From positions 4,278,001 through 4,342,000 of the forward strand of contig NZ_CP043575.1 in the NCBI RefSeq assembly GCF_014076495.1: a stretch of 64,000 nucleotides of DNA. The letters are read 5' to 3'. Below, one piece after another: positions 1-64,000 of this stretch. The translations under genes and the position numbers were made by a program. How positions within the stretch are numbered: the first letter of the stretch is position 1; every line of letters begins with the position of its first letter. This DNA comes from Comamonas koreensis. Lineage in GTDB: Bacteria; Pseudomonadota; Gammaproteobacteria; Burkholderiales; Burkholderiaceae_C. The notes under the pieces are model-generated. The model was given only the letters and a program-made list of their open reading frames with translations. It was not told the origin of the DNA and did not search any database.

Positions 1-1626
1 AACAACATCCCGGTGTTCTTTATCCAGGACGCGATGAAGTTCCCCGACCTGGTGCACGCCGTGAAGATGGAACCGGACCGGGGCTTTCCGCAAGCTGCTT
101 CGGCGCATGACACGTTTTGGGATTTCATCTCGCTGATGCCCGAGTCGATGCACATGATCATGTGGGCGATGAGCGACCGCGCCATTCCGCGCAGCCTGCG
201 CACCATCGAAGGCTTTGGCGTGCACAGCTTTCGCCTCATCAACGACCAGGGCGAGAGCACCTTTGTGAAGTTCCACTGGCGCCCGCAGCTGGGTATCCAG
301 TCGACGGTGTGGGACGAGGCGGCCAAGCTGCAAGCGGCCGACAACGACTTTCACCGCCGTGACCTGTTCGAAGCGATCGAGGCCGGCCATGCCCCCGCCT
401 GGGATTTGTTTGTGCAGCTGTTCACGCAGGAAGAAGCCGATGCCCTTCCGTACGACCACCTGGACCCGACCAAGATCATTCCGGAAGAAGTGATTCCGCT
501 CACCAAGATCGGCAGCTTTACCCTGGACCGCTGGCCGGACAACTTTTTTGCCGAGACCGAGCAGGTGGCGTTTTGCCCGGCCAATGTGCCGCCCGGTATT
601 GATTTTTCGAACGACCCGCTGCTGCAAGGCCGCTTGTTCTCGTACCTGGACACGCAGCTCTCGCGCCTGGGTGGGCCCAACTTTACCCAGATCCCCGTGA
701 ACGCGCCCAAGTGCCCGTTTGCACACACGCAGCGCGATGGCCATATGCAGACCGAGGTGCCCAAGGGCCGCGTCGCCTATGAGCCTTCGAGCCTGGAGCC
801 GAACTCGCCACGCGAATCACGGGTCCAGGGTTTCAAGTCCTTTGCGCAACCGTCCGAGGCCGAGGCCAAGAGCCGCATCCGCCCCGAAAGCTTTGCCGAC
901 CACTACAGCCAGGCGCGCCTGTTCTACACGAGCCAGAGCGAGATAGAGCAGGCGCATATGGCCTCGGCGCTGGTGTTTGAGCTGTCCAAGGTGCAGACGC
1001 CCCATGTGCGCGAAGCGATGGTCGCCCATCTGCTGGTGATTGACAGCGACCTGGGTAAGCGCGTGGCCAAGGGCCTGGGCCTGGCTGCGCTGCCCAAACC
1101 GGCCAAGCCGGCGGTGCCCGTGCAGGACCTGCCGCCCAGCCCTGCGCTGCGCATCATCGACCGCATGAAGCCGACCCTGGAAGGCCGCTGCGTGGCGATC
1201 TTGGTGGACGACGGCTCCAACGCCGAGAATGTGGCCGCGCTGCAAAAAGCGATCCTGGCCGAGAAGGCGATGGTCAAGATCATCGCCCCCAAGATTGGTG
1301 GAGCGACCTTGAGCGATGGCAAGCACATCGCCGCCGACGCGCAGCTGGCCGGCGCGCCTTCGGCGCAGTTCGATGCGGTCGCCTCGGTGATCCCGATGGC
1401 ATCGGGCGAGATGCTGAGCAAGGACAGCGCCGCGCAAGACTGGTTCCGCGATGCCTTTGGGCATCTGAAAGCCATTGCCGCTTGCAAGGCCACGCATCTG
1501 ATCCTGGATGCCGCCGGTGTGAAACCCGATGAAGGCGTGTTTGACCCCAAGGATGTGGCCGGCTTTATTGCCGGTGCCAAGACCCGATTCTGGGAGCGCG
1601 AGCCAACGTTGCGTACCTTGGCTTGA
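1..1626 (+). CDS. katE: Catalase HPII-type (large subunit, clade 2), N-terminus cut by window edge
   Basis: This haem catalase dismutates hydrogen peroxide in the cytoplasm. The reading frame is open from base 1, so the gene starts outside the window; 541 residues are present. The fragment begins at the Asn-Asn-Ile-Pro stretch next to the distal-side active-site Asn of HPII, so roughly the first 200 residues, with the distal His, are missing. The proximal haem-ligand motif R-LFS-Y is visible, with Tyr at codon 643-645. After the catalase core comes a C-terminal domain of about 150 residues (from about base 1185) resembling the DJ-1/PfpI-like domain found only in large-subunit catalases. Residue-by-residue similarity to E. 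coli KatE is recognisable over the whole length. A good terminator follows. Confidence 0.93.
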
Positions 1627-1691
1627 TGCCTTAGTGGCGGGTTAGATCGCCGAGGCCTGGGCCTTGGGCCCACCGTGGTCGACGCCGAACC

Positions 1692-1726
1692 AAAGGCGCT
1701 GCAGTGAAAGCTGCGGCGCCTTTTTT
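1692..1726 (+). terminator. Rho-independent terminator after the catalase gene
   Basis: Stem arms 1692-1704 and 1711-1723 (core ggcgctgcag with ctgcggcgcc, one G-U pair) enclose a six-base loop and run into a T tract at 1721-1726. It lies 66 bases after the katE stop and separates catalase from the threonate operon. Confidence 0.8.
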
Positions 1727-1823
1727 ATGCGTGTCACCGGCGCGCAGCGGCATCCCCCACGCCTCTCAAAAACCCCAGAATGTCTCGGGGAAAGTGCGAC
1801 CCAAAGCACTGCGAAAGCAATGC

Positions 1824-1856
1824 TATGATCCGGCAAAATTTGTATGATAACCATAC
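1824..1856 (+). promoter_or_regulatory. Candidate promoter -10 element and palindromic operator before the threonate operon
   Basis: TATGAT occurs twice, at 1824-1829 and 1843-1848; either could be a -10 element, but neither has a convincing -35. The second lies inside an imperfect palindrome, gtatg-ataac-catac (1842-1856), a plausible repressor site about 65 bases before the GntP start. The rest of the 1627-1920 gap shows only the catalase terminator and an untranslated leader. That this site serves the RpiR or another regulator is inference. Confidence 0.35.
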
Positions 1857-1920
1857 TAGTCTCCTGTACTTCTAGGGTCTCAGGAGTTCTTCTAACGAGT
1901 CAACGAGACAAGTCCTTCAC

Positions 1921-3285
1921 ATGACGACCATTGCCCTTCTGAGCATTGCGGGCGCCAGCATTGCTGCGCTGTTGCTGCTCATCATCCGTTTCGAAATCCA
2001 TGCCTTTGTCGCGCTGATGCTGGTGAGCCTGTTGGTGGCGCTGGCCACAGGGGTGCCGCTGGCCGACATCATCCCCACCTTGATCTCGGGCATGGGCGGC
2101 ACCCTGGGTTCGGTGGCGATCCTGGTGGCGCTGGGCGCCATGCTGGGGCGCATGATAGAGGTCTCGGGCGGGGCCAATACGCTGGCGCAGCGCTTTACGC
2201 AGATCCTGGGGCCCCAGCGCGTGCCTGCGGCGCTGACCGCGGCGGCACTGGTGCTGTCCATCCCCGTGTTCTTTGATGTGGGCTTCATCATCCTGATCCC
2301 CATCATCTATGGCTTTTGCAAGGCCGCAGGCGTCAACCCCATCAAGTACGGGTTGCCGGTGGCCGGCATCATGCTGGCCACCCATGTGGTGGTGCCACCG
2401 CACCCGGGCATTGTGGGCGGCGCGGCCGTGCTGTCGGCCGATGTGGGTTGGATCACGGTCATTGGCCTGGGCATCTGCATTCCGCTGGCCTTTGTGGCTC
2501 AGTGGCTGGGCCGCCTGCTCAACCGCCGCGACTACGCGATGCTGCCCGATGCGCAGGCCCAGTTCCGCAACTTTGGCAGCGGTGATGCGGCCGATGCCCC
2601 TGCTGCCAAGCTGCCCGGCGTGGGCGCCGTGCTGACCCTGATCCTCGCGCCGCTCGCCCTCATCATGCTGGGCACCACGGCGGCGACGATGCTGCCCAAG
2701 GGCCATGCACTGCGCGACTTGCTGGCCTTTACCGGCGCGCCCATTTTTGCGCTGATGGTCGCGATTGGCCTGGCCTTTGTGCTGCTGGTGCGTCCACTGG
2801 GCTGGACGCGCAAGCGCACCAATGACGTGATGGAATCGGCCCTGCCCGCAGCGGCCACGGTGATTTTGGTGACCGGCGCCGGTGGCGTGTTTGCCAAGGT
2901 GCTGACGGTAAGCGGCATTGGCTCGGCGCTGTCGCAGGCGCTGGCGGGCACGGGGCTGCCATTGATTTTGCTGGGCTTCATCATCTCGCTGGCGCTGCGC
3001 GCCGCGCAGGGCTCGGCAACCGTGGCCATTCTCACCACCTGCGGCCTACTGGCCGAGAGCATCCACAGCGGCGGCTACAGCGCCGTGCAGGTCGCCGTGC
3101 TGACGGTGGCCATTGGCTTTGGCGGCCTGGGGCTGTCGCATGTCAATGACTCGGGCTTCTGGATCGTGACCCGCTACCTGGGCCTGAGCGTGGCCGATGG
3201 CCTGCGCAGCTGGACGGTGCTGACGACCGTGCTGGGCGTCGCTGGCTTTGCGCTGACCTGCCTGGTCTGGGCGTTGGTGGCCTGA
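1921..3285 (+). CDS. GntP-family acid-sugar:H+ symporter
   Basis: This is a 454-residue inner-membrane permease made almost entirely of hydrophobic helices, the usual size for the gluconate permease (GntP) family. The family-typical PIFFDVGFI-like stretch appears as PVFFDVGFIIL (about residue 117), followed by the HVVVPPHPG loop, and the C-terminal part has the SHVNDSGFW motif. Being first in an operon with LtnD, OtnK, OtnC and OtnI, it most likely imports threonate, erythronate or a related four-carbon acid sugar rather than gluconate. The ATG is preceded by a long leader with only a weak ribosome-binding site. A 100-base gap separates it from ltnD. Confidence 0.9.
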   Translation: MTTIALLSIAGASIAALLLLIIRFEIHAFVALMLVSLLVALATGVPLADIIPTLISGMGGTLGSVAILVALGAMLGRMIEVSGGANTLAQRFTQILGPQRVPAALTAAALVLSIPVFFDVGFIILIPIIYGFCKAAGVNPIKYGLPVAGIMLATHVVVPPHPGIVGGAAVLSADVGWITVIGLGICIPLAFVAQWLGRLLNRRDYAMLPDAQAQFRNFGSGDAADAPAAKLPGVGAVLTLILAPLALIMLGTTAATMLPKGHALRDLLAFTGAPIFALMVAIGLAFVLLVRPLGWTRKRTNDVMESALPAAATVILVTGAGGVFAKVLTVSGIGSALSQALAGTGLPLILLGFIISLALRAAQGSATVAILTTCGLLAESIHSGGYSAVQVAVLTVAIGFGGLGLSHVNDSGFWIVTRYLGLSVADGLRSWTVLTTVLGVAGFALTCLVWALVA

Positions 3286-3385
3286 TCCGCAGCCTCGCTT
3301 GCCGCTTGGCTATTTGTCACTTGCATTCTTGTGCCCCGGCCCCCGGCCGGGCATTCTCTATCTCTGATTCACGGGAGCATCTCCA

Positions 3386-4309
3386 ATGACTACACAAGCA
3401 CAGCACGCCAAGGTGGGCGTCATCGGCCTGGGCGCGATGGGCCTGGGCATTGCCCAAACCTTGCGCAACCGGGGCTACCAGGTCCATGTCTGCGATGTGC
3501 GCCCTGGCGCTGCGGCCGACTTTGCCAGCGCCGGCGGCGTGGCCTGCGCGCACCCGGCCGAGCTGGCCGCCCAGGTCGACGTGGTGGTGTCGGTCGTCGT
3601 CAACGCCGCGCAGACCGAGGCCGTGCTGTTTGGCGAGCATGGCGCCGCTGCCGCCATGCGCCCCGGCAGCACCTTTGTGATGTGCTCCACCGTGGACCCG
3701 AACTGGTCGATCGCGCTGGAGGCGCGCCTGGCCCAGAGCGGCGTGCTGTATGTCGATGGCCCGATCTCCGGTGGCGCGGCCAAGGCGGCAGCGGGCCAGA
3801 TGACGATGATGACCTCGGCCACCCCAGCGGCGTATGCGGCCGCGGGCGATGTGCTCGATGCGATGGCTGGCAAGGTCTACCGCCTGGGCGACAGGGCGGG
3901 CGCGGGCAGCAAGGTCAAGATCATCAACCAACTGCTGGCAGGGGTCCACATTGCCGCAGCGGCCGAGGCCATGGCCCTGGGCCTGCGCGAAGGCGTGGAT
4001 GCTGCGGCGATCTACGAGGTCATCACCCACAGCGCGGGCAACAGCTGGATGTTTGAAAACCGCATGGCCCACGTGCTGGCGGGCGATTACACGCCACTGT
4101 CGGCCGTCGATATCTTTGTGAAGGACCTGGGCCTGGTGCTCGATACCGCGCGCGCCAGCAAGTTTCCGCTGCCGCTGGCGGCCACTGCGCACCAGATGTT
4201 CATGCAGGCATCGACTGCCGGCTACGCCAAGGAAGATGACAGCGCCGTGATCAAGATCTTCCCCGGCATCACCCTCCCCCAAGCTGCCAACGACGGAGGC
4301 CAGCGATGA
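3386..4309 (+). CDS. ltnD: L-threonate 2-dehydrogenase (NAD-dependent beta-hydroxyacid dehydrogenase family)
   Basis: A 307-residue member of the 3-hydroxyisobutyrate dehydrogenase family. The N-terminal Rossmann motif GLGAMG is at residues 14-19, the substrate-binding motif DGPISGG at 124-130, and the catalytic Lys within GSKVKIIN is at 178. In the known pathway this enzyme oxidises the C2 hydroxyl of the acid sugar to 2-oxo-tetronate. The assignment to LtnD rather than tartronate-semialdehyde reductase rests on the neighbours: its stop overlaps the otnK start by four bases and otnC and otnI follow. A GGGAG ribosome-binding site precedes the ATG. Whether L-threonate or D-erythronate is the preferred substrate cannot be read from sequence. 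Confidence 0.88.
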   Translation: MTTQAQHAKVGVIGLGAMGLGIAQTLRNRGYQVHVCDVRPGAAADFASAGGVACAHPAELAAQVDVVVSVVVNAAQTEAVLFGEHGAAAAMRPGSTFVMCSTVDPNWSIALEARLAQSGVLYVDGPISGGAAKAAAGQMTMMTSATPAAYAAAGDVLDAMAGKVYRLGDRAGAGSKVKIINQLLAGVHIAAAAEAMALGLREGVDAAAIYEVITHSAGNSWMFENRMAHVLAGDYTPLSAVDIFVKDLGLVLDTARASKFPLPLAATAHQMFMQASTAGYAKEDDSAVIKIFPGITLPQAANDGGQR

Positions 4310-5583
4310 GCGGCGCTGCCTTGAAGGTGGGTTGCATTGCCGATGACTTTACCGGCGCCACCGACCTGGCCAACAACCTGGTGCGCGCCGGCATGCGCGT
4401 AGTGCAGACCATTGGCGTGCCTACGGGCCCGCTGGATACCGAGGTGGATGCCGTGGTGGTGGCGCTCAAGTCGCGTACCATCCCCGCTGAGCAGGCCGTG
4501 GCGCAGTCCCTGGAGGCCCTGCGCTGGCTGCAGGGCCAGGGCGCGCAGCAGATCTATTTCAAATACTGCTCCACCTTTGACAGCACGCCGGCCGGCAATA
4601 TCGGCCCGGTGACGGACGCGTTGATGGATGCGCTGGGCAGCGACTTCAGCATTGCGACGCCTGCGTTCCCCGACAACAAGCGCACCGTCTTCAAGGGCTA
4701 TCTGTTTGCCGGCGATGTGCTGCTGAGCGAAAGCGGCATGCAGAACCACCCGCTGACCCCCATGACTGACCCCAACCTGGTGCGCGTGCTGCAGTCGCAG
4801 ACCCGGCGCAAGGTGGGCTTGATTGACCACAGCGTAGTCGCCCAGGGGGCGGACGCCATCCGCAGCCGCATTGCGGCGCTGAAAGCCGACGGCGTGGGCA
4901 TCGCCATTGTCGATGCAGTATCGAACGACGACCTGCTGCGCATGGGCCCGGCGCTGGCGGATCTGCCGCTGGTGACCGCCGGCTCTGGCGTCGCCATTGC
5001 GCTGCCTGCCAACTTTGGCCTGCAGCCCAGCAACCAGGCTGCCGCCTTGCCAGCGGCCAGTGGCCTGCAGGCGGTGGTCTCGGGCAGCTGCTCGGTGGCG
5101 ACCAATGCCCAGGTGGCGCACTTTATCGCCAGCGGCCGCCCGGCCTTGGCACTGCAGCCGCTGCGCATGGCCGCGGGTGACGATGTGGTGCGCGAGGCGC
5201 TCGACTGGGCGCGTCCCCATCTGGCAAGCGGCCCGGTGCTGGTCTACTCCACCGCCGTGCCCGATGCGGTGCGCAGCATCCAGGCCCAGCTGGGCGTGGA
5301 GCAGGCCGGCGCCTTGGTCGAGCAGACGCTGGCCGCCATTGCGCGCGGCCTGGTGGAGCTGGGCGTGCGGCAGCTGGTGGTGGCCGGTGGCGAAACATCA
5401 GGCGCTTGCGTGCAGGCCCTGGGCATTGCACAGATGCGCATCGGCGGCCAGATTGACCCGGGCGTGCCCTGGTGCCATGCGGCCAGCGCTGCAGCGCCGG
5501 AGGGCTTGCACATCGCGCTCAAATCGGGCAACTTTGGCAGCACCGACTTCTTCACCAAGGCATTCACCGCTTTGCAAGGCTGA
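4306..5583 (+). CDS. otnK: 3-oxo-tetronate kinase (four-carbon acid sugar kinase)
   Basis: A 425-residue DUF1537-family kinase. The N-terminal substrate domain opens with ADDFTGATD (residues 12-20), and the C-terminal nucleotide-binding domain carries GGETSG at 361-366. Known OtnK enzymes phosphorylate 3-oxo-tetronate to 3-oxo-tetronate 4-phosphate. The start ATG overlaps the ltnD stop (ATGA), indicating translational coupling, and otnC begins six bases after the stop. Length is normal for the family and no motif is missing. Confidence 0.92.
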   Translation: MSGAALKVGCIADDFTGATDLANNLVRAGMRVVQTIGVPTGPLDTEVDAVVVALKSRTIPAEQAVAQSLEALRWLQGQGAQQIYFKYCSTFDSTPAGNIGPVTDALMDALGSDFSIATPAFPDNKRTVFKGYLFAGDVLLSESGMQNHPLTPMTDPNLVRVLQSQTRRKVGLIDHSVVAQGADAIRSRIAALKADGVGIAIVDAVSNDDLLRMGPALADLPLVTAGSGVAIALPANFGLQPSNQAAALPAASGLQAVVSGSCSVATNAQVAHFIASGRPALALQPLRMAAGDDVVREALDWARPHLASGPVLVYSTAVPDAVRSIQAQLGVEQAGALVEQTLAAIARGLVELGVRQLVVAGGETSGACVQALGIAQMRIGGQIDPGVPWCHAASAAAPEGLHIALKSGNFGSTDFFTKAFTALQG

Positions 5584-5588
5584 CAACC

Positions 5589-6284
5589 ATGGTCTTTATG
5601 GACGAACCCAGCGCCCGCGCCGAGATCTGCCGGGTAGGAGCATCGCTGTTCCAGCGCGGCTATGTGCATGCCAGCGCTGGCAATATCAGCGTGCGCCTGG
5701 CCGACGGCTACCTGATCACCCCGACCGATGCCAGCCTGGGCCAGCTGCAGCCCGAGCGCCTGGCCAAGCTCGATCTGCAAGGCCAACAGCTGAGCGGTGA
5801 CCGCGCCAGCAAGACCATCGTGCTGCACCGGCGCATTTACGAGGCCAGCGCCAACACGCCCACACCCGCCGGCTGCGTGATCCACACCCACAGCCGCCAG
5901 TTGGTGGCCTGCTCGCTGCAAGCCACTGCTGTGCCCGGGGTGGTGCCCGCCGCCGAGCTGCTGCCCGCGCTGACCCCCTACTTTGTGATGAAGGTGGGCC
6001 GCGTGCCGCATATCCCCTACCACCGCCCCGGCTCGCCCGATGCGGCGCAGGCCGTGGCCGAGGCGATTGCGCAGTACGCAGCAGCGGGCCGGCCGATCCG
6101 CGCGGTGATGCTGGCGCGCCTGGGCCCCAATGTCTGGCACGAAAGCCCGGCTGCGGCGATGGCCGCGCTGGAAGAGCTGGAAGAGACCGCCCTGCTCTGG
6201 AACCAATGCCGCGCGCAGCCACCCGCGCCGCTGAGCGAGGCCCAGATTGACGAGCTGCGCCAAAGCTTTGGCGCGCACTGGTAA
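5589..6284 (+). CDS. otnC: 3-oxo-tetronate 4-phosphate decarboxylase (class II aldolase fold)
   Basis: A 231-residue class II aldolase/adducin-family protein. The phosphate-binding SAGNIS motif is at residues 29-34 and the paired metal-ligand histidines HTH at 99-101. In the OtnC subfamily the enzyme decarboxylates 3-oxo-tetronate 4-phosphate to dihydroxyacetone phosphate, feeding glycolysis. The reading frame is open upstream into otnK, but homology begins at ATG 5589, just after the otnK stop; ATG 5598 is an alternative. It sits between otnK and otnI in the same operon. Confidence 0.9.
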
Positions 6285-6352
6285 AACCACACCCTGCCTG
6301 CCGTGCACTGACCCTCTGCCTGCCGGCCGCCCCCTTTTTTTGGAAATCACCC

Positions 6353-7162
6353 ATGCCCCGTTTTGCCGCCAACCTGTCCATGCTCTACAACGACCTGGAC
6401 TTTCTGGACCGCTTTGCCGCCGCCGCCCGCGATGGTTTTACGGCCGTCGAGTACCTCTTCCCCTACGCCTACGCGCCCGAGCAGCTGGCAGCCTTGCTGC
6501 AGCAGCAAGGCCTGCAGCAGGTGCTGTTCAATGCGCCGCCGGGCGATTGGGACCGGGGCGAGCGCGGCATCGCCTGCATCCCCGGGCGTGAGGCCGAGTT
6601 CCGCGACGGCATTGCACAGGCGCTGCGCTACGCCCAAGCGCTGCAATGCCCGCGCCTGCATGTGATGGCCGGCCTGGTGCCCGCGGGCGTGGATGCGGCT
6701 ACCGTGCGCGCCACCTACATCGCCAATATCCGCCATGCGGCCGAGCATGCAGCAGCGCAGGATGTACGCATTCTGCTCGAACCCATCAATGGCCGCGATA
6801 TGCCCGGCTTCTTCCTGAGCCGCCAGGACCAGGCCCATGCCTTGGTGGCCGAGATTGGCGCCGCCAATGTGCAGGTGCAGATGGACCTCTACCACTGCCA
6901 GATCGTCGAGGGCGACCTGGCGATGAAGATCCGCCAGTACCTGCCCACGGGCCAGGTCGGCCATATCCAGATTGCCGGCGTGCCCGAGCGCCACGAGCCC
7001 GATGTGGGCGAGCTGCACTACCCCTATCTGTTTGCGCTGCTGGACAGCCTGGGCTGGGACGGCTGGATTGGCTGCGAGTACAAGCCCGCGCGCGGCGCAG
7101 CGCCCCATGCCACCAGCGATGGCCTGGGCTGGCTCAAGCCCTATCTGGCAAAGGCTGAGTAA
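6353..7162 (+). CDS. otnI: 2-oxo-tetronate isomerase (hydroxypyruvate isomerase family)
   Basis: A 269-residue TIM-barrel protein of the Hyi/OtnI family, which interconverts 2-oxo- and 3-oxo-tetronate ahead of the kinase. The four expected metal-binding and acid-base residues are present: E143 (LLEPINGRD), D178 (QMDLYH), Q206 and E242. Operon membership with ltnD, otnK and otnC favours OtnI over true hydroxypyruvate isomerase of glyoxylate metabolism. The gap from otnC is 68 bases. The next gene is an RpiR regulator on the same strand. Confidence 0.9.
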
Positions 7163-7251
7163 GCGGCTCGACGCACCCCCGTGGTGGATGGGGTGGCCTA
7201 GAATCCCCTCATCCCCCTTTAGCCGCAGGCCTCCCGGCCCGCCGCCCTGCG

Positions 7252-8097
7252 ATGCGACCACCAGCGACCGAATCCTTTTTGCAGCGGGTGCGCCAGCACC
7301 TGCAGGCACTGCCCGCCACCGAGCGGCAACTGGCCGACTTTGTGCTGGAGTTCCCCGGCGAGCTGGCCAGCTATGCCGGCAATGAGCTGGCCCAACTGGC
7401 AAAGGTGTCGCCCTCGACGGTAAGCCGCTTTATCCGGCGCCTCGGCTATGAGAACTACGAAGAAGCGCGCCGCCAGGTGCGTGAGGACAAGCAAAGCGGC
7501 TCGCCGCTGTTCCAGTCGGCCACCGAGGCGTTCCAGCGCGGGCAGATGCTGGCCACGCACCGCGAGCGCTCGCTCGCCAACCTGATCAACACCCTGGACC
7601 AGCTCAGTGAGCCGCAGCTGAGCGAGATCGTGCAGGCCATCATCGCCGCGCGCCAGGTGCTCATCTTTGGCAGCCGCAGCAGCCACGCGTTTGCGCAGTA
7701 CCTGCGCTGGCAGATCATCCAGGTGGTGCCCCAGGTCATCAGCCTGCCCGGCCCCGGCGAAACGCTGGCCGAGTACACCGCCAGCCTCAACAAAAACGAC
7801 TGCGTCATCATCTTTGGCATGCGCCGCCAGACCCGCCAGATGGCCGCACTGCTGGCCACTGCCAGCAAGGCCGGCGCTGCTGTGCTGCTGGTCAGCGACC
7901 AGGCCTCCCCCCACTACGCCGCTGCCACCTGGTCCATCCAGTGCGACTGCCATGGCTCAGGCCTTTTGGACAACCATGTGGCCGTGATGGCCGTCTGCGA
8001 CCTGCTGGCTACCATGGTGCTGGAGGCAGCCGGCGCGCCGGGCCGCAAGCGCCTGGCGGCCATTGAGCAGCAGCATGAGCAGCACCAGGAGTTTTGA
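7252..8097 (+). CDS. MurR/RpiR-family transcriptional regulator
   Basis: A 281-residue protein with an N-terminal RpiR-type helix-turn-helix (about residues 8-80, including LAKVSPSTVSRFIRRLGY) and a C-terminal SIS sugar-isomerase fold (about 125-260, including the SRSSHAFA loop) that would sense a phosphosugar. It lies 89 bases downstream of otnI on the same strand, so it is probably the local regulator of the acid-sugar operon. The natural ligand would be a pathway phosphate such as 3-oxo-tetronate 4-phosphate; that is inference. It is the last gene before the base composition changes. Confidence 0.88.
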   Translation: MRPPATESFLQRVRQHLQALPATERQLADFVLEFPGELASYAGNELAQLAKVSPSTVSRFIRRLGYENYEEARRQVREDKQSGSPLFQSATEAFQRGQMLATHRERSLANLINTLDQLSEPQLSEIVQAIIAARQVLIFGSRSSHAFAQYLRWQIIQVVPQVISLPGPGETLAEYTASLNKNDCVIIFGMRRQTRQMAALLATASKAGAAVLLVSDQASPHYAAATWSIQCDCHGSGLLDNHVAVMAVCDLLATMVLEAAGAPGRKRLAAIEQQHEQHQEF

Positions 8098-8104
8098 TGG
8101 CTTG

Positions 8105-8121
8105 CAGGACGCTCCTGTTTT
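8105..8121 (+). terminator. Short hairpin with T run after the RpiR gene
   Basis: Arms cagga (8105-8109) and tcctg (8113-8117) enclose a three-base loop, followed by four T residues. The stem is short, so it is a weak terminator candidate, but it sits eight bases after the regulator stop. Confidence 0.35.
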
Positions 8122-8225
8122 GTGCAGCAGCCGCTAGGGCGTCGTACTGTTTGCGACCAACAACACAGTTTTGCAGCTGGATGCCAGAAACAAGGTGACC
8201 TTACCTGGCCACCGCGGAGGCGGGT

Positions 8226-8483
8226 ATGGTTCGCGGACCCTATGTTGGCGCGGAAACACGCATGCCTTCAGGTCTCATTTTTCCGGGTTACATGGCCGGC
8301 GGTTTTGCGTTTGCTGTGTTCTGTGGCGATGAGACAGTGAAATTCAACCTGAACATGAAACGCGAAGGACAGGAAACAGAGGCCCGTCTAGCTCGACATC
8401 TGGGCGTGCTCGAAGAGCAGATTTTTCCAATAACCTACACGATCTACGATGGATGGACTGCCAAGTACGATAGGTACTGGTAA
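8226..8483 (+). CDS. Hypothetical protein, 85 residues, possibly a remnant
   Basis: I do not recognise this protein. It begins MVRGPYVGAE and ends with the aromatic-rich stretch YDGWTAKYDRYW. There is a hydrophobic patch near residues 17-33 and a charged middle (KREGQETEARLARH). No ribosome-binding site is obvious, and the open frame begins only ten codons upstream after a stop, so it could be the 3' end of a decayed gene. It lies at the left margin of the accessory island and is followed 51 bases later by the NYN gene. Confidence 0.45.
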   Translation: MVRGPYVGAETRMPSGLIFPGYMAGGFAFAVFCGDETVKFNLNMKREGQETEARLARHLGVLEEQIFPITYTIYDGWTAKYDRYW

Positions 8484-8534
8484 CGGCCAATAGCTAACTC
8501 TGGTTTTTATTTTTCTATATGAAGGTGTTCTGAG

Positions 8535-9239
8535 ATGACCGATACGGCAAGACTCGCGGTTCTAATTGATGCTGACAACGCCTCAAGTTCTGTGGCGAGG
8601 GAAGTACTAGAGGAAGTTACCAAGTACGGCATCGCGACAGTTAAGCGCGCCTTCGGTGATTGGACGACGCAAAATCTTGTTGGATGGAAGGCACATCTTC
8701 ACAAACACGCGATTCAACCTATTCAGCAGTTTTCTTATACCCAAGGCAAGAACTCAACCGATTCCGCATTCATCATCGACGCGATGGACCTGCTGTACGC
8801 GGGAAACGTAGATGGCTTTTGCCTTGTCTCAAGTGATAGTGACTTCACAAGACTTGCAACTCGCTTGCGCGAAGCAGGTAAGGTTGTTTATGGCATGGGT
8901 GAGCGAAAAACTCCGGAGCCGTTCATTGCCGCGTGCGACAAGTTCATTTTTTTCGAGGTTTTAAAGGCTACCGCAGAACCAACAGCCCATGCAAAAGTCG
9001 CCGACGTCCCTGACCTGAAGGAGCTACTTGTTCACGCAATTCGAGAAACCACACGCGATAGCGGATGGTCCCGACTAGCAACCGTGGGTAGCCTATTAGG
9101 AAAGACGCATACCTCGTTCGATCCACGTAACTACGGCTTTAAAAAGCTTAGCGACTTGGTTCGCACGCAGTCTTACCTTGAAGTCAGAGATGCTCCAGAC
9201 TCAACCGAATTTGTGCACGTTGAGCTTCGGCTAAAGTAG
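8535..9239 (+). CDS. NYN-domain ribonuclease-like protein with C-terminal LOTUS/OST-HTH domain
   Basis: A 234-residue, two-domain protein. Residues 5-145 form a NYN (PIN-like) nuclease fold: the first strand ends in LIDADN (acidic residues D12 and D14), then K72-N73-S-x-D76, D82, and the signature SSDSDF at 99-104. Residues 158-232 fit a LOTUS/OST-HTH module (LLVHAIRET, GFKKLSDLV), which binds RNA in other proteins. The combination suggests an RNA-directed nuclease, but no target is evident. An AAGG sequence lies ten bases before the ATG. Base composition is more AT-rich than the flanking operons, and it has no partner gene of known type, so it looks acquired. Confidence 0.88.
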   Translation: MTDTARLAVLIDADNASSSVAREVLEEVTKYGIATVKRAFGDWTTQNLVGWKAHLHKHAIQPIQQFSYTQGKNSTDSAFIIDAMDLLYAGNVDGFCLVSSDSDFTRLATRLREAGKVVYGMGERKTPEPFIAACDKFIFFEVLKATAEPTAHAKVADVPDLKELLVHAIRETTRDSGWSRLATVGSLLGKTHTSFDPRNYGFKKLSDLVRTQSYLEVRDAPDSTEFVHVELRLK

Positions 9240-9389
9240 TTAGATTTACGACGCCACAATCGGCAAGAAGCCCACAATGCAAGAGCAAATGAATAAGCAA
9301 GTCTGCAGCTAATTTTCTTGCGGTGGTGGTCTAGTCCTCCAGCCAGAAGCTGACAACCAATATGACATGCGCTGACGAGGTATTCAATC

Positions 9390-9821
9390 ATGAAAGATTT
9401 ACGCATTTCAACCGACAAGAAAGAGCTGGATATCCTTTTGATTCACAGCTTTCTTTCCACTGAAACTCCGTGGGCCAAGAATATCCCACTGAAATTATTG
9501 CGCAAAGCAATTGACAACTCTCTATGCTTTGGGGGCTATATAGAAAATCGACAAGTAGCATTTTGTCGCGTCATCACGGATAGCGCGACATTTGCCAATC
9601 TTGTTGATGTTTTCGTTATTCCTGAATGCCGGGGGAACGGCTATAGTAAAGCTCTAATGAGAGCTGTTTTATCTCATCCTCTACTTCAGGGGCTACGGCG
9701 TTTCACTTTAGCCACCAGCAACGCCCATGGCTTATATAAGGAATATGGATTTACATCCCCGCTATATCCAGATACATATATGGAACGATACTCTCCAAAT
9801 ATATATAATTCAAAAAACTGA
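9390..9821 (+). CDS. GNAT-family N-acetyltransferase
   Basis: A 143-residue acetyltransferase. The acetyl-CoA pyrophosphate-binding motif A is visible as VIPECRGNGYS (R81-G-N-G-Y85), and the C-terminal part has the LYKEYGF motif typical of small GNAT proteins. The substrate is unknown. The gene is strikingly AT-rich compared with the rest of the window, supporting recent transfer. The ATG is preceded by GAGG about ten bases upstream. The 150-base gap before it and 125-base gap after it hold no further gene. Confidence 0.85.
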   Translation: MKDLRISTDKKELDILLIHSFLSTETPWAKNIPLKLLRKAIDNSLCFGGYIENRQVAFCRVITDSATFANLVDVFVIPECRGNGYSKALMRAVLSHPLLQGLRRFTLATSNAHGLYKEYGFTSPLYPDTYMERYSPNIYNSKN

Positions 9822-9946
9822 GCGGCGTATTCAATATCTGCTGAGCGTCGGTCTGCGACGTTAGCACATCGGCAATTTACAGTCTGCCGACTGCGATCTA
9901 ACATTCAGAAAAAAATACTCCGCTAACACTAGCGCAAGGCTCTACT

Positions 9947-10279
9947 TTGAAAATTCGATGCCTCTGTGGTTCGTTCATTGTTGATGGTACGGACTGCTTA
10001 CCCAACAAAGCACACATAACGCCTGATCAAGGCTGGCTCGATGTGTTTGACACTCTCGATAGTGCAATCATTGATTCAATTTTCAGCGGCAAATTAAGCA
10101 AAGACGATGCATACATGCACGCAAGAAAAATAGTCCAGACGCCAGCCCGCACGATGTGGCAATGTGGATCTTGTGGAAGGTTGTTCATTGATTCTCAGGA
10201 TGGCTCGCAGCAGTGTTTTTCGCCCGAAAATCCAGAGAAGGGAAAGAGCATCCTTGCTTTAAAAAAAGATAGCATTTAG
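9947..10279 (+). CDS. Small hypothetical protein with a four-cysteine, zinc-ribbon-like arrangement
   Basis: 110 residues starting at TTG, chosen because CAAGG lies about nine bases upstream and the first residues (MKIRCLCG) already carry the motif. Cysteines C5 and C7 at the N-terminus and C73-x-x-C76 (WQCGSCGRLF) near the middle could bind one zinc ion. The part between (residues 25-65) looks helical. I do not recognise the family. Such proteins often occur singly in genomic islands, and no role can be assigned here. Confidence 0.65.
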   Translation: MKIRCLCGSFIVDGTDCLPNKAHITPDQGWLDVFDTLDSAIIDSIFSGKLSKDDAYMHARKIVQTPARTMWQCGSCGRLFIDSQDGSQQCFSPENPEKGKSILALKKDSI

Positions 10280-10693
10280 CTAGTCAGAACGCATGACTAC
10301 TGTAGGTCGTTCAGAGACAGTCAAAAGCCCCTTCAAACCGTTCGCACGAACACTGTCACTCAGCAGGCCAGTCGCTACAACTCTGGGGCTACGGTGATTG
10401 CACCCTGACGCAACCAGCCCTCACCTCATGGATCGCAGCCTCTCTCTTCGTGGCTCCCTACGCCGCCGGCGCAGCAGCTAGCTGCACCCTTGCTTTGAGA
10501 AAACCACCACCACCGCCCTGTTCCCCGATACCGAGATAGATGGCACGTTGCTTGCTTTGTCTGGCTGGTGCATGAAATTTCAATTTCATATGCACCATAT
10601 TAGTGAAATACCTATACCAAACTTCGATGAACTGCCCAACACTGGCGCAGCGATCCGAATCGAGCAAGCACGACTCTTCTCAAGGAGCTTTCA
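10280..10693. other. 414-base gene-free stretch at the right margin of the accessory island
   Basis: No credible coding region is present: short open frames here lack start signals and coding bias. The notable item is the 32-base inverted repeat at 10566-10597. AAGGAG at 10682-10687 is the ribosome-binding site of the MFS gene. The first 200 bases show nothing I can interpret. Confidence 0.6.
10566..10597 (+). promoter_or_regulatory. Imperfect inverted repeat, candidate operator before the MFS permease gene
   Basis: Two nested arms face each other: outer tggtgc with gcacca and inner atgaaat with atttcat around a ttca centre, offset by an extra AT on the right side. It is AT-rich within GC-rich surroundings, lies 97 bases before the MFS start and has no T tract, so a protein-binding site is likelier than a terminator. 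The cognate regulator is not evident in the window. Confidence 0.45.
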
Positions 10694-12121
10694 ATGGCTG
10701 GTGGACCTGCACTTTCCTCTGCACCCGACTCTCCCAAGGTGGCCGAACTCGACCAGGCCCTGGATAAGATTGGGGTGACCCGCTCGCACCACACGATCAT
10801 CTTTTTGATCCTGATTGGCTGCCTGTTTGACAGCTTCGAGCAGAACGCGGTCGGCATCATCGGGCCCATGCTCAAGGAGCAATGGGGGTTGACGGCGTCG
10901 GACATCGGCATGCTCAACTCGGTGACCTTTGCCTGCGCGGCGATTGGCCGCATCGTGTCGGGCTATATCGCAGACCGCTATGGCCGGCGCGTGATGCTGA
11001 CGGTGGACCTGCTGCTGTTCACGATTGGTGCGGGCATCTGCGCGATGGCGCCCAATCTGGCGGTGATGGCGCTGGGCCGGGCGGTGGTGGGCTTTGGCCT
11101 GGGGGGTGAGATTGCGATTGCGGTCACCATGCTGTCCGAGTTCTGCTCGTCCAAGTTCCGGGGCACAGCGGTCGGTCTGGTCAATGTGGGCGCGGGCGGG
11201 CTGGGCAATTTTCTGGCACCCGCCTTTGGCCTCTTGGTGTTCTGGATCTTCCCCGGCGACAACGGCTGGCGCTGGCTCTTTGTCTGCCTGATGGTGCCGG
11301 CGCTGCTGGCTGCGTTCTACCGCCGCTATATCCCCGAGACGCCACGTTTTCTGCTGTCGCAAGGCCGCATTGCCGAGACCAATGCCGTGCTGACGCGCCT
11401 GGCATCGGGCAAGCTGGCGGGCGCCGCGCAAGCCGCCCATCCCTATATCAGCGATGACGGCGCCAGCACCACGGCGGCCAAAATCAAGGTGCGCATCACC
11501 GAGATTTTCCGGGGCGCGCTCGGCCGCCGCACGGTGCCGCTGTGCATTACCATCTGGATGACCTATGGCGCGCAGATTTCGGTGCTGACCTTGATGCCGA
11601 CGATTCTGGTGGGCCTGGGCTACAGCATGTCCAAGAGCCTGCTGTTCACGATGGTGATGCAAAGCGGCAGCCTGTTGGGCGCGATTGCGGCATCAGCGCT
11701 GGGCTTTCACTTTCCGCGCAAACGGGTGCTGACCGCCGGCGCCATCTGCGCCTGCCTGGCGGCGCTCACGATTGGCTTTGCCGCCAAGAGCATTGTGGTG
11801 CTGCTGATTGCTGGGGCTACCTTCCAGTTCTTTGTGCTGCTGCTCAACACTACTATCTGGATCTATGCGCCCGAGCTCTACCCCACCCGTGTGCGCGCCT
11901 TTGGCACCGCCTTCATCCTCGCCACCGGCACGGCCGCCGGTGCGCTGATGCCGCTGGTAGCCGGCCGTCTGTTTGATGGTTTTGGCCTGGGCGGCGTGTT
12001 TGGCCTGGCCGCTGCGATGTACCTGATTTTCATCATCAGCGTGCAATGCGTGCCCGAGACCTATGGCCGCTCCCCCGATGCCGAGCCGCTGGCTGGCACG
12101 CCTGCCACGGCCCAATCCTAG
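10694..12121 (+). CDS. MFS transporter (sugar/organic-acid porter type)
   Basis: A 475-residue major facilitator protein with twelve predicted membrane helices. The loop 2-3 signature is present as GYIADRYGRR (about residue 95), and PETPRFL follows helix 6. A strong AAGGAG ribosome-binding site lies six bases before the ATG. The next gene, an Asp/Glu/hydantoin racemase-like protein, starts nine bases after the stop, so the pair probably handles one substrate, perhaps a hydantoin, ureide or amino-acid derivative. The substrate is not determinable from motifs. Confidence 0.87.
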   Translation: MAGGPALSSAPDSPKVAELDQALDKIGVTRSHHTIIFLILIGCLFDSFEQNAVGIIGPMLKEQWGLTASDIGMLNSVTFACAAIGRIVSGYIADRYGRRVMLTVDLLLFTIGAGICAMAPNLAVMALGRAVVGFGLGGEIAIAVTMLSEFCSSKFRGTAVGLVNVGAGGLGNFLAPAFGLLVFWIFPGDNGWRWLFVCLMVPALLAAFYRRYIPETPRFLLSQGRIAETNAVLTRLASGKLAGAAQAAHPYISDDGASTTAAKIKVRITEIFRGALGRRTVPLCITIWMTYGAQISVLTLMPTILVGLGYSMSKSLLFTMVMQSGSLLGAIAASALGFHFPRKRVLTAGAICACLAALTIGFAAKSIVVLLIAGATFQFFVLLLNTTIWIYAPELYPTRVRAFGTAFILATGTAAGALMPLVAGRLFDGFGLGGVFGLAAAMYLIFIISVQCVPETYGRSPDAEPLAGTPATAQS

Positions 12122-12130
12122 TTTTGCTGC

Positions 12131-12778
12131 ATGTCCAAAATCCTGCTGATCAACCCCAATGCCTCCGAGGCCACCACTGCGATGATGGCCGACATTGCCC
12201 AGCGCTCGGCGCCCGCGCCGTGGCAGATTCTGCCGCGCACCGCCGGCAAGGGCCCGTTGATGATCGTCAACGCGACCGAGCTGGCGCAAGCCGCGCTGGA
12301 GGTAGAAGACTGCTGGCGCGAGGCGCCCAGCGATTGCGCCGGTGTCATCATCAGCGCCTTTGGCGACCCAGGGCTGGAGCGGCTGCGCGCCTTGAGCGCC
12401 GTGCCCGTCGTCGGCATTGCCGAGGCCTCGATGCTGGAGGCGGTCAGCGGCGGGCGGCGCTTTGGTGTGGCCACTGTGACGCCGGATTTGGAGGAGCCGA
12501 TTGCCGGGCGCGTGGCTGCCGTGGGTTTGGCACACCTCTACACCGGCATCCGCCTGACCGAGGGCGACCCGCGCGCCTTGAGTGGTGATGCGCAGGCGCT
12601 GGAAGCCGCACTGGCCCAAGCTGTGCAGCGCTGTGTGGACGAGGATGGCGCGCAGGCCGTGATCATTGGCGGCGGCCCGCTGGGCCAGGCCGCCATTGCG
12701 CTGGCCGAGCGCCTGGATCTGCCGGTGATTGCGCCGATACCGGCGGCGGTGCGCAGGCTGGCCCAGCTGATGGGTTGA
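12131..12778 (+). CDS. Asp/Glu/hydantoin racemase-family protein lacking both catalytic cysteines
   Basis: 215 residues with the fold and opening (KILLINPNAS) of the Asp/Glu/hydantoin racemase superfamily. The two positions that hold the acid-base cysteines in active racemases differ here: the first region reads IISAFGDPGL (Ala at 76) and the second IIGGGPLGQ (residues 178-186, no Cys). The enzyme therefore probably does not racemise by the two-thiol mechanism and may be a lyase, isomerase or binding protein of a divergent subfamily. It is co-directional with the MFS permease upstream and convergent with the DadA-like gene, whose stop lies only three bases away. Confidence 0.8.
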   Translation: MSKILLINPNASEATTAMMADIAQRSAPAPWQILPRTAGKGPLMIVNATELAQAALEVEDCWREAPSDCAGVIISAFGDPGLERLRALSAVPVVGIAEASMLEAVSGGRRFGVATVTPDLEEPIAGRVAAVGLAHLYTGIRLTEGDPRALSGDAQALEAALAQAVQRCVDEDGAQAVIIGGGPLGQAAIALAERLDLPVIAPIPAAVRRLAQLMG

Positions 12779-12781
12779 GAT

Positions 12782-14059
12782 TTATCCGGCAGTGCGCAAC
12801 TGCCAAAACGGCAGCGCCTGTGGCCCGCACATGCCGGTCGCTATGCGCTGGGCCGTCGGCAGCGAGCCGGTCAGGCCCAAGTGGCCATGGCCCACAGCCA
12901 GCCACAGGCCCTGGATCGCATCGATATGGCCCACGATGGGCACGGAGCCCGGCAGGCAGGGGCGGTGGCCCATCCAGTGCTGGGCCTCCAGGCCTGCCAG
13001 CGCCGGGAAGGCCTCGCGCGCCATGCGCTCGATGCCCGCTGCGCGGCGCGGGTTGGGCGGGGCCTTCAGCCCAGCGATCTCGACCGTGCCGCCCACGCGC
13101 AGCCCGCCTTCCATCGGCGCGATAAACACCTTTTTGTCGGCCAGCACCACGGTGCGTTCCACCAGGTGCTGGGCACCGGCAAACTGGGCGTGGTAGCCGC
13201 GTTGCGATTCGATCGGCAGCAGCATGCCCAGCGGCTTGAGCAATGCAGGCGCCCAGGCACCAGCGGCCACGACGATATGCGGCCAGCGCTGCGCATCGAG
13301 CGCGGCATCGCCCGTGCGCACGGCCCAGCCCTTGTCATCGGGGCGGATGGCCTTGACCTCCGCCTGCACCAGCTTGCCGCCGCGCTGCACAAAGGCATGC
13401 AGCATGCTTTGCACATAGCGCAGCGGGTTCAGGATGGTGCCGTGGTCGGCGAGATAACGGCCATGGGCATAGCCCTGGGGTGCATGGGGCTCGAGCGCCT
13501 CGATGCCGGCGCGGTCCAGCTCCTCGACCTGGTAGCCATACTTGGCGCGCAGCTGCCAGCCGGTGGCATCCTTTTGCGCGTAATCGGCATCGGGGTAGAG
13601 GTGCAGATGGCCGCGCCGCATGAACAGCTCGGACACGCCCAGGTTCTGCGCCAGCGCCGCATGCGCATCGACGGCGCCCTGGTACAGGTCGTTGAGGCGC
13701 TCTGCCGCCGCAGCCACACGCTTGGGCTCGGCCGATTGCGCAAAGGCCACCAGCCAGGACGCCGCCTTGGGCAGGTGCTTCCAGCCAATCGACAGCGGGC
13801 CGTCCTGGTCCATCAGCATGCCGGGCACGGTTTTCAAGATGCCAGGCAGGGCCAGCGGCGCGACCGAGCCGGGGCTGATCGCGCCGGAGTTGCCATAGCT
13901 GCATTCCATGCCGGGCTCGCCCCGGTCGATCAAGGTGACGGCCACGCCATAGCTTTGCAGCGCCAGGGCGGTAGCTACGCCGACCACACCGGCGCCCACC
14001 ACCACCACCTGCTTGGGTGCCTGCACCGGGGCGCCCTGCTTGTTCACTGTCTCTGTCAT
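12782..14059 (-). CDS. FAD-dependent D-amino-acid dehydrogenase (DadA-like)
   Basis: 425 residues of the DAO/DadA fold. The FAD-binding motif VVGAGVVG is at residues 20-27, followed by a typical DRGEPGMECSYGNSG segment and a C-terminal GHGHLGLTGS motif. Such enzymes oxidatively deaminate D-amino acids and pass electrons to the respiratory chain. I chose ATG 14059 because it overlaps the stop of the Nudix gene (ATGA); a TTG three codons upstream is possible. It is a paralogue of the gene at 39045-40304. The substrate is unknown. Confidence 0.86.
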   Translation of the reverse strand: MTETVNKQGAPVQAPKQVVVVGAGVVGVATALALQSYGVAVTLIDRGEPGMECSYGNSGAISPGSVAPLALPGILKTVPGMLMDQDGPLSIGWKHLPKAASWLVAFAQSAEPKRVAAAAERLNDLYQGAVDAHAALAQNLGVSELFMRRGHLHLYPDADYAQKDATGWQLRAKYGYQVEELDRAGIEALEPHAPQGYAHGRYLADHGTILNPLRYVQSMLHAFVQRGGKLVQAEVKAIRPDDKGWAVRTGDAALDAQRWPHIVVAAGAWAPALLKPLGMLLPIESQRGYHAQFAGAQHLVERTVVLADKKVFIAPMEGGLRVGGTVEIAGLKAPPNPRRAAGIERMAREAFPALAGLEAQHWMGHRPCLPGSVPIVGHIDAIQGLWLAVGHGHLGLTGSLPTAQRIATGMCGPQALPFWQLRTAG

Positions 14060-14907
14060 GTCATCCAATCTGCAAAACCGGCCCAGACCAAGGCGGCCTC
14101 GGGCGTGAACCGTGCCTGCGCCAGCTGCTGCTGGACCTCAGCGGCCTGCCACAGCGCAAACTGCGCCACTTCGCCATCCTGGTTGCGGGGCACCTGGCCT
14201 TCGGGCACGGTGGCGGCATACCAGTGGATGTCTTCGTACATATAGCCCAGGTCGTCGCCGCCATCGCTGTCGGGCTGGCGAAAACGCAGCACGCCGCCAT
14301 GGCGCAGGCCCTGCAAGTCAGTAATCTGCAGGCCGGCCTCTTCCCAGGTTTCGCGCGCCAGGGCTTGGTCCAAACTGTCCTGGGCCGAGACCATGCCGCC
14401 CATCAAGGTGTCCCAGTGCAGCGGGTAGTTGGCCTTGTTGGCCGCGCGCTGCTGCACCCACAGGCGCCCATCAGGCGCGATGCCCACCAGGTGCACGGCC
14501 AAGGTGGCAATGCCCAGCACGCGCACCGCCCCGCGCTCGACGGTGCCGATAAGGCTGCCATCGACCGCCTGCACGGCCAGCTGCTCGTTGCGCCAGGGGC
14601 CAATGCGGCCCGCATCGCGCAGCGCATCGGCCAGGCGGCCCATCAGCGCCGTCGCGTCCTGCGTGGGTGATTCAAGCAGCCACACCGCCGTGCCCGAGCG
14701 CTCGCGCTTGGACAGCAGTGCATCACCGCCCAGGCGCCCGGCAATGCCGGTGTCGATCAGAAAATGCTCGACCAGGGAGCCGACCGCCTGGCCGTTGACC
14801 CACAGCGGCAGCCGGGGCTTGCGCGGCGGCGACTGCATGGCCCTGCGCGCAGCAGCCAGCCAGGTGGGCGGCTCGGACGCGAACAGCGGGGGAGAAACAC
14901 GGGTCAT
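14056..14907 (-). CDS. Nudix hydrolase with N-terminal DUF4743-like domain
   Basis: 283 residues. The first 125 resemble the DUF4743 domain that precedes Nudix domains in Tnr3/thiamine-diphosphokinase-associated proteins. The Nudix box spans residues 171-193: the first Glu is replaced by Asp (D177), while R185-E186 and E189-E190-x-G192 are intact. Relatives dephosphorylate damaged thiamine diphosphates or other nucleoside diphosphate derivatives; the actual substrate is uncertain. It is translated just ahead of the DadA-like gene with a four-base overlap. Confidence 0.85.
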   Translation of the reverse strand: MTRVSPPLFASEPPTWLAAARRAMQSPPRKPRLPLWVNGQAVGSLVEHFLIDTGIAGRLGGDALLSKRERSGTAVWLLESPTQDATALMGRLADALRDAGRIGPWRNEQLAVQAVDGSLIGTVERGAVRVLGIATLAVHLVGIAPDGRLWVQQRAANKANYPLHWDTLMGGMVSAQDSLDQALARETWEEAGLQITDLQGLRHGGVLRFRQPDSDGGDDLGYMYEDIHWYAATVPEGQVPRNQDGEVAQFALWQAAEVQQQLAQARFTPEAALVWAGFADWMT

Positions 14908-15008
14908 GGTGCACTATCAAAATAAAAGCAGATGGATGTTAGTCCATCTGCGCCTGGGGGCTGCCAGCCCCCGCCCAAAACCCGATGCGGACATCGGCTA
15001 CGGGAACA

Positions 15009-15989
15009 TCAGGGAAGCAGGATGCTGCTGCCCGTGGTTTGGCGTGCCTCGAGCGCGCGGTGCGCGGCCTGCACTTCGGACAGCGCAAAACGCTGCGCGA
15101 TATGGATCTTGACCTGGCCCGAGGCCACGACGGCGAACAGGTCATTGGCCATGGCCTGGCAGGCCTCGCGCGAGCGCAGGTGGGTAAAGAGGCCCTGGCG
15201 CGTGACATACAGGCTCTTGGCCGCCAGGATGGCCGGCGCAAATGGCGGAACCGGGCCGGAGGCATTGCCAAACGACACCATCAGGCCAAAGGCGCGCAGG
15301 CATTGCAGCGAGCCATCCCAGGTGTCCTTGCCGACCGAGTCATAGACGACCTTGACACCCTTGCCGCCGGTGATGTCCTTGACGCGTTCGGCAAAGTTTT
15401 CCGTGCGGTAGTTGATCGCGACCTCGGCGCCATGGGCCAGCGCCAGCTGGCATTTCTCTGCGGAGCCAGCGGTCGCAATCAGGCGCAGGCCCAGCGCCTT
15501 GGCCCATTGGCAGGCGATCAGCCCCACGCCGCCTGCCGCAGCGTGGAAGAGCACAAAGTCGCCCGCATGCAGGCCTTCAACCGGCTTGGCCTGGCGCAGC
15601 AGGTACTGGGCCGTCAGGCCCTTGAGCATCATCGCCGCGCCGGTTTCAAAATCAATGCTGTCGGGCAGTTGGCAGACATAGGCGGCGGGCATCACCCGCA
15701 CTTCGCTGTAGCTGCCCGGTGGGTTGCTGGCATAGGCCACGCGGTCGCCCACCTGCAGGTGCTGCACGCCTTCGCCCACGGCCTCGACGACACCGGCGCC
15801 TTCCATGCCCAGGTTCAAAGGCAGCGGCAGGGTGTAGAGGCCCGTGCGCTGGTAGACGTCGATGAAATTGAGCCCGATGGCATGGTGGCGTATGCGCACT
15901 TCGCCGGGGCCAGGGGCGCCGACATCCACGTCGACCAGTTTCATCTCCTCGGGTCCGCCATTGCGCGCAATCTGTACTGCCAAAGACAT
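15009..15989 (-). CDS. qor: NADPH:quinone oxidoreductase (zinc-free medium-chain family)
   Basis: 326 residues of the medium-chain dehydrogenase/reductase superfamily. The nucleotide-binding loop AAAGGVG lies mid-protein within FHAAAGGVGLIACQWAK, and the catalytic-zinc cysteines of alcohol dehydrogenases are absent, as in quinone oxidoreductases. It would reduce quinones using NADPH in the cytoplasm. The frame is open further upstream, but ATG 15989 is supported by AGGAG about seven bases before it and by the N-terminal homology (MSLAVQIARNGGPE). It stands alone, divergent from a DMT permease. Confidence 0.88.
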   Translation of the reverse strand: MSLAVQIARNGGPEEMKLVDVDVGAPGPGEVRIRHHAIGLNFIDVYQRTGLYTLPLPLNLGMEGAGVVEAVGEGVQHLQVGDRVAYASNPPGSYSEVRVMPAAYVCQLPDSIDFETGAAMMLKGLTAQYLLRQAKPVEGLHAGDFVLFHAAAGGVGLIACQWAKALGLRLIATAGSAEKCQLALAHGAEVAINYRTENFAERVKDITGGKGVKVVYDSVGKDTWDGSLQCLRAFGLMVSFGNASGPVPPFAPAILAAKSLYVTRQGLFTHLRSREACQAMANDLFAVVASGQVKIHIAQRFALSEVQAAHRALEARQTTGSSILLP

Positions 15990-16087
15990 GGGAATTCTCC
16001 TGTGTGAACTGAGATAGGTTCTGGGTAGGTGCTTGGTGCCGTCAGTCACCATGCTGCCACGCTTTCACACCGGCTGCTGTCACGGGG

Positions 16088-17005
16088 ATGTACAGTCACG
16101 CGATGCAACAAAAACTGACACCGTCGACCATGGCGCTGCTGACCGCCGCCCCGCTGATGTGGGCGGGCAATGCCGTCGTGGGCCGGCTGGTGCACGAGCT
16201 GGTCTCCCCCATGCTGCTGAACTTTGTGCGCTGGCTGCTGGCCTTCGCGATCATGCTGCCGCTGGCCTACCCACTGCTGCGCCGGGGCAGCCCGCTGTGG
16301 CCGCAGTGGAAGCGCTGGTCCATCATCGGCCTGCTGGGCATTGGCTGCTACAACGCCTTCCAGTACATGGCGCTCAAGACCTCGGGGCCCATCAATGTGA
16401 CCCTGGTGGCATCCAGCATGCCGCTGTGGATGATGGCCTTTGGCGCGCTGTTCTTCCAGACCCGCATCACGCGGCCGCAGATGCTGGGCGCGCTGTTCTC
16501 GGTCAGCGGCGTGCTGCTGGTGCTCAGCCATGGCAGCTGGCAGCAGCTGACCCAACTGCGCCTGGTGCCGGGCGATCTGTTCATGCTGCTGTCCACCGCC
16601 TGCTGGTCGCTCTACAGCTGGCTGCTGGTGCGTACCCCCGATCCGGCCGGCATCAAAAGCCAGTGGGCGCTGCTGCTGATGGCCCAGCTGACCTTTGGCC
16701 TGCTCTGGTCCGGGCTGTTTGCTGCTGGCGAATGGGCCGTGGGCGCCAGCCAGCTGCAGATCAACAGCACCCTGCTCTGGGCCATTGCCTATATCGTCAT
16801 TGGCCCGGCCCTGGTCGCCTACCGCTGCTGGGGCGTGGGCGTGCAGCGCGTGGGCCCCACGGTGGCGGGCTTTTTTACCAACCTCACGCCGCTGTTTGCT
16901 GCCGTGCTGTCGGCCGCCTTTTTGGGCGAGCCGCCCCGCCTCTACCATGCGGCGGCCTTTGTGCTGGTGGTCGCCGGGATTGTGATTTCGTCGCGCCGGG
17001 CCTGA
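16088..17005 (+). CDS. DMT-superfamily (EamA) inner-membrane permease
   Basis: 305 residues with ten predicted membrane helices in two EamA repeats (about 12-140 and 155-300). These permeases export or import metabolites and drugs; the substrate is unknown. A second in-frame ATG at 16103 (MQQKLTP) is an equally possible start. It is transcribed divergently from qor, 98 bases apart. It is not closely similar to the other DMT permease in this window. Confidence 0.85.
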   Translation: MYSHAMQQKLTPSTMALLTAAPLMWAGNAVVGRLVHELVSPMLLNFVRWLLAFAIMLPLAYPLLRRGSPLWPQWKRWSIIGLLGIGCYNAFQYMALKTSGPINVTLVASSMPLWMMAFGALFFQTRITRPQMLGALFSVSGVLLVLSHGSWQQLTQLRLVPGDLFMLLSTACWSLYSWLLVRTPDPAGIKSQWALLLMAQLTFGLLWSGLFAAGEWAVGASQLQINSTLLWAIAYIVIGPALVAYRCWGVGVQRVGPTVAGFFTNLTPLFAAVLSAAFLGEPPRLYHAAAFVLVVAGIVISSRRA

Positions 17006-17128
17006 TGCGGGCCGGCCCAGGCGTTTACAACCTGCTACGGATAGAACGCGCGCTTCACACTGGCGCCCTTGCGCAAGCGCACAGTGCATCCCATATGCGG
17101 TGACACCACCACCTGCGAGGATGCCGAG

Positions 17129-17992
17129 ATGAACGCGCAAGAACAGACCCTGATTGAGAACCTCTTCCAGCAACTGCGCCAGTTGGATGGCCAGCCCAAG
17201 GACGGCCAGGCAGAAGCCTGGGTACGCCAGCAGGCCCAGCAAACCCCCGATGCGCTCTATTGGCTGACCCAGCGCGGCCTGCTGCTGGAGCAGGCGCTGC
17301 AACAGGCTCAGCAGCAAGAGGCGCAGTTGCAGGCGCAACTGGTCGAGGCCCGGGCTGCTGCCGCTAAACCGTCTGGCGGCAGTTCCAGCTTCTTAGGTGC
17401 CGGGCTGGACACGCATTTTGGCCGCAGCCCGGATGCCAACCTGGCCAGCCGCAGCCCCGCTGGCTATGCCCCCAGCTATCCGCCCAACAGCGCTGCGCCC
17501 GCAGGCTATGGCGATACGCCAGCCCCGGCCAGCACGGGGCGCTGGTTTGGCGCGGCCCCGGCAGCAGCCACCCCGGCAGCGCCCGCCCCCATGCCTGCGC
17601 AGCCCTCGGCGGGGTCGGCAGCGGGCGGCTTTCTGGGCCAGGCCGCTGCCTCTGCCGCCGGTGTGGCGGGTGGCATGTTGCTGTTCAATGGTCTGAGCCA
17701 CCTTTGGAGCAACCCCGCGCAGGCGGCGGCCAACCCCAGCCATGCGGCCAGCAGCAGCCCGGCTGCAGACAGCGCCAGCACGGCCAACACCAGCGGCAGC
17801 GGCAGCGGCGACAACGGTGGCCTGGACCAGCTCGCCCAGCAAGCCGGGCGCGACCATGTGGACGCGGCGGCCAACCGCTGGATGCCGGATACGGACAGCA
17901 GCAGCGGCAGCAGTGATAGCAACAGCCAGGACGTGGCGGACTATGACGGCGGGGACGATGGCTTTGATTTCTTTGACGATGACCAGGCCTGA
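17129..17992 (+). CDS. DUF2076 domain protein
   Basis: 287 residues of the DUF2076 family, described as periplasmic ligand-binding-sensor-like but functionally unproven. Residues 1-80 are helical and Gln-rich (LIENLFQQLRQLD, then QQAQQQEAQ), suggesting a coiled coil. The middle is Ala-Pro-Gly rich and probably disordered, with one hydrophobic segment near residues 168-190. The C-terminus is acidic (YDGGDDGFDFFDDD). Homology starts at ATG 17129, preceded by GAGG, although the frame is open 60 bases upstream. No signal peptide is visible. A strong terminator follows. Confidence 0.85.
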   Translation: MNAQEQTLIENLFQQLRQLDGQPKDGQAEAWVRQQAQQTPDALYWLTQRGLLLEQALQQAQQQEAQLQAQLVEARAAAAKPSGGSSSFLGAGLDTHFGRSPDANLASRSPAGYAPSYPPNSAAPAGYGDTPAPASTGRWFGAAPAAATPAAPAPMPAQPSAGSAAGGFLGQAAASAAGVAGGMLLFNGLSHLWSNPAQAAANPSHAASSSPAADSASTANTSGSGSGDNGGLDQLAQQAGRDHVDAAANRWMPDTDSSSGSSDSNSQDVADYDGGDDGFDFFDDDQA

Positions 17993-18014
17993 TCGCCGGC
18001 CAGAACGTTAGACA

Positions 18015-18052
18015 TCAAAAAACCGCCCGGGCAGCTGCTCGGGCGGTTTTGC
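18015..18052. terminator. Strong, probably bidirectional terminator
   Basis: Arms aaaaccgcccg (18019-18029) and cgggcggtttt (18040-18050) are perfectly complementary, with A residues before and T residues after, so it can act on both strands. It ends the DUF2076 transcript; on the other strand it lies beyond the MITE-like element downstream of the SDR gene. Confidence 0.85.
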
Positions 18053-18071
18053 TTGGTGGGTGCGGGCGCTT

Positions 18072-18352
18072 AGAACCTGTTCAATGTCTCCTCGCGCCGC
18101 GACAGTGTCTTTGCGGGATGGGATGCTAGGCGCAGTGCGCAGCCAATAGCCAGCTATTGGCAAGCGCTGCAACGCCGCAGACCGCCCCTGCCCGGGCGGC
18201 CGCAAAGCCACTGTCCCTACGGGTTGGAGTGAAATCGGGCGATTTCTTCGCGCTGGCCCTTGCTTGCACCCCGGTGCAAGCTGCGGACCAGCCCTTCGAA
18301 CTCATCCCGATTGCACTCCAACGCGGCTGCGTAGAGACTTTGAACAGGTTCT
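18072..18352. repeat. MITE-like structured intergenic element with terminal inverted repeats
   Basis: About 281 bases without coding capacity. Terminal inverted repeats of 19 bases at 18072-18090 and 18334-18352 differ at one position. Inside are two long imperfect hairpins: 18101-18116 pairs with 18200-18215 (15 of 16), and 18223-18239 with 18306-18322 (16 of 17). Each encloses a smaller perfect hairpin (18142-18161 with arms gccaatagc/gctattggc, and 18262-18281 with arms gcttgcac/gtgcaagc). The heptamer ttagaac occurs at both outer edges (18070-18076 and 18352-18358), possibly a target duplication. The right edge supplies the stop codon of the SDR gene. Confidence 0.75.
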
Positions 18353-19179
18353 TAGAACGTACCGGCGTAGGAGCCGCCGTCGGGCAGGATGTTCTGGCCG
18401 GTGATATAGGCCGCCTGCTGGCTGCACAGAAACGCGCAGATCGCGCCAAACTCATCGGCGGTGCCGTAGCGGCCGGCAGGAATCTGCTTTTGCTGCGCCT
18501 CGCGGATGTCGGCTTCGCTCTTGCCGGTCTTGCTGGCGGTGGCCGAGATCGTGGCGGCAATGCGGTCGGTGTCGAACTTGCCCGGCAGGATGTTGTTGAT
18601 GGTCACGCCCTTGCCGGCAATGGGGCTGCGTGCAACGCCTGCGACAAAGCCGGTCAGGCCGCTGCGCGCGCCGTTGGACAGGCCCAGGATATCGATGGGG
18701 GCCTTGACGGAGCTGGAGGTGATGTTGACGATGCGGCCAAAACCGCGCTCGGCCATGCCGTCGATCAAGGTCTGGATCAGCACAATGGGGGTGAGCATGT
18801 TGGCGTCCAGCGCCTTGATCCAGGCCTCACGGTCCCAGTCGCGGAAATCACCGGGTGGCGGGCCGCCGGCATTGTTCACCAGAATGTCAAAGCGCTGGCC
18901 CGGGCCGCCTTCGGCATTCAGCACCGCAGCACGACCGGCTTCGGTGGTGATGTCGGCTGCAACGGCGATCACCTGGGGTGCCACGCGGCCGGGTGCGGCT
19001 GCGGCCCACATCGCGGCCATCACCTTGAGCTGGCGGGCGGTGTCCTTCAGCGCTTCTTCGCCGCGCGCGTTGATGACGACATTGACGCCCTCATTGACCA
19101 GCGCCTGCGCGCAACCACGGCCCAGACCCTTGCTGGCCGCACAGACGAGTGCCCATTTGTTGGCAATTCCAAAATCCAT
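18352..19179 (-). CDS. Short-chain dehydrogenase/reductase lacking the YxxxK motif
   Basis: 275 residues with an SDR Rossmann fold: the nucleotide loop is CAASKGLGRG (residues 13-22) and NNAG is at 102-105, with PGKFDTDR and a C-terminal DGGS loop as in 3-oxoacyl-ACP reductases. After the catalytic-serine region (NITSSS, 152-157) the expected Tyr-x-x-x-Lys is replaced by LGLSNGARSGL (165-175). Related atypical SDRs share this change, so the activity is uncertain. ATG 19179 is chosen because AAGGAG lies eight bases upstream; the TTG two codons earlier is less likely. The stop codon falls at the edge of the MITE-like element. Confidence 0.82.
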   Translation of the reverse strand: MDFGIANKWALVCAASKGLGRGCAQALVNEGVNVVINARGEEALKDTARQLKVMAAMWAAAAPGRVAPQVIAVAADITTEAGRAAVLNAEGGPGQRFDILVNNAGGPPPGDFRDWDREAWIKALDANMLTPIVLIQTLIDGMAERGFGRIVNITSSSVKAPIDILGLSNGARSGLTGFVAGVARSPIAGKGVTINNILPGKFDTDRIAATISATASKTGKSEADIREAQQKQIPAGRYGTADEFGAICAFLCSQQAAYITGQNILPDGGSYAGTF

Positions 19180-19251
19180 ATTCAAATCTCCTTGTGGGTA
19201 TCGATGCTATGTCACAAATGGCAGTCGCGCTCGGGCGCCTGGACATGCCCT

Positions 19252-20181
19252 TTATTGTCTTTTGGCCTGGTGGGTGAACACATAGATGCCGGTCAGCACC
19301 AAGGCCGTGCCGGCCACCATCACCGGCGTCAGCGGCTCGCCCAGCAGCCACACGCCCATCAGGATCGTCGAGAGCGGGCCGATCATGCCGGTTTGCGCGA
19401 CGGTGGCGGCGCCCAGGCGCTCAACGGCCAGCATCACCAGCAAAACCGGCACGGCAGTGCACAAGGTGGCGTTGAGGACGGACAGCCAGATGACGGCCCC
19501 ATCCACCTGCGCGGCCTGCAGAGGCCGCGTCAGCAAGAACTGCGCAATGCAGAACAGGCAGGCAAAGCTGGTGGCCAGACCCACCAGGCGCAGCGCGCCC
19601 AGGCGTTTGACATACTGGGCGCTGTAGACCAGGTAGACGGCATAGCTCACGGCGCTCAGGAACACCAAGCTAGCACCCCAGCCCACCTGCTGGCCGGCGC
19701 CATGGGTGTACAGCTCCATGCCAAACACCAGCATCACGCCGGCATAGCTGATGGCCAGGCCCAGCAGCTGGTGGCCGCTGGCCACCCTGCGGTAGAGCAG
19801 CCAGCCCAGCGCCAGCACCAAGGTGGGGTTGAGGTAGAGGATCAGCCGCTCCAGCCCCGCGCTGATATAGCTCAGCCCGGCAAAATCCAAGTAGCTGGAG
19901 AGGTAGTAGCCGCAAAAGCCCAGCGCGATGACGGCGAGCCAGTCGCGCAGCGACAGCGCCGGTTTGCCCCGCCCGGCCCACCAGGCCATGATGACAAACA
20001 GCGGCAGCGCAAACAGCATGCGGTACATGATCAAGGTGATCGCGTCGACCCCATGGCGGTAGGCCAGCTTGACGATGATGGCCTTGCCGCTGAACGCGAT
20101 GGCGCCCACCACGGCGCAGACCATGCCGGCGCGGCGCACACTGGGCGTGAGCACCGCAGCCGGTGCAACAGAAACAGACAA
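19252..20181 (-). CDS. DMT-superfamily (EamA) permease
   Basis: 309 residues with ten predicted helices and two EamA repeats; the second holds GPLSTILMGVWLLGEPLTP, typical of the family's last helices. I chose TTG 20181 as the start because GGAGAG lies five bases upstream and the longer frame runs into the DUF3422 gene. It begins 20 bases after that gene's stop, so both may share a transcript. The substrate is unknown. Confidence 0.82.
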   Translation of the reverse strand: MSVSVAPAAVLTPSVRRAGMVCAVVGAIAFSGKAIIVKLAYRHGVDAITLIMYRMLFALPLFVIMAWWAGRGKPALSLRDWLAVIALGFCGYYLSSYLDFAGLSYISAGLERLILYLNPTLVLALGWLLYRRVASGHQLLGLAISYAGVMLVFGMELYTHGAGQQVGWGASLVFLSAVSYAVYLVYSAQYVKRLGALRLVGLATSFACLFCIAQFLLTRPLQAAQVDGAVIWLSVLNATLCTAVPVLLVMLAVERLGAATVAQTGMIGPLSTILMGVWLLGEPLTPVMVAGTALVLTGIYVFTHQAKRQ

Positions 20182-20201
20182 GATAACTCTCCAAGAACCA
20201 G

Positions 20202-21509
20202 TCAGTGCTGGTGCGCCGACCCATGGAACAATCGGTGGTGCATGCGGCGAATCGACCACCAGACGCCCAAGCCTATCACCGGGATGGCCAGCGCCGCCGT
20301 CGTTTCTGGCGACAGAGGCCACCCCCATTTCTGCAGGCCCTTGGCCAGGTAGCTGATGAGGCCGGTGATGTAGTAGGTGATGGCCGCGACCGACAGGCCC
20401 TCGACCGTGGACTGCATCTTGAGCTGCAGGCCCTGGCGCTCGTTCATCGCCTTGAGCACCGCCTGGCGGCCCTGCTTTTGGCTGATATCGACCCGCGTCT
20501 GCAGCAGGTTGCTCAGGCGCGATACGCGCTGGGACAGCGCTTCGAGCCGCTGGTGGGCCGACACACAGGTGTTGCGTGCGGGGGTCAGGCGCCGGTCCAT
20601 AAAGTCGCCGATGCTCTGGTAGCTGCCCAGGCGCGTCTCCTGGATATCACCCACACGCTGCTGCACCAATGCAAAGTAGGCGCTGCTGGCCGAAAAGCGA
20701 GAATGGTGGGCGGCATACTGGCTCTCGACCTGCGCGGCCAGGCGCGTGAGCTGGTCGAGCAGCTGCGGCTCGCTGGCCGCGCCCGCGCTGCGGATGGCAG
20801 CGGACAGCTCGGCCAGCTCAGTCTCGGTGCTGGCGAGCTTTTCCATGGTCTCACGCGCCGCAGGCAGGCCCAGCAAGGCGGCCATGCGGTAGGTCTCGAT
20901 CTCCAGCAGGCGCTGCACCAGGCGCCCATTGCGCGCGGCCGACAGGCCCTGGTTCAGCACAAAGAGGCGCGATGCGCCATCCGAGTGGATGGAAAAATCG
21001 GTATAGACCTGCGCCTTCTGCTCGGAGGCCTTGGAGGCGACCAGCTTGTCCTCGTACAGCCAGCGTTGCTCGACCTTTTTCTCCAGCGCGGGGGACGCGT
21101 GCAGCACCCAGGCATTCATCGCCAGCAGGCAGCGGCCGGGCAAACCGGCGAGCCACTGGGCGGGAACCAGGTCGCTGGCAGACGGCAGCTCGGCCTCGTC
21201 CAGCGCTTCGGGGCGGATGGGCACCATCCAGGTCCAGGAGACAAATTCGGTGTGCAGCTCCCAGCGCAGGCGGCCATTGCCCAGGTCCAGGCGCAGGTGG
21301 TTGGCCTCGGCATCGGGCACGGGCAGCTGCAGATCGCGCAGCAGCTGGTGCAGCCACTGGCGGCTGGCCGCGCGCTCGGCGGCATCGGCCCACATCACCG
21401 TGCAGAACACGGCGGTGTTATCGGGCAGGGCTTCAGGGGGGCGGGAATGGACTTCGTTGTGCAGCGCACGGCGCAGGTCGTGCTGCTGCAGCGGAGGCAG
21501 GTTTTTCAT
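20202..21509 (-). CDS. DUF3422 family membrane-anchored protein
   Basis: 435 residues. The N-terminal part (LRRALHNEVHSRPPEAL) and the tryptophan-rich EFVSWTW segment are characteristic of DUF3422, a family of unknown function common in Burkholderiales. Two hydrophobic helices near the C-terminus (about residues 375-392 and 400-420) should anchor it in the inner membrane, after a long helical region that could form a coiled coil. The start is placed at ATG 21509, where homology begins; no good ribosome-binding site is visible. Confidence 0.82.
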   Translation of the reverse strand: MKNLPPLQQHDLRRALHNEVHSRPPEALPDNTAVFCTVMWADAAERAASRQWLHQLLRDLQLPVPDAEANHLRLDLGNGRLRWELHTEFVSWTWMVPIRPEALDEAELPSASDLVPAQWLAGLPGRCLLAMNAWVLHASPALEKKVEQRWLYEDKLVASKASEQKAQVYTDFSIHSDGASRLFVLNQGLSAARNGRLVQRLLEIETYRMAALLGLPAARETMEKLASTETELAELSAAIRSAGAASEPQLLDQLTRLAAQVESQYAAHHSRFSASSAYFALVQQRVGDIQETRLGSYQSIGDFMDRRLTPARNTCVSAHQRLEALSQRVSRLSNLLQTRVDISQKQGRQAVLKAMNERQGLQLKMQSTVEGLSVAAITYYITGLISYLAKGLQKWGWPLSPETTAALAIPVIGLGVWWSIRRMHHRLFHGSAHQH

Positions 21510-21634
21510 GAAAGACAAAAAGCGGCAAACACCAGACGGCAAGCCGTCGAACTGCTGCAATTGTCGTGCCAAGCCAATACTTGTGCAGGCGCCCGATAAA
21601 AGCGGTGTGCCCGCCCCTGCGGGGGATTAGCGCG

Positions 21635-22285
21635 TTACTGCGGCACCTCAAAGCTCAGGGTCGCCGTGTGGCGCACCTCGTCGTACTGCTTGCCATCGAT
21701 CTTGACGCTACCGTTGTTGACGCGGGCTGTGACCTCCAGCACGTAGAGGCCGGGGAAGGACGGCGTAAAGCTCACCGTGCCATCCTTGGCGGGGGCCAGC
21801 ACACGGCGCCAGCCTTCGCTGGTGTCCACATTCACCTGGCTGGCCGCTACGGGCCGGCCCTTGAACATCAGCTGGTAGGTGTTGCCCTGGGGCGTGGTGG
21901 GCACCAGCTCCAGGTCATTGACGGCCTTGGTTTCCTGGCGGCCAAAGCGGGCCTGGTAGTAGGTCAGCACGCCATCGCTGCCCGCGCGCGTCGCGGCAAA
22001 GCGCTGGTCGGCCGGGGCGCCCTCTTGCTGGGTCAGCACATAGGGATCGGCCGATGCGGGCACGCTCTTGCCTTCTGCCACCACCTGGCGCGGCTCGCTC
22101 AGTTCGCCAAGCGCCCCTGGCGCCTTGTGCAGCTCGCCCACCTGGGCGCGCGTCTGGCCGTTCTCGGTCTGCAGCCACAGGTAATCGGCATGCGCTGGCA
22201 GCGCGGCACCGAAGCTGGCCGAAACGGCCAGGGCCGCCGCAAGCAGCGGGCGACACAGGGTGGATGGTTGGTTGTTCTTGGACAT
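21635..22285 (-). CDS. Periplasmic DUF4198-like protein next to the TonB receptor gene
   Basis: 216 residues with a clear Sec signal peptide (cleavage likely after AHA at 31-33). The mature protein is predicted all-beta and contains YLWLQTE near its start, FKGRPVAASQVNV in the middle, and a C-terminal PGLYVLEVTARVN strand, resembling DUF4198 proteins often linked with metal uptake. AGGAGG lies just before ATG 22285. It follows the TonB-dependent receptor on the same strand after a 277-base gap that shows no gene or clear terminator. It may assist iron or nickel acquisition in the periplasm; that is inference from context. Confidence 0.75.
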   Translation of the reverse strand: MSKNNQPSTLCRPLLAAALAVSASFGAALPAHADYLWLQTENGQTRAQVGELHKAPGALGELSEPRQVVAEGKSVPASADPYVLTQQEGAPADQRFAATRAGSDGVLTYYQARFGRQETKAVNDLELVPTTPQGNTYQLMFKGRPVAASQVNVDTSEGWRRVLAPAKDGTVSFTPSFPGLYVLEVTARVNNGSVKIDGKQYDEVRHTATLSFEVPQ

Positions 22286-22562
22286 GGCTCCTCCTCTTGG
22301 GCTGAATGGCTGGCTGGCGGGTTCCCTGCCGCATGCGCGGGGCATGGGCCGGCAATGGCTGGCTCTGGTTGGCAATCGCCTGGGGCACTGGTTGCAGGCC
22401 CCGGTGCAAGCTGTAGTGGGTGGTTCCCTGCATGGCCCGCCCACCCGCTTGCGGATCGCAACGCGCAGCCTAACGCAGTTTGCGTGGTGCAAAACCTGAA
22501 CCCTGCCGTTTTTTGGACCAAGGCCAGGCTTTGCCACTGCAGCTGGGCAGTTCAGCGACCGA

Positions 22563-25040
22563 TCACAGCTTGGGCGTGTACTTCAGGGTCAACATGGCAT
22601 TGCGCGGATCGCCATAGGTGCCGCCGGTGTAGCCGACAAAGCCGGGCAGGATGTAGTGCTTGTCAAACAGGTTGTTCACGTTGAGGGCGACGCTGATCTC
22701 GGGCGTGGCCTGGTAGGCCAGGCGCAGGCTGGTGATGGTGTTGCCCGCAACCTTGAAGGAGCGGTCATAGCTCAAGGTATGGCTTTGCGCCACGACGCCA
22801 GTGCCCACACTCAGCCGGTTCCAATCGCCCGGCAGCTGGTAGGACAGCCAGGCGCGCAGCATGTGCTTGGGCGTCCAGGTGCTGAAGACCTGGCCCTGGT
22901 TGGTCGGGTCATTCAGGAACTTGCTGGTGTTGAAGGTGTAGCCCACCATGGCCTGCAGGTCGCGCGCCACTTCGCCGCTCACTTCGGCCTCCACGCCCTG
23001 GCTGCGCACCTTGCCGGCCGAGGTCGAGCAGTACCAGCCGTCGCAGGCAAAGCCGGAGGCCAGGTCGTTGACCGCCCGGTTCTTGTGGTCGTAGCGGAAC
23101 AGGGCCAGCGAGGTGTTGAGCTTGCCGTTCATCAGCTCGCCCTTGATGCCCAGTTCATAGTTGGTGCCGGTGATCGGGTCGAGCACCTTGCCATCGACCG
23201 TGCGCTCGGACTGGGGCTCGAACACGCTGGTGTAGCTGCCGTACAGCGACCATTCGGGGGTGAGTGCATACACCAGGCCGGCATAGGGGGTGATCTCTGC
23301 AGACGTGGTGGTGACCTGGCGTTCACCCGTGACCGCATTGGTGTAGAGCGAGTCATACCAGCTGGTGCGAGCGCCCACAATCGCGGTGAGCGGCTCGGTC
23401 AGCCGCGTTCGCAAGCTGCCATAGATGCCTTTTTGCCGCACATCGTAGGCCGACTTCCATTGCCGGCCACCGGCGGCCAGCAGGCTGTCCAGGGTGGGCT
23501 CGGGGCGGTGGTGGTCGATGTCAAAGAGATTCGCGCCCGCCGTGAAGGTGCGGGCATAGACATCGTTGGAGCGGTACTTGGAATAGTTGGCACCTACGGT
23601 CACATCGTTGCGGAAACCAGCGAGGTCAAAGCGGCCGTTGATGAAGGCATCGAAGGCCACTTTTTTCAGGTCGAAGTCGGTGTACCAGTTGTCATAGGTC
23701 ACGCCACTGCCATCGGGCTCGACCTTGCCGGTCATGCGCTGGTGCAAGGAGGCGTTCTGCTCGCTCACATGCAGGGCCGAGACCTTGAGCTTCCAGTCGT
23801 TGTTGATGCGGTGGCTCAGGTCGGCATAGACCGTCGTTTGCCTGACGTTCGAGCGGTTCCAGTGAGAGCCGGTGAAGGTCGAGCGTGGCAGGTCGGTCAT
23901 GCTGCCATCGGCATACAGCGGCAGGCCCATGATGAAGGGGCGGCCCTTGCTGTCGAGCTGGCTGACGCCAAAGCCTACCGTGGTGTCGGGGCTGATGTCG
24001 TAATCCAATGCGGCGTAGAGCGAGCGTGTGCGCTCATTCACATAGTCGACAAAGGAGTGGCCGCGTGACTCGTCCACCACCAGGCGGCCGCGCAAGCTGC
24101 CCTCGTCATTGAGCGGGCCACCGGCGTCGAGCTGCAGGCCATAGCGGTCCCAGGAGCCGGCGCGGGCGGTGACGGTGACGGTCTTCTCGCGCTGGCCGCG
24201 CTTGCGCACCAGGTTGACGGCGCCGCCCGGGCTGCCCGTGCCCTGCAGCAGGCCCGAGGCACCGCGCAGCACTTCCAGCCGGTCATAGAAGACCATGCCT
24301 TCGGTGCCCCAGTTGCCCAGCGAGTAGTGGTTGCGCGGAATCGCCACACCGTCGTACTGCCAGGCATCGATCTGGAAGCCGCGCGCGGACAGCACCATGC
24401 CCTGGCCCACCCCTTGCACGCCCATGGTGCCGGTGACCTTGTTCATCGCATCGCGCAAGTCGGTGATGCCTTGCTCGTCGAGCTGCTTGCGCGTGACCAC
24501 ACTGATGGACTGCGGAATGTCCTTGAGCGCCTGGTCACCCTTGTTGAGGCTGACGGCCGAGGCCGCCAGCGAGCCCGAGCCTTCGCTGGTCGCATTGCGC
24601 TCGCCTTGTGCGGTCACCGTCACCGTGGGCAAGGTGCTGGTGTCGCCAGCCGAGGGCGTCGCCTTGATCACCAGGGCCTCGCCCTGGCGCAGCGCCATCA
24701 GGCCGCTGCCGGCCAAGAGGCGCTCGGCCGCTTGCTGCGGCGTGAGCGTGCCGGAGACGGCGGGCGCCGTCTTGCCCTCGACCAGCGCCGGCGCAAAGCC
24801 GATGGACACGCCCGTGGCTGCGGACAGCGCCTGCAGTGCGGAGCCCAGCGGCTGGGCCGCAATCGACAGGCTGCTCGCCTGGTGGGCGGGCGTGGCAGAT
24901 TGCGCATACGCGGCGGGCGGCATCGCCAGCGCCAATGCGGCGGCCAGCGCCAACGGTGCAGGATGGAAGCGGGCCATGGTGGCAACCGATGCGCCAGTGG
25001 AGCGGGAGGGAGAGCGGAGGGACAAACGGGGTTTGGACAT
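22563..25040 (-). CDS. TonB-dependent siderophore receptor with N-terminal signalling domain (FecA/FpvA type)
   Basis: 825 residues from ATG 25040. A signal peptide ends near AYAQ (44-47). Residues about 56-126 form an STN signalling domain that would contact FecR. A TonB-box-like LPTVTVTAQ (137-145) follows, then a plug domain and a 22-strand barrel ending in NAMLTLKYTPKL. It would bind and import a ferric siderophore across the outer membrane and report occupancy to the FecR/sigma pair encoded upstream. A second in-frame ATG at 24977 is possible. The siderophore cannot be named. Confidence 0.92.
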   Translation of the reverse strand: MSKPRLSLRSPSRSTGASVATMARFHPAPLALAAALALAMPPAAYAQSATPAHQASSLSIAAQPLGSALQALSAATGVSIGFAPALVEGKTAPAVSGTLTPQQAAERLLAGSGLMALRQGEALVIKATPSAGDTSTLPTVTVTAQGERNATSEGSGSLAASAVSLNKGDQALKDIPQSISVVTRKQLDEQGITDLRDAMNKVTGTMGVQGVGQGMVLSARGFQIDAWQYDGVAIPRNHYSLGNWGTEGMVFYDRLEVLRGASGLLQGTGSPGGAVNLVRKRGQREKTVTVTARAGSWDRYGLQLDAGGPLNDEGSLRGRLVVDESRGHSFVDYVNERTRSLYAALDYDISPDTTVGFGVSQLDSKGRPFIMGLPLYADGSMTDLPRSTFTGSHWNRSNVRQTTVYADLSHRINNDWKLKVSALHVSEQNASLHQRMTGKVEPDGSGVTYDNWYTDFDLKKVAFDAFINGRFDLAGFRNDVTVGANYSKYRSNDVYARTFTAGANLFDIDHHRPEPTLDSLLAAGGRQWKSAYDVRQKGIYGSLRTRLTEPLTAIVGARTSWYDSLYTNAVTGERQVTTTSAEITPYAGLVYALTPEWSLYGSYTSVFEPQSERTVDGKVLDPITGTNYELGIKGELMNGKLNTSLALFRYDHKNRAVNDLASGFACDGWYCSTSAGKVRSQGVEAEVSGEVARDLQAMVGYTFNTSKFLNDPTNQGQVFSTWTPKHMLRAWLSYQLPGDWNRLSVGTGVVAQSHTLSYDRSFKVAGNTITSLRLAYQATPEISVALNVNNLFDKHYILPGFVGYTGGTYGDPRNAMLTLKYTPKL

Positions 25041-25054
25041 GGTCAGGCAATGCA

Positions 25055-25073
25055 GTAAATAAATCTCATTACC
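25055..25073 (-). promoter_or_regulatory. Degenerate Fur-box-like site before the receptor gene
   Basis: Read on the minus strand this gives ggtaatgagatttatttac, which keeps the AATGAGA and TTATT halves of the Burkholderiales Fur box. It lies about 15 bases upstream of the receptor ATG in a locally AT-rich patch. The match is weaker than the site before the sigma factor. Confidence 0.4.
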
Positions 25074-25126
25074 TTTTATGACGCACTGCAGGCGCAGAAC
25101 TGCACCCCGTTTTTGCATTTTCTGAA

Positions 25127-26299
25127 TTATTTTTTATCGGACTTCGCGACGATTTCGGCGCGGCCCTCTGGGCCCGGCACCAGGCGCACCGGCAGTACCT
25201 GGGTCAGCATATGGGCCAACTCGGCCGGCCTGGCCGTCGCGTAGCTGCCGCCCAGGGGCAGCGCCGCCACAGCGGGGTCGCGCACCATGAGGCCGGTAGG
25301 CCCGTAGCGCTCCATCTCCTGCAAGGCCTGGGCCAGCGGGGTGTTGTCAAAGCGCAGCAAGCCCTTGCGCCACAGGCCCACGCTGTCGGGGGCTACGCTG
25401 CCCACGGGTGCCAGCAGACCATCGCCTGCAACCTGCGTGGTTTGGCCGGCGCCCAGCAGCAGTGCGGTGGCCGGGCTGTGCACGGCGGCCACGCGCACCC
25501 GTCCCTCTTGCACCTCGACCCGCACCTGACCTGCGTCGATGCCGTCTTGGCGGTAGCGCACCGCAAAGCGGGTGCCCACCACGCTGACGCGGGCCGGGCC
25601 GGCCTGCACTTCAAAAGGCTTGCTGGCATCGGGTGCCACGATGAACATCGCCTGGCCATGCGCCAGCTGCACCTCGCGCCGGTCGCGGTAGAGGCGCACC
25701 TGCGCCTCGGTCTCGGCATCGAGCTCCAAGGTAGAGCCATCGGGCAGCTGCAGGCTTTGGTGCTGGCCGCGCTGGACGACATAGTGCGCGCTGTAGACCG
25801 GCTGCATCCACTGCTGCCAGCCCAGGCCCAGCGCCACCAGCAGCACGGCGCACAAGGCCAGGCCACGCGGGCCGGGCAGCAGCGCCTGCAGCCATGTGAG
25901 GGGGCGGACCGGCGCTCGCTTGGCGGCTGCGGGTGCGGGTGCGGCTGCGGCTGCGGCTGCGGGTGCGGATCTTGGCACTGCGGCAGCGGCTGCGGGCGGG
26001 CTCGCCGCTTGGCTGGCACGCCACTGGGCCACCGCTGCTGTGGGCAGCGCACGCAAGCTGGCCACGCCCGCATCGATCCGGGCCCAGGCCTGGGCATGCG
26101 CAGCGCTCGTCTGCAGCCATTGCGCCAGCGCCGCCTGCTCGCCCGCGCTCAGGCCCTGCTCCTGACGGGTGTGCCACTGCGCGGCCTGCACATCCACCGC
26201 GTCCTGCTCGCCAAAGAAGGCCTGCAGCGCGCGCTGCTCCGCCGCCTCGTCAACAGACGGGGCACATGCACGGGAGGGCGAGGTGGAAAAACGGCTCAT
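25127..26299 (-). CDS. FecR-family anti-sigma/signal transducer
   Basis: 390 residues. The cytoplasmic N-terminal part (about 30-90) carries the FecR N-terminal features QWHTRQEQGLSAGEQAALAQWL. An Ala-Pro-rich linker (about 100-128) follows, then one membrane helix (about 140-160) and a periplasmic FecR domain (about 175-270, with GRVRVAAV and SVVGTRFAVRY) followed by an STN-like C-terminal region. It should relay receptor occupancy to the ECF sigma factor. It begins 60 bases after the sigma gene and ends 86 bases before the receptor start. The linker is encoded by a run of hexamer repeats (25926-25967). Confidence 0.9.
   Translation of the reverse strand: MSRFSTSPSRACAPSVDEAAEQRALQAFFGEQDAVDVQAAQWHTRQEQGLSAGEQAALAQWLQTSAAHAQAWARIDAGVASLRALPTAAVAQWRASQAASPPAAAAAVPRSAPAAAAAAAPAPAAAKRAPVRPLTWLQALLPGPRGLALCAVLLVALGLGWQQWMQPVYSAHYVVQRGQHQSLQLPDGSTLELDAETEAQVRLYRDRREVQLAHGQAMFIVAPDASKPFEVQAGPARVSVVGTRFAVRYRQDGIDAGQVRVEVQEGRVRVAAVHSPATALLLGAGQTTQVAGDGLLAPVGSVAPDSVGLWRKGLLRFDNTPLAQALQEMERYGPTGLMVRDPAVAALPLGGSYATARPAELAHMLTQVLPVRLVPGPEGRAEIVAKSDKK
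25926..25967 (-). repeat. Tandem hexanucleotide repeat inside the FecR linker
   Basis: Seven contiguous copies of g(c/g)tgcg run from 25926 to 25967, coding for alternating Ala and Pro in the linker ahead of the membrane helix. Copy-number change by slippage would keep the frame and only alter linker length. Confidence 0.8.
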
Positions 26300-26359
26300 C
26301 TCAAAGTTATAGACGCTTGGGCGCAGAAAAACTGCATGTCGGCCCCCCGCCGGATTGGA

Positions 26360-26875
26360 TCAGTCACCAAGGTCCAGCTCCTTTTTGCGGGCGGCGCAGG
26401 CGATCTTGCCACGGCTGATGTACTGGTTGACCATGCTGACCGAGACACCCATGTGCTCGGCGATCTGCTGGTTGGACAGCTCGTCGAACAGGTACATGCA
26501 AAAAGCCTCGCGGCAGCGCGGCGGCAGCGCATCAATGGTGGCCAGGTAGGCCTGTACGGTTTGCGACGAGGCATAGACCGCTTCGGGCTGCAGGCGCTGG
26601 GGACTGGCCGGCTGCAGGGCCTCGTCCAGCGCATCGATGTCCTCGTGCTGGCGCAGCTGGGTGCGCCGGTCCAGGTCGATCTTGGCGTTCAACGCCACCT
26701 GCTTGAGCAAGGCGGCCGGCTGCTCGATCACCTTGCCGGCGCGCTGCATGCCCAGCACGCGCGCATAGCTTTCCTGCGCCAGGTCGGCCGCAGTGTCGCG
26801 GTCTCTGACCTTGCGCAGGCAGAAGTTCAGCAGTTCTCGGTAATAGCGCTCAAGCACGAACGGGCATCGCCCCAT
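26360..26875 (-). CDS. ECF RNA polymerase sigma factor (FecI-like)
   Basis: 171 residues. Sigma region 2 covers about 10-75 (YYRELLNFCLRKVRDRDTAADLAQESYAR), and region 4 covers about 110-165 (LPPRCREAFCMYLFDELSNQQIAEHMGVSVSMVNQYISRG split by the helix-turn-helix). It would direct polymerase to the receptor promoter when iron-siderophore is sensed. It heads the sigma-FecR-receptor cluster and is preceded by a strong Fur box. The start at 26875 has no obvious ribosome-binding site; a downstream GTG is a minor alternative. Confidence 0.9.
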   Translation of the reverse strand: MGRCPFVLERYYRELLNFCLRKVRDRDTAADLAQESYARVLGMQRAGKVIEQPAALLKQVALNAKIDLDRRTQLRQHEDIDALDEALQPASPQRLQPEAVYASSQTVQAYLATIDALPPRCREAFCMYLFDELSNQQIAEHMGVSVSMVNQYISRGKIACAARKKELDLGD

Positions 26876-26921
26876 GGAAGGCCAAGGTCTCCATCAGTGG
26901 TCCGGCTTCCGCCTCTCAGAT

Positions 26922-26940
26922 GGGAATAACTCTCATTATC
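26922..26940 (-). promoter_or_regulatory. Fur box before the ECF sigma gene
   Basis: On the minus strand the site reads gataatgagagttattccc. It agrees with the GATAATGAGAATTATT-type Fur box at nearly every position of its left half and core. It lies 46 bases before the sigma ATG, where it would repress transcription under iron sufficiency. Confidence 0.75.
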
Positions 26941-26975
26941 AACGATAAGCCGCAGCATTCCTGGGCCGCTGAAAT

Positions 26976-27001
26976 GGAAAAAGGCACCCGAAGGTGCCTT
27001 T
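26976..27001 (-). terminator. Terminator of the tctBA transcript
   Basis: On the minus strand, arms aaaggcacc and ggtgccttt enclose a UUCG tetraloop and run into five T residues. Plus-strand arm positions are 26980-26988 and 26993-27001. It lies 29 bases after the tctA stop. Confidence 0.85.
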
Positions 27002-27029
27002 GTCAGTCTTGCAGCAGCGCTGCGGGCGG

Positions 27030-28544
27030 TCATTCTTCTTCGACGAAGGCCTCTTCGCGCTTCTTGCTCACCGCTGGCAAGCAGACCACCACCAGCAAGA
27101 TCGCAGCAGCAATCAGCAGACCGGCAGAGATGGGGCGGGTGACGAACACCGACCAGTCACCGCGCGAGAGCAGCAGCGCACGGCGCAGGTTTTCTTCCAT
27201 CATCGGGCCCAGGATAAAGCCCAGCAGCAAGGGAGCCGGCTCGGTACCGAGCTTGTGGAACACATAGCCGACGAAACCGAAGATACCCACCATCCACACG
27301 TCCCAGCTGTTGTTGTTGGTGCCGTACACACCGACAGCGCAGAACAGCACGATCGAGGGGAACAACCAGCGGTAAGGCACGGTCAGCAGCTTGATCCAGA
27401 CGCCGATCAGCGGCAGGTTCAGAACGATCAGCATCAGGTTACCGATCCACATCGAGGCAATCAGGCCCCAGAACAGTTCTGGGTTGCTGGTCATCACCTG
27501 GGGACCAGGCTGGATGTTATGGATGGTCATCGCACCCACCATCAGCGCCATCACGGCGTTGGGTGGAATACCCAGGGTCAGCAGTGGAATGAACGAGGTC
27601 TGCGAGCCGGCGTTGTTGGCCGATTCTGGAGCGCACACGCCACGGATATTGCCTTGGCCGAAAGGAACTTCACCAGGACGCAGCTTGGTCTTCTTCTCGA
27701 TCGTGTAGGCTGCAAAAGCCGACAGCATCGCGCCGCCACCGGGCAAGATACCCAGGGCCGAGCCCAGCGCCGTACCGCGCAGCATCGCGGGGAACATCAG
27801 CTTGAAGTCTTCCTTGGTGGGCATGAGGCCAGTCACCTTGGCAGCAAACACTTCGCGCTCATCGTCAGGCTTGGACAGGTTGGCAATGATTTCACCGTAG
27901 CCGAACACACCCATGGCGATCACGACGAAGTCGATGCCATCGGTCAGCTCAGGAATGTCAAAGGAGTAACGGGCCACGCCGGAGTTCACGTCGGTACCCA
28001 CCAGGCCCAGCAGCAGACCCAGCACAATCATGCCCACGGCCTTGAGCAGCGAGCCCGACGCCAGCACCACGGCGCCAATCAGGCCCAGGGTCATCAGCGA
28101 GAAGTACTCGGCAGGGCCGAACATGAAGGCCACTTCGGTCAGTGGAGGCGCGAAGGCAGCCAGAATCACGGTGCCCACGCAGCCGGCGAAGAACGAGCCA
28201 ATGCCCGCTGCCGCCAGTGCCGGACCGGCGCGTCCCTTGCGGGCCATCTGGTAGCCGTCAATCACGGTCACGACGGACGATGACTCTCCCGGGAGATTCA
28301 CCAAGATCGCCGTTGTGGAGCCGCCGTACTGGGCGCCGTAGTAAATACCGGCCAGCATGATCAGCGCTGCCACGGGAGGCAGTGCGTAGGTGGCAGGCAG
28401 CAGCATCGCGATGGTGGCCACCGGGCCGATACCAGGCAACACGCCAATCAGGGTACCCAACAGACAGCCGACAAAGCAGTAAATCAGGTTTTGAAAGGTA
28501 AAGGCAACACCGAAACCGGTGGCCAGGTTGTCAAACAATTCCAT
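27030..28544 (-). CDS. tctA: Tripartite tricarboxylate transporter large permease TctA
   Basis: 504 residues, entirely membrane-embedded with about twelve helices. Family motifs are clear: GVLPGIGPVATIAMLLP near residue 38 and the symmetric GILPGGGAMLSAF in the second half. With TctB it forms the membrane part of a tripartite tricarboxylate (TTT) transporter, taking up citrate-like or other organic acids delivered by a periplasmic TctC/Bug protein. No tctC is encoded next to it. It starts 14 bases after tctB, with AGG just before the ATG. Confidence 0.93.
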   Translation of the reverse strand: MELFDNLATGFGVAFTFQNLIYCFVGCLLGTLIGVLPGIGPVATIAMLLPATYALPPVAALIMLAGIYYGAQYGGSTTAILVNLPGESSSVVTVIDGYQMARKGRAGPALAAAGIGSFFAGCVGTVILAAFAPPLTEVAFMFGPAEYFSLMTLGLIGAVVLASGSLLKAVGMIVLGLLLGLVGTDVNSGVARYSFDIPELTDGIDFVVIAMGVFGYGEIIANLSKPDDEREVFAAKVTGLMPTKEDFKLMFPAMLRGTALGSALGILPGGGAMLSAFAAYTIEKKTKLRPGEVPFGQGNIRGVCAPESANNAGSQTSFIPLLTLGIPPNAVMALMVGAMTIHNIQPGPQVMTSNPELFWGLIASMWIGNLMLIVLNLPLIGVWIKLLTVPYRWLFPSIVLFCAVGVYGTNNNSWDVWMVGIFGFVGYVFHKLGTEPAPLLLGFILGPMMEENLRRALLLSRGDWSVFVTRPISAGLLIAAAILLVVVCLPAVSKKREEAFVEEE

Positions 28545-28558
28545 GGTCCTGGCCCCTT

Positions 28559-29047
28559 TTAACCGGTAATAAAGCTAGGCCACACGGGGAACTGAAGGTT
28601 CAGTGCCCACACGAAAGCGACGTAACTGCCAATGGCCAGGATGGTGGCCAGAATGAAGACCGACTTGGCACGGAACTCGGAACCAGCCATGCTGGCGATG
28701 AAGACCAGTGCGTAGATGGCGACGATTAGGCCCATCGCGGGGATGCCGATGCTGGGCACGCCCACCAGCAAGATGCCGAAGGCAAAGTTGGCCAGCAAGA
28801 TGAAGAACACTTGTCGCCATGCCCATTTGCCGATCGGGTCTCCGCCAGCGGGGCCGGCAGTGAGGCCCTTGAAGGCCACGGCCGCACCGATCAGCGTCAG
28901 CAGGACGCCGAGAATCAACGGGAAGTACCCCGGACCCATGCGAGCACCTGTACCAATCGAGTAGTTCTGGGCGCCGACGGCGAACCCAATACCCACTGCC
29001 ATGTACATGATGCCCGCCCAGAAGTCTTTCTGGCTTTTGAGCTTCAT
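28559..29047 (-). CDS. tctB: Tripartite tricarboxylate transporter small permease TctB
   Basis: 162 residues with four predicted membrane helices and the family's GPGYFPLILGVLL segment near the N-terminus. It partners TctA. ATG 29047 is chosen because GGAG lies about ten bases upstream; a TTG five codons earlier is less likely. The upstream gap to the GspE-type gene (29048-29302) should hold the promoter, but I see no clear elements in it. Confidence 0.9.
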   Translation of the reverse strand: MKLKSQKDFWAGIMYMAVGIGFAVGAQNYSIGTGARMGPGYFPLILGVLLTLIGAAVAFKGLTAGPAGGDPIGKWAWRQVFFILLANFAFGILLVGVPSIGIPAMGLIVAIYALVFIASMAGSEFRAKSVFILATILAIGSYVAFVWALNLQFPVWPSFITG

Positions 29048-29302
29048 TACCTTTGTCTCCAAACAATTTTAGGGATGCAGCGCATTGTCAACGCTGACGG
29101 CCAGCTGACGCATGTGGATTCCACTTACGATTCCACACAGGAAAACCCCTAGGGTGACACCAGTGCGTACAGCGCCGAAACCCAAGCTGGGCGCGGGTTT
29201 GCGCAGCATGAAGAGCTGCCCAAGCGCTTGTAGTGACAAGGGTAAGTCCCTGCCGGCGCAACGCCACCATGTACGCTGGTGGTGGTCGATGCAGCCGGTT
29301 TT

Positions 29303-31342
29303 TTAGCGGTCGCCCATCTCGATGGGGGGGGTGTTGGCCATCACCTCTTCGATGGTGGTCAGGCCCTCGGACACGCGCAGGGCGCCGGCCAGGCGCAGCG
29401 GGTGCATGCCGTCCTTCACCGCCTGGCGGCGCAGTACCGACATCGACGGCGAGGCATGCACCTGGTCCTTGAGCGCTTCAGAGACCGTGAGCAGCTCGTA
29501 CAGGCCCATGCGGCCGCGAAAGCCGGTGTCGCGGCACTCTTCGCAGCCCACCGGCTTGTAGGGCCGGTAGTCGCGCTTGATTTTCCAGGGCTGGATGGCG
29601 GCGGTCAGTGCGTCGGTCGATGCCGCCTCGTCAGGCTGCTTGCACTGCGGGCACAGCGTGCGCACCAGGCGCTGGGCCAGCACGCCCAGCAAGGTGGCAT
29701 TGATCAGGTAGGGCGGCACGCCCAGCTCCATCAAGCGGCTGATGGCGCTGGGGGCATCGTTGGTGTGCAAGGTCGAGAACACCAGGTGGCCGGTCAGCGC
29801 AGACTGCACCGCCATTTCAGCGGTTTCCAGATCGCGGATTTCGCCGACCATGATGATGTCCGGGTCCTGGCGCATCAGCGCGCGCAGGCCTTCGACAAAG
29901 CTGAAATCGAGCGCTGGCTGCACCTGGGTCTGGTTGAATGCCGGCTCGATCATTTCGATCGGGTCCTCCACGGTCGAGACATTGACCTCTTCGGTGGCCA
30001 GGCGCTTCAACGTGGAATACAAGGTGGTGGTCTTGCCCGAGCCGGTCGGGCCGGTGACCAAAATGATGCCGTGGGGGCGCTCAACCAGCTGCTCCCAGCG
30101 CTGCGCATCATGGGCGGTAAAGCCCAGGGCCGACAGGTCCTTGACGGTGTTTTCCGGGTCAAAGATCCGCATCACCATCTTCTCGCCAAAGGCGGTGGGC
30201 AAGGTGGACAGACGCATTTCCACCTCGTCGCCCAAGGTGTTGCGGGTCTTGATGCGGCCATCCTGCGGGCGGCGCTTTTCCACCACGTCGATGCGGCCGA
30301 GCAGCTTGACGCGCGAGACGATGGCGTTGTGCACGCCCAGCGGCATCTGGTAGACCTTGTGCAGCACCCCGTCAATGCGAAAACGGATCACCGACTGGTC
30401 GCGGCGCGGCTCCAGGTGGATATCGCTGGCGCGCTGCGCAAACGCGAACTGCCACAGCCAGTCCACCAGGCGGATGATGCCCTGGTCATTGGCATCGAAC
30501 TGCTGGTTGGTGTTGCTGAGATCGACCAGCTGCTCGAAGTTGCCCAGTGAGCTCAGCGAGCCGCCCAGCTTGCTGGCGGCCTTGACCGATTTGGCCAGCG
30601 CAAAGAATTCGCTGCGGTAGCGGTCGATGTCCTTGGGGTTGGCCAGCACCCGGCGCACCTTGCGCCGCGCCTGGCGCTCCACCTCACTGACCCACTCGTC
30701 AATCCAGGGCTCCTTGACCGCAATCACCACCTCGTGGGCGGTGACCTGCACTGGCAGGATGCCGTGGCGCTGCGCATAGGGCGCGCCCATGGTTTCAGCC
30801 ACCTTGGCGGCATCGACCTTGAGCGGATCGATCTTGTAATAAGGCAGGCCGCAGTGCTTGGCGACAAACTCGGTGAGCAGTTCTACATCGAGCGCCTTGC
30901 CGTCCTGCTGGCGCGGCACCACCACGCTGGCCAGGCGCACGATCGGGTGCTGGCTGCTGGCCGCGTGGCTGCAGCGGTTGATGGTGGCCTGGGCCAGCTC
31001 GGAGCTGATCCAGCCATCGGCCTGCAGCCAGTTGATGATTTGGGTCAGCTCGAGCCCGCGCTGCATCAGCGCAGGCAGGCCGCTGCGCACTGGTGGCACC
31101 GAGGCCGGGCCCGACCCGCTGGGTGTGGACGGCACCGAGGCCGGCCCCGTGGATTGGGACGGCGCAGGGCCCTCGTCCACCTTGCCAGGCACAAAGACCG
31201 CCGAGCGCCGGATCGGCGCCGCAGCACCGGACGAACCACTGCCCCCCGCACCACTGGACGAGCGGCTTTTGACGGCGGTATCGCCGGGCAAGGCATCGCC
31301 CCGGCTCTTGTGGTGTTTGCTTGGCTGGTCAGGCGCTGCCAT
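29303..31342 (-). CDS. GspE/PulE/PilB-family secretion-type ATPase
   Basis: 679 residues. A Ser/Pro/Gly-rich low-complexity N-terminus (about 1-90) with a repeated GPASVP unit is followed by a GspE N-terminal domain (about 150-250) and the ATPase core: Walker A GPTGSGKT at 431-438, a Walker-B region DPDIIMVGEIRD, and a zinc-binding pair CPQC...CEEC. It would power type II secretion or type IV pilus-like assembly at the inner membrane. No other secretion or pilus gene is nearby. It is 68 bases downstream of the SpeE-like gene on the same strand. Confidence 0.9.
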   Translation of the reverse strand: MAAPDQPSKHHKSRGDALPGDTAVKSRSSSGAGGSGSSGAAAPIRRSAVFVPGKVDEGPAPSQSTGPASVPSTPSGSGPASVPPVRSGLPALMQRGLELTQIINWLQADGWISSELAQATINRCSHAASSQHPIVRLASVVVPRQQDGKALDVELLTEFVAKHCGLPYYKIDPLKVDAAKVAETMGAPYAQRHGILPVQVTAHEVVIAVKEPWIDEWVSEVERQARRKVRRVLANPKDIDRYRSEFFALAKSVKAASKLGGSLSSLGNFEQLVDLSNTNQQFDANDQGIIRLVDWLWQFAFAQRASDIHLEPRRDQSVIRFRIDGVLHKVYQMPLGVHNAIVSRVKLLGRIDVVEKRRPQDGRIKTRNTLGDEVEMRLSTLPTAFGEKMVMRIFDPENTVKDLSALGFTAHDAQRWEQLVERPHGIILVTGPTGSGKTTTLYSTLKRLATEEVNVSTVEDPIEMIEPAFNQTQVQPALDFSFVEGLRALMRQDPDIIMVGEIRDLETAEMAVQSALTGHLVFSTLHTNDAPSAISRLMELGVPPYLINATLLGVLAQRLVRTLCPQCKQPDEAASTDALTAAIQPWKIKRDYRPYKPVGCEECRDTGFRGRMGLYELLTVSEALKDQVHASPSMSVLRRQAVKDGMHPLRLAGALRVSEGLTTIEEVMANTPPIEMGDR

Positions 31343-31410
31343 GGTTTATTCCCTCGGTATTTTTTGTCTTCTGGCTTTATACCTGAATGACCGAGACTCG
31401 CTGCGTAAAG

Positions 31411-32196
31411 TCAGGCGGCGACCGGCTGCACAGGTTTAAAAACCTTTAACCACTTGAGCGCCGGCAAGCCCGTCTGCTGCTGCACCTGGTCGGCGCGCTG
31501 GCTGAGCAGCTCGCGGCTGGGGCGGCTGGCCATGCGCTGGGCCAGTACCACGGTGTTGCCCTCCTTGGTCGCCGCAAAGCGCCAGACCGCTTCGGGGCCA
31601 AAGGCCTCCTGGATATGGGCGAGGCTGCGGGCAAAGCTGTTGGTGCGGCCAAACAGGTTGACGGTCATGCAGCCGTCCTCGGTCAGCAGGTTGCGGCAGT
31701 GCTGGTAGAAGTCGGGGCTGTCGAGCACGGGCGCTGCGGCCTCGTGGTCATACAGATCGACCTGCAGCGCATCAACAGTCTGCAGGTACTGGGGCTTCTG
31801 GATTTCCACGCCCGCATCGCCCAGCACAACCTGGAGCTTGTCGCTGTCGGGCGGCAGTTTGAACCACTGGCGGCAGACGGTGATCACTTGGGGATTGAGC
31901 TCAATGGCGGTGGTGCTGGCCATGCCCAGCTTTTGCGCGCAGAACTTGGTCGCAGCCGCAGCCCCCAGACCCAGCTGCATCGCACGGCGCTCGGGCACTG
32001 TGGGCCAGTCCACCAGCAGCAGCCAGGCCATCATGCGCTGCACATATTCCAGGTCGATATCAAAAGGCTTCTTGATGCGCATCGAGCCTTGCACCCAAGG
32101 GGTGCCCAGGTGCAGGTAGCGGGCTCCGTCAAAGTCGGAGATCGTGACCTCGGGCAGCGGCTGGGCCGCCTGCGGAGATTTTCTTTTCGTCGTCAT
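31411..32196 (-). CDS. Spermidine-synthase-like (SpeE-fold) protein
   Basis: 261 residues with a class I methyltransferase/SpeE fold. The nucleotide-binding loop appears as QLGLGAAAATKF, followed by the acidic IELNP strand end and LGDAGVEI. The N-terminal beta-domain of full spermidine synthases is reduced, and the canonical polyamine-site Asp pair is not clear, so it may not make spermidine. It heads a two-gene unit with the GspE-like ATPase. Confidence 0.75.
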   Translation of the reverse strand: MTTKRKSPQAAQPLPEVTISDFDGARYLHLGTPWVQGSMRIKKPFDIDLEYVQRMMAWLLLVDWPTVPERRAMQLGLGAAAATKFCAQKLGMASTTAIELNPQVITVCRQWFKLPPDSDKLQVVLGDAGVEIQKPQYLQTVDALQVDLYDHEAAAPVLDSPDFYQHCRNLLTEDGCMTVNLFGRTNSFARSLAHIQEAFGPEAVWRFAATKEGNTVVLAQRMASRPSRELLSQRADQVQQQTGLPALKWLKVFKPVQPVAA

Positions 32197-32422
32197 GGGG
32201 TGGGATTATCAGCCGTTGTCCTGCCCGGCTCAGTGCATAACCCTGGCCCGCCAGCCTGGGAGCGGATCGGGACAAGGTAGCAGTCGCTCCTTGAAAGCCT
32301 TCCATAGTTATTTTGAAATAAATGGTCGCCACAGATAGGCAATGTCGCTTGCAGACCACGGTGAGGCACTTGGCAGACGATGCATCGCTTTAGACTGCGG
32401 CATTGATTTTTCTGGCTCGCTG

Positions 32423-32716
32423 ATGTCCAACGCTCTCAAACAACGCTTTCTGTCCTCCGTCATCATGTCCATGCTGCTCTCGGGCCTGATGACCGCCTGG
32501 GTCACCTGGTTGAACCTGGGCTTTGTCAGGGATTTTCTCTCGCGCTGGCTGCATGCCTACCTGCTGTCCTGGCCAGCGGCATTCACGATCGTGGTGCTGC
32601 TGGCGCCCGCAGTGCAGCGCCTGTCATGGCGCATGGTCGGCGGCAGCCCCGTCTCTCCAAGCCCTGCGCGCGCAAGCGTTGCTGCTGCAAGCGCTCAGGC
32701 CAGCAGTCCACAGTGA
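32423..32716 (+). CDS. DUF2798 small membrane protein
   Basis: 97 residues with two hydrophobic helices (about 12-32 and 47-67) and the DUF2798-like pattern of FLSSVIMSMLLSGLMTAWVTWLN split over helix one. Function is unknown. The open frame extends upstream, but homology begins at ATG 32423. The 3' end overlaps the end of the convergent glycosylase gene by 22 bases; the Ser/Ala-rich tail there is probably not conserved. Confidence 0.65.
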   Translation: MSNALKQRFLSSVIMSMLLSGLMTAWVTWLNLGFVRDFLSRWLHAYLLSWPAAFTIVVLLAPAVQRLSWRMVGGSPVSPSPARASVAAASAQASSPQ

Positions 32717-33201
32717 TGCATCACCTCGCGCCAGCCGGCCAGTTTGCGCTCAAAGCTCCATGACGCATTGGCCGGGCTGCTGGAGGGCAGCCGGTAGCTG
32801 GGCAGGCCCAGCACGGCCTGCACCCGGGGCGCATGGCGAAAGCTCTCGCCGCCGTTGTGGGCGGCAGCCACCAGCTGCGGGCACTGCTGCTGGAGCGCCA
32901 CAAAATCGTTGAGCTGCGCATGGCGGATGTTGGTGTCCAGACTGCCTTCGCGCTCGCAGGCGGCATAGACATCCCACAGGCCCAGGCCCCGCGCCAGCAG
33001 CCAGGCGCAGCGCTGGGCATAGGCGGCGGGCTGCGGGTGCGCGGGCCACAGCGCTGCCAGCAGCGGCCACATCTGGTTGCGTGGATGGGCGTAGTACTGC
33101 TGCAGCTGCAAGGACTGCACACCGGGGAAGCTACCCAGAATCACGACCTTGGTGCCCGGCCCCACAACCGGGGCCAGACCGCACAGCAGCGCATCAGCCA
33201 T
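32695..33201 (-). CDS. DNA-deoxyinosine/uracil glycosylase family protein
   Basis: 168 residues of the uracil-DNA-glycosylase superfamily, hypoxanthine-DNA-glycosylase type. Motif one is GSFPGVQSL, followed by YYAHPRNQMWP, and the C-terminal loop is GLPSYRLPSSSPAN. It would excise deaminated bases from DNA. ATG 33201 overlaps the stop of the TatD gene by eight bases, so the two are probably co-translated. Confidence 0.85.
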   Translation of the reverse strand: MADALLCGLAPVVGPGTKVVILGSFPGVQSLQLQQYYAHPRNQMWPLLAALWPAHPQPAAYAQRCAWLLARGLGLWDVYAACEREGSLDTNIRHAQLNDFVALQQQCPQLVAAAHNGGESFRHAPRVQAVLGLPSYRLPSSSPANASWSFERKLAGWREVMHHCGLLA

Positions 33202-34066
33202 GCGGCGATCCCCCATCGGCGCCGGGCAGCAAAGGCTGCAGCCTTGGCAGCACCCTTGCGGCATTGGCGCTGGTGGCCAGCTGCCAGTCCGTCGCAGTCA
33301 ATGCCTCCTCCGCTTGGGCCTGGGCTCGCAGGTCGACCATCACCTGGGCAATGCGCGGAATTTCGGCCGGCTGGTTGCGGCCCTGGGCCTGGCCGGCGGC
33401 ACGCTGCTCGGCGGTGGTGTAGAGCCAGTGCGGCGGAATATCGGGTGCATCGGTCTCGACAACGATGGCCTCCATCGGCAGCTGCTGCAGCAGGCGGCGC
33501 AGGTGCAGCGCGCGCTCATAGGTGACGGCGCCGCCAAAGCCCAGCGCAAAGCCGCGCTCGATAAATTGCTGCGCCTGCTGCAGGCTGCCGTTGAAGGCAT
33601 GCGCAATGCCGCCCTGCACCGGCCAGCGGCGCAGCGCCCGCAGCAGCTGGTCCGACGAACGGCGCACATGCAAGATCACGGGCAAGTCAAAGCGGCGCGC
33701 CAGCTGCAGCTGCTGCTCGTAAAACCAGGTCTGGCGCTCGGCATCGAGCCCAGGCACAAAAAAATCCAGGCCGATCTCGCCAATCGCGACCAGGCGCGGG
33801 TCAGCCTGGCAGTCTTCGAGCATGGTGGCCAAGGCGTCAATGTCGGCTTCGGCCGCGCGGCCGGTGTAGAGCGGGTGGATGCCCAGCGCATAGCTGTCGC
33901 CCCAGCGCTGGGCGAGCTCGCGCACGGTGGCCCAGTTGCTGCGCTCCACCGCCGGGATCACGCAATGCGCCACCCCGGCCACTTGCGCAGCGGCGCGCAG
34001 TGCATCGCGGTCGGCATCGAACTCGGGCGCATCCCAGTGGCAGTGGGTGTCAATCCAGAAAGGCAT
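33194..34066 (-). CDS. TatD-family metal-dependent hydrolase/DNase
   Basis: 290 residues with the TatD TIM-barrel motifs: IDTHCHWD (residues 5-12), AIGEIGLDF, HVRRS and the late ETDAP motif. These supply the expected two-metal site. TatD enzymes are 3'-5' exonucleases or related hydrolases acting in DNA quality control. It is 18 bases downstream of lolD and overlaps the glycosylase gene. Confidence 0.9.
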   Translation of the reverse strand: MPFWIDTHCHWDAPEFDADRDALRAAAQVAGVAHCVIPAVERSNWATVRELAQRWGDSYALGIHPLYTGRAAEADIDALATMLEDCQADPRLVAIGEIGLDFFVPGLDAERQTWFYEQQLQLARRFDLPVILHVRRSSDQLLRALRRWPVQGGIAHAFNGSLQQAQQFIERGFALGFGGAVTYERALHLRRLLQQLPMEAIVVETDAPDIPPHWLYTTAEQRAAGQAQGRNQPAEIPRIAQVMVDLRAQAQAEEALTATDWQLATSANAARVLPRLQPLLPGADGGSPHG

Positions 34067-34084
34067 GCGGCCTCAGGGGCGCTC

Positions 34085-34768
34085 TCAGGCTTCAAAACGC
34101 CCGTTGACCATGCGCACCGCACGGTCGCAGCGCTGGGCCAGCTCGCCATCATGGGTGACCATGACAAAGGCCGTGCCGCGCTCGCGCGCCAGCTGCAGCA
34201 TCAGCGCAAACACGGTGTCGGCGGTGGCGCGGTCCAGGTTGCCGGTGGGCTCATCGGCCAGCACGCAGGCGGGCTGCGTGACCAGCGCGCGCGCAATGGC
34301 CACGCGCTGGCGCTCGCCGCCCGAGAGCTCGGCGGGGCGGTGCAGCACGCGGTCCTTGAGGCCCACCGAGGCCAGCACGTCGCGCGCGCGCTCGGCGCAT
34401 TCGGCATAGGGCAGGCGGCGGATGCGCAGCGGCATCGCGACGTTGTCCAGCGCGCTGAACTCGGGCAGCAGATGGTGGAACTGGTAGATAAAGCCCAGGT
34501 GCTGGTTGCGTAGCTCGCCCTGGCGGCTGGCGCTGAGCGTATCGAGCCGCTGGCCGTGCAGGCTGACCGTGCCGCTGCTGGGCGCATCCAGCCCGCCGAG
34601 CAAGTGCAGCAAGGTGGATTTGCCCGAGCCCGAGGCGCCGACAATGGCCAGGGTCTCGCCGGCGCGCACCTGCAAGTCGATGCCATGGAGCACCTGCACA
34701 TCGAGCAGGCCTTCGGTAAAGCGCTTGGTCAGGCCCGAGGCCTCCAGGACGATGGACGAATCATTCAT
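34085..34768 (-). CDS. lolD: Lipoprotein-releasing ABC transporter ATP-binding protein LolD
   Basis: 227 residues. Walker A GASGSGKS is at 44-51, the signature is LSGGERQRV, Walker B is VLADEPTG and the switch histidine lies in VTHDGELA. It belongs to the MacB/LolD group and drives release of mature lipoproteins from the inner membrane to LolA. It overlaps the 3' end of the permease gene by eight bases. Confidence 0.92.
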
Positions 34769-36017
34769 AACGCAGCGCCTCGGCGGGGTTCACGCGGCTG
34801 GCGCGCCAGCTGGGATACAGGGTGGCCACAAAGGCCAGGATCAGGGAAATGACGGTAATCGGCACGATATCGCTGCGCTGGGGCTCGCTGGGCATCTGGC
34901 TGATGAGGTAAATGTCCTTGGGCAGGAAGCTGGTGTGCAGTGCGCGCTCGATGGCGGGCACGATCACATCGATATTGCAGGCCACCAAGAGGCCCAGGCC
35001 CAGGCCGGCCAGGGTGCCGATGACACCAACGAGCGCGCCCTGCACGACAAACACGCCCATGATGCTGCGCGGGCTCGCGCCCAGGGTGCGCAGGATCGCG
35101 ATATCGGCGCGCTTGTCGGTGACCGTCATCACCAAGGTGGTCACCAGGTTGAACGCGGCCACGGCAACGATCAGCGTCAGGATGATGAACATCATGCGTT
35201 TTTCAACCTGAACGGCAGCAAACCAGGTCTTGTTCTGCTGCGTCCAGTCGCGGATCAGCAGGTGGCCGCTCAGGCTATGGGCCAGCTGCTGGGTCACCTC
35301 GGGGGCCTGGTGCAGGTCCTTGAGCTTGAGGCGCACGCCGGTCGGGCCTTCGAGGCGGAACAGGCGCTCGGCATCCTCATGGTGCATCAGCACCAGGGTG
35401 GAGTCGTACTCGTAGTGGCCGGAATTGAAGGTGCCCACCACCTGCATCTGCTTGAGGCGCGGCACGGTGCCCGCTGGCGTGACCTGGCCGCTGGGCACGA
35501 TCAAGGTGACCTGGTCGCCCTGACCCACGCCCAGAATGCGCGCCAGCTCCGAGCCCAGCACCACATGGAAGCTGCCCGGTGTGAGCGCCTGCAGACTGCT
35601 TTGGTCGATGCCGGTGGTCATGTCGGTGACCTCGGGCTCGAGCGCCGGGTCAATGCCGCGCAGCAAGGCGCCGCGCATGTCCTCACCGCGGGCGACCAGC
35701 GCCTGGGCCGAGACAAACGGTGCCGCGCCAATCACGTTCGGGTTGGCCTTGGCCTCGGCAATGGTGCGGGCCGGATCGGGCAAGGCGTCGCCCCCGGGCG
35801 TGAAGATCTCGATATGCGAGACCACGCTGAGCATGCGGTCGCGCACCTCTTTTTGAAAACCGTTCATCACCGACAGCACGATGATCAAGGCCGCCACCCC
35901 CAGTGCAATGCCCAGCATGGACACGCCCGAGATGAACGAAATAAACCCGTTGCGCCGGGTTGCACGGCCCGCACGGGTGTAGCGCCAACCCAGCGCCAAT
36001 TCATAGGGAATCTGCAT
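34761..36017 (-). CDS. lolC: Lipoprotein-releasing ABC permease, LolC/LolE family
   Basis: 418 residues with one N-terminal membrane helix (about 25-50), a large periplasmic domain and three C-terminal helices (from about 270), the FtsX/MacB-type fold. The LolC/E start [15 protein letters not shown] is recognisable, which fixes the start at ATG 36017 although the frame is open further upstream. Only one LolC/E-type permease is encoded with LolD, so it may act as a homodimer as in bacteria with a single Lol permease. Confidence 0.9.
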
Positions 36018-36117
36018 AAATCGTTCTAAAAATATATTTGGTGCATCCGCTCGGCAAATACAGCACCTTAATCCACTGCACCGCAAACCGCATTGTGGCA
36101 TCGCCGACAATAGACCC

Positions 36118-37038
36118 ATGTCGGAAAACCAGCATTTGATCATCTCCTACGCAGCCACGGACGAGCCGGGCTGCCAGCAAGCCTTGCAGGCGCTCCCCCT
36201 GCCGAACCTGCAACGCCTGCTCAAGCGGTGGTCTGTCAGCGCCAGCGACAACGGCGCGCTGGAAGATTTTGCCCCGCCCCATGAACGCGTGCTGGCCAAG
36301 GCTTTGGGCCTGCCGCCCAAGGCCACACCCTGGGCTGCGCTGCAGCAACTGCAAAACGGCCAGGCGCCGGGCGATGCCGCCTGGGCCTTTCTCTCGCCCT
36401 GCCACTGGCAGATCTCGCCCGACCAGGTGCGCATGAGCGACCTTTCTGCCGCGCAGATGAGCGAGGACGAATCGCGCAGCCTGCTGGCCATCATGGCGCC
36501 CTGGTTCAGCGAAGACGGCATTGCGCTGGTCTACGACCGGCCCGACCGCTGGCTGGCGCGTGGCCCCGTGCTTGCGCAGCTCGATACTGCGGCGCTCGAC
36601 CGCATTGCGCTGCGCGATGTGCGGCCCTGGCTGCCCGACAAGGCCCAAGCGGCGGTACTCCAGCGCCTGCAGACCGAGATGCAGATGCTGCTCTACACCC
36701 ATGCCTTCAGCGACGCACGCGAGGCCAGTGGCCGCGCGCCCATCAATTCGTTCTGGGTGCATGGCGCTGGCGCCCTGCCCGCCGGCTACCAACTGCCCGC
36801 CCAGACGCCGGTGCTGAACATCACGCTGCGCGACAGCGCCCTGGTGGGGGATTGGCGCAGCTGGCAGCAGCAGTGGCAGCAGCTGGATGCGACACTGGCC
36901 TCCACCGCGTGGAGCCAGATCAGCCTGTGCGGCGAGAAAAATGCCATCACGCTGGCGCCCCCGGCCCCCGGCTGGCTACCCCAAATCAAGCAATGGCTGG
37001 CTCCGACCAAGCCCATGGCGCTTCTAAGTTCTTTATGA
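36118..37038 (+). CDS. RpfE-like protein of unknown function upstream of recJ
   Basis: 306 residues resembling proteins annotated as RpfE-type regulators or, less plausibly, phosphoglycerate mutase, which often precede recJ in Burkholderiales. I see no phosphatase motif, signal peptide or membrane segment. Recognisable stretches are LSPCHWQISPDQVRM (about residue 91) and INSFWVHGAG (about 209). The stop overlaps the recJ start by four bases, implying coupling. The molecular role is unknown. Confidence 0.7.
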   Translation: MSENQHLIISYAATDEPGCQQALQALPLPNLQRLLKRWSVSASDNGALEDFAPPHERVLAKALGLPPKATPWAALQQLQNGQAPGDAAWAFLSPCHWQISPDQVRMSDLSAAQMSEDESRSLLAIMAPWFSEDGIALVYDRPDRWLARGPVLAQLDTAALDRIALRDVRPWLPDKAQAAVLQRLQTEMQMLLYTHAFSDAREASGRAPINSFWVHGAGALPAGYQLPAQTPVLNITLRDSALVGDWRSWQQQWQQLDATLASTAWSQISLCGEKNAITLAPPAPGWLPQIKQWLAPTKPMALLSSL

Positions 37039-38750
37039 AAATTCTGGCCCGAGATATTCCCCCGCGCACCGTCTGGGCGCTGGAGCAGGCAGGCGTGCAC
37101 CCGCTGCTCGCCCGCCTGTTTGCCGCGCGCGGTGTGCAGGCCGCTGCTGAGCTGGACGATGGCCTGGCGCAGCTGCTGCCGCCCGCTGGCCTGCTGGGCA
37201 CGCGCGAGGCGGCGCTGCTGCTGGCCGATGCGATTGGCCGCCAGCAGCGCATCTGCGTCGTGGCCGATTACGACTGCGACGGCGCCACCGCCTGCGCCGT
37301 GGCCCTGCGCGGCCTGCGCATGTTGGGCGCCCAGCAGGTCAGCTACCTGGTGCCCGACCGCGTGGTCGATGGCTATGGCCTGACGGCAGCGATTGCCGAG
37401 CGCGTGCACCAGCAAGGCGCGCAGGTGCTGGTGACCGTGGACAACGGCATTGCCAGCGTGGACGGCGTGGCGCGTGCCAAGGCGCTGGGCATGACGGTGA
37501 TCGTCACCGACCACCACCTGCCGGCAGCCACCCTGCCGGCGGCCGATGCCATCGTCAATCCCAACCAGCCCGGCTGCAGCTTTGCCAGCAAGGCCATGGC
37601 CGGTGTCGGCGTGATGTTCTATGTGCTGATGGCCTTGCGCGCCGAGTTGCGCGATCGCGGTGCCTTTGCCGACATGGCCCAGCCGCGCCTGGACAGCCTG
37701 CTGCCGCTGGTGGCACTGGGCACCGTCGCCGATGTGGTCAAGCTCGATGCCAACAACCGCCGCCTGGTGGCCCAGGGCCTGCGCCGCATCCGCGCCGGCC
37801 ATATGCCCCCGGGCCTGGGCGCACTCTTCTCGGCCGCCAGCCGGCGCGCGGCCACCGCCAGCACCTTTGACTTTGGTTTTGCGCTGGGCCCGCGCATCAA
37901 TGCCGCCGGGCGCCTGGCCGACATGACCATCGGCATCGAATGCCTGCTGACCGACGACACCTTGCTGGCCGACACCCTGGCGCGCCAGCTCGACGCCATC
38001 AACCGCGAGCGCCGCGATATCGAGACGGGCATGCGCGAGCACGCGATGCTGCTGGCAGAGGCCTTGTTTGAAGAAGGCACCGAGCCGCCACCGGCTGTGA
38101 GCGTGTTTGACCCGGACTTCCACGAAGGCGTGGTGGGCATCGTTGCCTCGCGCATCAAGGACAAGCTGCACCGCCCAAGCTTTGTGTTTGCCGCCAGCAG
38201 CGCACCGGGCCATGAGCATGAGCTCAAGGGCTCGGGCCGCTCGATCCCCGGCTTCCATCTGCGCGATGCGCTGGACCTGGTGGCCAAGCGCCACCCAGGC
38301 GTGCTGATCAAGTTCGGCGGCCATGCGATGGCGGCGGGCTGCACGATTGCGCTGGACGATTTCGAGGTGTTTGAGCAGGCCCTCGCCCAGGTTGCGCAGG
38401 AATGGCTCGATGAGCGCACGCTCACCCGCCAGCTGGAGACCGATGGCCCGCTGCCGGTGCAGTTTCGCCATGCCGAGACCGTGGACACGCTCAACAGCCA
38501 GGTCTGGGGCCAGGGCTTTGCGCCGCCCACCTTCAGCGAAGAGCTGGAGATCGTCAGCCAGCGCCTGGTGGGGGAAAAACATTTGTCGCTGAAGCTGCGC
38601 CACCATGGCGAGATGGTGGACGGCATCTGGTTTGGCCATACCGAGCCACTGCCGGCCAAGGTGCTGCTGGCCTACCGGCTGGACATCAATGAATGGCAGG
38701 GCCAGCGCAAGCTGCAGTTCCTGGTCGAAGGCGCGCAGCTGCCCAGCTGA
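37035..38750 (+). CDS. recJ: Single-stranded-DNA-specific 5'-3' exonuclease RecJ
   Basis: 571 residues. DHH motif one is VVADYDCDG (D78, D80, D82), the DHH triad is at 159-161 (TDHHLP), and the DHHA1 domain has LGPRINAAGR and GGHAMAAG. RecJ degrades single strands during recombination and mismatch repair. The start is ATG 37035, overlapping the preceding stop (ATGA); upstream in-frame sequence belongs to the RpfE-like gene. The 294-base gap after it shows only AT-rich patches before the next gene. Confidence 0.94.
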   Translation: MKILARDIPPRTVWALEQAGVHPLLARLFAARGVQAAAELDDGLAQLLPPAGLLGTREAALLLADAIGRQQRICVVADYDCDGATACAVALRGLRMLGAQQVSYLVPDRVVDGYGLTAAIAERVHQQGAQVLVTVDNGIASVDGVARAKALGMTVIVTDHHLPAATLPAADAIVNPNQPGCSFASKAMAGVGVMFYVLMALRAELRDRGAFADMAQPRLDSLLPLVALGTVADVVKLDANNRRLVAQGLRRIRAGHMPPGLGALFSAASRRAATASTFDFGFALGPRINAAGRLADMTIGIECLLTDDTLLADTLARQLDAINRERRDIETGMREHAMLLAEALFEEGTEPPPAVSVFDPDFHEGVVGIVASRIKDKLHRPSFVFAASSAPGHEHELKGSGRSIPGFHLRDALDLVAKRHPGVLIKFGGHAMAAGCTIALDDFEVFEQALAQVAQEWLDERTLTRQLETDGPLPVQFRHAETVDTLNSQVWGQGFAPPTFSEELEIVSQRLVGEKHLSLKLRHHGEMVDGIWFGHTEPLPAKVLLAYRLDINEWQGQRKLQFLVEGAQLPS

Positions 38751-39044
38751 GCGGGGCCGGGGATTTGAGGGGCCGCAAGACTTTACTAAAAGTTAAGGAA
38801 ATAGCGCGAATGCGGAAGACCTGGGTCACCGTAATTTTCTAAAATACGCGCCGCAGTCGCCCGTGCACAAGATCCGTGTTGCACTGGCATTCTGACCATG
38901 GGGTGCACGGCGGGACGGGCTGGCCTTCCAGTCCGGCACGGGCCCGGGCGCCAGTACTCGGCCACCCCATGGGTTTGATTGTTAATTTAATATCAGTCAT
39001 AGGCTAGATACTTTCTAGATGGCTGTGAAGCACCAAGACATTCC

Positions 39045-40304
39045 ATGAGCAATATTTCCGTGGCCGTGCTGGGCGCCGGCATGGTGGGCGTTGCCAGCGC
39101 ATTGGCGCTGCAGAAAAAGGGTTTTCGCGTCACCTTGCTGGACCGGCTGGCCCCTGGCGAAGAGACCTCGTACGGTAACGCCGGGGTGATCGCGCGCAGC
39201 TCGCTGATGCCCTTCAACAACCCCAGCCTCTGGGGCAACCTGCCGGTGCTGCTGAAAAACCAGAGCGCCGGCTTTCGCTACCAGGCCCGCTTTCTGCTGC
39301 AGAACCTGGGCTGGGCCGCGCGCTTTGTCGCCCAGGCCCGCACCCAGGTGTTTGAGGAAACCACCACCGCGCTCGACAGCCTCATCCGCCTGTCGATGAA
39401 CGAGCATGCCCAGCTGCTGCGCGCCAGCGGCGCGGCCCACCGCATGCGCGACAACGGCTGGATGTTTCTCTACCGCCAGTCCAGTGCCTTTGCCGGCGGC
39501 GCGCTGGCGCGCGAGCGCATGGCGCACTTCGGCGTGGCCACCGAGGTGCTCGAGCGCGACCACATCCGCCAGCTGGAGCCGGCCCTGAACCCGATTTTTG
39601 AGCGCGCGCTGTGGATCAAGGACAGCTGGTCGGTCGACAGCCCCGGCGACGTCGTCAAGGCCTATGCCGAGCTGTTCCGCAAGCAGGGCGGCCAGTATGC
39701 GCAGGCGCGCATCAAGACCGTCGAGCCGCTGGCCGGCAGCCGCTGGCGCATCCGCGCCGATGGTGCGCACGATGGCCTGGAGGCCGACCGCGTGGTGGTC
39801 GCGCTGGGCCCCTGGAGCCGCCAGTTCATGGCGACCCTGGGCGTGAAGGTGCCGATGGCCTATGAGCGCGGCTACCACATGCACTTTGCGCCGCCCGCGT
39901 CCTGCAATATCTCGCGCCCGGTCTATGACACCGCCGGCGCCTATGTGCTCAGCCCGATGGAGCAAGGCCTGCGCCTGACCAGTGGCGTGGAACTGACCGA
40001 TATCGACGCCCCCGCCAACCCGGTGCAGCTGGGCCTGGCCGAAGCCGCTGCCCGCGAGGCGATCGACATGGGCCAGGCGCTGGAGCCCGCGCCCTGGATG
40101 GGCAGCCGCCCCACCCTGCCCGACAGCCGTCCCATCATTGGCGCGATGCCGGGCCAGCGCAACCTCTGGCTGGCCTTTGGCCACCAGCACATCGGCTTTA
40201 GCACCGGGCCGGGCACGGGCGCCATTTTGGCGGCGCTGATGCGCGGCGACGATGCACCGGTCGATGTGCGCCCGTTCCGCGCCGAGCGTTATCTCAAGGG
40301 CTAA
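39045..40304 (+). CDS. FAD-dependent D-amino-acid dehydrogenase (DadA-like)
   Basis: 419 residues with the FAD motif VLGAGMVG near residues 7-14 and the DadA-type ETSYGNAGVIARSS segment. The C-terminal FAD loop is GHQHIGFSTGPGTG. It probably oxidises a D-amino or imino acid. It faces a racemase, an AsnC regulator and a polar amino-acid ABC transporter encoded on the opposite strand. It shares the DadA family with 12782-14059 but differs clearly in sequence. Confidence 0.86.
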   Translation: MSNISVAVLGAGMVGVASALALQKKGFRVTLLDRLAPGEETSYGNAGVIARSSLMPFNNPSLWGNLPVLLKNQSAGFRYQARFLLQNLGWAARFVAQARTQVFEETTTALDSLIRLSMNEHAQLLRASGAAHRMRDNGWMFLYRQSSAFAGGALARERMAHFGVATEVLERDHIRQLEPALNPIFERALWIKDSWSVDSPGDVVKAYAELFRKQGGQYAQARIKTVEPLAGSRWRIRADGAHDGLEADRVVVALGPWSRQFMATLGVKVPMAYERGYHMHFAPPASCNISRPVYDTAGAYVLSPMEQGLRLTSGVELTDIDAPANPVQLGLAEAAAREAIDMGQALEPAPWMGSRPTLPDSRPIIGAMPGQRNLWLAFGHQHIGFSTGPGTGAILAALMRGDDAPVDVRPFRAERYLKG

Positions 40305-40320
40305 AGAACTTCTGTAATTA

Positions 40321-40343
40321 CGCCCGGGCCGCATGGCCGGGCG
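40321..40343. terminator. GC-rich hairpin between convergent genes
   Basis: Arms cgcccgg (40321-40327) and ccgggcg (40337-40343) form a stem between the convergent DadA-like and racemase genes. There is no T run, so termination strength is doubtful. Confidence 0.35.
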
Positions 40344-40361
40344 CTTCAGGCCTGGCCAGAA

Positions 40362-41042
40362 TCAGGCGGGCAGCGCCGCCCAGCGCTGCGCCAGCAGGCT
40401 CACCACATCATGCACTGGCAGCCCGGTGGCGCGCGCCACGGCATCGCGGTAGACGGGCATATTCGTGCACTCCAGCACGATCGATCCCAGCTGCGGATGG
40501 GCCTGGCACAGTGCAACGGCAGCGGCCACCACATCGCGCTCGGCCTGGGCGATGTCCATCTCCAATTCATTGCCGAGAATGCGCCTGGCAAATTCCCCCT
40601 CCGGCGCCACGCCTTGCACGGGGGTGCCTTCGGGCACGCCTGCGGCAGCCAGAATGCGCGGCGTGAGGCTGGCAGCGGCAATCGTGACCACACCGGGCCG
40701 GGGCAGCTGCGCGCACTGCAGCAGGCTGGAGCTGACCACGGGCACATCGACGCTGCTGGCCAGCAGCTCCTGGTAGGCGGCCAGAAAGCCGCAGCTGGTG
40801 GTGATCAGCGCCGCGCCTTGCGCCTGCATTGCGCGGGCCGCATCGACAAAGGGCTGCACAAAGCGGGGATCGGCCTCGCGCACGATCTTGGCGGGCGAGG
40901 CGCCTTGCACCTTGTGCATCTGCACGGGGATGCCCAGCGCTGCCCAGGTCTGCAGGTTGCCGATGTCCCCGGGCGGGCGCGGGAACTGGGTGTCGAGCAT
41001 CAGGATGCCGAGGAAAGGCACAGAGGCAGTGGCGGGCAACAT
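40362..41042 (-). CDS. Aspartate/glutamate racemase-family protein with both catalytic cysteines
   Basis: 226 residues. The acid-base cysteines of the family are both present: C84 in TTSCGF and C192 in LECTNMP. It therefore should be an active racemase or isomerase of an amino or hydroxy acid, unlike the gene at 12131-12778. It lies nine bases downstream of the AsnC-type regulator in the same direction, and with the facing DadA-like dehydrogenase it suggests interconversion and oxidation of a D-amino acid. Confidence 0.82.
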   Translation of the reverse strand: MLPATASVPFLGILMLDTQFPRPPGDIGNLQTWAALGIPVQMHKVQGASPAKIVREADPRFVQPFVDAARAMQAQGAALITTSCGFLAAYQELLASSVDVPVVSSSLLQCAQLPRPGVVTIAAASLTPRILAAAGVPEGTPVQGVAPEGEFARRILGNELEMDIAQAERDVVAAAVALCQAHPQLGSIVLECTNMPVYRDAVARATGLPVHDVVSLLAQRWAALPA

Positions 41043-41050
41043 GGGCAGGT

Positions 41051-41521
41051 TCAGTCAAGCAGGGGCAGCGCCGGCAGTGCGCCACGGCGGTCGATCTTGC
41101 GGCTCAGCACCACCGAGGTGTAGGTCTGGCGAATGCCTTCGATCAGGCCGATGCGGTCGAGCAAGGCATCGAGCTTTTCGTTGGAGTCGCAGCGCAAAAA
41201 GATCATGTAGTCATGCTGGCCGGAGACGGCCGAGACCTCTTCGACCTCGGGGATGCTCTCGAGCACCTGCATGACCGCCTGGGCGGTCTTGGGCATCACG
41301 CTGATGCCGCAGTAGGCGCGCACGGCCGACTGCTCGAGCTTGGAGCCCAGGCGCACGCCGTAGCCGGCAATGACGCCTTCTTTTTCGAGGCGCGCAATGC
41401 GGGCAACCACCGTCGTGCGCGCCAGGTTGAGCTTGCGCGCCAGCTTGGCCGTGGACTCGCGGGCGTCAGCCTGCAACAGTGCCAGCAGCTTGCGGTCAAT
41501 ATCGTCGAGTCGAAAATCCAT
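41051..41521 (-). CDS. Lrp/AsnC-family transcriptional regulator
   Basis: 156 residues: an N-terminal helix-turn-helix (about 4-55, LDDIDRKLLALLQADAR then ARTTVVARIARLEKEG) and a C-terminal RAM/AsnC ligand-binding domain (about 65-145). It likely senses an amino acid and controls the adjacent racemase, ABC transporter and perhaps DadA-like genes. It sits 18 bases after the ABC ATPase gene. Confidence 0.9.
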   Translation of the reverse strand: MDFRLDDIDRKLLALLQADARESTAKLARKLNLARTTVVARIARLEKEGVIAGYGVRLGSKLEQSAVRAYCGISVMPKTAQAVMQVLESIPEVEEVSAVSGQHDYMIFLRCDSNEKLDALLDRIGLIEGIRQTYTSVVLSRKIDRRGALPALPLLD

Positions 41522-41539
41522 GGTTCTCCTCCCTGCTGG

Positions 41540-42313
41540 TTAGGCGGTGTGGCCGATGATGCGGCCCAGAAAGCTGCGCGTGGCCTCGTGCTGCGGGTTG
41601 TCGATCACCTGCGCGGGCGGGCCCTCCTCAACCACCACACCATCGCGCATGAAGACGACCTTGTCGGCCACCTCGCGGGCAAAGGCGATCTCGTGGGTCA
41701 CCAGGATCATGGTCATGCCGTCGCGCGCCAGCGACTGGATGACCTGGAGCACCTCGCCGACCAGCTCGGGGTCGAGCGCGGAGGTGGCCTCGTCAAACAG
41801 CATCACGCTGGGCTGCATGGCCAGCGCGCGGGCAATGGCCACGCGCTGCTTTTGGCCGCCCGAGAGCTGGTCGGGCATCATCTGCACGCGCTCGGCCAGA
41901 CCCACCTTTTGCAGCAGGGCCGTAGCGCGGGCCTGGGCTTCGGGCTTGCTGATGCGCAGCACCGTGAGCGGGCCTTCCATGACGTTTTGCAGCACCGTCA
42001 TGTGCGGGAACAGGTTGAAATGCTGGAACACCATGCCGGTGCGTGCACGAAAGCCCGCCAGCACCTTGTCCTTGGGCAGCTGGGTCTGCTTGCCGCTGAA
42101 GGCCAGCGACTGCGCATCGACGCGGATGTCGCCGCCATCGGGCACGGTCAGCAGGTTGATGCAGCGCAGCAAGGTGGACTTGCCCGAGCCCGACGGCCCG
42201 ATAAGCGCCACCACCTGGCCCCGGTTCACATCCAGGCAGATGTCCTTGAGAACATCGAGCTTGCCAAAGGATTTCTTGAGGCCACGAATACAAATGAGCG
42301 GTTGGTCTTGCAT
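41540..42313 (-). CDS. Polar amino-acid ABC transporter ATP-binding protein
   Basis: 257 residues of the GlnQ/HisP group. Walker A GPSGSGKS is at 39-46, the signature LSGGQKQRV mid-protein, Walker B MLFDEATSALDPE and switch VTHEIAFAREVAD. It energises import with the permease gene that ends one base before its start. The substrate is a polar amino acid of unknown identity. Confidence 0.92.
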   Translation of the reverse strand: MQDQPLICIRGLKKSFGKLDVLKDICLDVNRGQVVALIGPSGSGKSTLLRCINLLTVPDGGDIRVDAQSLAFSGKQTQLPKDKVLAGFRARTGMVFQHFNLFPHMTVLQNVMEGPLTVLRISKPEAQARATALLQKVGLAERVQMMPDQLSGGQKQRVAIARALAMQPSVMLFDEATSALDPELVGEVLQVIQSLARDGMTMILVTHEIAFAREVADKVVFMRDGVVVEEGPPAQVIDNPQHEATRSFLGRIIGHTA

Positions 42314-42314
42314 C

Positions 42315-42983
42315 TCAGGCCTCCTTGCCGGCCGATGTGCCGTGCTCCAGGCGCTTGGCCCACAAGGTCACAGGGAAAAGAATCACGAAATAGGTGATGG
42401 CGATGAAGGTGTAGACCTCCAGCGGGCGGTAGGTGTCATGCGCGATCACCTGGCCCTGGTAGAGCAGATCGGGCACGGCCAGCACCATCAGCAGCGAGGT
42501 GTTCTTGAGCTGCAGGATCGACTGGTTGACCAGCGGCGGAATCATCTTGCGGAAAGCCTGGGGCAGGATCACGCGGCGCATCACCTGGCCGCGCGTCATG
42601 CCAATGGCCTGGCCCGCTTCGGTCTGGCCGATATCGGTGGAGATGATGCCGCCGCGGATGATTTCGGAATAGAAGGCGCCGCCGTACAGCGACAGGCACA
42701 GCGCAGCGGCCACGGGCGCGCTCATCTCGATGCCGGTGAGCACGGGCAGCGCGTAGTAGAACCACACCAGCTGCACCAGCACCGGCGTGCAGCGGAAGAC
42801 CTCGACAAAGGCGCGCAGCGGCGCCGTGACGATCTTGTTGCTCGACAGGCGCCCCAGGCCAGCAACCAGCCCGACCGCAAGGCCCCCCAGGATACAGATC
42901 ACCGTGAACAGCAAGGTGTAGCCCACGCCGCCGACCAGCAGCATGCGGTACTTCCACAGGAAACTAAAGTCCCACTCGTACAT
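42315..42983 (-). CDS. Polar amino-acid ABC transporter permease (HisM/GlnP type)
   Basis: 222 residues with five predicted helices. The EAA-loop motif is present as EAGQAIGMTRGQVMRRVILPQAFR, here quoted only to its core EAGQAIGMTRGQ (about residue 122). Only one permease gene is present, so it probably works as a homodimer. It lies between the substrate-binding protein and ATPase genes and is preceded by two stem-loops. Confidence 0.9.
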   Translation of the reverse strand: MYEWDFSFLWKYRMLLVGGVGYTLLFTVICILGGLAVGLVAGLGRLSSNKIVTAPLRAFVEVFRCTPVLVQLVWFYYALPVLTGIEMSAPVAAALCLSLYGGAFYSEIIRGGIISTDIGQTEAGQAIGMTRGQVMRRVILPQAFRKMIPPLVNQSILQLKNTSLLMVLAVPDLLYQGQVIAHDTYRPLEVYTFIAITYFVILFPVTLWAKRLEHGTSAGKEA

Positions 42984-43006
42984 AAATCAATCTACCTTTA
43001 ACGCAT

Positions 43007-43068
43007 ACACCCCGGAGGCAGCACGCGGCTGCAACCGGGGTGTTTCACATGGGCACCACGCCCATGTG
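43007..43068 (-). promoter_or_regulatory. Two consecutive stem-loops between the binding-protein and permease genes
   Basis: The first stem pairs 43007-43015 (acaccccgg) with 43035-43043 (ccggggtgt), with a smaller gcag/ctgc pairing inside. The second pairs 43047-43055 (cacatgggc) with 43060-43068 (gcccatgtg). Neither has a T tract, so they are more likely RNA-stabilising or attenuating structures that let the binding protein be made in excess over the membrane subunits. Confidence 0.55.
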
Positions 43069-43077
43069 GACCAACCA

Positions 43078-43917
43078 TCAGAACTTGACTTCCTTGGGGA
43101 AGGAATCGGCCTTGACGCCAGCGAGCTTTTCCATGTTCTTGAGCACCACGGACTGGATCTCGCCCTTGGAGCGGGCTTCTTCCAGCCAGGCATTGACGGC
43201 GTTTTCGAAGTCCTTGTTCGGCTCCTTGCGCAGGCCCACGTTGGTGTTGGCCGTCTCGACCGGCGTTGGCACATAGACTGTGCCCACATCGGGGCGCTTG
43301 GCCACCAGTGGCTGCGACAGCAGCACCACCAGCACCTGGCAGTCGGAGCGGCCGGTTTGCACCGACATCGTCGCCGCGCCCGAGCTCTCCAGACGCGAAA
43401 TATTGGCCTTGGGCAGCGCGCGGGTGGCGAACTGGTCCTGGTTGGAGCCGATATCCACCACCACCTTGGCATCGGGGTTGTTCAGCTGCTCCCAGGTCTG
43501 CACCGGGGCATGGCCCTTTTTGCAGACGGCCGTGAAGGTGTTGTTGAGCAAGGGCTTGGAGAAGTTGACCACTTCCATGCGCTGGGGGGTCGGGGCCATC
43601 GCGAACATCAGGTCGATCTTGTTGGCCTGCAGGTCCAGCACGGCATTGCCCCAGGTGGTCTCGACGAACTTGACGTTCACGCCGAGCTTCTTGGCCAGGC
43701 TCTCGCCAAAGTCAGGGCCAAAGCCTTCCCACTTCTGCGTCACCAGGTCCTTGCTGAAGTAGGGGATCGCACCCGCAACGGTGCCCACGCGCAGCTCTTT
43801 GGTGCGCTTGACGCGGTCCATCGTGGACTCACCGCTTTGCGCCAGGGCCGCGCCAGCCACCGATACACCTGCGACCACCAAGGCGGCTGCACCCATCCAC
43901 TTTTTGACAGAAAACAT
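43078..43917 (-). CDS. Amino-acid ABC transporter substrate-binding protein (family 3)
   Basis: 279 residues with a Sec signal peptide (cleavage near ALAQ, residues 23-26). The mature protein begins with the SBP family-3 pattern RTKELRVGTVAGAIPYF and has the DLMFAMAPTPQRMEVVNFS hinge region. It delivers an amino acid to the adjacent permease/ATPase. GAGG lies about eight bases before the ATG. Confidence 0.9.
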   Translation of the reverse strand: MFSVKKWMGAAALVVAGVSVAGAALAQSGESTMDRVKRTKELRVGTVAGAIPYFSKDLVTQKWEGFGPDFGESLAKKLGVNVKFVETTWGNAVLDLQANKIDLMFAMAPTPQRMEVVNFSKPLLNNTFTAVCKKGHAPVQTWEQLNNPDAKVVVDIGSNQDQFATRALPKANISRLESSGAATMSVQTGRSDCQVLVVLLSQPLVAKRPDVGTVYVPTPVETANTNVGLRKEPNKDFENAVNAWLEEARSKGEIQSVVLKNMEKLAGVKADSFPKEVKF

Positions 43918-43971
43918 CTACGTATCCTCTAGACGCAGCGAAAACGGGCTGCGCGACCGTGAAAAACCGAC

Positions 43972-44000
43972 AGTGTATTCCTGTTAAAAACCCTAGTAAA
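43972..44000 (-). promoter_or_regulatory. Candidate sigma-70 promoter of the ABC transporter operon
   Basis: On the minus strand TTTACT (44000-43995) and TACACT (43977-43972) are separated by 17 bases; each matches the consensus at four of six positions. The start point would give a leader of about 45-50 bases. Upstream, around 44020-44060, an AT-rich inverted repeat (tttcg with cgaaa flanked by attg/caat) could be an activator or AsnC site. The rest of the 43918-44192 gap shows nothing else. Confidence 0.4.
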
Positions 44001-44192
44001 AAACACAAAACGTCGAGATGCATTGTTATTTTCGTCAAATCGGCGAAACAATGACAATTTAAGGGTTAATACTGACATTTCAGAGACAGCAGACGCCGGA
44101 AAACCGCGCATTCCCCAGGATGCTGCGCCGGGTCTGACACGCTGGGCGCGGCTCGCGGCCTACAATGGTTCGCTATTACCCTAGCCAAATTC

Positions 44193-45080
44193 ATGCCAGA
44201 CATGCTGAACGCCGATCTGCACTGCCACTCCACGTTTTCCGACGGCACCCTGAGCCCGGAAGCGCTGGCGCAGCGTGCGCGCGAGCGCGGTGTGCAGCTG
44301 TGGGCGCTCACCGACCATGACGAGGTCAGCGGCCTGGACCGGGCGAGCGCCGCTGCCGCCCAGCAGCAGCTGGCGTTTTTGAGCGGCGTGGAGATCTCGG
44401 TCAGCTTTGGCGAAACCACGGTGCACATCGTGGGGCTGGGCTTTGACTGGCAGCACCCCGGCTTGCGCGCCGGGCTGGCCCGCACACGCGGTGGCCGCGA
44501 ACAACGCGCCCGCGACATGGCCGCTGGCCTGGAAAAAGTGGGTATCGGTGGCGCATATGAGGGCGCGCTGCGCTATGTGGGCAACCCCGATCTGATCTCG
44601 CGCACGCACTTTGCGCGCTTTTTGGTGGATACGCGGGTCTGCCGCGATCCGGCCGAGGTGTTTCGCCACTACCTGGTCGAAGGCAAACCCGGCTTTGTGC
44701 CCCACCGCTGGGCCCGGCTGCAGGATGCGGTGCAGTGGATCGTGCAAGCGGGCGGCATGGCCGTCATTGCCCACCCGGCGCGCTACCACTTGAATGGCGG
44801 CGAAGAGCATGCGCTGTTCTCGTCCTTCAAGGACTATGGCGGCCAAGGCGTGGAAGTGGTCACCGGCAGCCACTTTCCGCATGAATACACCACCTACGCG
44901 GACATGGCCAAGAGCTTTGACTTTTATGCCTCGCGTGGCTGCGATTTTCACAGCCCGGGGGAATCGGGTACCGATTTTGGTGCCCTGCCCCCGCTGCCCA
45001 GCGGGGTGCAACCCGTCTGGCAGGCGCTGGAGGGGCGCATTGTGCACCCCCGCCCACCGCCGCAGGGCCTTGCCCATTGA
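44193..45080 (+). CDS. PHP-domain phosphatase/exonuclease (RNase AM / YciV-TrpH type)
   Basis: 295 residues of the PHP metal-dependent phosphoesterase family. Motifs are ADLHCHSTFSDG (residues 7-18), TDHDEVSG and AHPARY, giving the trinuclear metal site. E. coli YciV hydrolyses 3',5'-nucleoside bisphosphates and trims short RNA ends. The next gene is yciO-like, the same neighbour as in E. coli, which supports the assignment. ATG 44202 is an alternative start. Confidence 0.88.
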   Translation: MPDMLNADLHCHSTFSDGTLSPEALAQRARERGVQLWALTDHDEVSGLDRASAAAAQQQLAFLSGVEISVSFGETTVHIVGLGFDWQHPGLRAGLARTRGGREQRARDMAAGLEKVGIGGAYEGALRYVGNPDLISRTHFARFLVDTRVCRDPAEVFRHYLVEGKPGFVPHRWARLQDAVQWIVQAGGMAVIAHPARYHLNGGEEHALFSSFKDYGGQGVEVVTGSHFPHEYTTYADMAKSFDFYASRGCDFHSPGESGTDFGALPPLPSGVQPVWQALEGRIVHPRPPPQGLAH

Positions 45081-45137
45081 TCCAGGCGCCCTGCAGCCGC
45101 ACGGCAGCCCCACGATAACAAAAGCAACAGCAACACC

Positions 45138-45773
45138 ATGGCCCAATATTTCGAGGTTCACCCAGACAATCCCCAGCCGCGCCTGCTCAAGCAGGCCGCC
45201 GCCATGCTCAAGGACGGCGGCATCCTGGCCGTGCCCACCGATTCGAGCTACGCCTTTGTTTGCGCGCTGGACAACAAGCAGGTGGTCGACCGCCTGCGCC
45301 GCATTCGTCAGATCGACGACAAGCGCATGCTGACCTTGCTGTGCTGCGATCTGTCACAACTGTCGAGCTATGCGATGGTGGACAACCACCAGTTCCGCAT
45401 GCTCAAGCTGGGCACGCCCGGGCCCTTCACCTTCATTCTGGACGCCACCAAGGAAGTGCCCCGCCGCATCAGCCACCCTTCGCGCAAGACCATCGGCCTG
45501 CGCGTGCCCGACAACAAGGGCCTGCTGATGCTGCTGGAGCTGCATGGCGAGCCGCTGCTGTCCACCACCCTCATCCCGCCGGGCGAGACCGAGCCGCTCA
45601 ACGACCCAGAGGAGATCCGCGAGCGCTTTGAATCGCAGATCGAGCTGGTCGTCAACGCCGGCCCCTGCCCGCTCGAGCCCACGACGATTGTCGACCTGAC
45701 GCCGATGGGCACCGGCGGCTCGCCCGTGGTGGTGCGCGAGGGCCGCGGCCCGCTGGCGCAGCTGGGCCTGTAG
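45138..45773 (+). CDS. YciO/YrdC/Sua5-family protein
   Basis: 211 residues with the YrdC fold: KDGGILAVPTDSSYAF near residue 27, the KRxxDD-like segment, and a late STTLIPPGE loop. Family members make threonylcarbamoyl-AMP for tRNA modification, but YciO-type proteins do this poorly and their role is unclear. Size and neighbour (YciV-like phosphatase 57 bases upstream) favour YciO over TsaC. Confidence 0.85.
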   Translation: MAQYFEVHPDNPQPRLLKQAAAMLKDGGILAVPTDSSYAFVCALDNKQVVDRLRRIRQIDDKRMLTLLCCDLSQLSSYAMVDNHQFRMLKLGTPGPFTFILDATKEVPRRISHPSRKTIGLRVPDNKGLLMLLELHGEPLLSTTLIPPGETEPLNDPEEIRERFESQIELVVNAGPCPLEPTTIVDLTPMGTGGSPVVVREGRGPLAQLGL

Positions 45774-45946
45774 CCCCATACTGGCTGGTGGCAGCAGCGC
45801 CGCACCAGGGCTGCCTGCCCGGGCCGCGCAATCGTTTGCCACGGCCATTGCCATGGCCTGGCAGCGGCCACTGGCAAATCTGATAGGCTCGCCTCTGCCT
45901 GGTGCGCTGCGGCGCGCCCTCCTCCCCTTTGACCACTGCCCATTCC

Positions 45947-46600
45947 GTGAACGCTGACCTGATACAAACCGTTCTGATCTACGCCCTGCCTGTGCTGTTT
46001 TCCATCACTGTGCACGAGGCAGCGCATGGCTATGCTGCGCGCCATTTTGGTGACAACACCGCCGCCATGCTGGGCCGCCTCACGCTCAACCCGCTCAAGC
46101 ACATCGACCCTATCGGCACCATCCTGATGCCGCTGATGCTGTATTTCATGACCTCGGGCGCGTTTGTGTTTGGCTATGCCAAGCCCGTGCCCGTGGCCTT
46201 CGGCAACCTGCGCAACCCCAAGCGCGACATGATCTGGGTGGCACTGGCCGGCCCGGCCACCAATTTTGTGCAGGCCCTTCTGTGGGCGCTGGTCTACGGC
46301 ATCTTGGTCGCCTCCGGCGTCGATGAGCGCTTTTTCCTCAAGATGGCGCAGGCGGGGGTGCTGGTCAACCTCGTGATGTGGGCCTTCAACCTGTTTCCGC
46401 TGCCCCCGCTCGATGGCGGCCGGGTACTGGTGGGCCTGCTGCCCTACAAGCAGGCGGTGGCCGTCTCCAAGATCGAGCCCTATGGCTTTTTCATCGTCAT
46501 GGGTCTGGTGATTGCCGGCGTCGTCAGCACCTTCTGGATGCGCCCCCTGATGAGCCTGGGCTACGCTGTGGTCAGCGTGGTGCTGATGCCCTTTAGCTGA
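45947..46600 (+). CDS. Site-2 protease-family (M50) membrane metalloprotease
   Basis: 217 residues with five to six membrane helices. The zinc motif HEAAH (H23, E24, H27) is in the first helix region and the third ligand lies in NLFPLPPLDGGR near residue 150. Such single-domain M50 proteins cleave within membranes, but no PDZ domain or known substrate is present. GTG 45947 is chosen from N-terminal homology; a GTG 45 bases upstream is possible. Confidence 0.85.
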   Translation: MNADLIQTVLIYALPVLFSITVHEAAHGYAARHFGDNTAAMLGRLTLNPLKHIDPIGTILMPLMLYFMTSGAFVFGYAKPVPVAFGNLRNPKRDMIWVALAGPATNFVQALLWALVYGILVASGVDERFFLKMAQAGVLVNLVMWAFNLFPLPPLDGGRVLVGLLPYKQAVAVSKIEPYGFFIVMGLVIAGVVSTFWMRPLMSLGYAVVSVVLMPFS

Positions 46601-46651
46601 TCGCCCGGCCCCACTGCCGTGCAGCACCGCAAAGCATATTGATGGATAGTT

Positions 46652-47944
46652 ATGACTAAGACACGTTATCTCACTGGTATCACCCCTTCGGGAACGCCCC
46701 ACCTGGGCAACTACGCTGGCATGATGCGCCCGGCCATCGCTGCCAGCCGCGCAGGCGATGTGGAGAACTTCTACTTTCTGGCCGACTACCACGCGCTGAT
46801 CAAGTGCCAGGATCCCGAGCGCGTCAACCGCTCGACGCTGGAGATTGCCGCCAGCTGGCTGGCCGCAGGCCTGAACCCCGAGCACGTCACCTTCTACCGC
46901 CAGTCGGACATCCCCGAGATTCCCGAGCTGACCTGGTTTCTGACCTGCGTTACCGGCAAGGGCGTGCTCAACCGGGCTCACGCCTACAAGGCCGCGCAGG
47001 ACAAGAATGCCGAAACCGGCAAGGACGGCGATGACGGCGTGACTGCGGGCCTGTTCATGTACCCGGTGCTGATGGGCGCTGACATCCTGGCCTTCAACGC
47101 CAACAAGGTGCCGGTGGGCCGCGACCAGATCCAGCACATCGAGATGGCGCGCGACATGGCATCGAGCTTCAACCACCTGTATGGCGAGCATTTCGTGCTG
47201 CCCGAGGCGGCGGTGGACAACAACGTGGCGACCTTGGCCGGCCTTGACGGCCGCAAGATGAGCAAGAGCTACGACAACACGATCCCGCTGTTCTCCACCC
47301 AGGCCCAGCTCAAGAAGCTGATCGGCAGCATCGTCACCGACTCGCGTGCACCGGGCGAGCCCAAGGACGTGGAAGGCTCGGCGCTGTTCCAGATCTACCA
47401 GGCCTTTGCCAGCGCAGAGGAAACCGCAGCCCTGCGCCAGGCCTATGCCGATGGCATTGGCTGGGGCGAGGCCAAGACCCTGCTGTTCGAATGCATTGAC
47501 CGGGAGCTCGCCCCGTTGCGTGAACGCTACAACTACCTGATGGCCCATCCCCAGGAAGTGGAAGCTATTTTGCAAAGCGGCGCACAAAAGGCGCGTGCAT
47601 ATTCGGGCCCTTTACTACACAAGTTACGTGCGGCTGTTGGCCTGCGGCCACTGACGCCAGCCAGCACGGCCGCTACGCCCAAGGCTGCGGCCAAGCAAGG
47701 CGGCGCTGCTTTCAAGCAGTACCGCGACAAGGACGGCAAGTTCTATTTCAAACTGGTGCGCGCCGATGGCGGGCTGCTGCTGCAAAGCCAGGGCTTTGAT
47801 GCCCCCCGGGATGCGGGCGCCATGATTGCCCATTTGCAGGCTGCGCCGCAGAATCTGCAAGACGCCATGGACAACCTGCAATTGGGCGACGGCTTTTCGC
47901 TGTCGGATGTGCAGTTGGCGTTGAAAGAGATAGCCGAGAGTTAA
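46652..47944 (+). CDS. trpS: Tryptophan--tRNA ligase with a C-terminal extension
   Basis: 430 residues. The class I signature TPSGTPHLGNY (11-21, HxGN at 17-20) and GRKMSKS (KMSKS at 202-206) are intact, so the synthetase should be active. Most bacterial TrpS proteins end near 340 residues. Here an Ala-rich linker leads into an extra domain (about 350-430) with AFKQYRDKDGKFYFKLV and LLLQSQGF, resembling the DUF1508/YegP fold that often binds nothing known. This extension is probably a lineage trait of Burkholderiales. Confidence 0.93.
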   Translation: MTKTRYLTGITPSGTPHLGNYAGMMRPAIAASRAGDVENFYFLADYHALIKCQDPERVNRSTLEIAASWLAAGLNPEHVTFYRQSDIPEIPELTWFLTCVTGKGVLNRAHAYKAAQDKNAETGKDGDDGVTAGLFMYPVLMGADILAFNANKVPVGRDQIQHIEMARDMASSFNHLYGEHFVLPEAAVDNNVATLAGLDGRKMSKSYDNTIPLFSTQAQLKKLIGSIVTDSRAPGEPKDVEGSALFQIYQAFASAEETAALRQAYADGIGWGEAKTLLFECIDRELAPLRERYNYLMAHPQEVEAILQSGAQKARAYSGPLLHKLRAAVGLRPLTPASTAATPKAAAKQGGAAFKQYRDKDGKFYFKLVRADGGLLLQSQGFDAPRDAGAMIAHLQAAPQNLQDAMDNLQLGDGFSLSDVQLALKEIAES

Positions 47945-48040
47945 GAGACTGCCTATACTGCATTTGCAACCAATTGTTGAAGCTGTCACCGTCGTGGCAA
48001 TTTCCCCGTTTAACGCAGTGTGGAGCCGGTGATTCAATTT

Positions 48041-48083
48041 GCTTTTATTATTGAGCTATCAAATAAAAGCAAGCTATTGAGCT
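48041..48083 (+). promoter_or_regulatory. Hairpin and direct repeats before the response-regulator gene
   Basis: A stem of gcttttatt (48041-48049) and aataaaagc (48062-48070) overlaps a direct repeat tattgagct at 48049-48057 and 48075-48083, spaced 26 bases. Direct repeats of this kind suit OmpR-type regulators, and the site lies only 18 bases before the start codon. It could equally be a translational control hairpin or a scattered intergenic repeat. Confidence 0.4.
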
Positions 48084-48101
48084 TAGTGGGAGTGAGCTGT
48101 T

Positions 48102-48809
48102 ATGAGAATTGTGGCACTGGATGATGATCTGGTGGTGTTGGATATGCTCTCCAAAACCATGGAGGCGGAGGGCCACGCCTGTACAACCCATTCCTCTGGC
48201 GCCTCTCTGATCAAGGACATGCGCCGCGAGACCTATGACCTGCTGATCCTGGACTGGCAGCTGCCAGACACCACGGGTCCGCAGGTGGTGCGCTGGATAC
48301 GAGAGAACGTCAACCAGGAGTTGCCGGTGCTCTTCATCACCAGCCGCCATGGTGAGGCCGACATTGTTGAGGGGTTGGAGTCTGGCGCGGACGATTTCAT
48401 GATCAAGCCGCTGCGGGTGGCCGAGTTGGTGGCGCGCGTGCGCGCGTTGCTGCGCCGCGCCTACCCGGCTGCCACCAAGGGCGTATTGGAGTTTGGCCGC
48501 TACAAGTTCCTCTCCGATTCGCGGGCCCTGGAGGTCGATGGCAAGCTGGTCGAGCTGAAGAACCGCGAGTACGACCTTGCGCTGTTCCTGTTTCAGAACA
48601 TGGGCCGCCTGCTGTCGCGCGACCATTTGCGCGAAATCATCTGGGGCCAGAACTCCGATGTCATCTCGCGCTCGCTCGATACCCATGTATCGCGGCTGCG
48701 CACGCTGCTCGATCTGCGACCGGAGAACGGTTTCATCATCACGGCAGTCTATGGCGTCGGCTACCGGTTTGAGGCCGTCAAACCGCTGTCCGAGACGCAG
48801 CCTGAATAA
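48102..48809 (+). CDS. OmpR-family response regulator
   Basis: 235 residues. The receiver domain has the acidic pair at D8/D9, phosphorylation site D51 (LILDWQLPD) and a KP motif. The C-terminal winged helix (about 135-230) includes SRALEVDG, RDHLRE and RSLDTHVSRLR. It should be phosphorylated by the CHASE2 kinase encoded two genes downstream on the same strand. GGGAG lies before the ATG. Confidence 0.92.
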   Translation: MRIVALDDDLVVLDMLSKTMEAEGHACTTHSSGASLIKDMRRETYDLLILDWQLPDTTGPQVVRWIRENVNQELPVLFITSRHGEADIVEGLESGADDFMIKPLRVAELVARVRALLRRAYPAATKGVLEFGRYKFLSDSRALEVDGKLVELKNREYDLALFLFQNMGRLLSRDHLREIIWGQNSDVISRSLDTHVSRLRTLLDLRPENGFIITAVYGVGYRFEAVKPLSETQPE

Positions 48810-48929
48810 ATTTCTGCTGTTGCATGCAGCGCGGTTTACGGCCAACACGCCACACGTGTTGGCCGTATTTACTCTGCCGCATGCAGCGGCCCTGCCAGGC
48901 ACCATGGCCTGGCTGTAAGGAGAGCCATT

Positions 48930-50633
48930 TTGTATCTTTCTCGTCTGCCGTTTTCTGCTGCCGTTTTGCTGGCCTTTGGCGTGGCCGCCCCTGGTCTCGC
49001 GCTGGCGGCATCGGCAGACCAGTTGCCCGACATCCGCCACACGGTGATCAGCGGTGACACGCTCGAGGCCGTGGCCAAGCGCTACCTGAAGGACCCGCAG
49101 CAGTGGCGCGCCGTGGGCACGCTCAATGGCGTCAAGGACCCTTTGCGCCTGCCCATTGGCTCGGTGATCGTCATCCCCGCGCACATGGTGGGCTACCAGG
49201 AGGTGACGATCAGCCACGTCAAGGGCGTGGCGCGCGTGCGCTCGCCGCTGGCCGGTGGCGACTGGCAAAGTGCAGCTTCGGGCACCATCTTGACCGAGGG
49301 CGACGAGCTGCAGGTGCCGGCTGGCAGCTTTGTGACCTTGCGCTTTGCCGATGGCAGCTCGGTGCGCATCAACGAAAACTCCGAACTCAAACTGAGCGAA
49401 TTGCGCAAGAACAGCCGCACCGAGGAGCAGCAGTCGGTGCTGGACCTGAGCCGCGGCGGGCTGGAGTCGCATGTCACGCCGGTGATGGACCAGCGCCGCA
49501 AACGCAAGTTCGAGATCAAGACCCCGATGGCCACCACCAGCGTGCGCGGCACCGTGTTCTCCGTCAGCATTTCCGACTCCGGCAAGGCCATCACCGCTGT
49601 CGACAAAGGGGTGGTCGAGGTCCAGGGCCGCCAGGCGGCGCAGCAGGCGCGCGTACAGGCTGGCCAAGGGGTGGCCGTGGCCCGCAGCGGCCAGGTCGGG
49701 CCCACGGTGGCACTGCTGCCAGCGCCCAGCCTGCAGGCCAATCCGCCAGTGTTTGAGGACGCTAATTTTCTGACTTTGCAGGTGGGCGAGGTGCCACAGG
49801 CCCAGAAATACGGTGTGATTCTGGCCCTGGATCCAGAGCTCGCGCGCGTGGTGCTTCAGCAAAGCCATTCCAGCCCCACGTTCAAGTTCGACGCCATTGC
49901 CGATGGCACCTACTACATGAGCGCCCGGGCCATCGATGGCCAGGACATCCCGGGCACACCGGCAGTCCAGACCATCAAGGTCAAGGCTACACCGGTGCCT
50001 CCGCTCTACGCCAACCCGGCCCCCGGCGGCCTCATTGGCCTGGCGGACGGCGAGCTGCTGTGCACCGAAGGCGGCCCGGGCATTGTGGGCTACCGCATCC
50101 AGGTCGCTGCCAGCCAGGACTTCAGCACCCCGCTACAAGACAGCGGCGTCGTCGATAACTGCCAGGCCAGTGCGTCCGGTTTGGGCGTGGGTTCCTATTT
50201 CTGGCGCGTGGCCAGTGTGCGCAGGCTCGCCGATGGCAGCCTGGACCAGGGCCCGTTTGCACAGCCCCAGGCTTTCAAGACCGGCAGCAACCCGCCGACC
50301 CTGGGCGCCGACGCCTTAAGCCCTGCCGAGTCCAACAACCCCAACCAGCTGCAGTTGTCCTGGCCTGCTGAAGCCGGTCAGCGCTTCAACCTGCAGCTGG
50401 CCTCTGATGACAGCTTCACCGATGCCCGCACCTTCGCGCTCGATACCCCGCAATGGGCATCGGACAGCCTGCCCCCGGGTGACTACTATGTGCGCATCCA
50501 GGTGCTGGACCCGTCCGGCCTCAAGAGCCGCTACTCGGCCCCGCGCAAGCTGCCCGTCGAGCCGGCGATTCTGACCGGTGCTGGTGGCGTGCTCAAAACC
50601 GGTGACGGCAAATCGGTGCTCAGCCCGAGGTAA
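48930..50633 (+). CDS. Secreted LysM-FecR domain protein
   Basis: 567 residues from TTG 48930, supported by AAGGAG seven bases upstream. A signal peptide ends near ALAAS (24-28). Residues about 35-85 form a LysM peptidoglycan-binding module (HTVISGDTLEAVAKRYL). About 100-225 is a FecR-type beta domain (KTPMATTSVRGTVF). The remaining 300 residues contain beta-rich repeats of fibronectin-like type. It has no membrane helix and no sigma partner, so it is a cell-wall-associated periplasmic protein. It lies between the regulator and the CHASE2 kinase and is probably part of their sensing input. Confidence 0.85.
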   Translation: MYLSRLPFSAAVLLAFGVAAPGLALAASADQLPDIRHTVISGDTLEAVAKRYLKDPQQWRAVGTLNGVKDPLRLPIGSVIVIPAHMVGYQEVTISHVKGVARVRSPLAGGDWQSAASGTILTEGDELQVPAGSFVTLRFADGSSVRINENSELKLSELRKNSRTEEQQSVLDLSRGGLESHVTPVMDQRRKRKFEIKTPMATTSVRGTVFSVSISDSGKAITAVDKGVVEVQGRQAAQQARVQAGQGVAVARSGQVGPTVALLPAPSLQANPPVFEDANFLTLQVGEVPQAQKYGVILALDPELARVVLQQSHSSPTFKFDAIADGTYYMSARAIDGQDIPGTPAVQTIKVKATPVPPLYANPAPGGLIGLADGELLCTEGGPGIVGYRIQVAASQDFSTPLQDSGVVDNCQASASGLGVGSYFWRVASVRRLADGSLDQGPFAQPQAFKTGSNPPTLGADALSPAESNNPNQLQLSWPAEAGQRFNLQLASDDSFTDARTFALDTPQWASDSLPPGDYYVRIQVLDPSGLKSRYSAPRKLPVEPAILTGAGGVLKTGDGKSVLSPR

Positions 50634-50695
50634 GGGGCACGGCGGCCCCTGCCCATGCGCATGACCGCGTTGACCCCCCGTCCATTCCCTAGCGC

Positions 50696-53041
50696 ATGGC
50701 TGCCCCTTCCTTTTCGCTGAGCCGAACGCAACTGCGCTGGCTGGAATGGCTGGCGCTGTCGGCCCTGCTGCTGGGCCTGGTGGCCTGGGCCAGCCTGCGC
50801 GAGCAGCCCCGCGTCATCAACACCTTTGTGCAGGACATCACCGGCTGGCTCAGCGCACCGGATCCGCGCGATGACATCGTCATCGTCGCCATTGATGATG
50901 CCAGCCTGCAAAGCGTGGGGCGCTGGCCCTGGAGCCGCGCCGTGCATGCGCAGCTGATCGCACGCATTGCCGCCCAGCACCCCAAAGCCTTGGGCGTGGA
51001 CGTGCTGTTCAGCGAGCCCGACAGGCAGCACCCCGACGACGATGCCCAACTGGCCCAGGCGATTGCCCAGGCCGGCAATGTCGTGCTGCCGGTGGACTGG
51101 CGCATGGCCAATGTGGACATTGGCGCCGAGCTGCCGCTGGCCAGCCTGCGCCAAGCCGCGCGCCAGCTGGGCCATGTGAATGTGACTGTCGACGATGACG
51201 GCGTGATACGCCGCTACTTTGGTGCGCAGGGTGAGAACACCGGGCCCTGGCCCCACTTCAGCATTGCGATGCTCTGCGCCAGCGGCCAGAGCCACCCGCT
51301 GTGCCAGGGCACCCGCCCGCCCGAGCCCGGCGAGCAGTGGGAGCAGCGCTCGCCGGAGATGTTCAACTTTGCCCGCGGTGACCGGCCCTACACGCTGTAT
51401 TCGGCCGAAGATGTGCTGGCCGGGCGTATCCCCGAAGACAGCTTTCGCGGCAAGTATGTGCTGCTGGGGGCTACGGCCTCGGGCCTGGGCGACTACTTTG
51501 CCAGCCCCGCCCGGCCCGCATCCCGGCATATTGCAGGGGTGGAGCTGATTGCCCATGCGCTGGACTCGCAGCTGTCGGACCAGCATGTGCATGCGCTGCC
51601 GACCGGCGCCAATCTGGCAGTCAATCTGGGAGCGATCGTGCTGGCCCTGATGGCGATTGCGCTGCTGGGCCCCATGGCAGGTTTGATCGCCCAGATTGCC
51701 GCGGCAGCGCTGCTGCTGCTGCTGTGCCTGGCGCTGCGCAGCTTTGCCGGCCTGCAACTGGCGCCCGGCGCGGCCCTGGTGGGCCTGTTGGTCATCTACC
51801 CCATCTGGAGCTGGCGGCGCCTGAGTGCAGCGGCCCGGTTTTTGCAGCAGGAGATGCACAACCTGCGCGCCGCGCTCGATACCACCAGCGCCCCGCAGCG
51901 CAGCGGCATGCTGATGGATGACTTTCTGGAGCGGCGCATCAAGGCCGTGGAGACCGCTACCGACACCTTGCGCCAGATGCATGGCTTTGTGCGCGATACG
52001 CTGCGCCAGATCCCCTCGCCCACCTTTGTGGTCGATCCGCTGGGCATGGTCAGCCTGCACAATGCTGCAGCGGTGCGCTACCTGCAAAACCTGGGCATGC
52101 CCAGCCAGGGCCTGATCGCGATCCAGTCGGCGCTGAGCGGCATGCGCATCAAGGATTCGGGCCAGGTGCTGTCCTTTGCCAATGCCGAGCAGCTGCGCGC
52201 GCTGCCGGCCGAATGCGAGGTGCTGGACCGCGAAGAACATGCCTGGCTGCTGCTGGCCGAGGCCTTCCGCGCGCCAGCGCCTGCGGGCTGGCTGCTGATG
52301 CTGGTGGACCTGACCGAGCTGCACAAGGCCCAGCAGCAGCGCGACCAGGCGCTGCGCTTTATCTCGCATGATTTCCGCTCGCCCCAGTCCTCGATCATCA
52401 CCTTGCTGGAGATGTACAAGGAGTTCCCCGGCCAGATGAGCGAGGCCGAGCTGCACCAGAAGATCAACCGCCTGGCCCACCAATCGCTGGAGATGGCCGA
52501 GAGCTTTGTGCAGTTGGCCTCGGCCCAGTCGCAGGCCATGCAGCCCCAGTTGCTCAGCCTCGATGTGCTGCTGCAGGAGGCGGTGGACGACTGCTGGGCC
52601 AAGGCCTCGGAGAAAAAGATCCAGGTGCGCTACCTGCCCGGGGCCCTGGAGGCGGCCGAAACCGATATCGCCTGCTTTGGCGACCGCTCCTTGCTGCAGC
52701 GCTGCTTTGTCAACCTGCTCAGCAACGCCATCAAGTACAGTCCCAGCGGCACGGCGGTGGAGGCCAGCATTGCCGATGATGGCGCGTACTGGCGGGTGGA
52801 GGTGCGCGACCAGGGCTTTGGCATGACGCAGGAGCAGTTGAACCAGCTCTTCCAGCCCTTCCAGCGCTTTCACCACAACAGCCAGCCGCAGATCTCGGGC
52901 ATTGGCCTGGGCCTGAGCTTTGTGCAAACCGTGGTGCTGCGCCACCAGGGTTTTGTCCATGTGACCAGCGGCGTCAACGAGGGCTCGTGCTTCAGCCTGC
53001 ATTTGCCCAAGGCGCCGGGCACGCAGCAGGAGCCGCGCTAG
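50696..53041 (+). CDS. CHASE2-domain sensor histidine kinase
   Basis: 781 residues. One N-terminal membrane helix (about 18-36), an extracytoplasmic CHASE2 domain (about 40-310), then three clustered helices (about 310-375), a PAS-like region (about 420-520) and a kinase core. The H-box is FISHDFRSP with phospho-acceptor H558, the N-box LLSNAIKYS, and the G-boxes RDQGFGM and GIGLGLSF. A stop codon two codons upstream fixes ATG 50696. It presumably phosphorylates the regulator at 48102. The ligand is unknown; the LysM-FecR protein is the obvious candidate partner. Confidence 0.92.
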   Translation: MAAPSFSLSRTQLRWLEWLALSALLLGLVAWASLREQPRVINTFVQDITGWLSAPDPRDDIVIVAIDDASLQSVGRWPWSRAVHAQLIARIAAQHPKALGVDVLFSEPDRQHPDDDAQLAQAIAQAGNVVLPVDWRMANVDIGAELPLASLRQAARQLGHVNVTVDDDGVIRRYFGAQGENTGPWPHFSIAMLCASGQSHPLCQGTRPPEPGEQWEQRSPEMFNFARGDRPYTLYSAEDVLAGRIPEDSFRGKYVLLGATASGLGDYFASPARPASRHIAGVELIAHALDSQLSDQHVHALPTGANLAVNLGAIVLALMAIALLGPMAGLIAQIAAAALLLLLCLALRSFAGLQLAPGAALVGLLVIYPIWSWRRLSAAARFLQQEMHNLRAALDTTSAPQRSGMLMDDFLERRIKAVETATDTLRQMHGFVRDTLRQIPSPTFVVDPLGMVSLHNAAAVRYLQNLGMPSQGLIAIQSALSGMRIKDSGQVLSFANAEQLRALPAECEVLDREEHAWLLLAEAFRAPAPAGWLLMLVDLTELHKAQQQRDQALRFISHDFRSPQSSIITLLEMYKEFPGQMSEAELHQKINRLAHQSLEMAESFVQLASAQSQAMQPQLLSLDVLLQEAVDDCWAKASEKKIQVRYLPGALEAAETDIACFGDRSLLQRCFVNLLSNAIKYSPSGTAVEASIADDGAYWRVEVRDQGFGMTQEQLNQLFQPFQRFHHNSQPQISGIGLGLSFVQTVVLRHQGFVHVTSGVNEGSCFSLHLPKAPGTQQEPR

Positions 53042-53071
53042 CTGGCGCTGTCACAGGCTGGGCGGCAGCGC

Positions 53072-54325
53072 TCAGTGCAGCTCTTTGCCTTTGAGTTCGG
53101 GAATCAACCACACCGTCGCCAACGCATCGAGCACATAGATGGCGGCCAACAGCCCAATGGCCATCTGGAAAGAGTACTGCGCCGCAATCGCGCCAATCAC
53201 CACGGGGCCTGCCCCGCCCACAGCGCGGCCAATGTTGAACAGCACATTCTGCGCGGTGGCGCGTGCTTCTGTCGGGTAGGCCTCGCTCATCAGCGCGCCA
53301 AAGCCGCCCATCATGCCGTTGACGAACATCCCCATCACCGCACCCGCCCAGAGCATGGTGAGCGGATCATTGAGCTGCGAGTAGAACAGCACCATCAGCG
53401 CCGCACCGGCCTGGAACAGCAAAAAGCTGGGCTTGCGGCCGATGCGGTCGGCGAGCTGGCCAAAGATCCAGATGCCAGCCATCATGCCCAGGATGGTGAC
53501 CGCCGTCCACAGCGCGGACTTGGTCAGGTTGAAGCCCAGCTTGTTGGCCAGGAAAGCGGGCATCCAGATCATGATGCCGTAGTAGCCAAAGTTCTGCACC
53601 GAGGTGAGCACGGCAATGCCAACGCTGATGCGGGTGGTGGCGCGGTCCTTGACCAGCAGCTTGAAGCACTGCAGCACCGACTGCTTTTTCTCCTGGCTGC
53701 GCACAAACACCTCGGGCTCATGCAGGCGGTTGCGGATGAACCAGGCCACAAAGGCGGGGATCACCCCCACCAGGAACATGCCGCGCCAGCCGATATGGGG
53801 CAGCAGCAAGGGGGTGAGCAAGGCCGCGCCCAGCACGCCCACCTGCCAGCCCAGCGCCACATAGGACGACACCCGCGCCCGGTAGCGCGCAGGCCAGGCT
53901 TCGGCCGCCAGCGCCATGCCGATGCCGAACTCGCCGCCCAGGCCAATGCCGGCAATGGTGCGGTAGATCAGCAGGTCCCAGTAGCCCTGCGCAAACGCGC
54001 ACAGCCCGGTGAACACCGCAAACAGCACGATGGTCCAGGTCAGCACGCGGATGCGGCCATAGCGGTCGCTGAGCATGCCAAACACAATGCCGCCCAGCAC
54101 TGCGCCGATCAGGGTCCAGGTGACCAGGGAGCCGGCCTGGGCCGTGGTCAGTCCCAGGTCCTCGCGGATGGCGCTGAGCATGAAGCCCAGGATCAGCAGG
54201 TCAAAGCCGTCCATGGCGTAGCCCACGGCCGAGCCGGCCAGGGCCTTCCAGCCATAGCGGTTGACGGTATCGGACGAGGGAGAGGCAGTGCCTGAAGCGG
54301 CAGACCCGGCGGCGGAAGAAGACAT
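53072..54325 (-). CDS. MFS transporter (NanT/AAHS-like)
   Basis: 417 residues with twelve predicted helices. The first helix carries MDGFDLLILGFML and loop 2-3 reads GMLSDRYGRIR, as in aromatic-acid and sialic-acid type H+ symporters. The start ATG 54325 is where homology begins, although the frame is open upstream. It is convergent with the CHASE2 kinase and has no catabolic neighbour, so the substrate is unknown. Confidence 0.85.
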   Translation of the reverse strand: MSSSAAGSAASGTASPSSDTVNRYGWKALAGSAVGYAMDGFDLLILGFMLSAIREDLGLTTAQAGSLVTWTLIGAVLGGIVFGMLSDRYGRIRVLTWTIVLFAVFTGLCAFAQGYWDLLIYRTIAGIGLGGEFGIGMALAAEAWPARYRARVSSYVALGWQVGVLGAALLTPLLLPHIGWRGMFLVGVIPAFVAWFIRNRLHEPEVFVRSQEKKQSVLQCFKLLVKDRATTRISVGIAVLTSVQNFGYYGIMIWMPAFLANKLGFNLTKSALWTAVTILGMMAGIWIFGQLADRIGRKPSFLLFQAGAALMVLFYSQLNDPLTMLWAGAVMGMFVNGMMGGFGALMSEAYPTEARATAQNVLFNIGRAVGGAGPVVIGAIAAQYSFQMAIGLLAAIYVLDALATVWLIPELKGKELH

Positions 54326-54502
54326 GACAAGCGCTTTGTAGTAGGTGTTATGACAGCTGCGCGCACAAAAATGCCGCACAGACGGCGGCATGGTTGCTCA
54401 GCAGCGGGCGCTATTGTGCGCGATATCTATACGCTCTGCGTAGGGGCAGCGCAGTCCACATATTGACTAGTCGGTAAAAAATGACCGCCTCCTGTGGAAG
54501 AT

Positions 54503-55744
54503 TCAAGCCAGAAACAGCTCCTGCAGGTCGCTCAGAAAGTCAAAACCACGCTCTGTGGGGGTGACCTTCTGAAAGTCCAGCTTCACGAGGCCCTTGGCCT
54601 CGGCCTCGTGCAAGGCCTTGGCAATGGAGCTGAGCGGCAGACCGGTGCGGTCCAGGTAGTCCTGTAGCGCAAAGCCCTCGCGCAGGCGCAGCGCATTGAG
54701 CATGAACTCAAACGGCAGATCGGCGCGCTTGACCTCGTCGTCCTGCGCCAGTGCATTGCCCTGCAAAGCCTGGGTCATGTAACGGGCCGGGTCGCGCAGC
54801 CGCACCTGGCGCACCACGCGGTGGGCAAAGCTCAGCTTGCTGTGGGCGCCCGCGCCAATGCCCAGGTAGTCGCCAAACAGCCAGTAGTTGCTGTTGTGCA
54901 CGCAGGCATGGCCGGGCTTGGCATAGGCCGAGACCTCGTAGCGCTGCATGCCGGCCTGCGCCGTGCGCGCGGTGATCTGGTCAAGCATGGCATAGGCCAC
55001 ATCGTCCTCGGGCACGGCGGGCGGGTACTTCGCAAAAAAGGTGTTGGGCTCGATGGTCAGGTGGTAGATCGAGATGTGCGGCGGCGCAAATCCCAGCGCC
55101 TTGTCCAGGTCCCGCGCCAGGTCCTGGGCGGTCTGGCCTGGCAGGGCATACATGATGTCGAGGTTGAAGGTCTCGAAGCTGCTGGCGGCCTCTTCGACGG
55201 CGGCCATCGCCTGCGCGCCATTGTGCACGCGGCCAATGGCCTCCAGAAAGCGGTCATCAAAGCTCTGCACGCCAATCGACAGCCGGGTGATGCCCGCGCC
55301 GCGAAAGGCCCGAAAGCGGTCCTTCTCGAAGGTGCCAGGGTTGGCCTCCATCGTGATCTCGCAACCCGCGTCCACGCGCAGGCGGGCGCGAATGGCCGAG
55401 ATCAGCCGGTCAATCGACTCGGGCGAAAACAGGCTGGGCGTGCCGCCGCCCAGAAAAATGCTGTGGATGCTGCGCCCCCAGATGAGCGGCAGGGCCTGCT
55501 CCAGGTCGGCGATCAGCGCATCGATATAGCGCTCCTCGGGCACCGCATGGCGGCCGTCCCGCACTTCGTGCGAATTGAAATCGCAGTACGGGCATTTCTT
55601 GATGCACCAGGGCAGGTGCACATAGAGCGACAGCGGCGGCAGGCTGGGCAGCTGCAAGGTGCCCGGGCGCATGTAATGCTGGATGTCGCGCTGCACCACC
55701 TGCTCAGAAGGCTGCGCCACTTGCAGCGGAATATGCACCCCCAT
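54503..55744 (-). CDS. hemW: Radical SAM haem chaperone HemW
   Basis: 413 residues. The radical-SAM cluster motif is CIKKCPYC (about residues 47-54), followed by the GGGTPS SAM-binding loop. The protein lacks the N-terminal extension of oxygen-independent coproporphyrinogen oxidase HemN, which places it with HemW, a haem-insertion chaperone. AAGGA just upstream supports ATG 55744, which lies one base after the rdgB stop, so the two are co-translated. Confidence 0.92.
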   Translation of the reverse strand: MGVHIPLQVAQPSEQVVQRDIQHYMRPGTLQLPSLPPLSLYVHLPWCIKKCPYCDFNSHEVRDGRHAVPEERYIDALIADLEQALPLIWGRSIHSIFLGGGTPSLFSPESIDRLISAIRARLRVDAGCEITMEANPGTFEKDRFRAFRGAGITRLSIGVQSFDDRFLEAIGRVHNGAQAMAAVEEAASSFETFNLDIMYALPGQTAQDLARDLDKALGFAPPHISIYHLTIEPNTFFAKYPPAVPEDDVAYAMLDQITARTAQAGMQRYEVSAYAKPGHACVHNSNYWLFGDYLGIGAGAHSKLSFAHRVVRQVRLRDPARYMTQALQGNALAQDDEVKRADLPFEFMLNALRLREGFALQDYLDRTGLPLSSIAKALHEAEAKGLVKLDFQKVTPTERGFDFLSDLQELFLA

Positions 55745-55745
55745 C

Positions 55746-56381
55746 TCAGTCCTTGGGGGCAGCGGCCACCATCGGCGCGCCGGCCAGCCAGCTGTCCCGC
55801 AGCAGTGCCATCATCTGGCGCGAGGAGCGGCCCCGGTGGCTGTGCGCATGCTTGACCTCGGTGGCCATCTGCGCAAAGGTCATGCCCAGTGCGGGAATCA
55901 GCAGCACCGGGTCAAAGCCAAAGCCGCCCTCGCCCAGCGGCTCGGTCGTGATCTCGGCGGCCACGCGGCCGACGGCCACCAGCGGCTCCGGGTCCTTGGG
56001 GTGGCGCACCGCCACCAGCGTGCTCACCATGGCCGCGCGGCGGTCGGTGACGCCCTGCATTTGCTCGAGCAGCGCGCGCACATTGTTGGCATCGCTTTTG
56101 TCGTAGCCAAACTGCGTGCAGTAGTAGGCGGTATCCACCCCGGGCAGGCCGCCAAAGGCTGCCACGCACAGGCCGGCATCATCGGCAATCGCGGGCAGTC
56201 CGGTGCGCTCGGCGGCAAAGCGGGCCTTGCTCAAGGCGTTTTCCAGGAAGGTGCCATAAGGCTCGGGCGCCTCGCCCTCCATCAACGCGCCTTGGGGCAC
56301 CAGGCTCACGCCCAGGGGCTCGAACATGGCCTGCAGCTCGGCGAGTTTGCCCTGGTTGTTGGAAGCAAGAACGATTTTCAT
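55746..56381 (-). CDS. rdgB: Non-canonical purine NTP pyrophosphatase RdgB/HAM1
   Basis: 211 residues. The opening MKIVLASNNQGKLAE and the DDAGLCV (about residue 68), GEGGFGFDP and HRGRSSR motifs are those of the ITPase family, which hydrolyses ITP, dITP and XTP to keep the nucleotide pool clean. It sits directly before hemW in one unit. Confidence 0.93.
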   Translation of the reverse strand: MKIVLASNNQGKLAELQAMFEPLGVSLVPQGALMEGEAPEPYGTFLENALSKARFAAERTGLPAIADDAGLCVAAFGGLPGVDTAYYCTQFGYDKSDANNVRALLEQMQGVTDRRAAMVSTLVAVRHPKDPEPLVAVGRVAAEITTEPLGEGGFGFDPVLLIPALGMTFAQMATEVKHAHSHRGRSSRQMMALLRDSWLAGAPMVAAAPKD

Positions 56382-56442
56382 GGGTCGGCACCAGCGGCTG
56401 CGCCGGGATCCCCGGGCAGCCCGCTGCTTTTTTGAGAACGGT

Positions 56443-56472
56443 AAAAACAGGCCTGGCGGCCTTGCGCCGCCA
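56443..56472 (-). terminator. Terminator of the kinase-phosphatase unit
   Basis: On the minus strand arms tggcggc and gccgcca (plus positions 56466-56472 and 56454-56460) enclose a five-base loop, and a T run follows six bases later (56448-56443). It lies about 55 bases after the PP2C stop. Confidence 0.55.
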
Positions 56473-56526
56473 TGCCAGGACAGGCTGAATTATCGGACCA
56501 GCGACAAAACGCAGTGCGTGCCGGGC

Positions 56527-57366
56527 TTATGCGGCCGGGGCGTCGGGCTTGGGCGGGGCCTGATGGCCAGCCTCAGGCTCTGGCGCTGGCGGCAAGGTGT
56601 CGCTCACCGGGTCTTCGGATTCAAAGCGCTCGGCACCGGGCATCTCCCACTCCATCGCCACGGCCGTGACGTTGTCGCTGGTCGCCCCCGCCTTGCGCAG
56701 CGCGGCATCGATCAGGTCGGGAATGGCGCGCGAGACCGACTTGTTGGCCAGCTCGCGGGCAATCACGGTCTCGGAGACGCTGCTCCAGAGGCCGTCGGAG
56801 CACAGCATGATGCGGTCGCTGCGGTGCATCTCGGTGGGGCCGGCCACATCGAAGAACGGACGCGAGGGGCTGCCCAGGCAGGTGAACAGCACATTGCGGT
56901 TGAAGCGGTCGGGGTTGATGCTGGTCACGCCCGAGCCGCGCAGCTCCATATAGGAGTGGTCGCGCGTGCGCGCCAGCACCTTGCCGCTGCGCACCAGGTA
57001 GAGGCGCGAGTCGCCGCAATGCACCCACCAGATATTGCCATCCTGCACCACCGAGGCCACCAAGGTGGTGCGTGGCGGGTCATCCATATTGTTGGCAATC
57101 GCGTACTTGAGGATGTTGTGGTGCGCCGAGAGCAGCGCGTTCTCAAGGAACTCGGCCGGGTCTTCCAGCTTGGGGCGCGCGAGGCGCTGAAAATCCAGCG
57201 ACACCGTCTGCAAGGCCAGTTGCGCGGCCACTTCCCCTTCCGGATGCCCTCCCATGCCATCGGCCACGACAAACAGACAGGCTTCCTTGGTATAGCTATA
57301 CCCCATCCTGTCTTCGTTTTTTTCCCGCCCGCCCTTGCGGCTGAGCTGGAAGACCGAGAACTTCAT
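56527..57366 (-). CDS. PP2C-family serine/threonine phosphatase
   Basis: 279 residues. The metal-binding motifs are EKNEDR (E18, D19), VVADGMGGHPEG (D36), CSDGLWSSVSE and DNVTAVAM, all intact. A short Pro/Glu-rich tail follows the catalytic domain. It would reverse phosphorylation by the kinase gene just upstream; its ATG overlaps the kinase stop by four bases. Confidence 0.92.
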   Translation of the reverse strand: MKFSVFQLSRKGGREKNEDRMGYSYTKEACLFVVADGMGGHPEGEVAAQLALQTVSLDFQRLARPKLEDPAEFLENALLSAHHNILKYAIANNMDDPPRTTLVASVVQDGNIWWVHCGDSRLYLVRSGKVLARTRDHSYMELRGSGVTSINPDRFNRNVLFTCLGSPSRPFFDVAGPTEMHRSDRIMLCSDGLWSSVSETVIARELANKSVSRAIPDLIDAALRKAGATSDNVTAVAMEWEMPGAERFESEDPVSDTLPPAPEPEAGHQAPPKPDAPAA

Positions 57367-58355
57367 TTGGTTTGGCCTCCGCCCACGCGCTTTTTGGTAT
57401 CGCTGACCAGCGAATCAATCGACATACGAACCTTCTCGGAGACGCTCAGTTTGGTATAGCGGCGCTCGTCTTCGCGCGCCAGCTCTTTTTGTAATAGGAA
57501 CACCGATTGGGGCCGGGCCTGGGGGTCAAGCGCCATGCACCACTCCACCAGCTCGATCAGGTTGTCCGAGTACACGCCGCGCACCTTGGACATGGCCAGG
57601 CTCAGGCGGTCCTTTTCCTGGCGCTTGGGCGCATCGTTGGGCGGAATACCCTGCATGCAGGCATAGATGCAGGCACCGATCGCATAGATGTCGGTCCAGG
57701 GGCCCAGCGACATATCGCGGCGGTACATCTCGGGCGCGGCAAAACCGGGCGTGTACATGGGGCGGACAAAGTTGCCCTCCTTGCTCAGCACCTCGCGGGC
57801 AGCGCCAAAGTCGATCATCACCGCCTTGTTGTCGTCGGTGATGAAGATGTTGGCCGGCTTGATATCGAGGTGAAGCATCTTGTGCTGGTGCACGATGCGC
57901 AGACCGCGCAGCACCTCGTCGAACAGCGAGCGGATCGTGGACTCGCGGAAGACCTTGGCTTCCTTGAGATCGCGGGCGGTGACGACAAAATCCTGCAAGG
58001 TGGCCCCTTGCAGGTAGTTCATCACCATGTAGACGGTGTCGTTCTCGCGGAAGAAGTTGTATACGCTGACGACCGAGGAGTGCGAGATCTGGGCGAGCGC
58101 GCGGCCCTCTTCAAAGAAACTCTTGAGGCCCAGGCGGTACAGCGACAGCTTGTCGGGCTCGATGCTCGGCGACAGCGACCCCGGCGCACGGGTGGCCAGG
58201 CTGGACGGCAAATACTCCTTGATGGCGACCTGCTGGCCATCGGGCGCCAGCGCCAGATAGACCACCCCGAACCCCCCCGCCGATATGCGCCGCACGATCC
58301 GGTAGCCACCGATGACGGTATTGGCTGGTAGCGGCGCAGGCTTTACTTTTGACAT
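57363..58355 (-). CDS. Soluble serine/threonine protein kinase (Hanks type)
   Basis: 330 residues with a complete kinase domain: glycine loop SAGGFGVV (25-32), catalytic Lys in VAIKEY (K46), HLDIKPAN (D164, K166, N169) and DFG (D182-G184). Because it reads HLD rather than HRD, it belongs to the non-RD type. There is no membrane segment or extracellular domain, so it is cytoplasmic. ATG 58355 is used because homology starts there. It forms a pair with the PP2C gene and is divergent from yicC. Confidence 0.9.
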   Translation of the reverse strand: MSKVKPAPLPANTVIGGYRIVRRISAGGFGVVYLALAPDGQQVAIKEYLPSSLATRAPGSLSPSIEPDKLSLYRLGLKSFFEEGRALAQISHSSVVSVYNFFRENDTVYMVMNYLQGATLQDFVVTARDLKEAKVFRESTIRSLFDEVLRGLRIVHQHKMLHLDIKPANIFITDDNKAVMIDFGAAREVLSKEGNFVRPMYTPGFAAPEMYRRDMSLGPWTDIYAIGACIYACMQGIPPNDAPKRQEKDRLSLAMSKVRGVYSDNLIELVEWCMALDPQARPQSVFLLQKELAREDERRYTKLSVSEKVRMSIDSLVSDTKKRVGGGQTK

Positions 58356-58427
58356 AGTTTGATGAACAACGCAGGTATATGAGAAGCCTGATAATGAGCG
58401 CGATTGCAAGCAACCTCATACAGTCCT

Positions 58428-59339
58428 ATGCCAGTTTACAGCATGACAGGCTATGCCTCTGTCCAGCAAAGCATCCCACCTGACGGTGACAACAATGCTC
58501 CCTCCCTCTGGCGCGTCGGACTGGAAATTCGCTCGGTTAACAGCCGTTTTCTCGATTTATCTTTCAAGCTTCCGGAAGATCTCAGAAGCTGCGAACCACA
58601 GTTACGCTCTCTGGTAGATAATAGTCTCAAGCGTGGCAAGGTGGAAGTACGTGTACTGATCAACAGTGAACAGGCTTCCAGCGTGCCCGTCGCCTCGCCC
58701 CGCCTGCTCCAGCAGCTGGGCAGCTTCCAGGACACTGTCAAGGCCTGGATGCCAACGGCCCAGCCCTTCACTGTGGCAGAAGTACTACGCCTGAGCGGCA
58801 GCGGCAACATCGAGCTGCCCGAGAACTGGGCCGACAATGTGGCCGCGCTGTGCCAGCAAGCCCTCAAGACCCTGCTCGACGCCCGCCAACGCGAAGGCAA
58901 GCGCCTGGCCGACATGCTGCAAGACCGCATCAAGCAGCTGCGCCAACTGGCTGAACAGGCCGAGCCCCTGATCCCCGAGCTGGTCAAACAGCAAAAGCAG
59001 CGCTTTTTGGAGCGCTGGCAAGAAGCGATGGCGCTGAGCGCCGGCAGCGTCTCGCCCGAAGCGGCCCAGGACCGTGCGCTGACCGAAGCGACCTCCTTTG
59101 CGATCCGCATCGATGTGGCCGAAGAACTCACCCGCATGCGCTCGCACCTGGAAGAAATCAGCCGCCTGCTGACCAAGGGTGGCGATATCGGCAAGCGCCT
59201 GGACTTTCTGATCCAGGAGCTGCACCGCGAGGCCAACACCTTGGGCTCCAAGTCCGCTGCGCTGGATCTGACCCGCATCAGCGTGGACATGAAGGTCCTG
59301 ATCGAGCAGATGCGCGAACAAGTGCAAAACATCGAATAA
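58428..59339 (+). CDS. yicC: YicC-family protein
   Basis: 303 residues. The YicC N-terminal motif SMTGYAS and the [10 protein letters not shown] segment are present, and the conserved DUF1732 C-terminus ([18 protein letters not shown]) is intact. YicC proteins are RNA-associated nucleases or adaptors. It lies 17 bases before gmk. ATG 58428 is preferred over an upstream TTG at 58404. Confidence 0.9.
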
Positions 59340-59356
59340 GAAGCCAGAGTCTCTCT

Positions 59357-59995
59357 ATGGAATACCCCGGAAACCTCTTTGTCGTCTCAGCCCCCAGCGG
59401 CGCGGGCAAGTCGTCCCTCGTCAAGGCCCTCCTCGAGCTCGACTCGCAAGTCTTTCGCTCCATCTCCCACACCACGCGCTCGCCGCGTGGCCAGGAAAAG
59501 CATGGGCGCGAATACTACTTCGCCTCGCGCGATGACTTCGAGCGCATGATTGCCTCCAATGCGTTTGTCGAATGGGCCAATGTGCATGGCAACCTCTACG
59601 GCACCTCCAAGAAGGCCATCGAGGAGCGCCTGGCCAAGGGCACCGATATCGTGCTGGAGATCGACTACCAGGGCGCTTTGCAGATCAAGCAAAGCTTCCC
59701 CCACGCCGTGCTGATCTTCATCCTGCCACCCAGCTGGGAAGAGCTGCGCTCGCGCCTGGAGAACCGCGGCGAGGACGCCTCCGACGTCATCGAAAAGCGC
59801 CTCACGAACGCGCGCGAGGAGATGGCGCAGGTCCACAAATTCGACTTCGTTATAATTAACGAATTGTTCGAGCGCGCTTTGTTCGATTTGAAGGCCGTTG
59901 TACATTCACAACGCTTGCGCTATTCGGCCCAAAAGCGTGTTCGCAGCGAAATATTCTCGTCACTCGACATCCCTGTTACCCTGGAGAACTCCTGA
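59357..59995 (+). CDS. gmk: Guanylate kinase
   Basis: 212 residues. The P-loop APSGAGKS is at 12-19, with the GMP-binding segment [10 protein letters not shown] and the lid region RLxNRGED. It phosphorylates GMP to GDP. The stop overlaps the rpoZ start by one base (TGATG). Confidence 0.95.
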
Positions 59996-60198
59996 TGGCC
60001 CGCATCACCGTTGAAGACTGCCTCGACAAAATCCCTAACCGCTTCCAACTGGTTCTGGCCGCTACCTACCGCGCCCGCATGCTGAGCCAAGGCCACACGC
60101 CCAAAATCGAAAGCCGCAACAAGCCGGCCGTGACCGCGCTGCGCGAAATCGCTGCAGGCAAGGTAGGCCTGGAAATGCTGAAAAAAGTACCCGGCTAA
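59995..60198 (+). CDS. rpoZ: RNA polymerase omega subunit
   Basis: 67 residues, the normal size. The omega signature [16 protein letters not shown] and the [11 protein letters not shown] segment are intact. It overlaps gmk and is followed by a terminator, so gmk-rpoZ is one unit and spoT probably has its own promoter. Confidence 0.95.
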
Positions 60199-60215
60199 GC
60201 CCCTGCTTATGCAAC

Positions 60216-60245
60216 AAAATGGCACCGAATGGCGGTGCCATTTTT
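60216..60245 (+). terminator. Rho-independent terminator between rpoZ and spoT
   Basis: Arms aaaatggcaccg (60216-60227) and cggtgccatttt (60233-60244) with a five-base loop run into T residues. It lies 18 bases after the rpoZ stop. Confidence 0.85.
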
Positions 60246-60289
60246 CTTGGTATTCACACAAATTTGTCATCGCACGCTACAGTTAAGGC

Positions 60290-62542
60290 GTGAAGTCCGT
60301 GTCCATCCCCTCCGCACCCGCCCAAGTCTCTGGCGTCATCGCTACCGCCGCAGCCAAGCCTGCCATGTCGTATCCGGTAGTGGTGAGTGCCTACGCCGAA
60401 TTTCTGGAGAAGCTCGACTACCTCGGTGAAGCAGATCTGGCCCTGGTCGAAGAAGCTTTTGATTTCGCAGCCAAGGCCCACACCGGCCAGTTCCGCAGCA
60501 GTGGTGACCCCTACATCACCCACCCCATTGCGGTCGCCGAGATCTGCGCGAGCTGGAAGCTCGACGCCCAGGCGCTGATGGCCGCGCTGATGCATGACGC
60601 GATGGAGGACTGCGGCGTCACCCGTGATGACATTGCGCGCCAGTTTGGCGACACGGTGGCCGAGCTGGTCGATGGCCTCACCAAGCTGGACAAGCTGCAG
60701 TTCAACTCGCGCGAAGAGAACCAGGCCGAGTCGTTCCGCAAGATGCTGCTGGCGATGGCGCGCGATGTGCGCGTCATCCTCGTCAAGCTGGCTGACCGCA
60801 CCCACAACATGCGCACCATGTCCGACATGCCGCGCAGCAAATGGGGACGCATCTCGACCGAGACCATGGAGATCCATGTGCCCATTGCCAACCGGCTGGG
60901 CATCAACCGGGTCTACCGCGAGCTGCAGGACCTGGCCTTCAAGCACCTCTACCCCTGGCGCCATGACACGCTGGTCAAGGCGCTGGGCCGCTCGCGCAAC
61001 CGGCGCAAGGACGTGGTCCAGAAGATCCATGCCGAGGTCGATTCGGCCTTTGCCAAATCTGGCATCAAGATCCGCCTGGGCAACCAGGAAAAAACACTCT
61101 ACGCCATCTACAAGAAGATGGATGGCAAGCGCCTGTCGTTTGCCCAGGTGACCGACTCCTACGCGGTGCGCGTCATCGTGCCCAACCTGATCGACTGTTA
61201 CACTGCGCTGGGCGTGCTGCACCAGGTGTTCCGCCCCGTGCCCTCCAAATTCCGCGACTACATCGCCAACCCCAAGTCGAACGGCTACCAGTCGCTGCAC
61301 ACCACGTTGGTCGGCCCCTCGGGCGTGAGCATGGATTTCCAGATCCGCACCGAAGACATGAACCTGGTCGATGAGTACGGCGTGCTCACACACTGGATGA
61401 TCCAGGCGCGGGCCATGCCCAACGGCGAGCAGCTGGGCAACAAATGGGTGCAGTCGCTGCTCGACATCCAGGATGAGACACACGACGCCCATGAGTTCTG
61501 GGACAACGTGCGCGTGGACCTGTTCCCCGACTCGGTCTATGTGTTCACGCCCAAGAACCAGATGCTCACCTTGCCCCGGGGCGCGACCGTGCTGGACTTT
61601 GCCTACGCGATCCACTCCAATGTGGGCGAGCGCACGCAAGGCGCGCGCATCAACAACGAGCAGGTGCCGCTGAGCACCGTGCTCAAGAGCGGCGATGTGA
61701 TCGAGATCTCGACCTCGCCCGATGCCGCGCCCCATCCCTCCTGGCTCACGATTGTGCGCACGGGCCGCGCCAAGTCCAAGATCCGCTACTACCTCAAGAC
61801 CCAGGGCCAGAACGAGACCGCTGCGCTGGGCGAGCGCCTGCTCTTGCAGGCGATGCGGGCCGAAGGCATCTCGCAGTTGCCCGAAGACAAGGCCGTCTGG
61901 GACAGCCTGCTCACCCGCCTTGAAGCGCGCAACAAGGTGGAGCTGTTCAACGACATCGGCCAGGGCAAGCGCATTGCCGTGTTTGCCGCCAAGCAGGTGG
62001 TGGACCTGCTGGCCGAGCAAGGCCAGCGGCCGGACGCTGTGCTGCTGAGCCAGGAGCGCTTCAAGACCGGCGCCAGCACCGCCACCTCAGCGCTGGTGCT
62101 TGATGGCTCACCCAATGCCGCTGTCAAATACGCCAAATGCTGCCGCCCCGTGCCGGGCGACCCGATTGCCGCCCACCTGGACCGCAATGCCGGCCTCGTG
62201 GTGCACAACGCCCAGTGCGCCGTCTGCAAGCGACTGCTGGCCAAGGATGCCGAGCATTTTGTCGATGTGGAATGGGCCGATGAGCCCGCCAGCGAGTTCG
62301 ACACCGGCGTCGTCGTCACCATCAACAATGGCAAGGGAGTGTTGGGCAAGATTGCCGCCGAGATTGCCGCCATGGGCTCGGACATCACCCACATCACGAT
62401 GGATGACGAAGTGGCGATGGACACGATGGCGCTGCGCTTTGTGCTGACCGTCAAGGACCGTGCCCAGGTTGAGCTGCTGCTGCGCCAGCTGGTCAAGCTG
62501 CCCTATGTGCTGCGTGCGCACCGGGTGCTGCCCGTCGCCTGA
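60290..62542 (+). CDS. spoT: Bifunctional (p)ppGpp synthetase/hydrolase, RelA/SpoT family
   Basis: 750 residues. The HD hydrolase domain is intact (MHDAMEDCG, with the paired His/Asp and ITHP), as is the synthetase domain (KLADRTHNMRTM then YTALGVLHQVF and NGYQSLHTT). A TGS domain and C-terminal ACT domain follow. Intact hydrolase motifs favour the bifunctional SpoT type. GTG 60290 is the annotated start, but an ATG at 60365 also precedes all conserved regions. Confidence 0.92.
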   Translation: MKSVSIPSAPAQVSGVIATAAAKPAMSYPVVVSAYAEFLEKLDYLGEADLALVEEAFDFAAKAHTGQFRSSGDPYITHPIAVAEICASWKLDAQALMAALMHDAMEDCGVTRDDIARQFGDTVAELVDGLTKLDKLQFNSREENQAESFRKMLLAMARDVRVILVKLADRTHNMRTMSDMPRSKWGRISTETMEIHVPIANRLGINRVYRELQDLAFKHLYPWRHDTLVKALGRSRNRRKDVVQKIHAEVDSAFAKSGIKIRLGNQEKTLYAIYKKMDGKRLSFAQVTDSYAVRVIVPNLIDCYTALGVLHQVFRPVPSKFRDYIANPKSNGYQSLHTTLVGPSGVSMDFQIRTEDMNLVDEYGVLTHWMIQARAMPNGEQLGNKWVQSLLDIQDETHDAHEFWDNVRVDLFPDSVYVFTPKNQMLTLPRGATVLDFAYAIHSNVGERTQGARINNEQVPLSTVLKSGDVIEISTSPDAAPHPSWLTIVRTGRAKSKIRYYLKTQGQNETAALGERLLLQAMRAEGISQLPEDKAVWDSLLTRLEARNKVELFNDIGQGKRIAVFAAKQVVDLLAEQGQRPDAVLLSQERFKTGASTATSALVLDGSPNAAVKYAKCCRPVPGDPIAAHLDRNAGLVVHNAQCAVCKRLLAKDAEHFVDVEWADEPASEFDTGVVVTINNGKGVLGKIAAEIAAMGSDITHITMDDEVAMDTMALRFVLTVKDRAQVELLLRQLVKLPYVLRAHRVLPVA

Positions 62543-62547
62543 GCTCC

Positions 62548-62609
62548 TCCCGATAGCGATCGGGACAGCCCCCCAACAACAGCGCGCCTTAAAGGCGCGC
62601 TTGTATTTT
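62548..62609 (+). terminator. Tandem hairpins ending spoT
   Basis: The first stem is tcccgat (62548-62554) with atcggga (62559-62565). The second is gcgcgcc with ggcgcgc inside 62582-62600, followed by ttgtatttt. The second is the better terminator, and on the other strand it also flanks the end of greB. Confidence 0.65.
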
Positions 62610-62623
62610 GAGAACGGGCTATT

Positions 62624-63184
62624 TCAAGAGGTCCCCGGCTCCGGGTACTGCACACCCAGCACCTCCAAAACCCGCATCCCGCCGGGCGTGGGCAGCTGCA
62701 CCTCATCGCCAATGCGGGCCTTGAGCAGCGCCCGCGCAATCGGGGCCACCCAGCTGACCTGGCCCCGGCTGGCATCGGCCTCGTCGATGCCCATGATGGT
62801 GATCGACTCCTCGCTGCCATGCTGGTCGCAGTAGTGCACCGTCGCCCCAAAATACACCTGGTCGCTGCCGTGGTGCACCCCCGGGTCCACCACCTCGGCC
62901 GCCTCCATGCGCTTGGTCAGAAAGCGGATACGCCGGTCAATCTCGCGCAAGCGCTTCTTGCCATACAGGTAGTCGCCGTTTTCCGAGCGGTCGCCATTGC
63001 TCGCCGCCCAGTGCACCACCTCCACCACCTTGGGCCGCTCATCATCGATCAGTTGCAGCAGCTCCTGCTCGAGCGCGCGGTAGCCCCCGGGCGTGATGTA
63101 GTTCTTGCCGCCAGCAATCTTGGGCAGCTGCGGCAGGTCATCATCGTCGTCGTTGTCTGTCTCTTTGGTAAAGGCCTTGTTCAT
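62624..63184 (-). CDS. greB: Transcription elongation factor GreB
   Basis: 186 residues: an N-terminal coiled-coil domain (about 35-105, with YITPGGYRALEQELLQL and SENGDYLYGKKRL) and a C-terminal FKBP-like domain. The tip carries the acidic residues needed for transcript cleavage. The extra N-terminal stretch with five Asp residues (about 11-16) marks it as GreB rather than GreA. ATG 63184 is used; the frame is open upstream. Confidence 0.9.
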   Translation of the reverse strand: MNKAFTKETDNDDDDDLPQLPKIAGGKNYITPGGYRALEQELLQLIDDERPKVVEVVHWAASNGDRSENGDYLYGKKRLREIDRRIRFLTKRMEAAEVVDPGVHHGSDQVYFGATVHYCDQHGSEESITIMGIDEADASRGQVSWVAPIARALLKARIGDEVQLPTPGGMRVLEVLGVQYPEPGTS

Positions 63185-63221
63185 CCTGCTATTTAAACAA
63201 AGATTGGCGAAGGCTCCCACC

Positions 63222-63257
63222 AGAAAGAAAAAAGCCTGCCATCGCCATGGCAGGCTT
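63222..63257 (-). terminator. Terminator downstream of the amidase gene
   Basis: On the minus strand arms aagcctgccat and atggcaggctt (plus 63247-63257 and 63232-63242) enclose a four-base loop and run into a T-rich tail (63231-63222). It lies about 25 bases after the amidase stop. Confidence 0.8.
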
Positions 63258-63282
63258 GCCGTCTCAGGGGAGGCCGCTTTGC

Positions 63283-64000
63283 TTACACCGCCTGGCCCAC
63301 GTTGGCCTGCGCAGCACCACCCAGCTCTGGCGGGTGGGTGACGATGCTGCGCAGCGCGGGCCGGGGCTGGGCCAGTGCAGCCAGGTCGGGGCGGGGGCGG
63401 GCAAAGTCGCTGTTGTGCAGGCCCAGCTTTTCGACTGCCGCCGCCATCGCCAGCAGGCGCCCGTCCTGGTGCAACGGGCCAATCATCTGCAGGCCAAAAG
63501 GCATGCCCGCCTCGTCACGGCCGCAGGGCAGCGACAGCGCAGGGTTGGTCGCCAAGGTCACCACATAGGTCAGGCTCAGCCATTCGTAGTAGTTGCGCTG
63601 GGTCTTGCCCTCCACCTCCTGCGCATAGAGCTGCTGCCAGGGGAAGGGCGACAGGGGAGTCACCGGTGCCAGCACCAGGTCGTATTGCTCGAATGTGCGC
63701 TGGAACATGCGCTGGATGCGCGTCTGCGCCAGATGCGCCCAGGCCCGGTCGCCCAGGCTGATGCTCGCAGCCATCTCGACATTGGCCCGCACATTCGGGC
63801 CCAGGGTCTCGGGGGCGGTGCGGTAGATATCGGCAAAGGCGGCGACAAAGCTCTCGGCGCGGATGATGTCAAAGCAGCGGTGCGCTTCTTCCAGGTTCCA
63901 GGGCAAGGCGTCCATGCAGGCCACCTCACCGGCCAAGGCCTGCACGCGCTTTGCAAAGGCACGGCGCACCACCGGGTCGACCGCGCAGGTGCCAAAGTCC
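63283..64000 (-). CDS. Amidase-signature family protein, C-terminal part only
   Basis: About 238 residues visible; the frame is still open at the right edge, so the start and the catalytic Ser-cisSer-Lys region are outside the window. The visible part matches the C-terminal half of amidases/GatA homologues: LVLAPVTPLSPFPW, ATNPALSLPCG and PFGLQMIGP. It hydrolyses amides, but the substrate is unknown. Confidence 0.88.
   Translation of the reverse strand, partial: DFGTCAVDPVVRRAFAKRVQALAGEVACMDALPWNLEEAHRCFDIIRAESFVAAFADIYRTAPETLGPNVRANVEMAASISLGDRAWAHLAQTRIQRMFQRTFEQYDLVLAPVTPLSPFPWQQLYAQEVEGKTQRNYYEWLSLTYVVTLATNPALSLPCGRDEAGMPFGLQMIGPLHQDGRLLAMAAAVEKLGLHNSDFARPRPDLAALAQPRPALRSIVTHPPELGGAAQANVGQAV

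Follow-up and report, generated by a model that had tools for sequence, protein, structure and literature searches.

Three plus-strand genes of Comamonas koreensis, at positions 48102..53041 of the window (the whole analyzed stretch of 64,000 nucleotides), encode in this order a response regulator, a LysM-FecR protein and a CHASE2 histidine kinase, as seen from open reading frames and Pfam domains. On the grounds of gene order and domain composition we assign them, with about even confidence, to the BiofilmReg type of three-gene envelope sensors, in which the FecR domain would contact CHASE2. The trio as a system is not new, having already been published under that name. Less known, as far as our searches show, is the persistence of the FecR-CHASE2 pair through changes of the output domain.

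Organization of the locus

The gene of the OmpR/PhoB-type regulator (48102..48809, 235 aa) encodes Response_reg and Trans_reg_C domains (PF00072, PF00486); the product scores 163.8 bits with the PhoB model and 147.1 bits with the CreB model, both under the model cut-offs. It is followed after 120 bases by the LysM-FecR gene (48930..50633, 567 aa, TTG start; PF01476, PF04773) and, after another 62 bases, by the gene of the CHASE2 sensor histidine kinase (50696..53041, 781 aa). The original prediction had placed these genes in order on one strand with gaps of about 120 and 60 bases, and both the coordinates and the domains proved correct. The trio is flanked by genes for a Trp/Tyr-type tRNA synthetase and an MFS transporter, the latter following the kinase gene on the opposite strand; no sigma factor gene is adjacent. 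The earlier description of a two-component pair lacking a sigma factor holds for the trio and the five neighbors covered by the Pfam scan, and no outer-membrane receptor family was found among these eight genes. No promoter-like site was found on the plus strand ahead of the regulator gene.

The phospho-relay residues are intact, namely D51 (the phospho-acceptor) and K102 in the regulator and H558, N677, D705-G709 and G735-L740 in the kinase. Judged by these positions, which we take to be critical for activity, both proteins look active. The kinase core (52340..53014) comprises HisKA (residues 549-612, including H558; the match falls under the Pfam cut-off) and HATPase_c (662-773). The CHASE2 domain (50816..51643, residues 41-316; PF05226, 185.9 bits) follows the first hydrophobic helix (16-34), and its end reaches into later ones (about 301-370). 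It thus adjoins membrane helices, with the output cytoplasmic, as in CHASE2 receptors. When solved structures were searched by sequence, matches were limited to the kinase portion. A fold search with its AF2 model (mean pLDDT 85.7, pTM 0.55) returned a list occupied by kinase-core folds; among the matches listed none spans residues 41-316, and a new fold for CHASE2 is not to be inferred from such a list.

The LysM-FecR protein consists of a LysM domain (49038..49178, residues 37-83), a FecR domain (49305..49619, residues 126-230) and about three fibronectin-III-like (FN3) domains (49713..50573, residues 262-548), all on the plus strand. The hydropathy scan found a single hydrophobic stretch, residues 8-26, in agreement with the earlier claim that the protein has no membrane helix; the stretch fits a signal peptide (about residues 1-26), and secretion is predicted. 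Among 37 aligned homologues, 14 have a hydrophobic C-terminal tail when tails are read by eye, while a 19-residue hydrophobicity scan of the same proteins flagged just one (P0051). Binding to the cell wall is inferred solely from the presence of the LysM domain. In the AF2 model (mean pLDDT 88.9), the fold of the FecR domain matches the PupR periplasmic signaling domain. In the FecR anti-sigma family, a cytoplasmic sigma-binding part and then a membrane helix precede the FecR domain. The protein described here resembles FecR and PupR of sigma-factor surface signaling in its FecR domain, by both Pfam and fold, but has neither the N-terminal cytoplasmic part nor an internal helix; instead, LysM precedes FecR, FN3 domains are present, and the genes scanned include no sigma factor.

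The gap between the regulator and LysM-FecR genes (48810..48929, plus strand), overlooked in the original prediction as a structured region, is filled by a long and very stable hairpin (-67.6 kcal/mol, z -6.67) with an inner terminator-like stem of 13 pairs at 48837-48867. The five nearest relatives among the named loci (L032-L036) also have strong folds in this gap, whereas another locus labelled Comamonas (L058) has a 43-base gap without this hairpin. The hairpin is not a dispersed repeat, as the genome holds a single full copy and the remaining matches are of at most 36 bases. Rfam gave no match at the gathering score across 47900-53200. A general feature of the operon is unsupported too, since z falls below -3 in only two of 17 other gaps tested (L047, z -3.56; L122, z -6.78). 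The hairpin is a possible attenuator reducing expression of the LysM-FecR and kinase genes; lying 3' of the regulator gene here, as in the nearest relatives, it would probably leave these two genes less expressed than the regulator gene.

Conservation and known counterparts

The same gene order occurs in 41 named records from Comamonas, Acidovorax, Delftia, Undibacterium and other genera, which is more than chance. Co-occurrence in related genomes had been set beforehand as a check: a regulator match lies upstream in 40 of these 41 loci and CHASE2 downstream in 40, and both misses are at contig ends. Beyond them, 36 LysM-FecR relatives from other genera of the family were collected (L155 included); CHASE2 is directly downstream in 30 of the 35 decidable cases, and the other five have no CHASE2 within the fetched 5 kb on each side. 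The genome scan used a profile of a closer set of 13 homologues, the profile of 37 being too diverse for it. Distant FecR matches are mostly from Elusimicrobia; among L073-L102, CHASE2 lies beside FecR in six of 30 loci (L086, L088, L094, L096, L098 and L102) and not in the remaining 24, some of which sit on short contigs.

The published counterpart is the BiofilmReg operon of Burkholderia contaminans (Voronina et al., 2016, PMC5192318), which has the same order and domains: an OmpR-family regulator, a LysM-FecR protein termed 'PBP', and a CHASE2 histidine kinase. That paper already assigned the CHASE2 domain and the LysM-FecR protein to one compartment, the periplasm, and called the factors recognized by CHASE2 unknown. 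An insertion in the regulator gene abolished biofilm; it is described as halting transcription of all four operon genes, so the phenotype is not attributable to any one of them (PMC5192318). In B. contaminans the LysM-FecR gene starts inside the regulator gene, in contrast to the 120-base gap with a strong hairpin seen here, and a fourth gene, of DUF4136, comes next, where C. koreensis has the MFS transporter. The three-gene form was taken as ancestral (PMC5192318), so the absence of DUF4136 is not decisive. Most BiofilmReg members have a CreB-type regulator (PMC5192318). Among the Comamonadaceae genomes studied there the paper reported no orthologs, whereas our scan found many loci with this arrangement, including those in Comamonas, Acidovorax and Delftia. 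The earlier view of the trio as a possible sensing system is partly supported, in that the neighbors are kept and FecR follows CHASE2 across outputs, but the system is not new.

Related arrangements are known with other outputs. In Campylobacterota, a gene for a FecR-domain outer-membrane protein is clustered with genes for a CHASE2 adenylate cyclase, a phosphodiesterase and a TPR protein (PMC9239204); there the output is cAMP, the partner genes are different, and the available part of the paper mentions no LysM. The CyaD1/Clr locus of Sinorhizobium meliloti has the FecR gene SMc02177 near the CHASE2 cyclase gene SMc02176, as their consecutive locus numbers indicate, with a cyclase and a CRP-type regulator in place of the kinase and response regulator (PMC5498481). 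For MtxA of magnetotactic bacteria, an exported-protein gene followed by a CHASE2 cyclase gene, the likeness is one of gene order; the parts described are TPR and Ig-like (PMC4439547). PA4036 appears as a table row in the accessible part of PMC6605022.

Pairing of FecR with CHASE2

FecR accompanies CHASE2 proteins with histidine kinase, hybrid kinase, GGDEF, GGDEF-EAL, class III cyclase and SpoIIE phosphatase outputs. A FecR domain lies within 2 kb of 24 of 115 CHASE2 domains in 40 genomes, about 50 times the 0.47 expected from random placement (computed from all listed matches to the Pfam models, with genome sizes rounded and placement taken as uniform). Since the pair is kept while the output domain changes, the link of FecR is with CHASE2 and not with the kinase or regulator, which supports FecR as a candidate periplasmic partner of CHASE2. 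The partnership is not universal, given that none of 13 CHASE2-Ser/Thr kinases has FecR within 2.5 kb, that five LysM-FecR genes have no CHASE2 nearby, and that S. meliloti perceives its signal without the FecR protein. Likewise, 78 of the 115 CHASE2 places, some of them near contig ends, have no FecR within 5 kb, and three of six CHASE2 kinases in the order and phylum samples have none within 2.5 kb. Within the order CHASE2 itself is widespread, with 108 of 150 genomes carrying it. No statement of pairing across output types was found in the searched literature, most subscription journals being outside the search.

The order sample (L105-L124) takes every fourth place between ranks 5 and 81, giving 19 places with rank 69 left out as its stretch was already included, plus one at rank 78. 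The phylum sample (L125-L154) comprises 30 hand-picked places from 29 families outside the order. Both come from the best-scoring CHASE2 matches and are therefore biased to cyclases. Further listed places (L155-L164) and loci with long frames or FecR seen nearby (L185-L200) served as examples and, except L155, were not counted. In the locus surveys FecR, LysM and CHASE2 were detected with purpose-built models, which missed CHASE2 in L178 and L208, where Pfam found it. No frame matching both the FecR and CHASE2 models was found in the frame lists of the scanned loci; long frames had suggested a fusion, but the 1474-residue frame of L112 overlaps the FecR gene.

Co-evolution is not taken as proof of the pairing. 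Over 50 loci (regulator over 200 residues, kinase of 690-900 residues, seven near-duplicates dropped), FecR and CHASE2 distances correlate at 0.87, equal to CHASE2 and PAS within one protein, and the partial r is 0.54 after the regulator and 0.47 after the regulator and kinase core. The correlation is not specific, because FecR tracks the cytoplasmic PAS region nearly as closely (raw 0.85, partial r 0.54-0.55).

Role of the LysM-FecR protein

We propose that the LysM-FecR-FN3 protein is exported and that its LysM end would hold peptidoglycan. The FecR domain would touch the periplasmic CHASE2 domain and set kinase activity according to wall state or a ligand; the kinase would then phosphorylate the OmpR-type regulator, which may control surface or biofilm genes. 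This envelope-sensor reading draws on the conserved flanks in the 41 loci and most relatives, the pairing kept across outputs and exceeding random placement, the partial correlation, the PupR-like fold and the Burkholderia insertion. It also draws on CyaD1, a cyclase that produces cAMP constitutively once its CHASE2 domain is removed (PMC5498481); CHASE2 therefore holds output back and is open to gating. It is weakened by the PAS correlation, by the CHASE2 domains and kinases lacking FecR, and by S. meliloti, where the smc02177 knockout left signal perception intact (PMC5498481). The proposed FecR-CHASE2 tie gains from the survival of the pair through output changes and loses from this dispensability, although three cyclases act in the pathway and redundancy is possible (PMC5498481). 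Our data do not implicate cell-wall stress as the signal, and the phenotype on record for the Burkholderia operon is biofilm.

A less likely explanation, though the foremost of the alternatives, puts the LysM-FecR protein on the output side: rather than feeding into CHASE2, it would be co-produced with the two-component pair as a wall-linked surface protein that serves the response, for example in matrix or envelope remodeling. Such a role agrees with S. meliloti, where smc02177 is activated ex planta by the pathway that the CHASE2 cyclases feed, and its loss reproduces the infection phenotype seen when the pathway is lost (PMC5498481). LysM with about three FN3 domains resembles an adhesive or scaffold protein, and the lone LysM-FecR genes fit as well; but FecR pairs with CHASE2 across outputs rather than with one regulator, and the gene lies between those of the regulator and kinase.

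FecR/PupR domains bind domains of outer-membrane receptors, and FecR-type proteins act with TonB receptors. Given the PupR-like fold, the protein might link CHASE2 to a third component in the outer membrane, so that CHASE2 would be just the inner-membrane end of a relay across the envelope. We consider this improbable: the S. meliloti CHASE2 cyclases do respond via the outer-membrane barrel NsrA (PMC13001267), and the Campylobacterota FecR protein is itself in the outer membrane (PMC9239204), but the scanned window genes include no outer-membrane receptor family. Least probable is a plain two-component pair with a passenger LysM-FecR gene, neighbors only by shared inheritance or co-expression, as L143 (CHASE2 kinase directly beside a regulator, FecR undetected), L146 and L147 (CHASE2 kinases without FecR) could suggest, since the pairing recurs with different outputs and far above random placement.

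More generally, and with somewhat less than even confidence, FecR proteins, wall-tethered or secreted, may be dedicated periplasmic co-receptors that gate a large class of CHASE2 receptors, the two proteins forming a sensor portable across histidine kinase, hybrid kinase, GGDEF(-EAL), cyclase and SpoIIE outputs in Pseudomonadota and beyond. If so, FecR would have a second, sigma-independent role and CHASE2 a general protein partner, and the input of many kinases, c-di-GMP enzymes and cyclases would become directly testable in a small system.

The operon and its surroundings

In the window, an OmpR/PhoB-type response regulator gene (48102-48809), a gene for a secreted LysM-FecR protein with a TTG start (48930-50633), and a CHASE2 histidine kinase gene (50696-53041) follow one another on the + strand, with intergenic gaps of 120 and 62 bases. 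The original prediction of this trio, its order, its single strand, and gaps of about 120 and 60 bases is borne out. The regulator and the kinase have their phospho-relay residues, and the trio kinase is the only CHASE2 match in the source genome. The nearest named relative of the LysM-FecR protein (identity 89 per cent) comes from Comamonas sp. BIGb0152, which places the window in Comamonas or close to it.

The trio is preceded by a Trp/Tyr-type tRNA synthetase gene (tRNA-synt_1b; 46652-47944, + strand), whose C-terminal DUF1508 match barely exceeds the cut-off (22.7 vs 22 bits), and is followed by an MFS transporter gene on the opposite strand. A PP2C phosphatase gene and an adjoining gene for a Ser/Thr protein kinase lie about 3.5 kb from the trio (56527-58409, - strand). 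Elsewhere in the window, GC content is low at 8001-12000 (0.539 vs 0.617-0.677 in the remaining 4-kb steps); the interval 9240-10690 contains no frame of at least 150 aa, and it adjoins a 234-aa frame (8535-9239) that may resemble NYN-type proteins.

The gap between the regulator and LysM-FecR genes (48810-48929) folds as a very stable hairpin with an energy of -67.6 kcal/mol (z -6.67), with a 13-pair stem at its core followed by a short T-rich stretch. In the window and the five closest named relatives (loci L032-L036), this gap folds well beyond shuffled sequences (z -3.9 to -6.8); in L036 the letters differ and a long stem is retained. No such hairpin shows in the five Acidovorax gaps tested (L040, L041, L045, L051, and L063) or in L058, which is also Comamonas. 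The simplest reading is a putative attenuator, specific to a subclade, that would reduce expression of the two downstream genes.

Distribution among relatives

The trio as a system is already known. The same order of response regulator, LysM-FecR protein, and CHASE2 kinase forms the BiofilmReg operon of Burkholderia contaminans, followed by a DUF4136 gene in nearly all Burkholderia genomes of that study (PMC5192318). According to the available text, a plasposon insertion in the BiofilmReg regulator gene abolished biofilm formation, and the phenotype was assigned to the whole operon because the insertion was argued to halt transcription of all four genes; a drawing there has the CHASE2 domain share the periplasm with the LysM-FecR protein. 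The same text gives zero BiofilmReg orthologs for the Comamonadaceae among its 45 genomes. The taxonomic range of the system is broader than in that 2016 paper. Scanning one genome per species with a profile of 13 sequences yielded 71 loci, the 41 closest of which (L032-L072) belong to Comamonas, Acidovorax, Paracidovorax, Delftia, Diaphorobacter, Giesbergeria, Alicycliphilus, Oryzisolibacter, Undibacterium, and bins with less precise names. Here the co-occurrence proposed as a check was recovered, with a regulator match upstream in 40 of 41 loci and CHASE2 downstream in 40 of 41. The exceptions, L049 (no regulator match) and L047 (no CHASE2), are both at contig ends; contig ends truncate some genes in this set, and the L055 regulator frame has just 150 residues.

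A draw of 120 genomes from the family gave 37 LysM-FecR matches at E <= 6.9e-37, including the window itself; the following counts are limited to these matches. All 36 others were examined as fetched stretches; L210 is truncated by a contig end, leaving 35 decidable cases. CHASE2 lies directly downstream on the same strand in 30 of these and is absent from the fetched stretch in five (L209, L212-L215), where the closest downstream frames give no Pfam match; a MoCF_biosynth gene lies upstream in all three scanned. By eye, 14 aligned LysM-FecR homologues (A1 rows P0034-P0037, P0040-P0042, P0044-P0047, and P0049-P0051) carry a short hydrophobic C-terminal tail absent from the window protein; a hydrophobicity scan flagged it in P0051 only.

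FecR-CHASE2 pairing across outputs

FecR and CHASE2 are the constant part across output types. Outputs assigned by Pfam to CHASE2 proteins adjoining FecR include histidine kinase (window, L122), hybrid kinase with a receiver (L177) or with receiver and Hpt (L178, L208), GGDEF (L153, L164), GGDEF-EAL (L112, L158, L180), class III cyclase (L040, L086, L088, L094, L098; also L125, with FecR 3.9 kb distant), and SpoIIE phosphatase, encoded after a FecR gene in an Omnitrophota bin (L102, 1578-5069). For the L162 CHASE2 protein, Pfam detects no output family. A separate upstream regulator occurs in L165-L174, L183, L201, and L211. The GGDEF, GGDEF-EAL, and receiver-carrying CHASE2 proteins had no detected regulator beside them, and the same holds for some CHASE2 kinases (L175, L176, L182, L184, L202, L205). 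The CHASE2 kinases of L143, L146, and L147 lack FecR. Nine of the 41 closest loci, all Acidovorax (L040 at 1-3489, L041, L043, L045, L050, L051, L056, L057, L063), contain a second FecR-CHASE2 pair on the strand opposite to the trio and 1.3-1.7 kb away from it, in the order CHASE2 then FecR; its output is a cyclase in 9/9 by seed match and also by Pfam in L040.

Pairing was quantified in 40 CHASE2-bearing genomes (20 from the order and 20 from elsewhere in the phylum), picked for CHASE2 before any look at FecR. Among the Pfam matches listed, comprising 115 CHASE2 and 149 FecR places, FecR lies within 2 kb of CHASE2 in 24/115 cases (0.47 expected under random placement) and within 5 kb in 37/115 (1.18 expected). 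Upstream FecR on the same strand accounts for 15 of the 24 and downstream FecR for the others, with 8 on the opposite strand and 1 on the strand of CHASE2. In 50 order and phylum loci, drawn from best-scoring matches and searched with models built for this analysis (62 CHASE2 proteins), FecR occurs within 2.5 kb of 3/6 CHASE2 kinases, 2/2 GGDEF or GGDEF-EAL proteins, 9/40 cyclases, 0/13 Ser/Thr kinases, and 0/1 proteins without an assigned output. The excess within 2 kb and these uneven counts therefore show a pairing that is strong yet partial and varies by output class. Several genomes of the order (L107-L111, L114, L116-L118, L123, L124) have CHASE2-cyclase and CHASE2-Ser/Thr-kinase genes close together on one strand, with starts about 4 kb apart and no FecR within 2.5 kb.

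Role of FecR beside CHASE2

Because FecR and CHASE2 alone stay constant, we assign FecR to the periplasmic CHASE2 domain. Across 43 non-redundant sets of the trio, the correlation between FecR and CHASE2 distances is r 0.87, with partial values of 0.54 after removing the regulator and 0.47 after removing regulator and kinase core; the FN tail against the kinase core gave -0.03. FecR against the cytoplasmic PAS region gave partial values of 0.54-0.55, so the FecR-CHASE2 correlation is compatible with direct contact without singling it out.

In magnetotactic bacteria a CHASE2 cyclase gene comes after mtxA (PMC4439547). In Sinorhizobium meliloti, as far as the available text of PMC5498481 goes, the gene for the FecR protein SMc02177 adjoins smc02178 and lies near cyaD1 (SMc02176, the consecutive number). 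The SMc02177 mutant is hyper-infective, and in it plant-signal-dependent expression of a smc02177 reporter via CHASE2 cyclases did not change significantly, a case that fits an effector role for FecR. CyaD1 without CHASE2 produced cAMP constitutively, consistent with a restraining role for CHASE2 as the input domain. S. meliloti differs from the trio in its output and its three parallel cyclases, and for this reason it leaves the kinase case unsettled. The part worth following is the pairing of FecR with CHASE2 across outputs.
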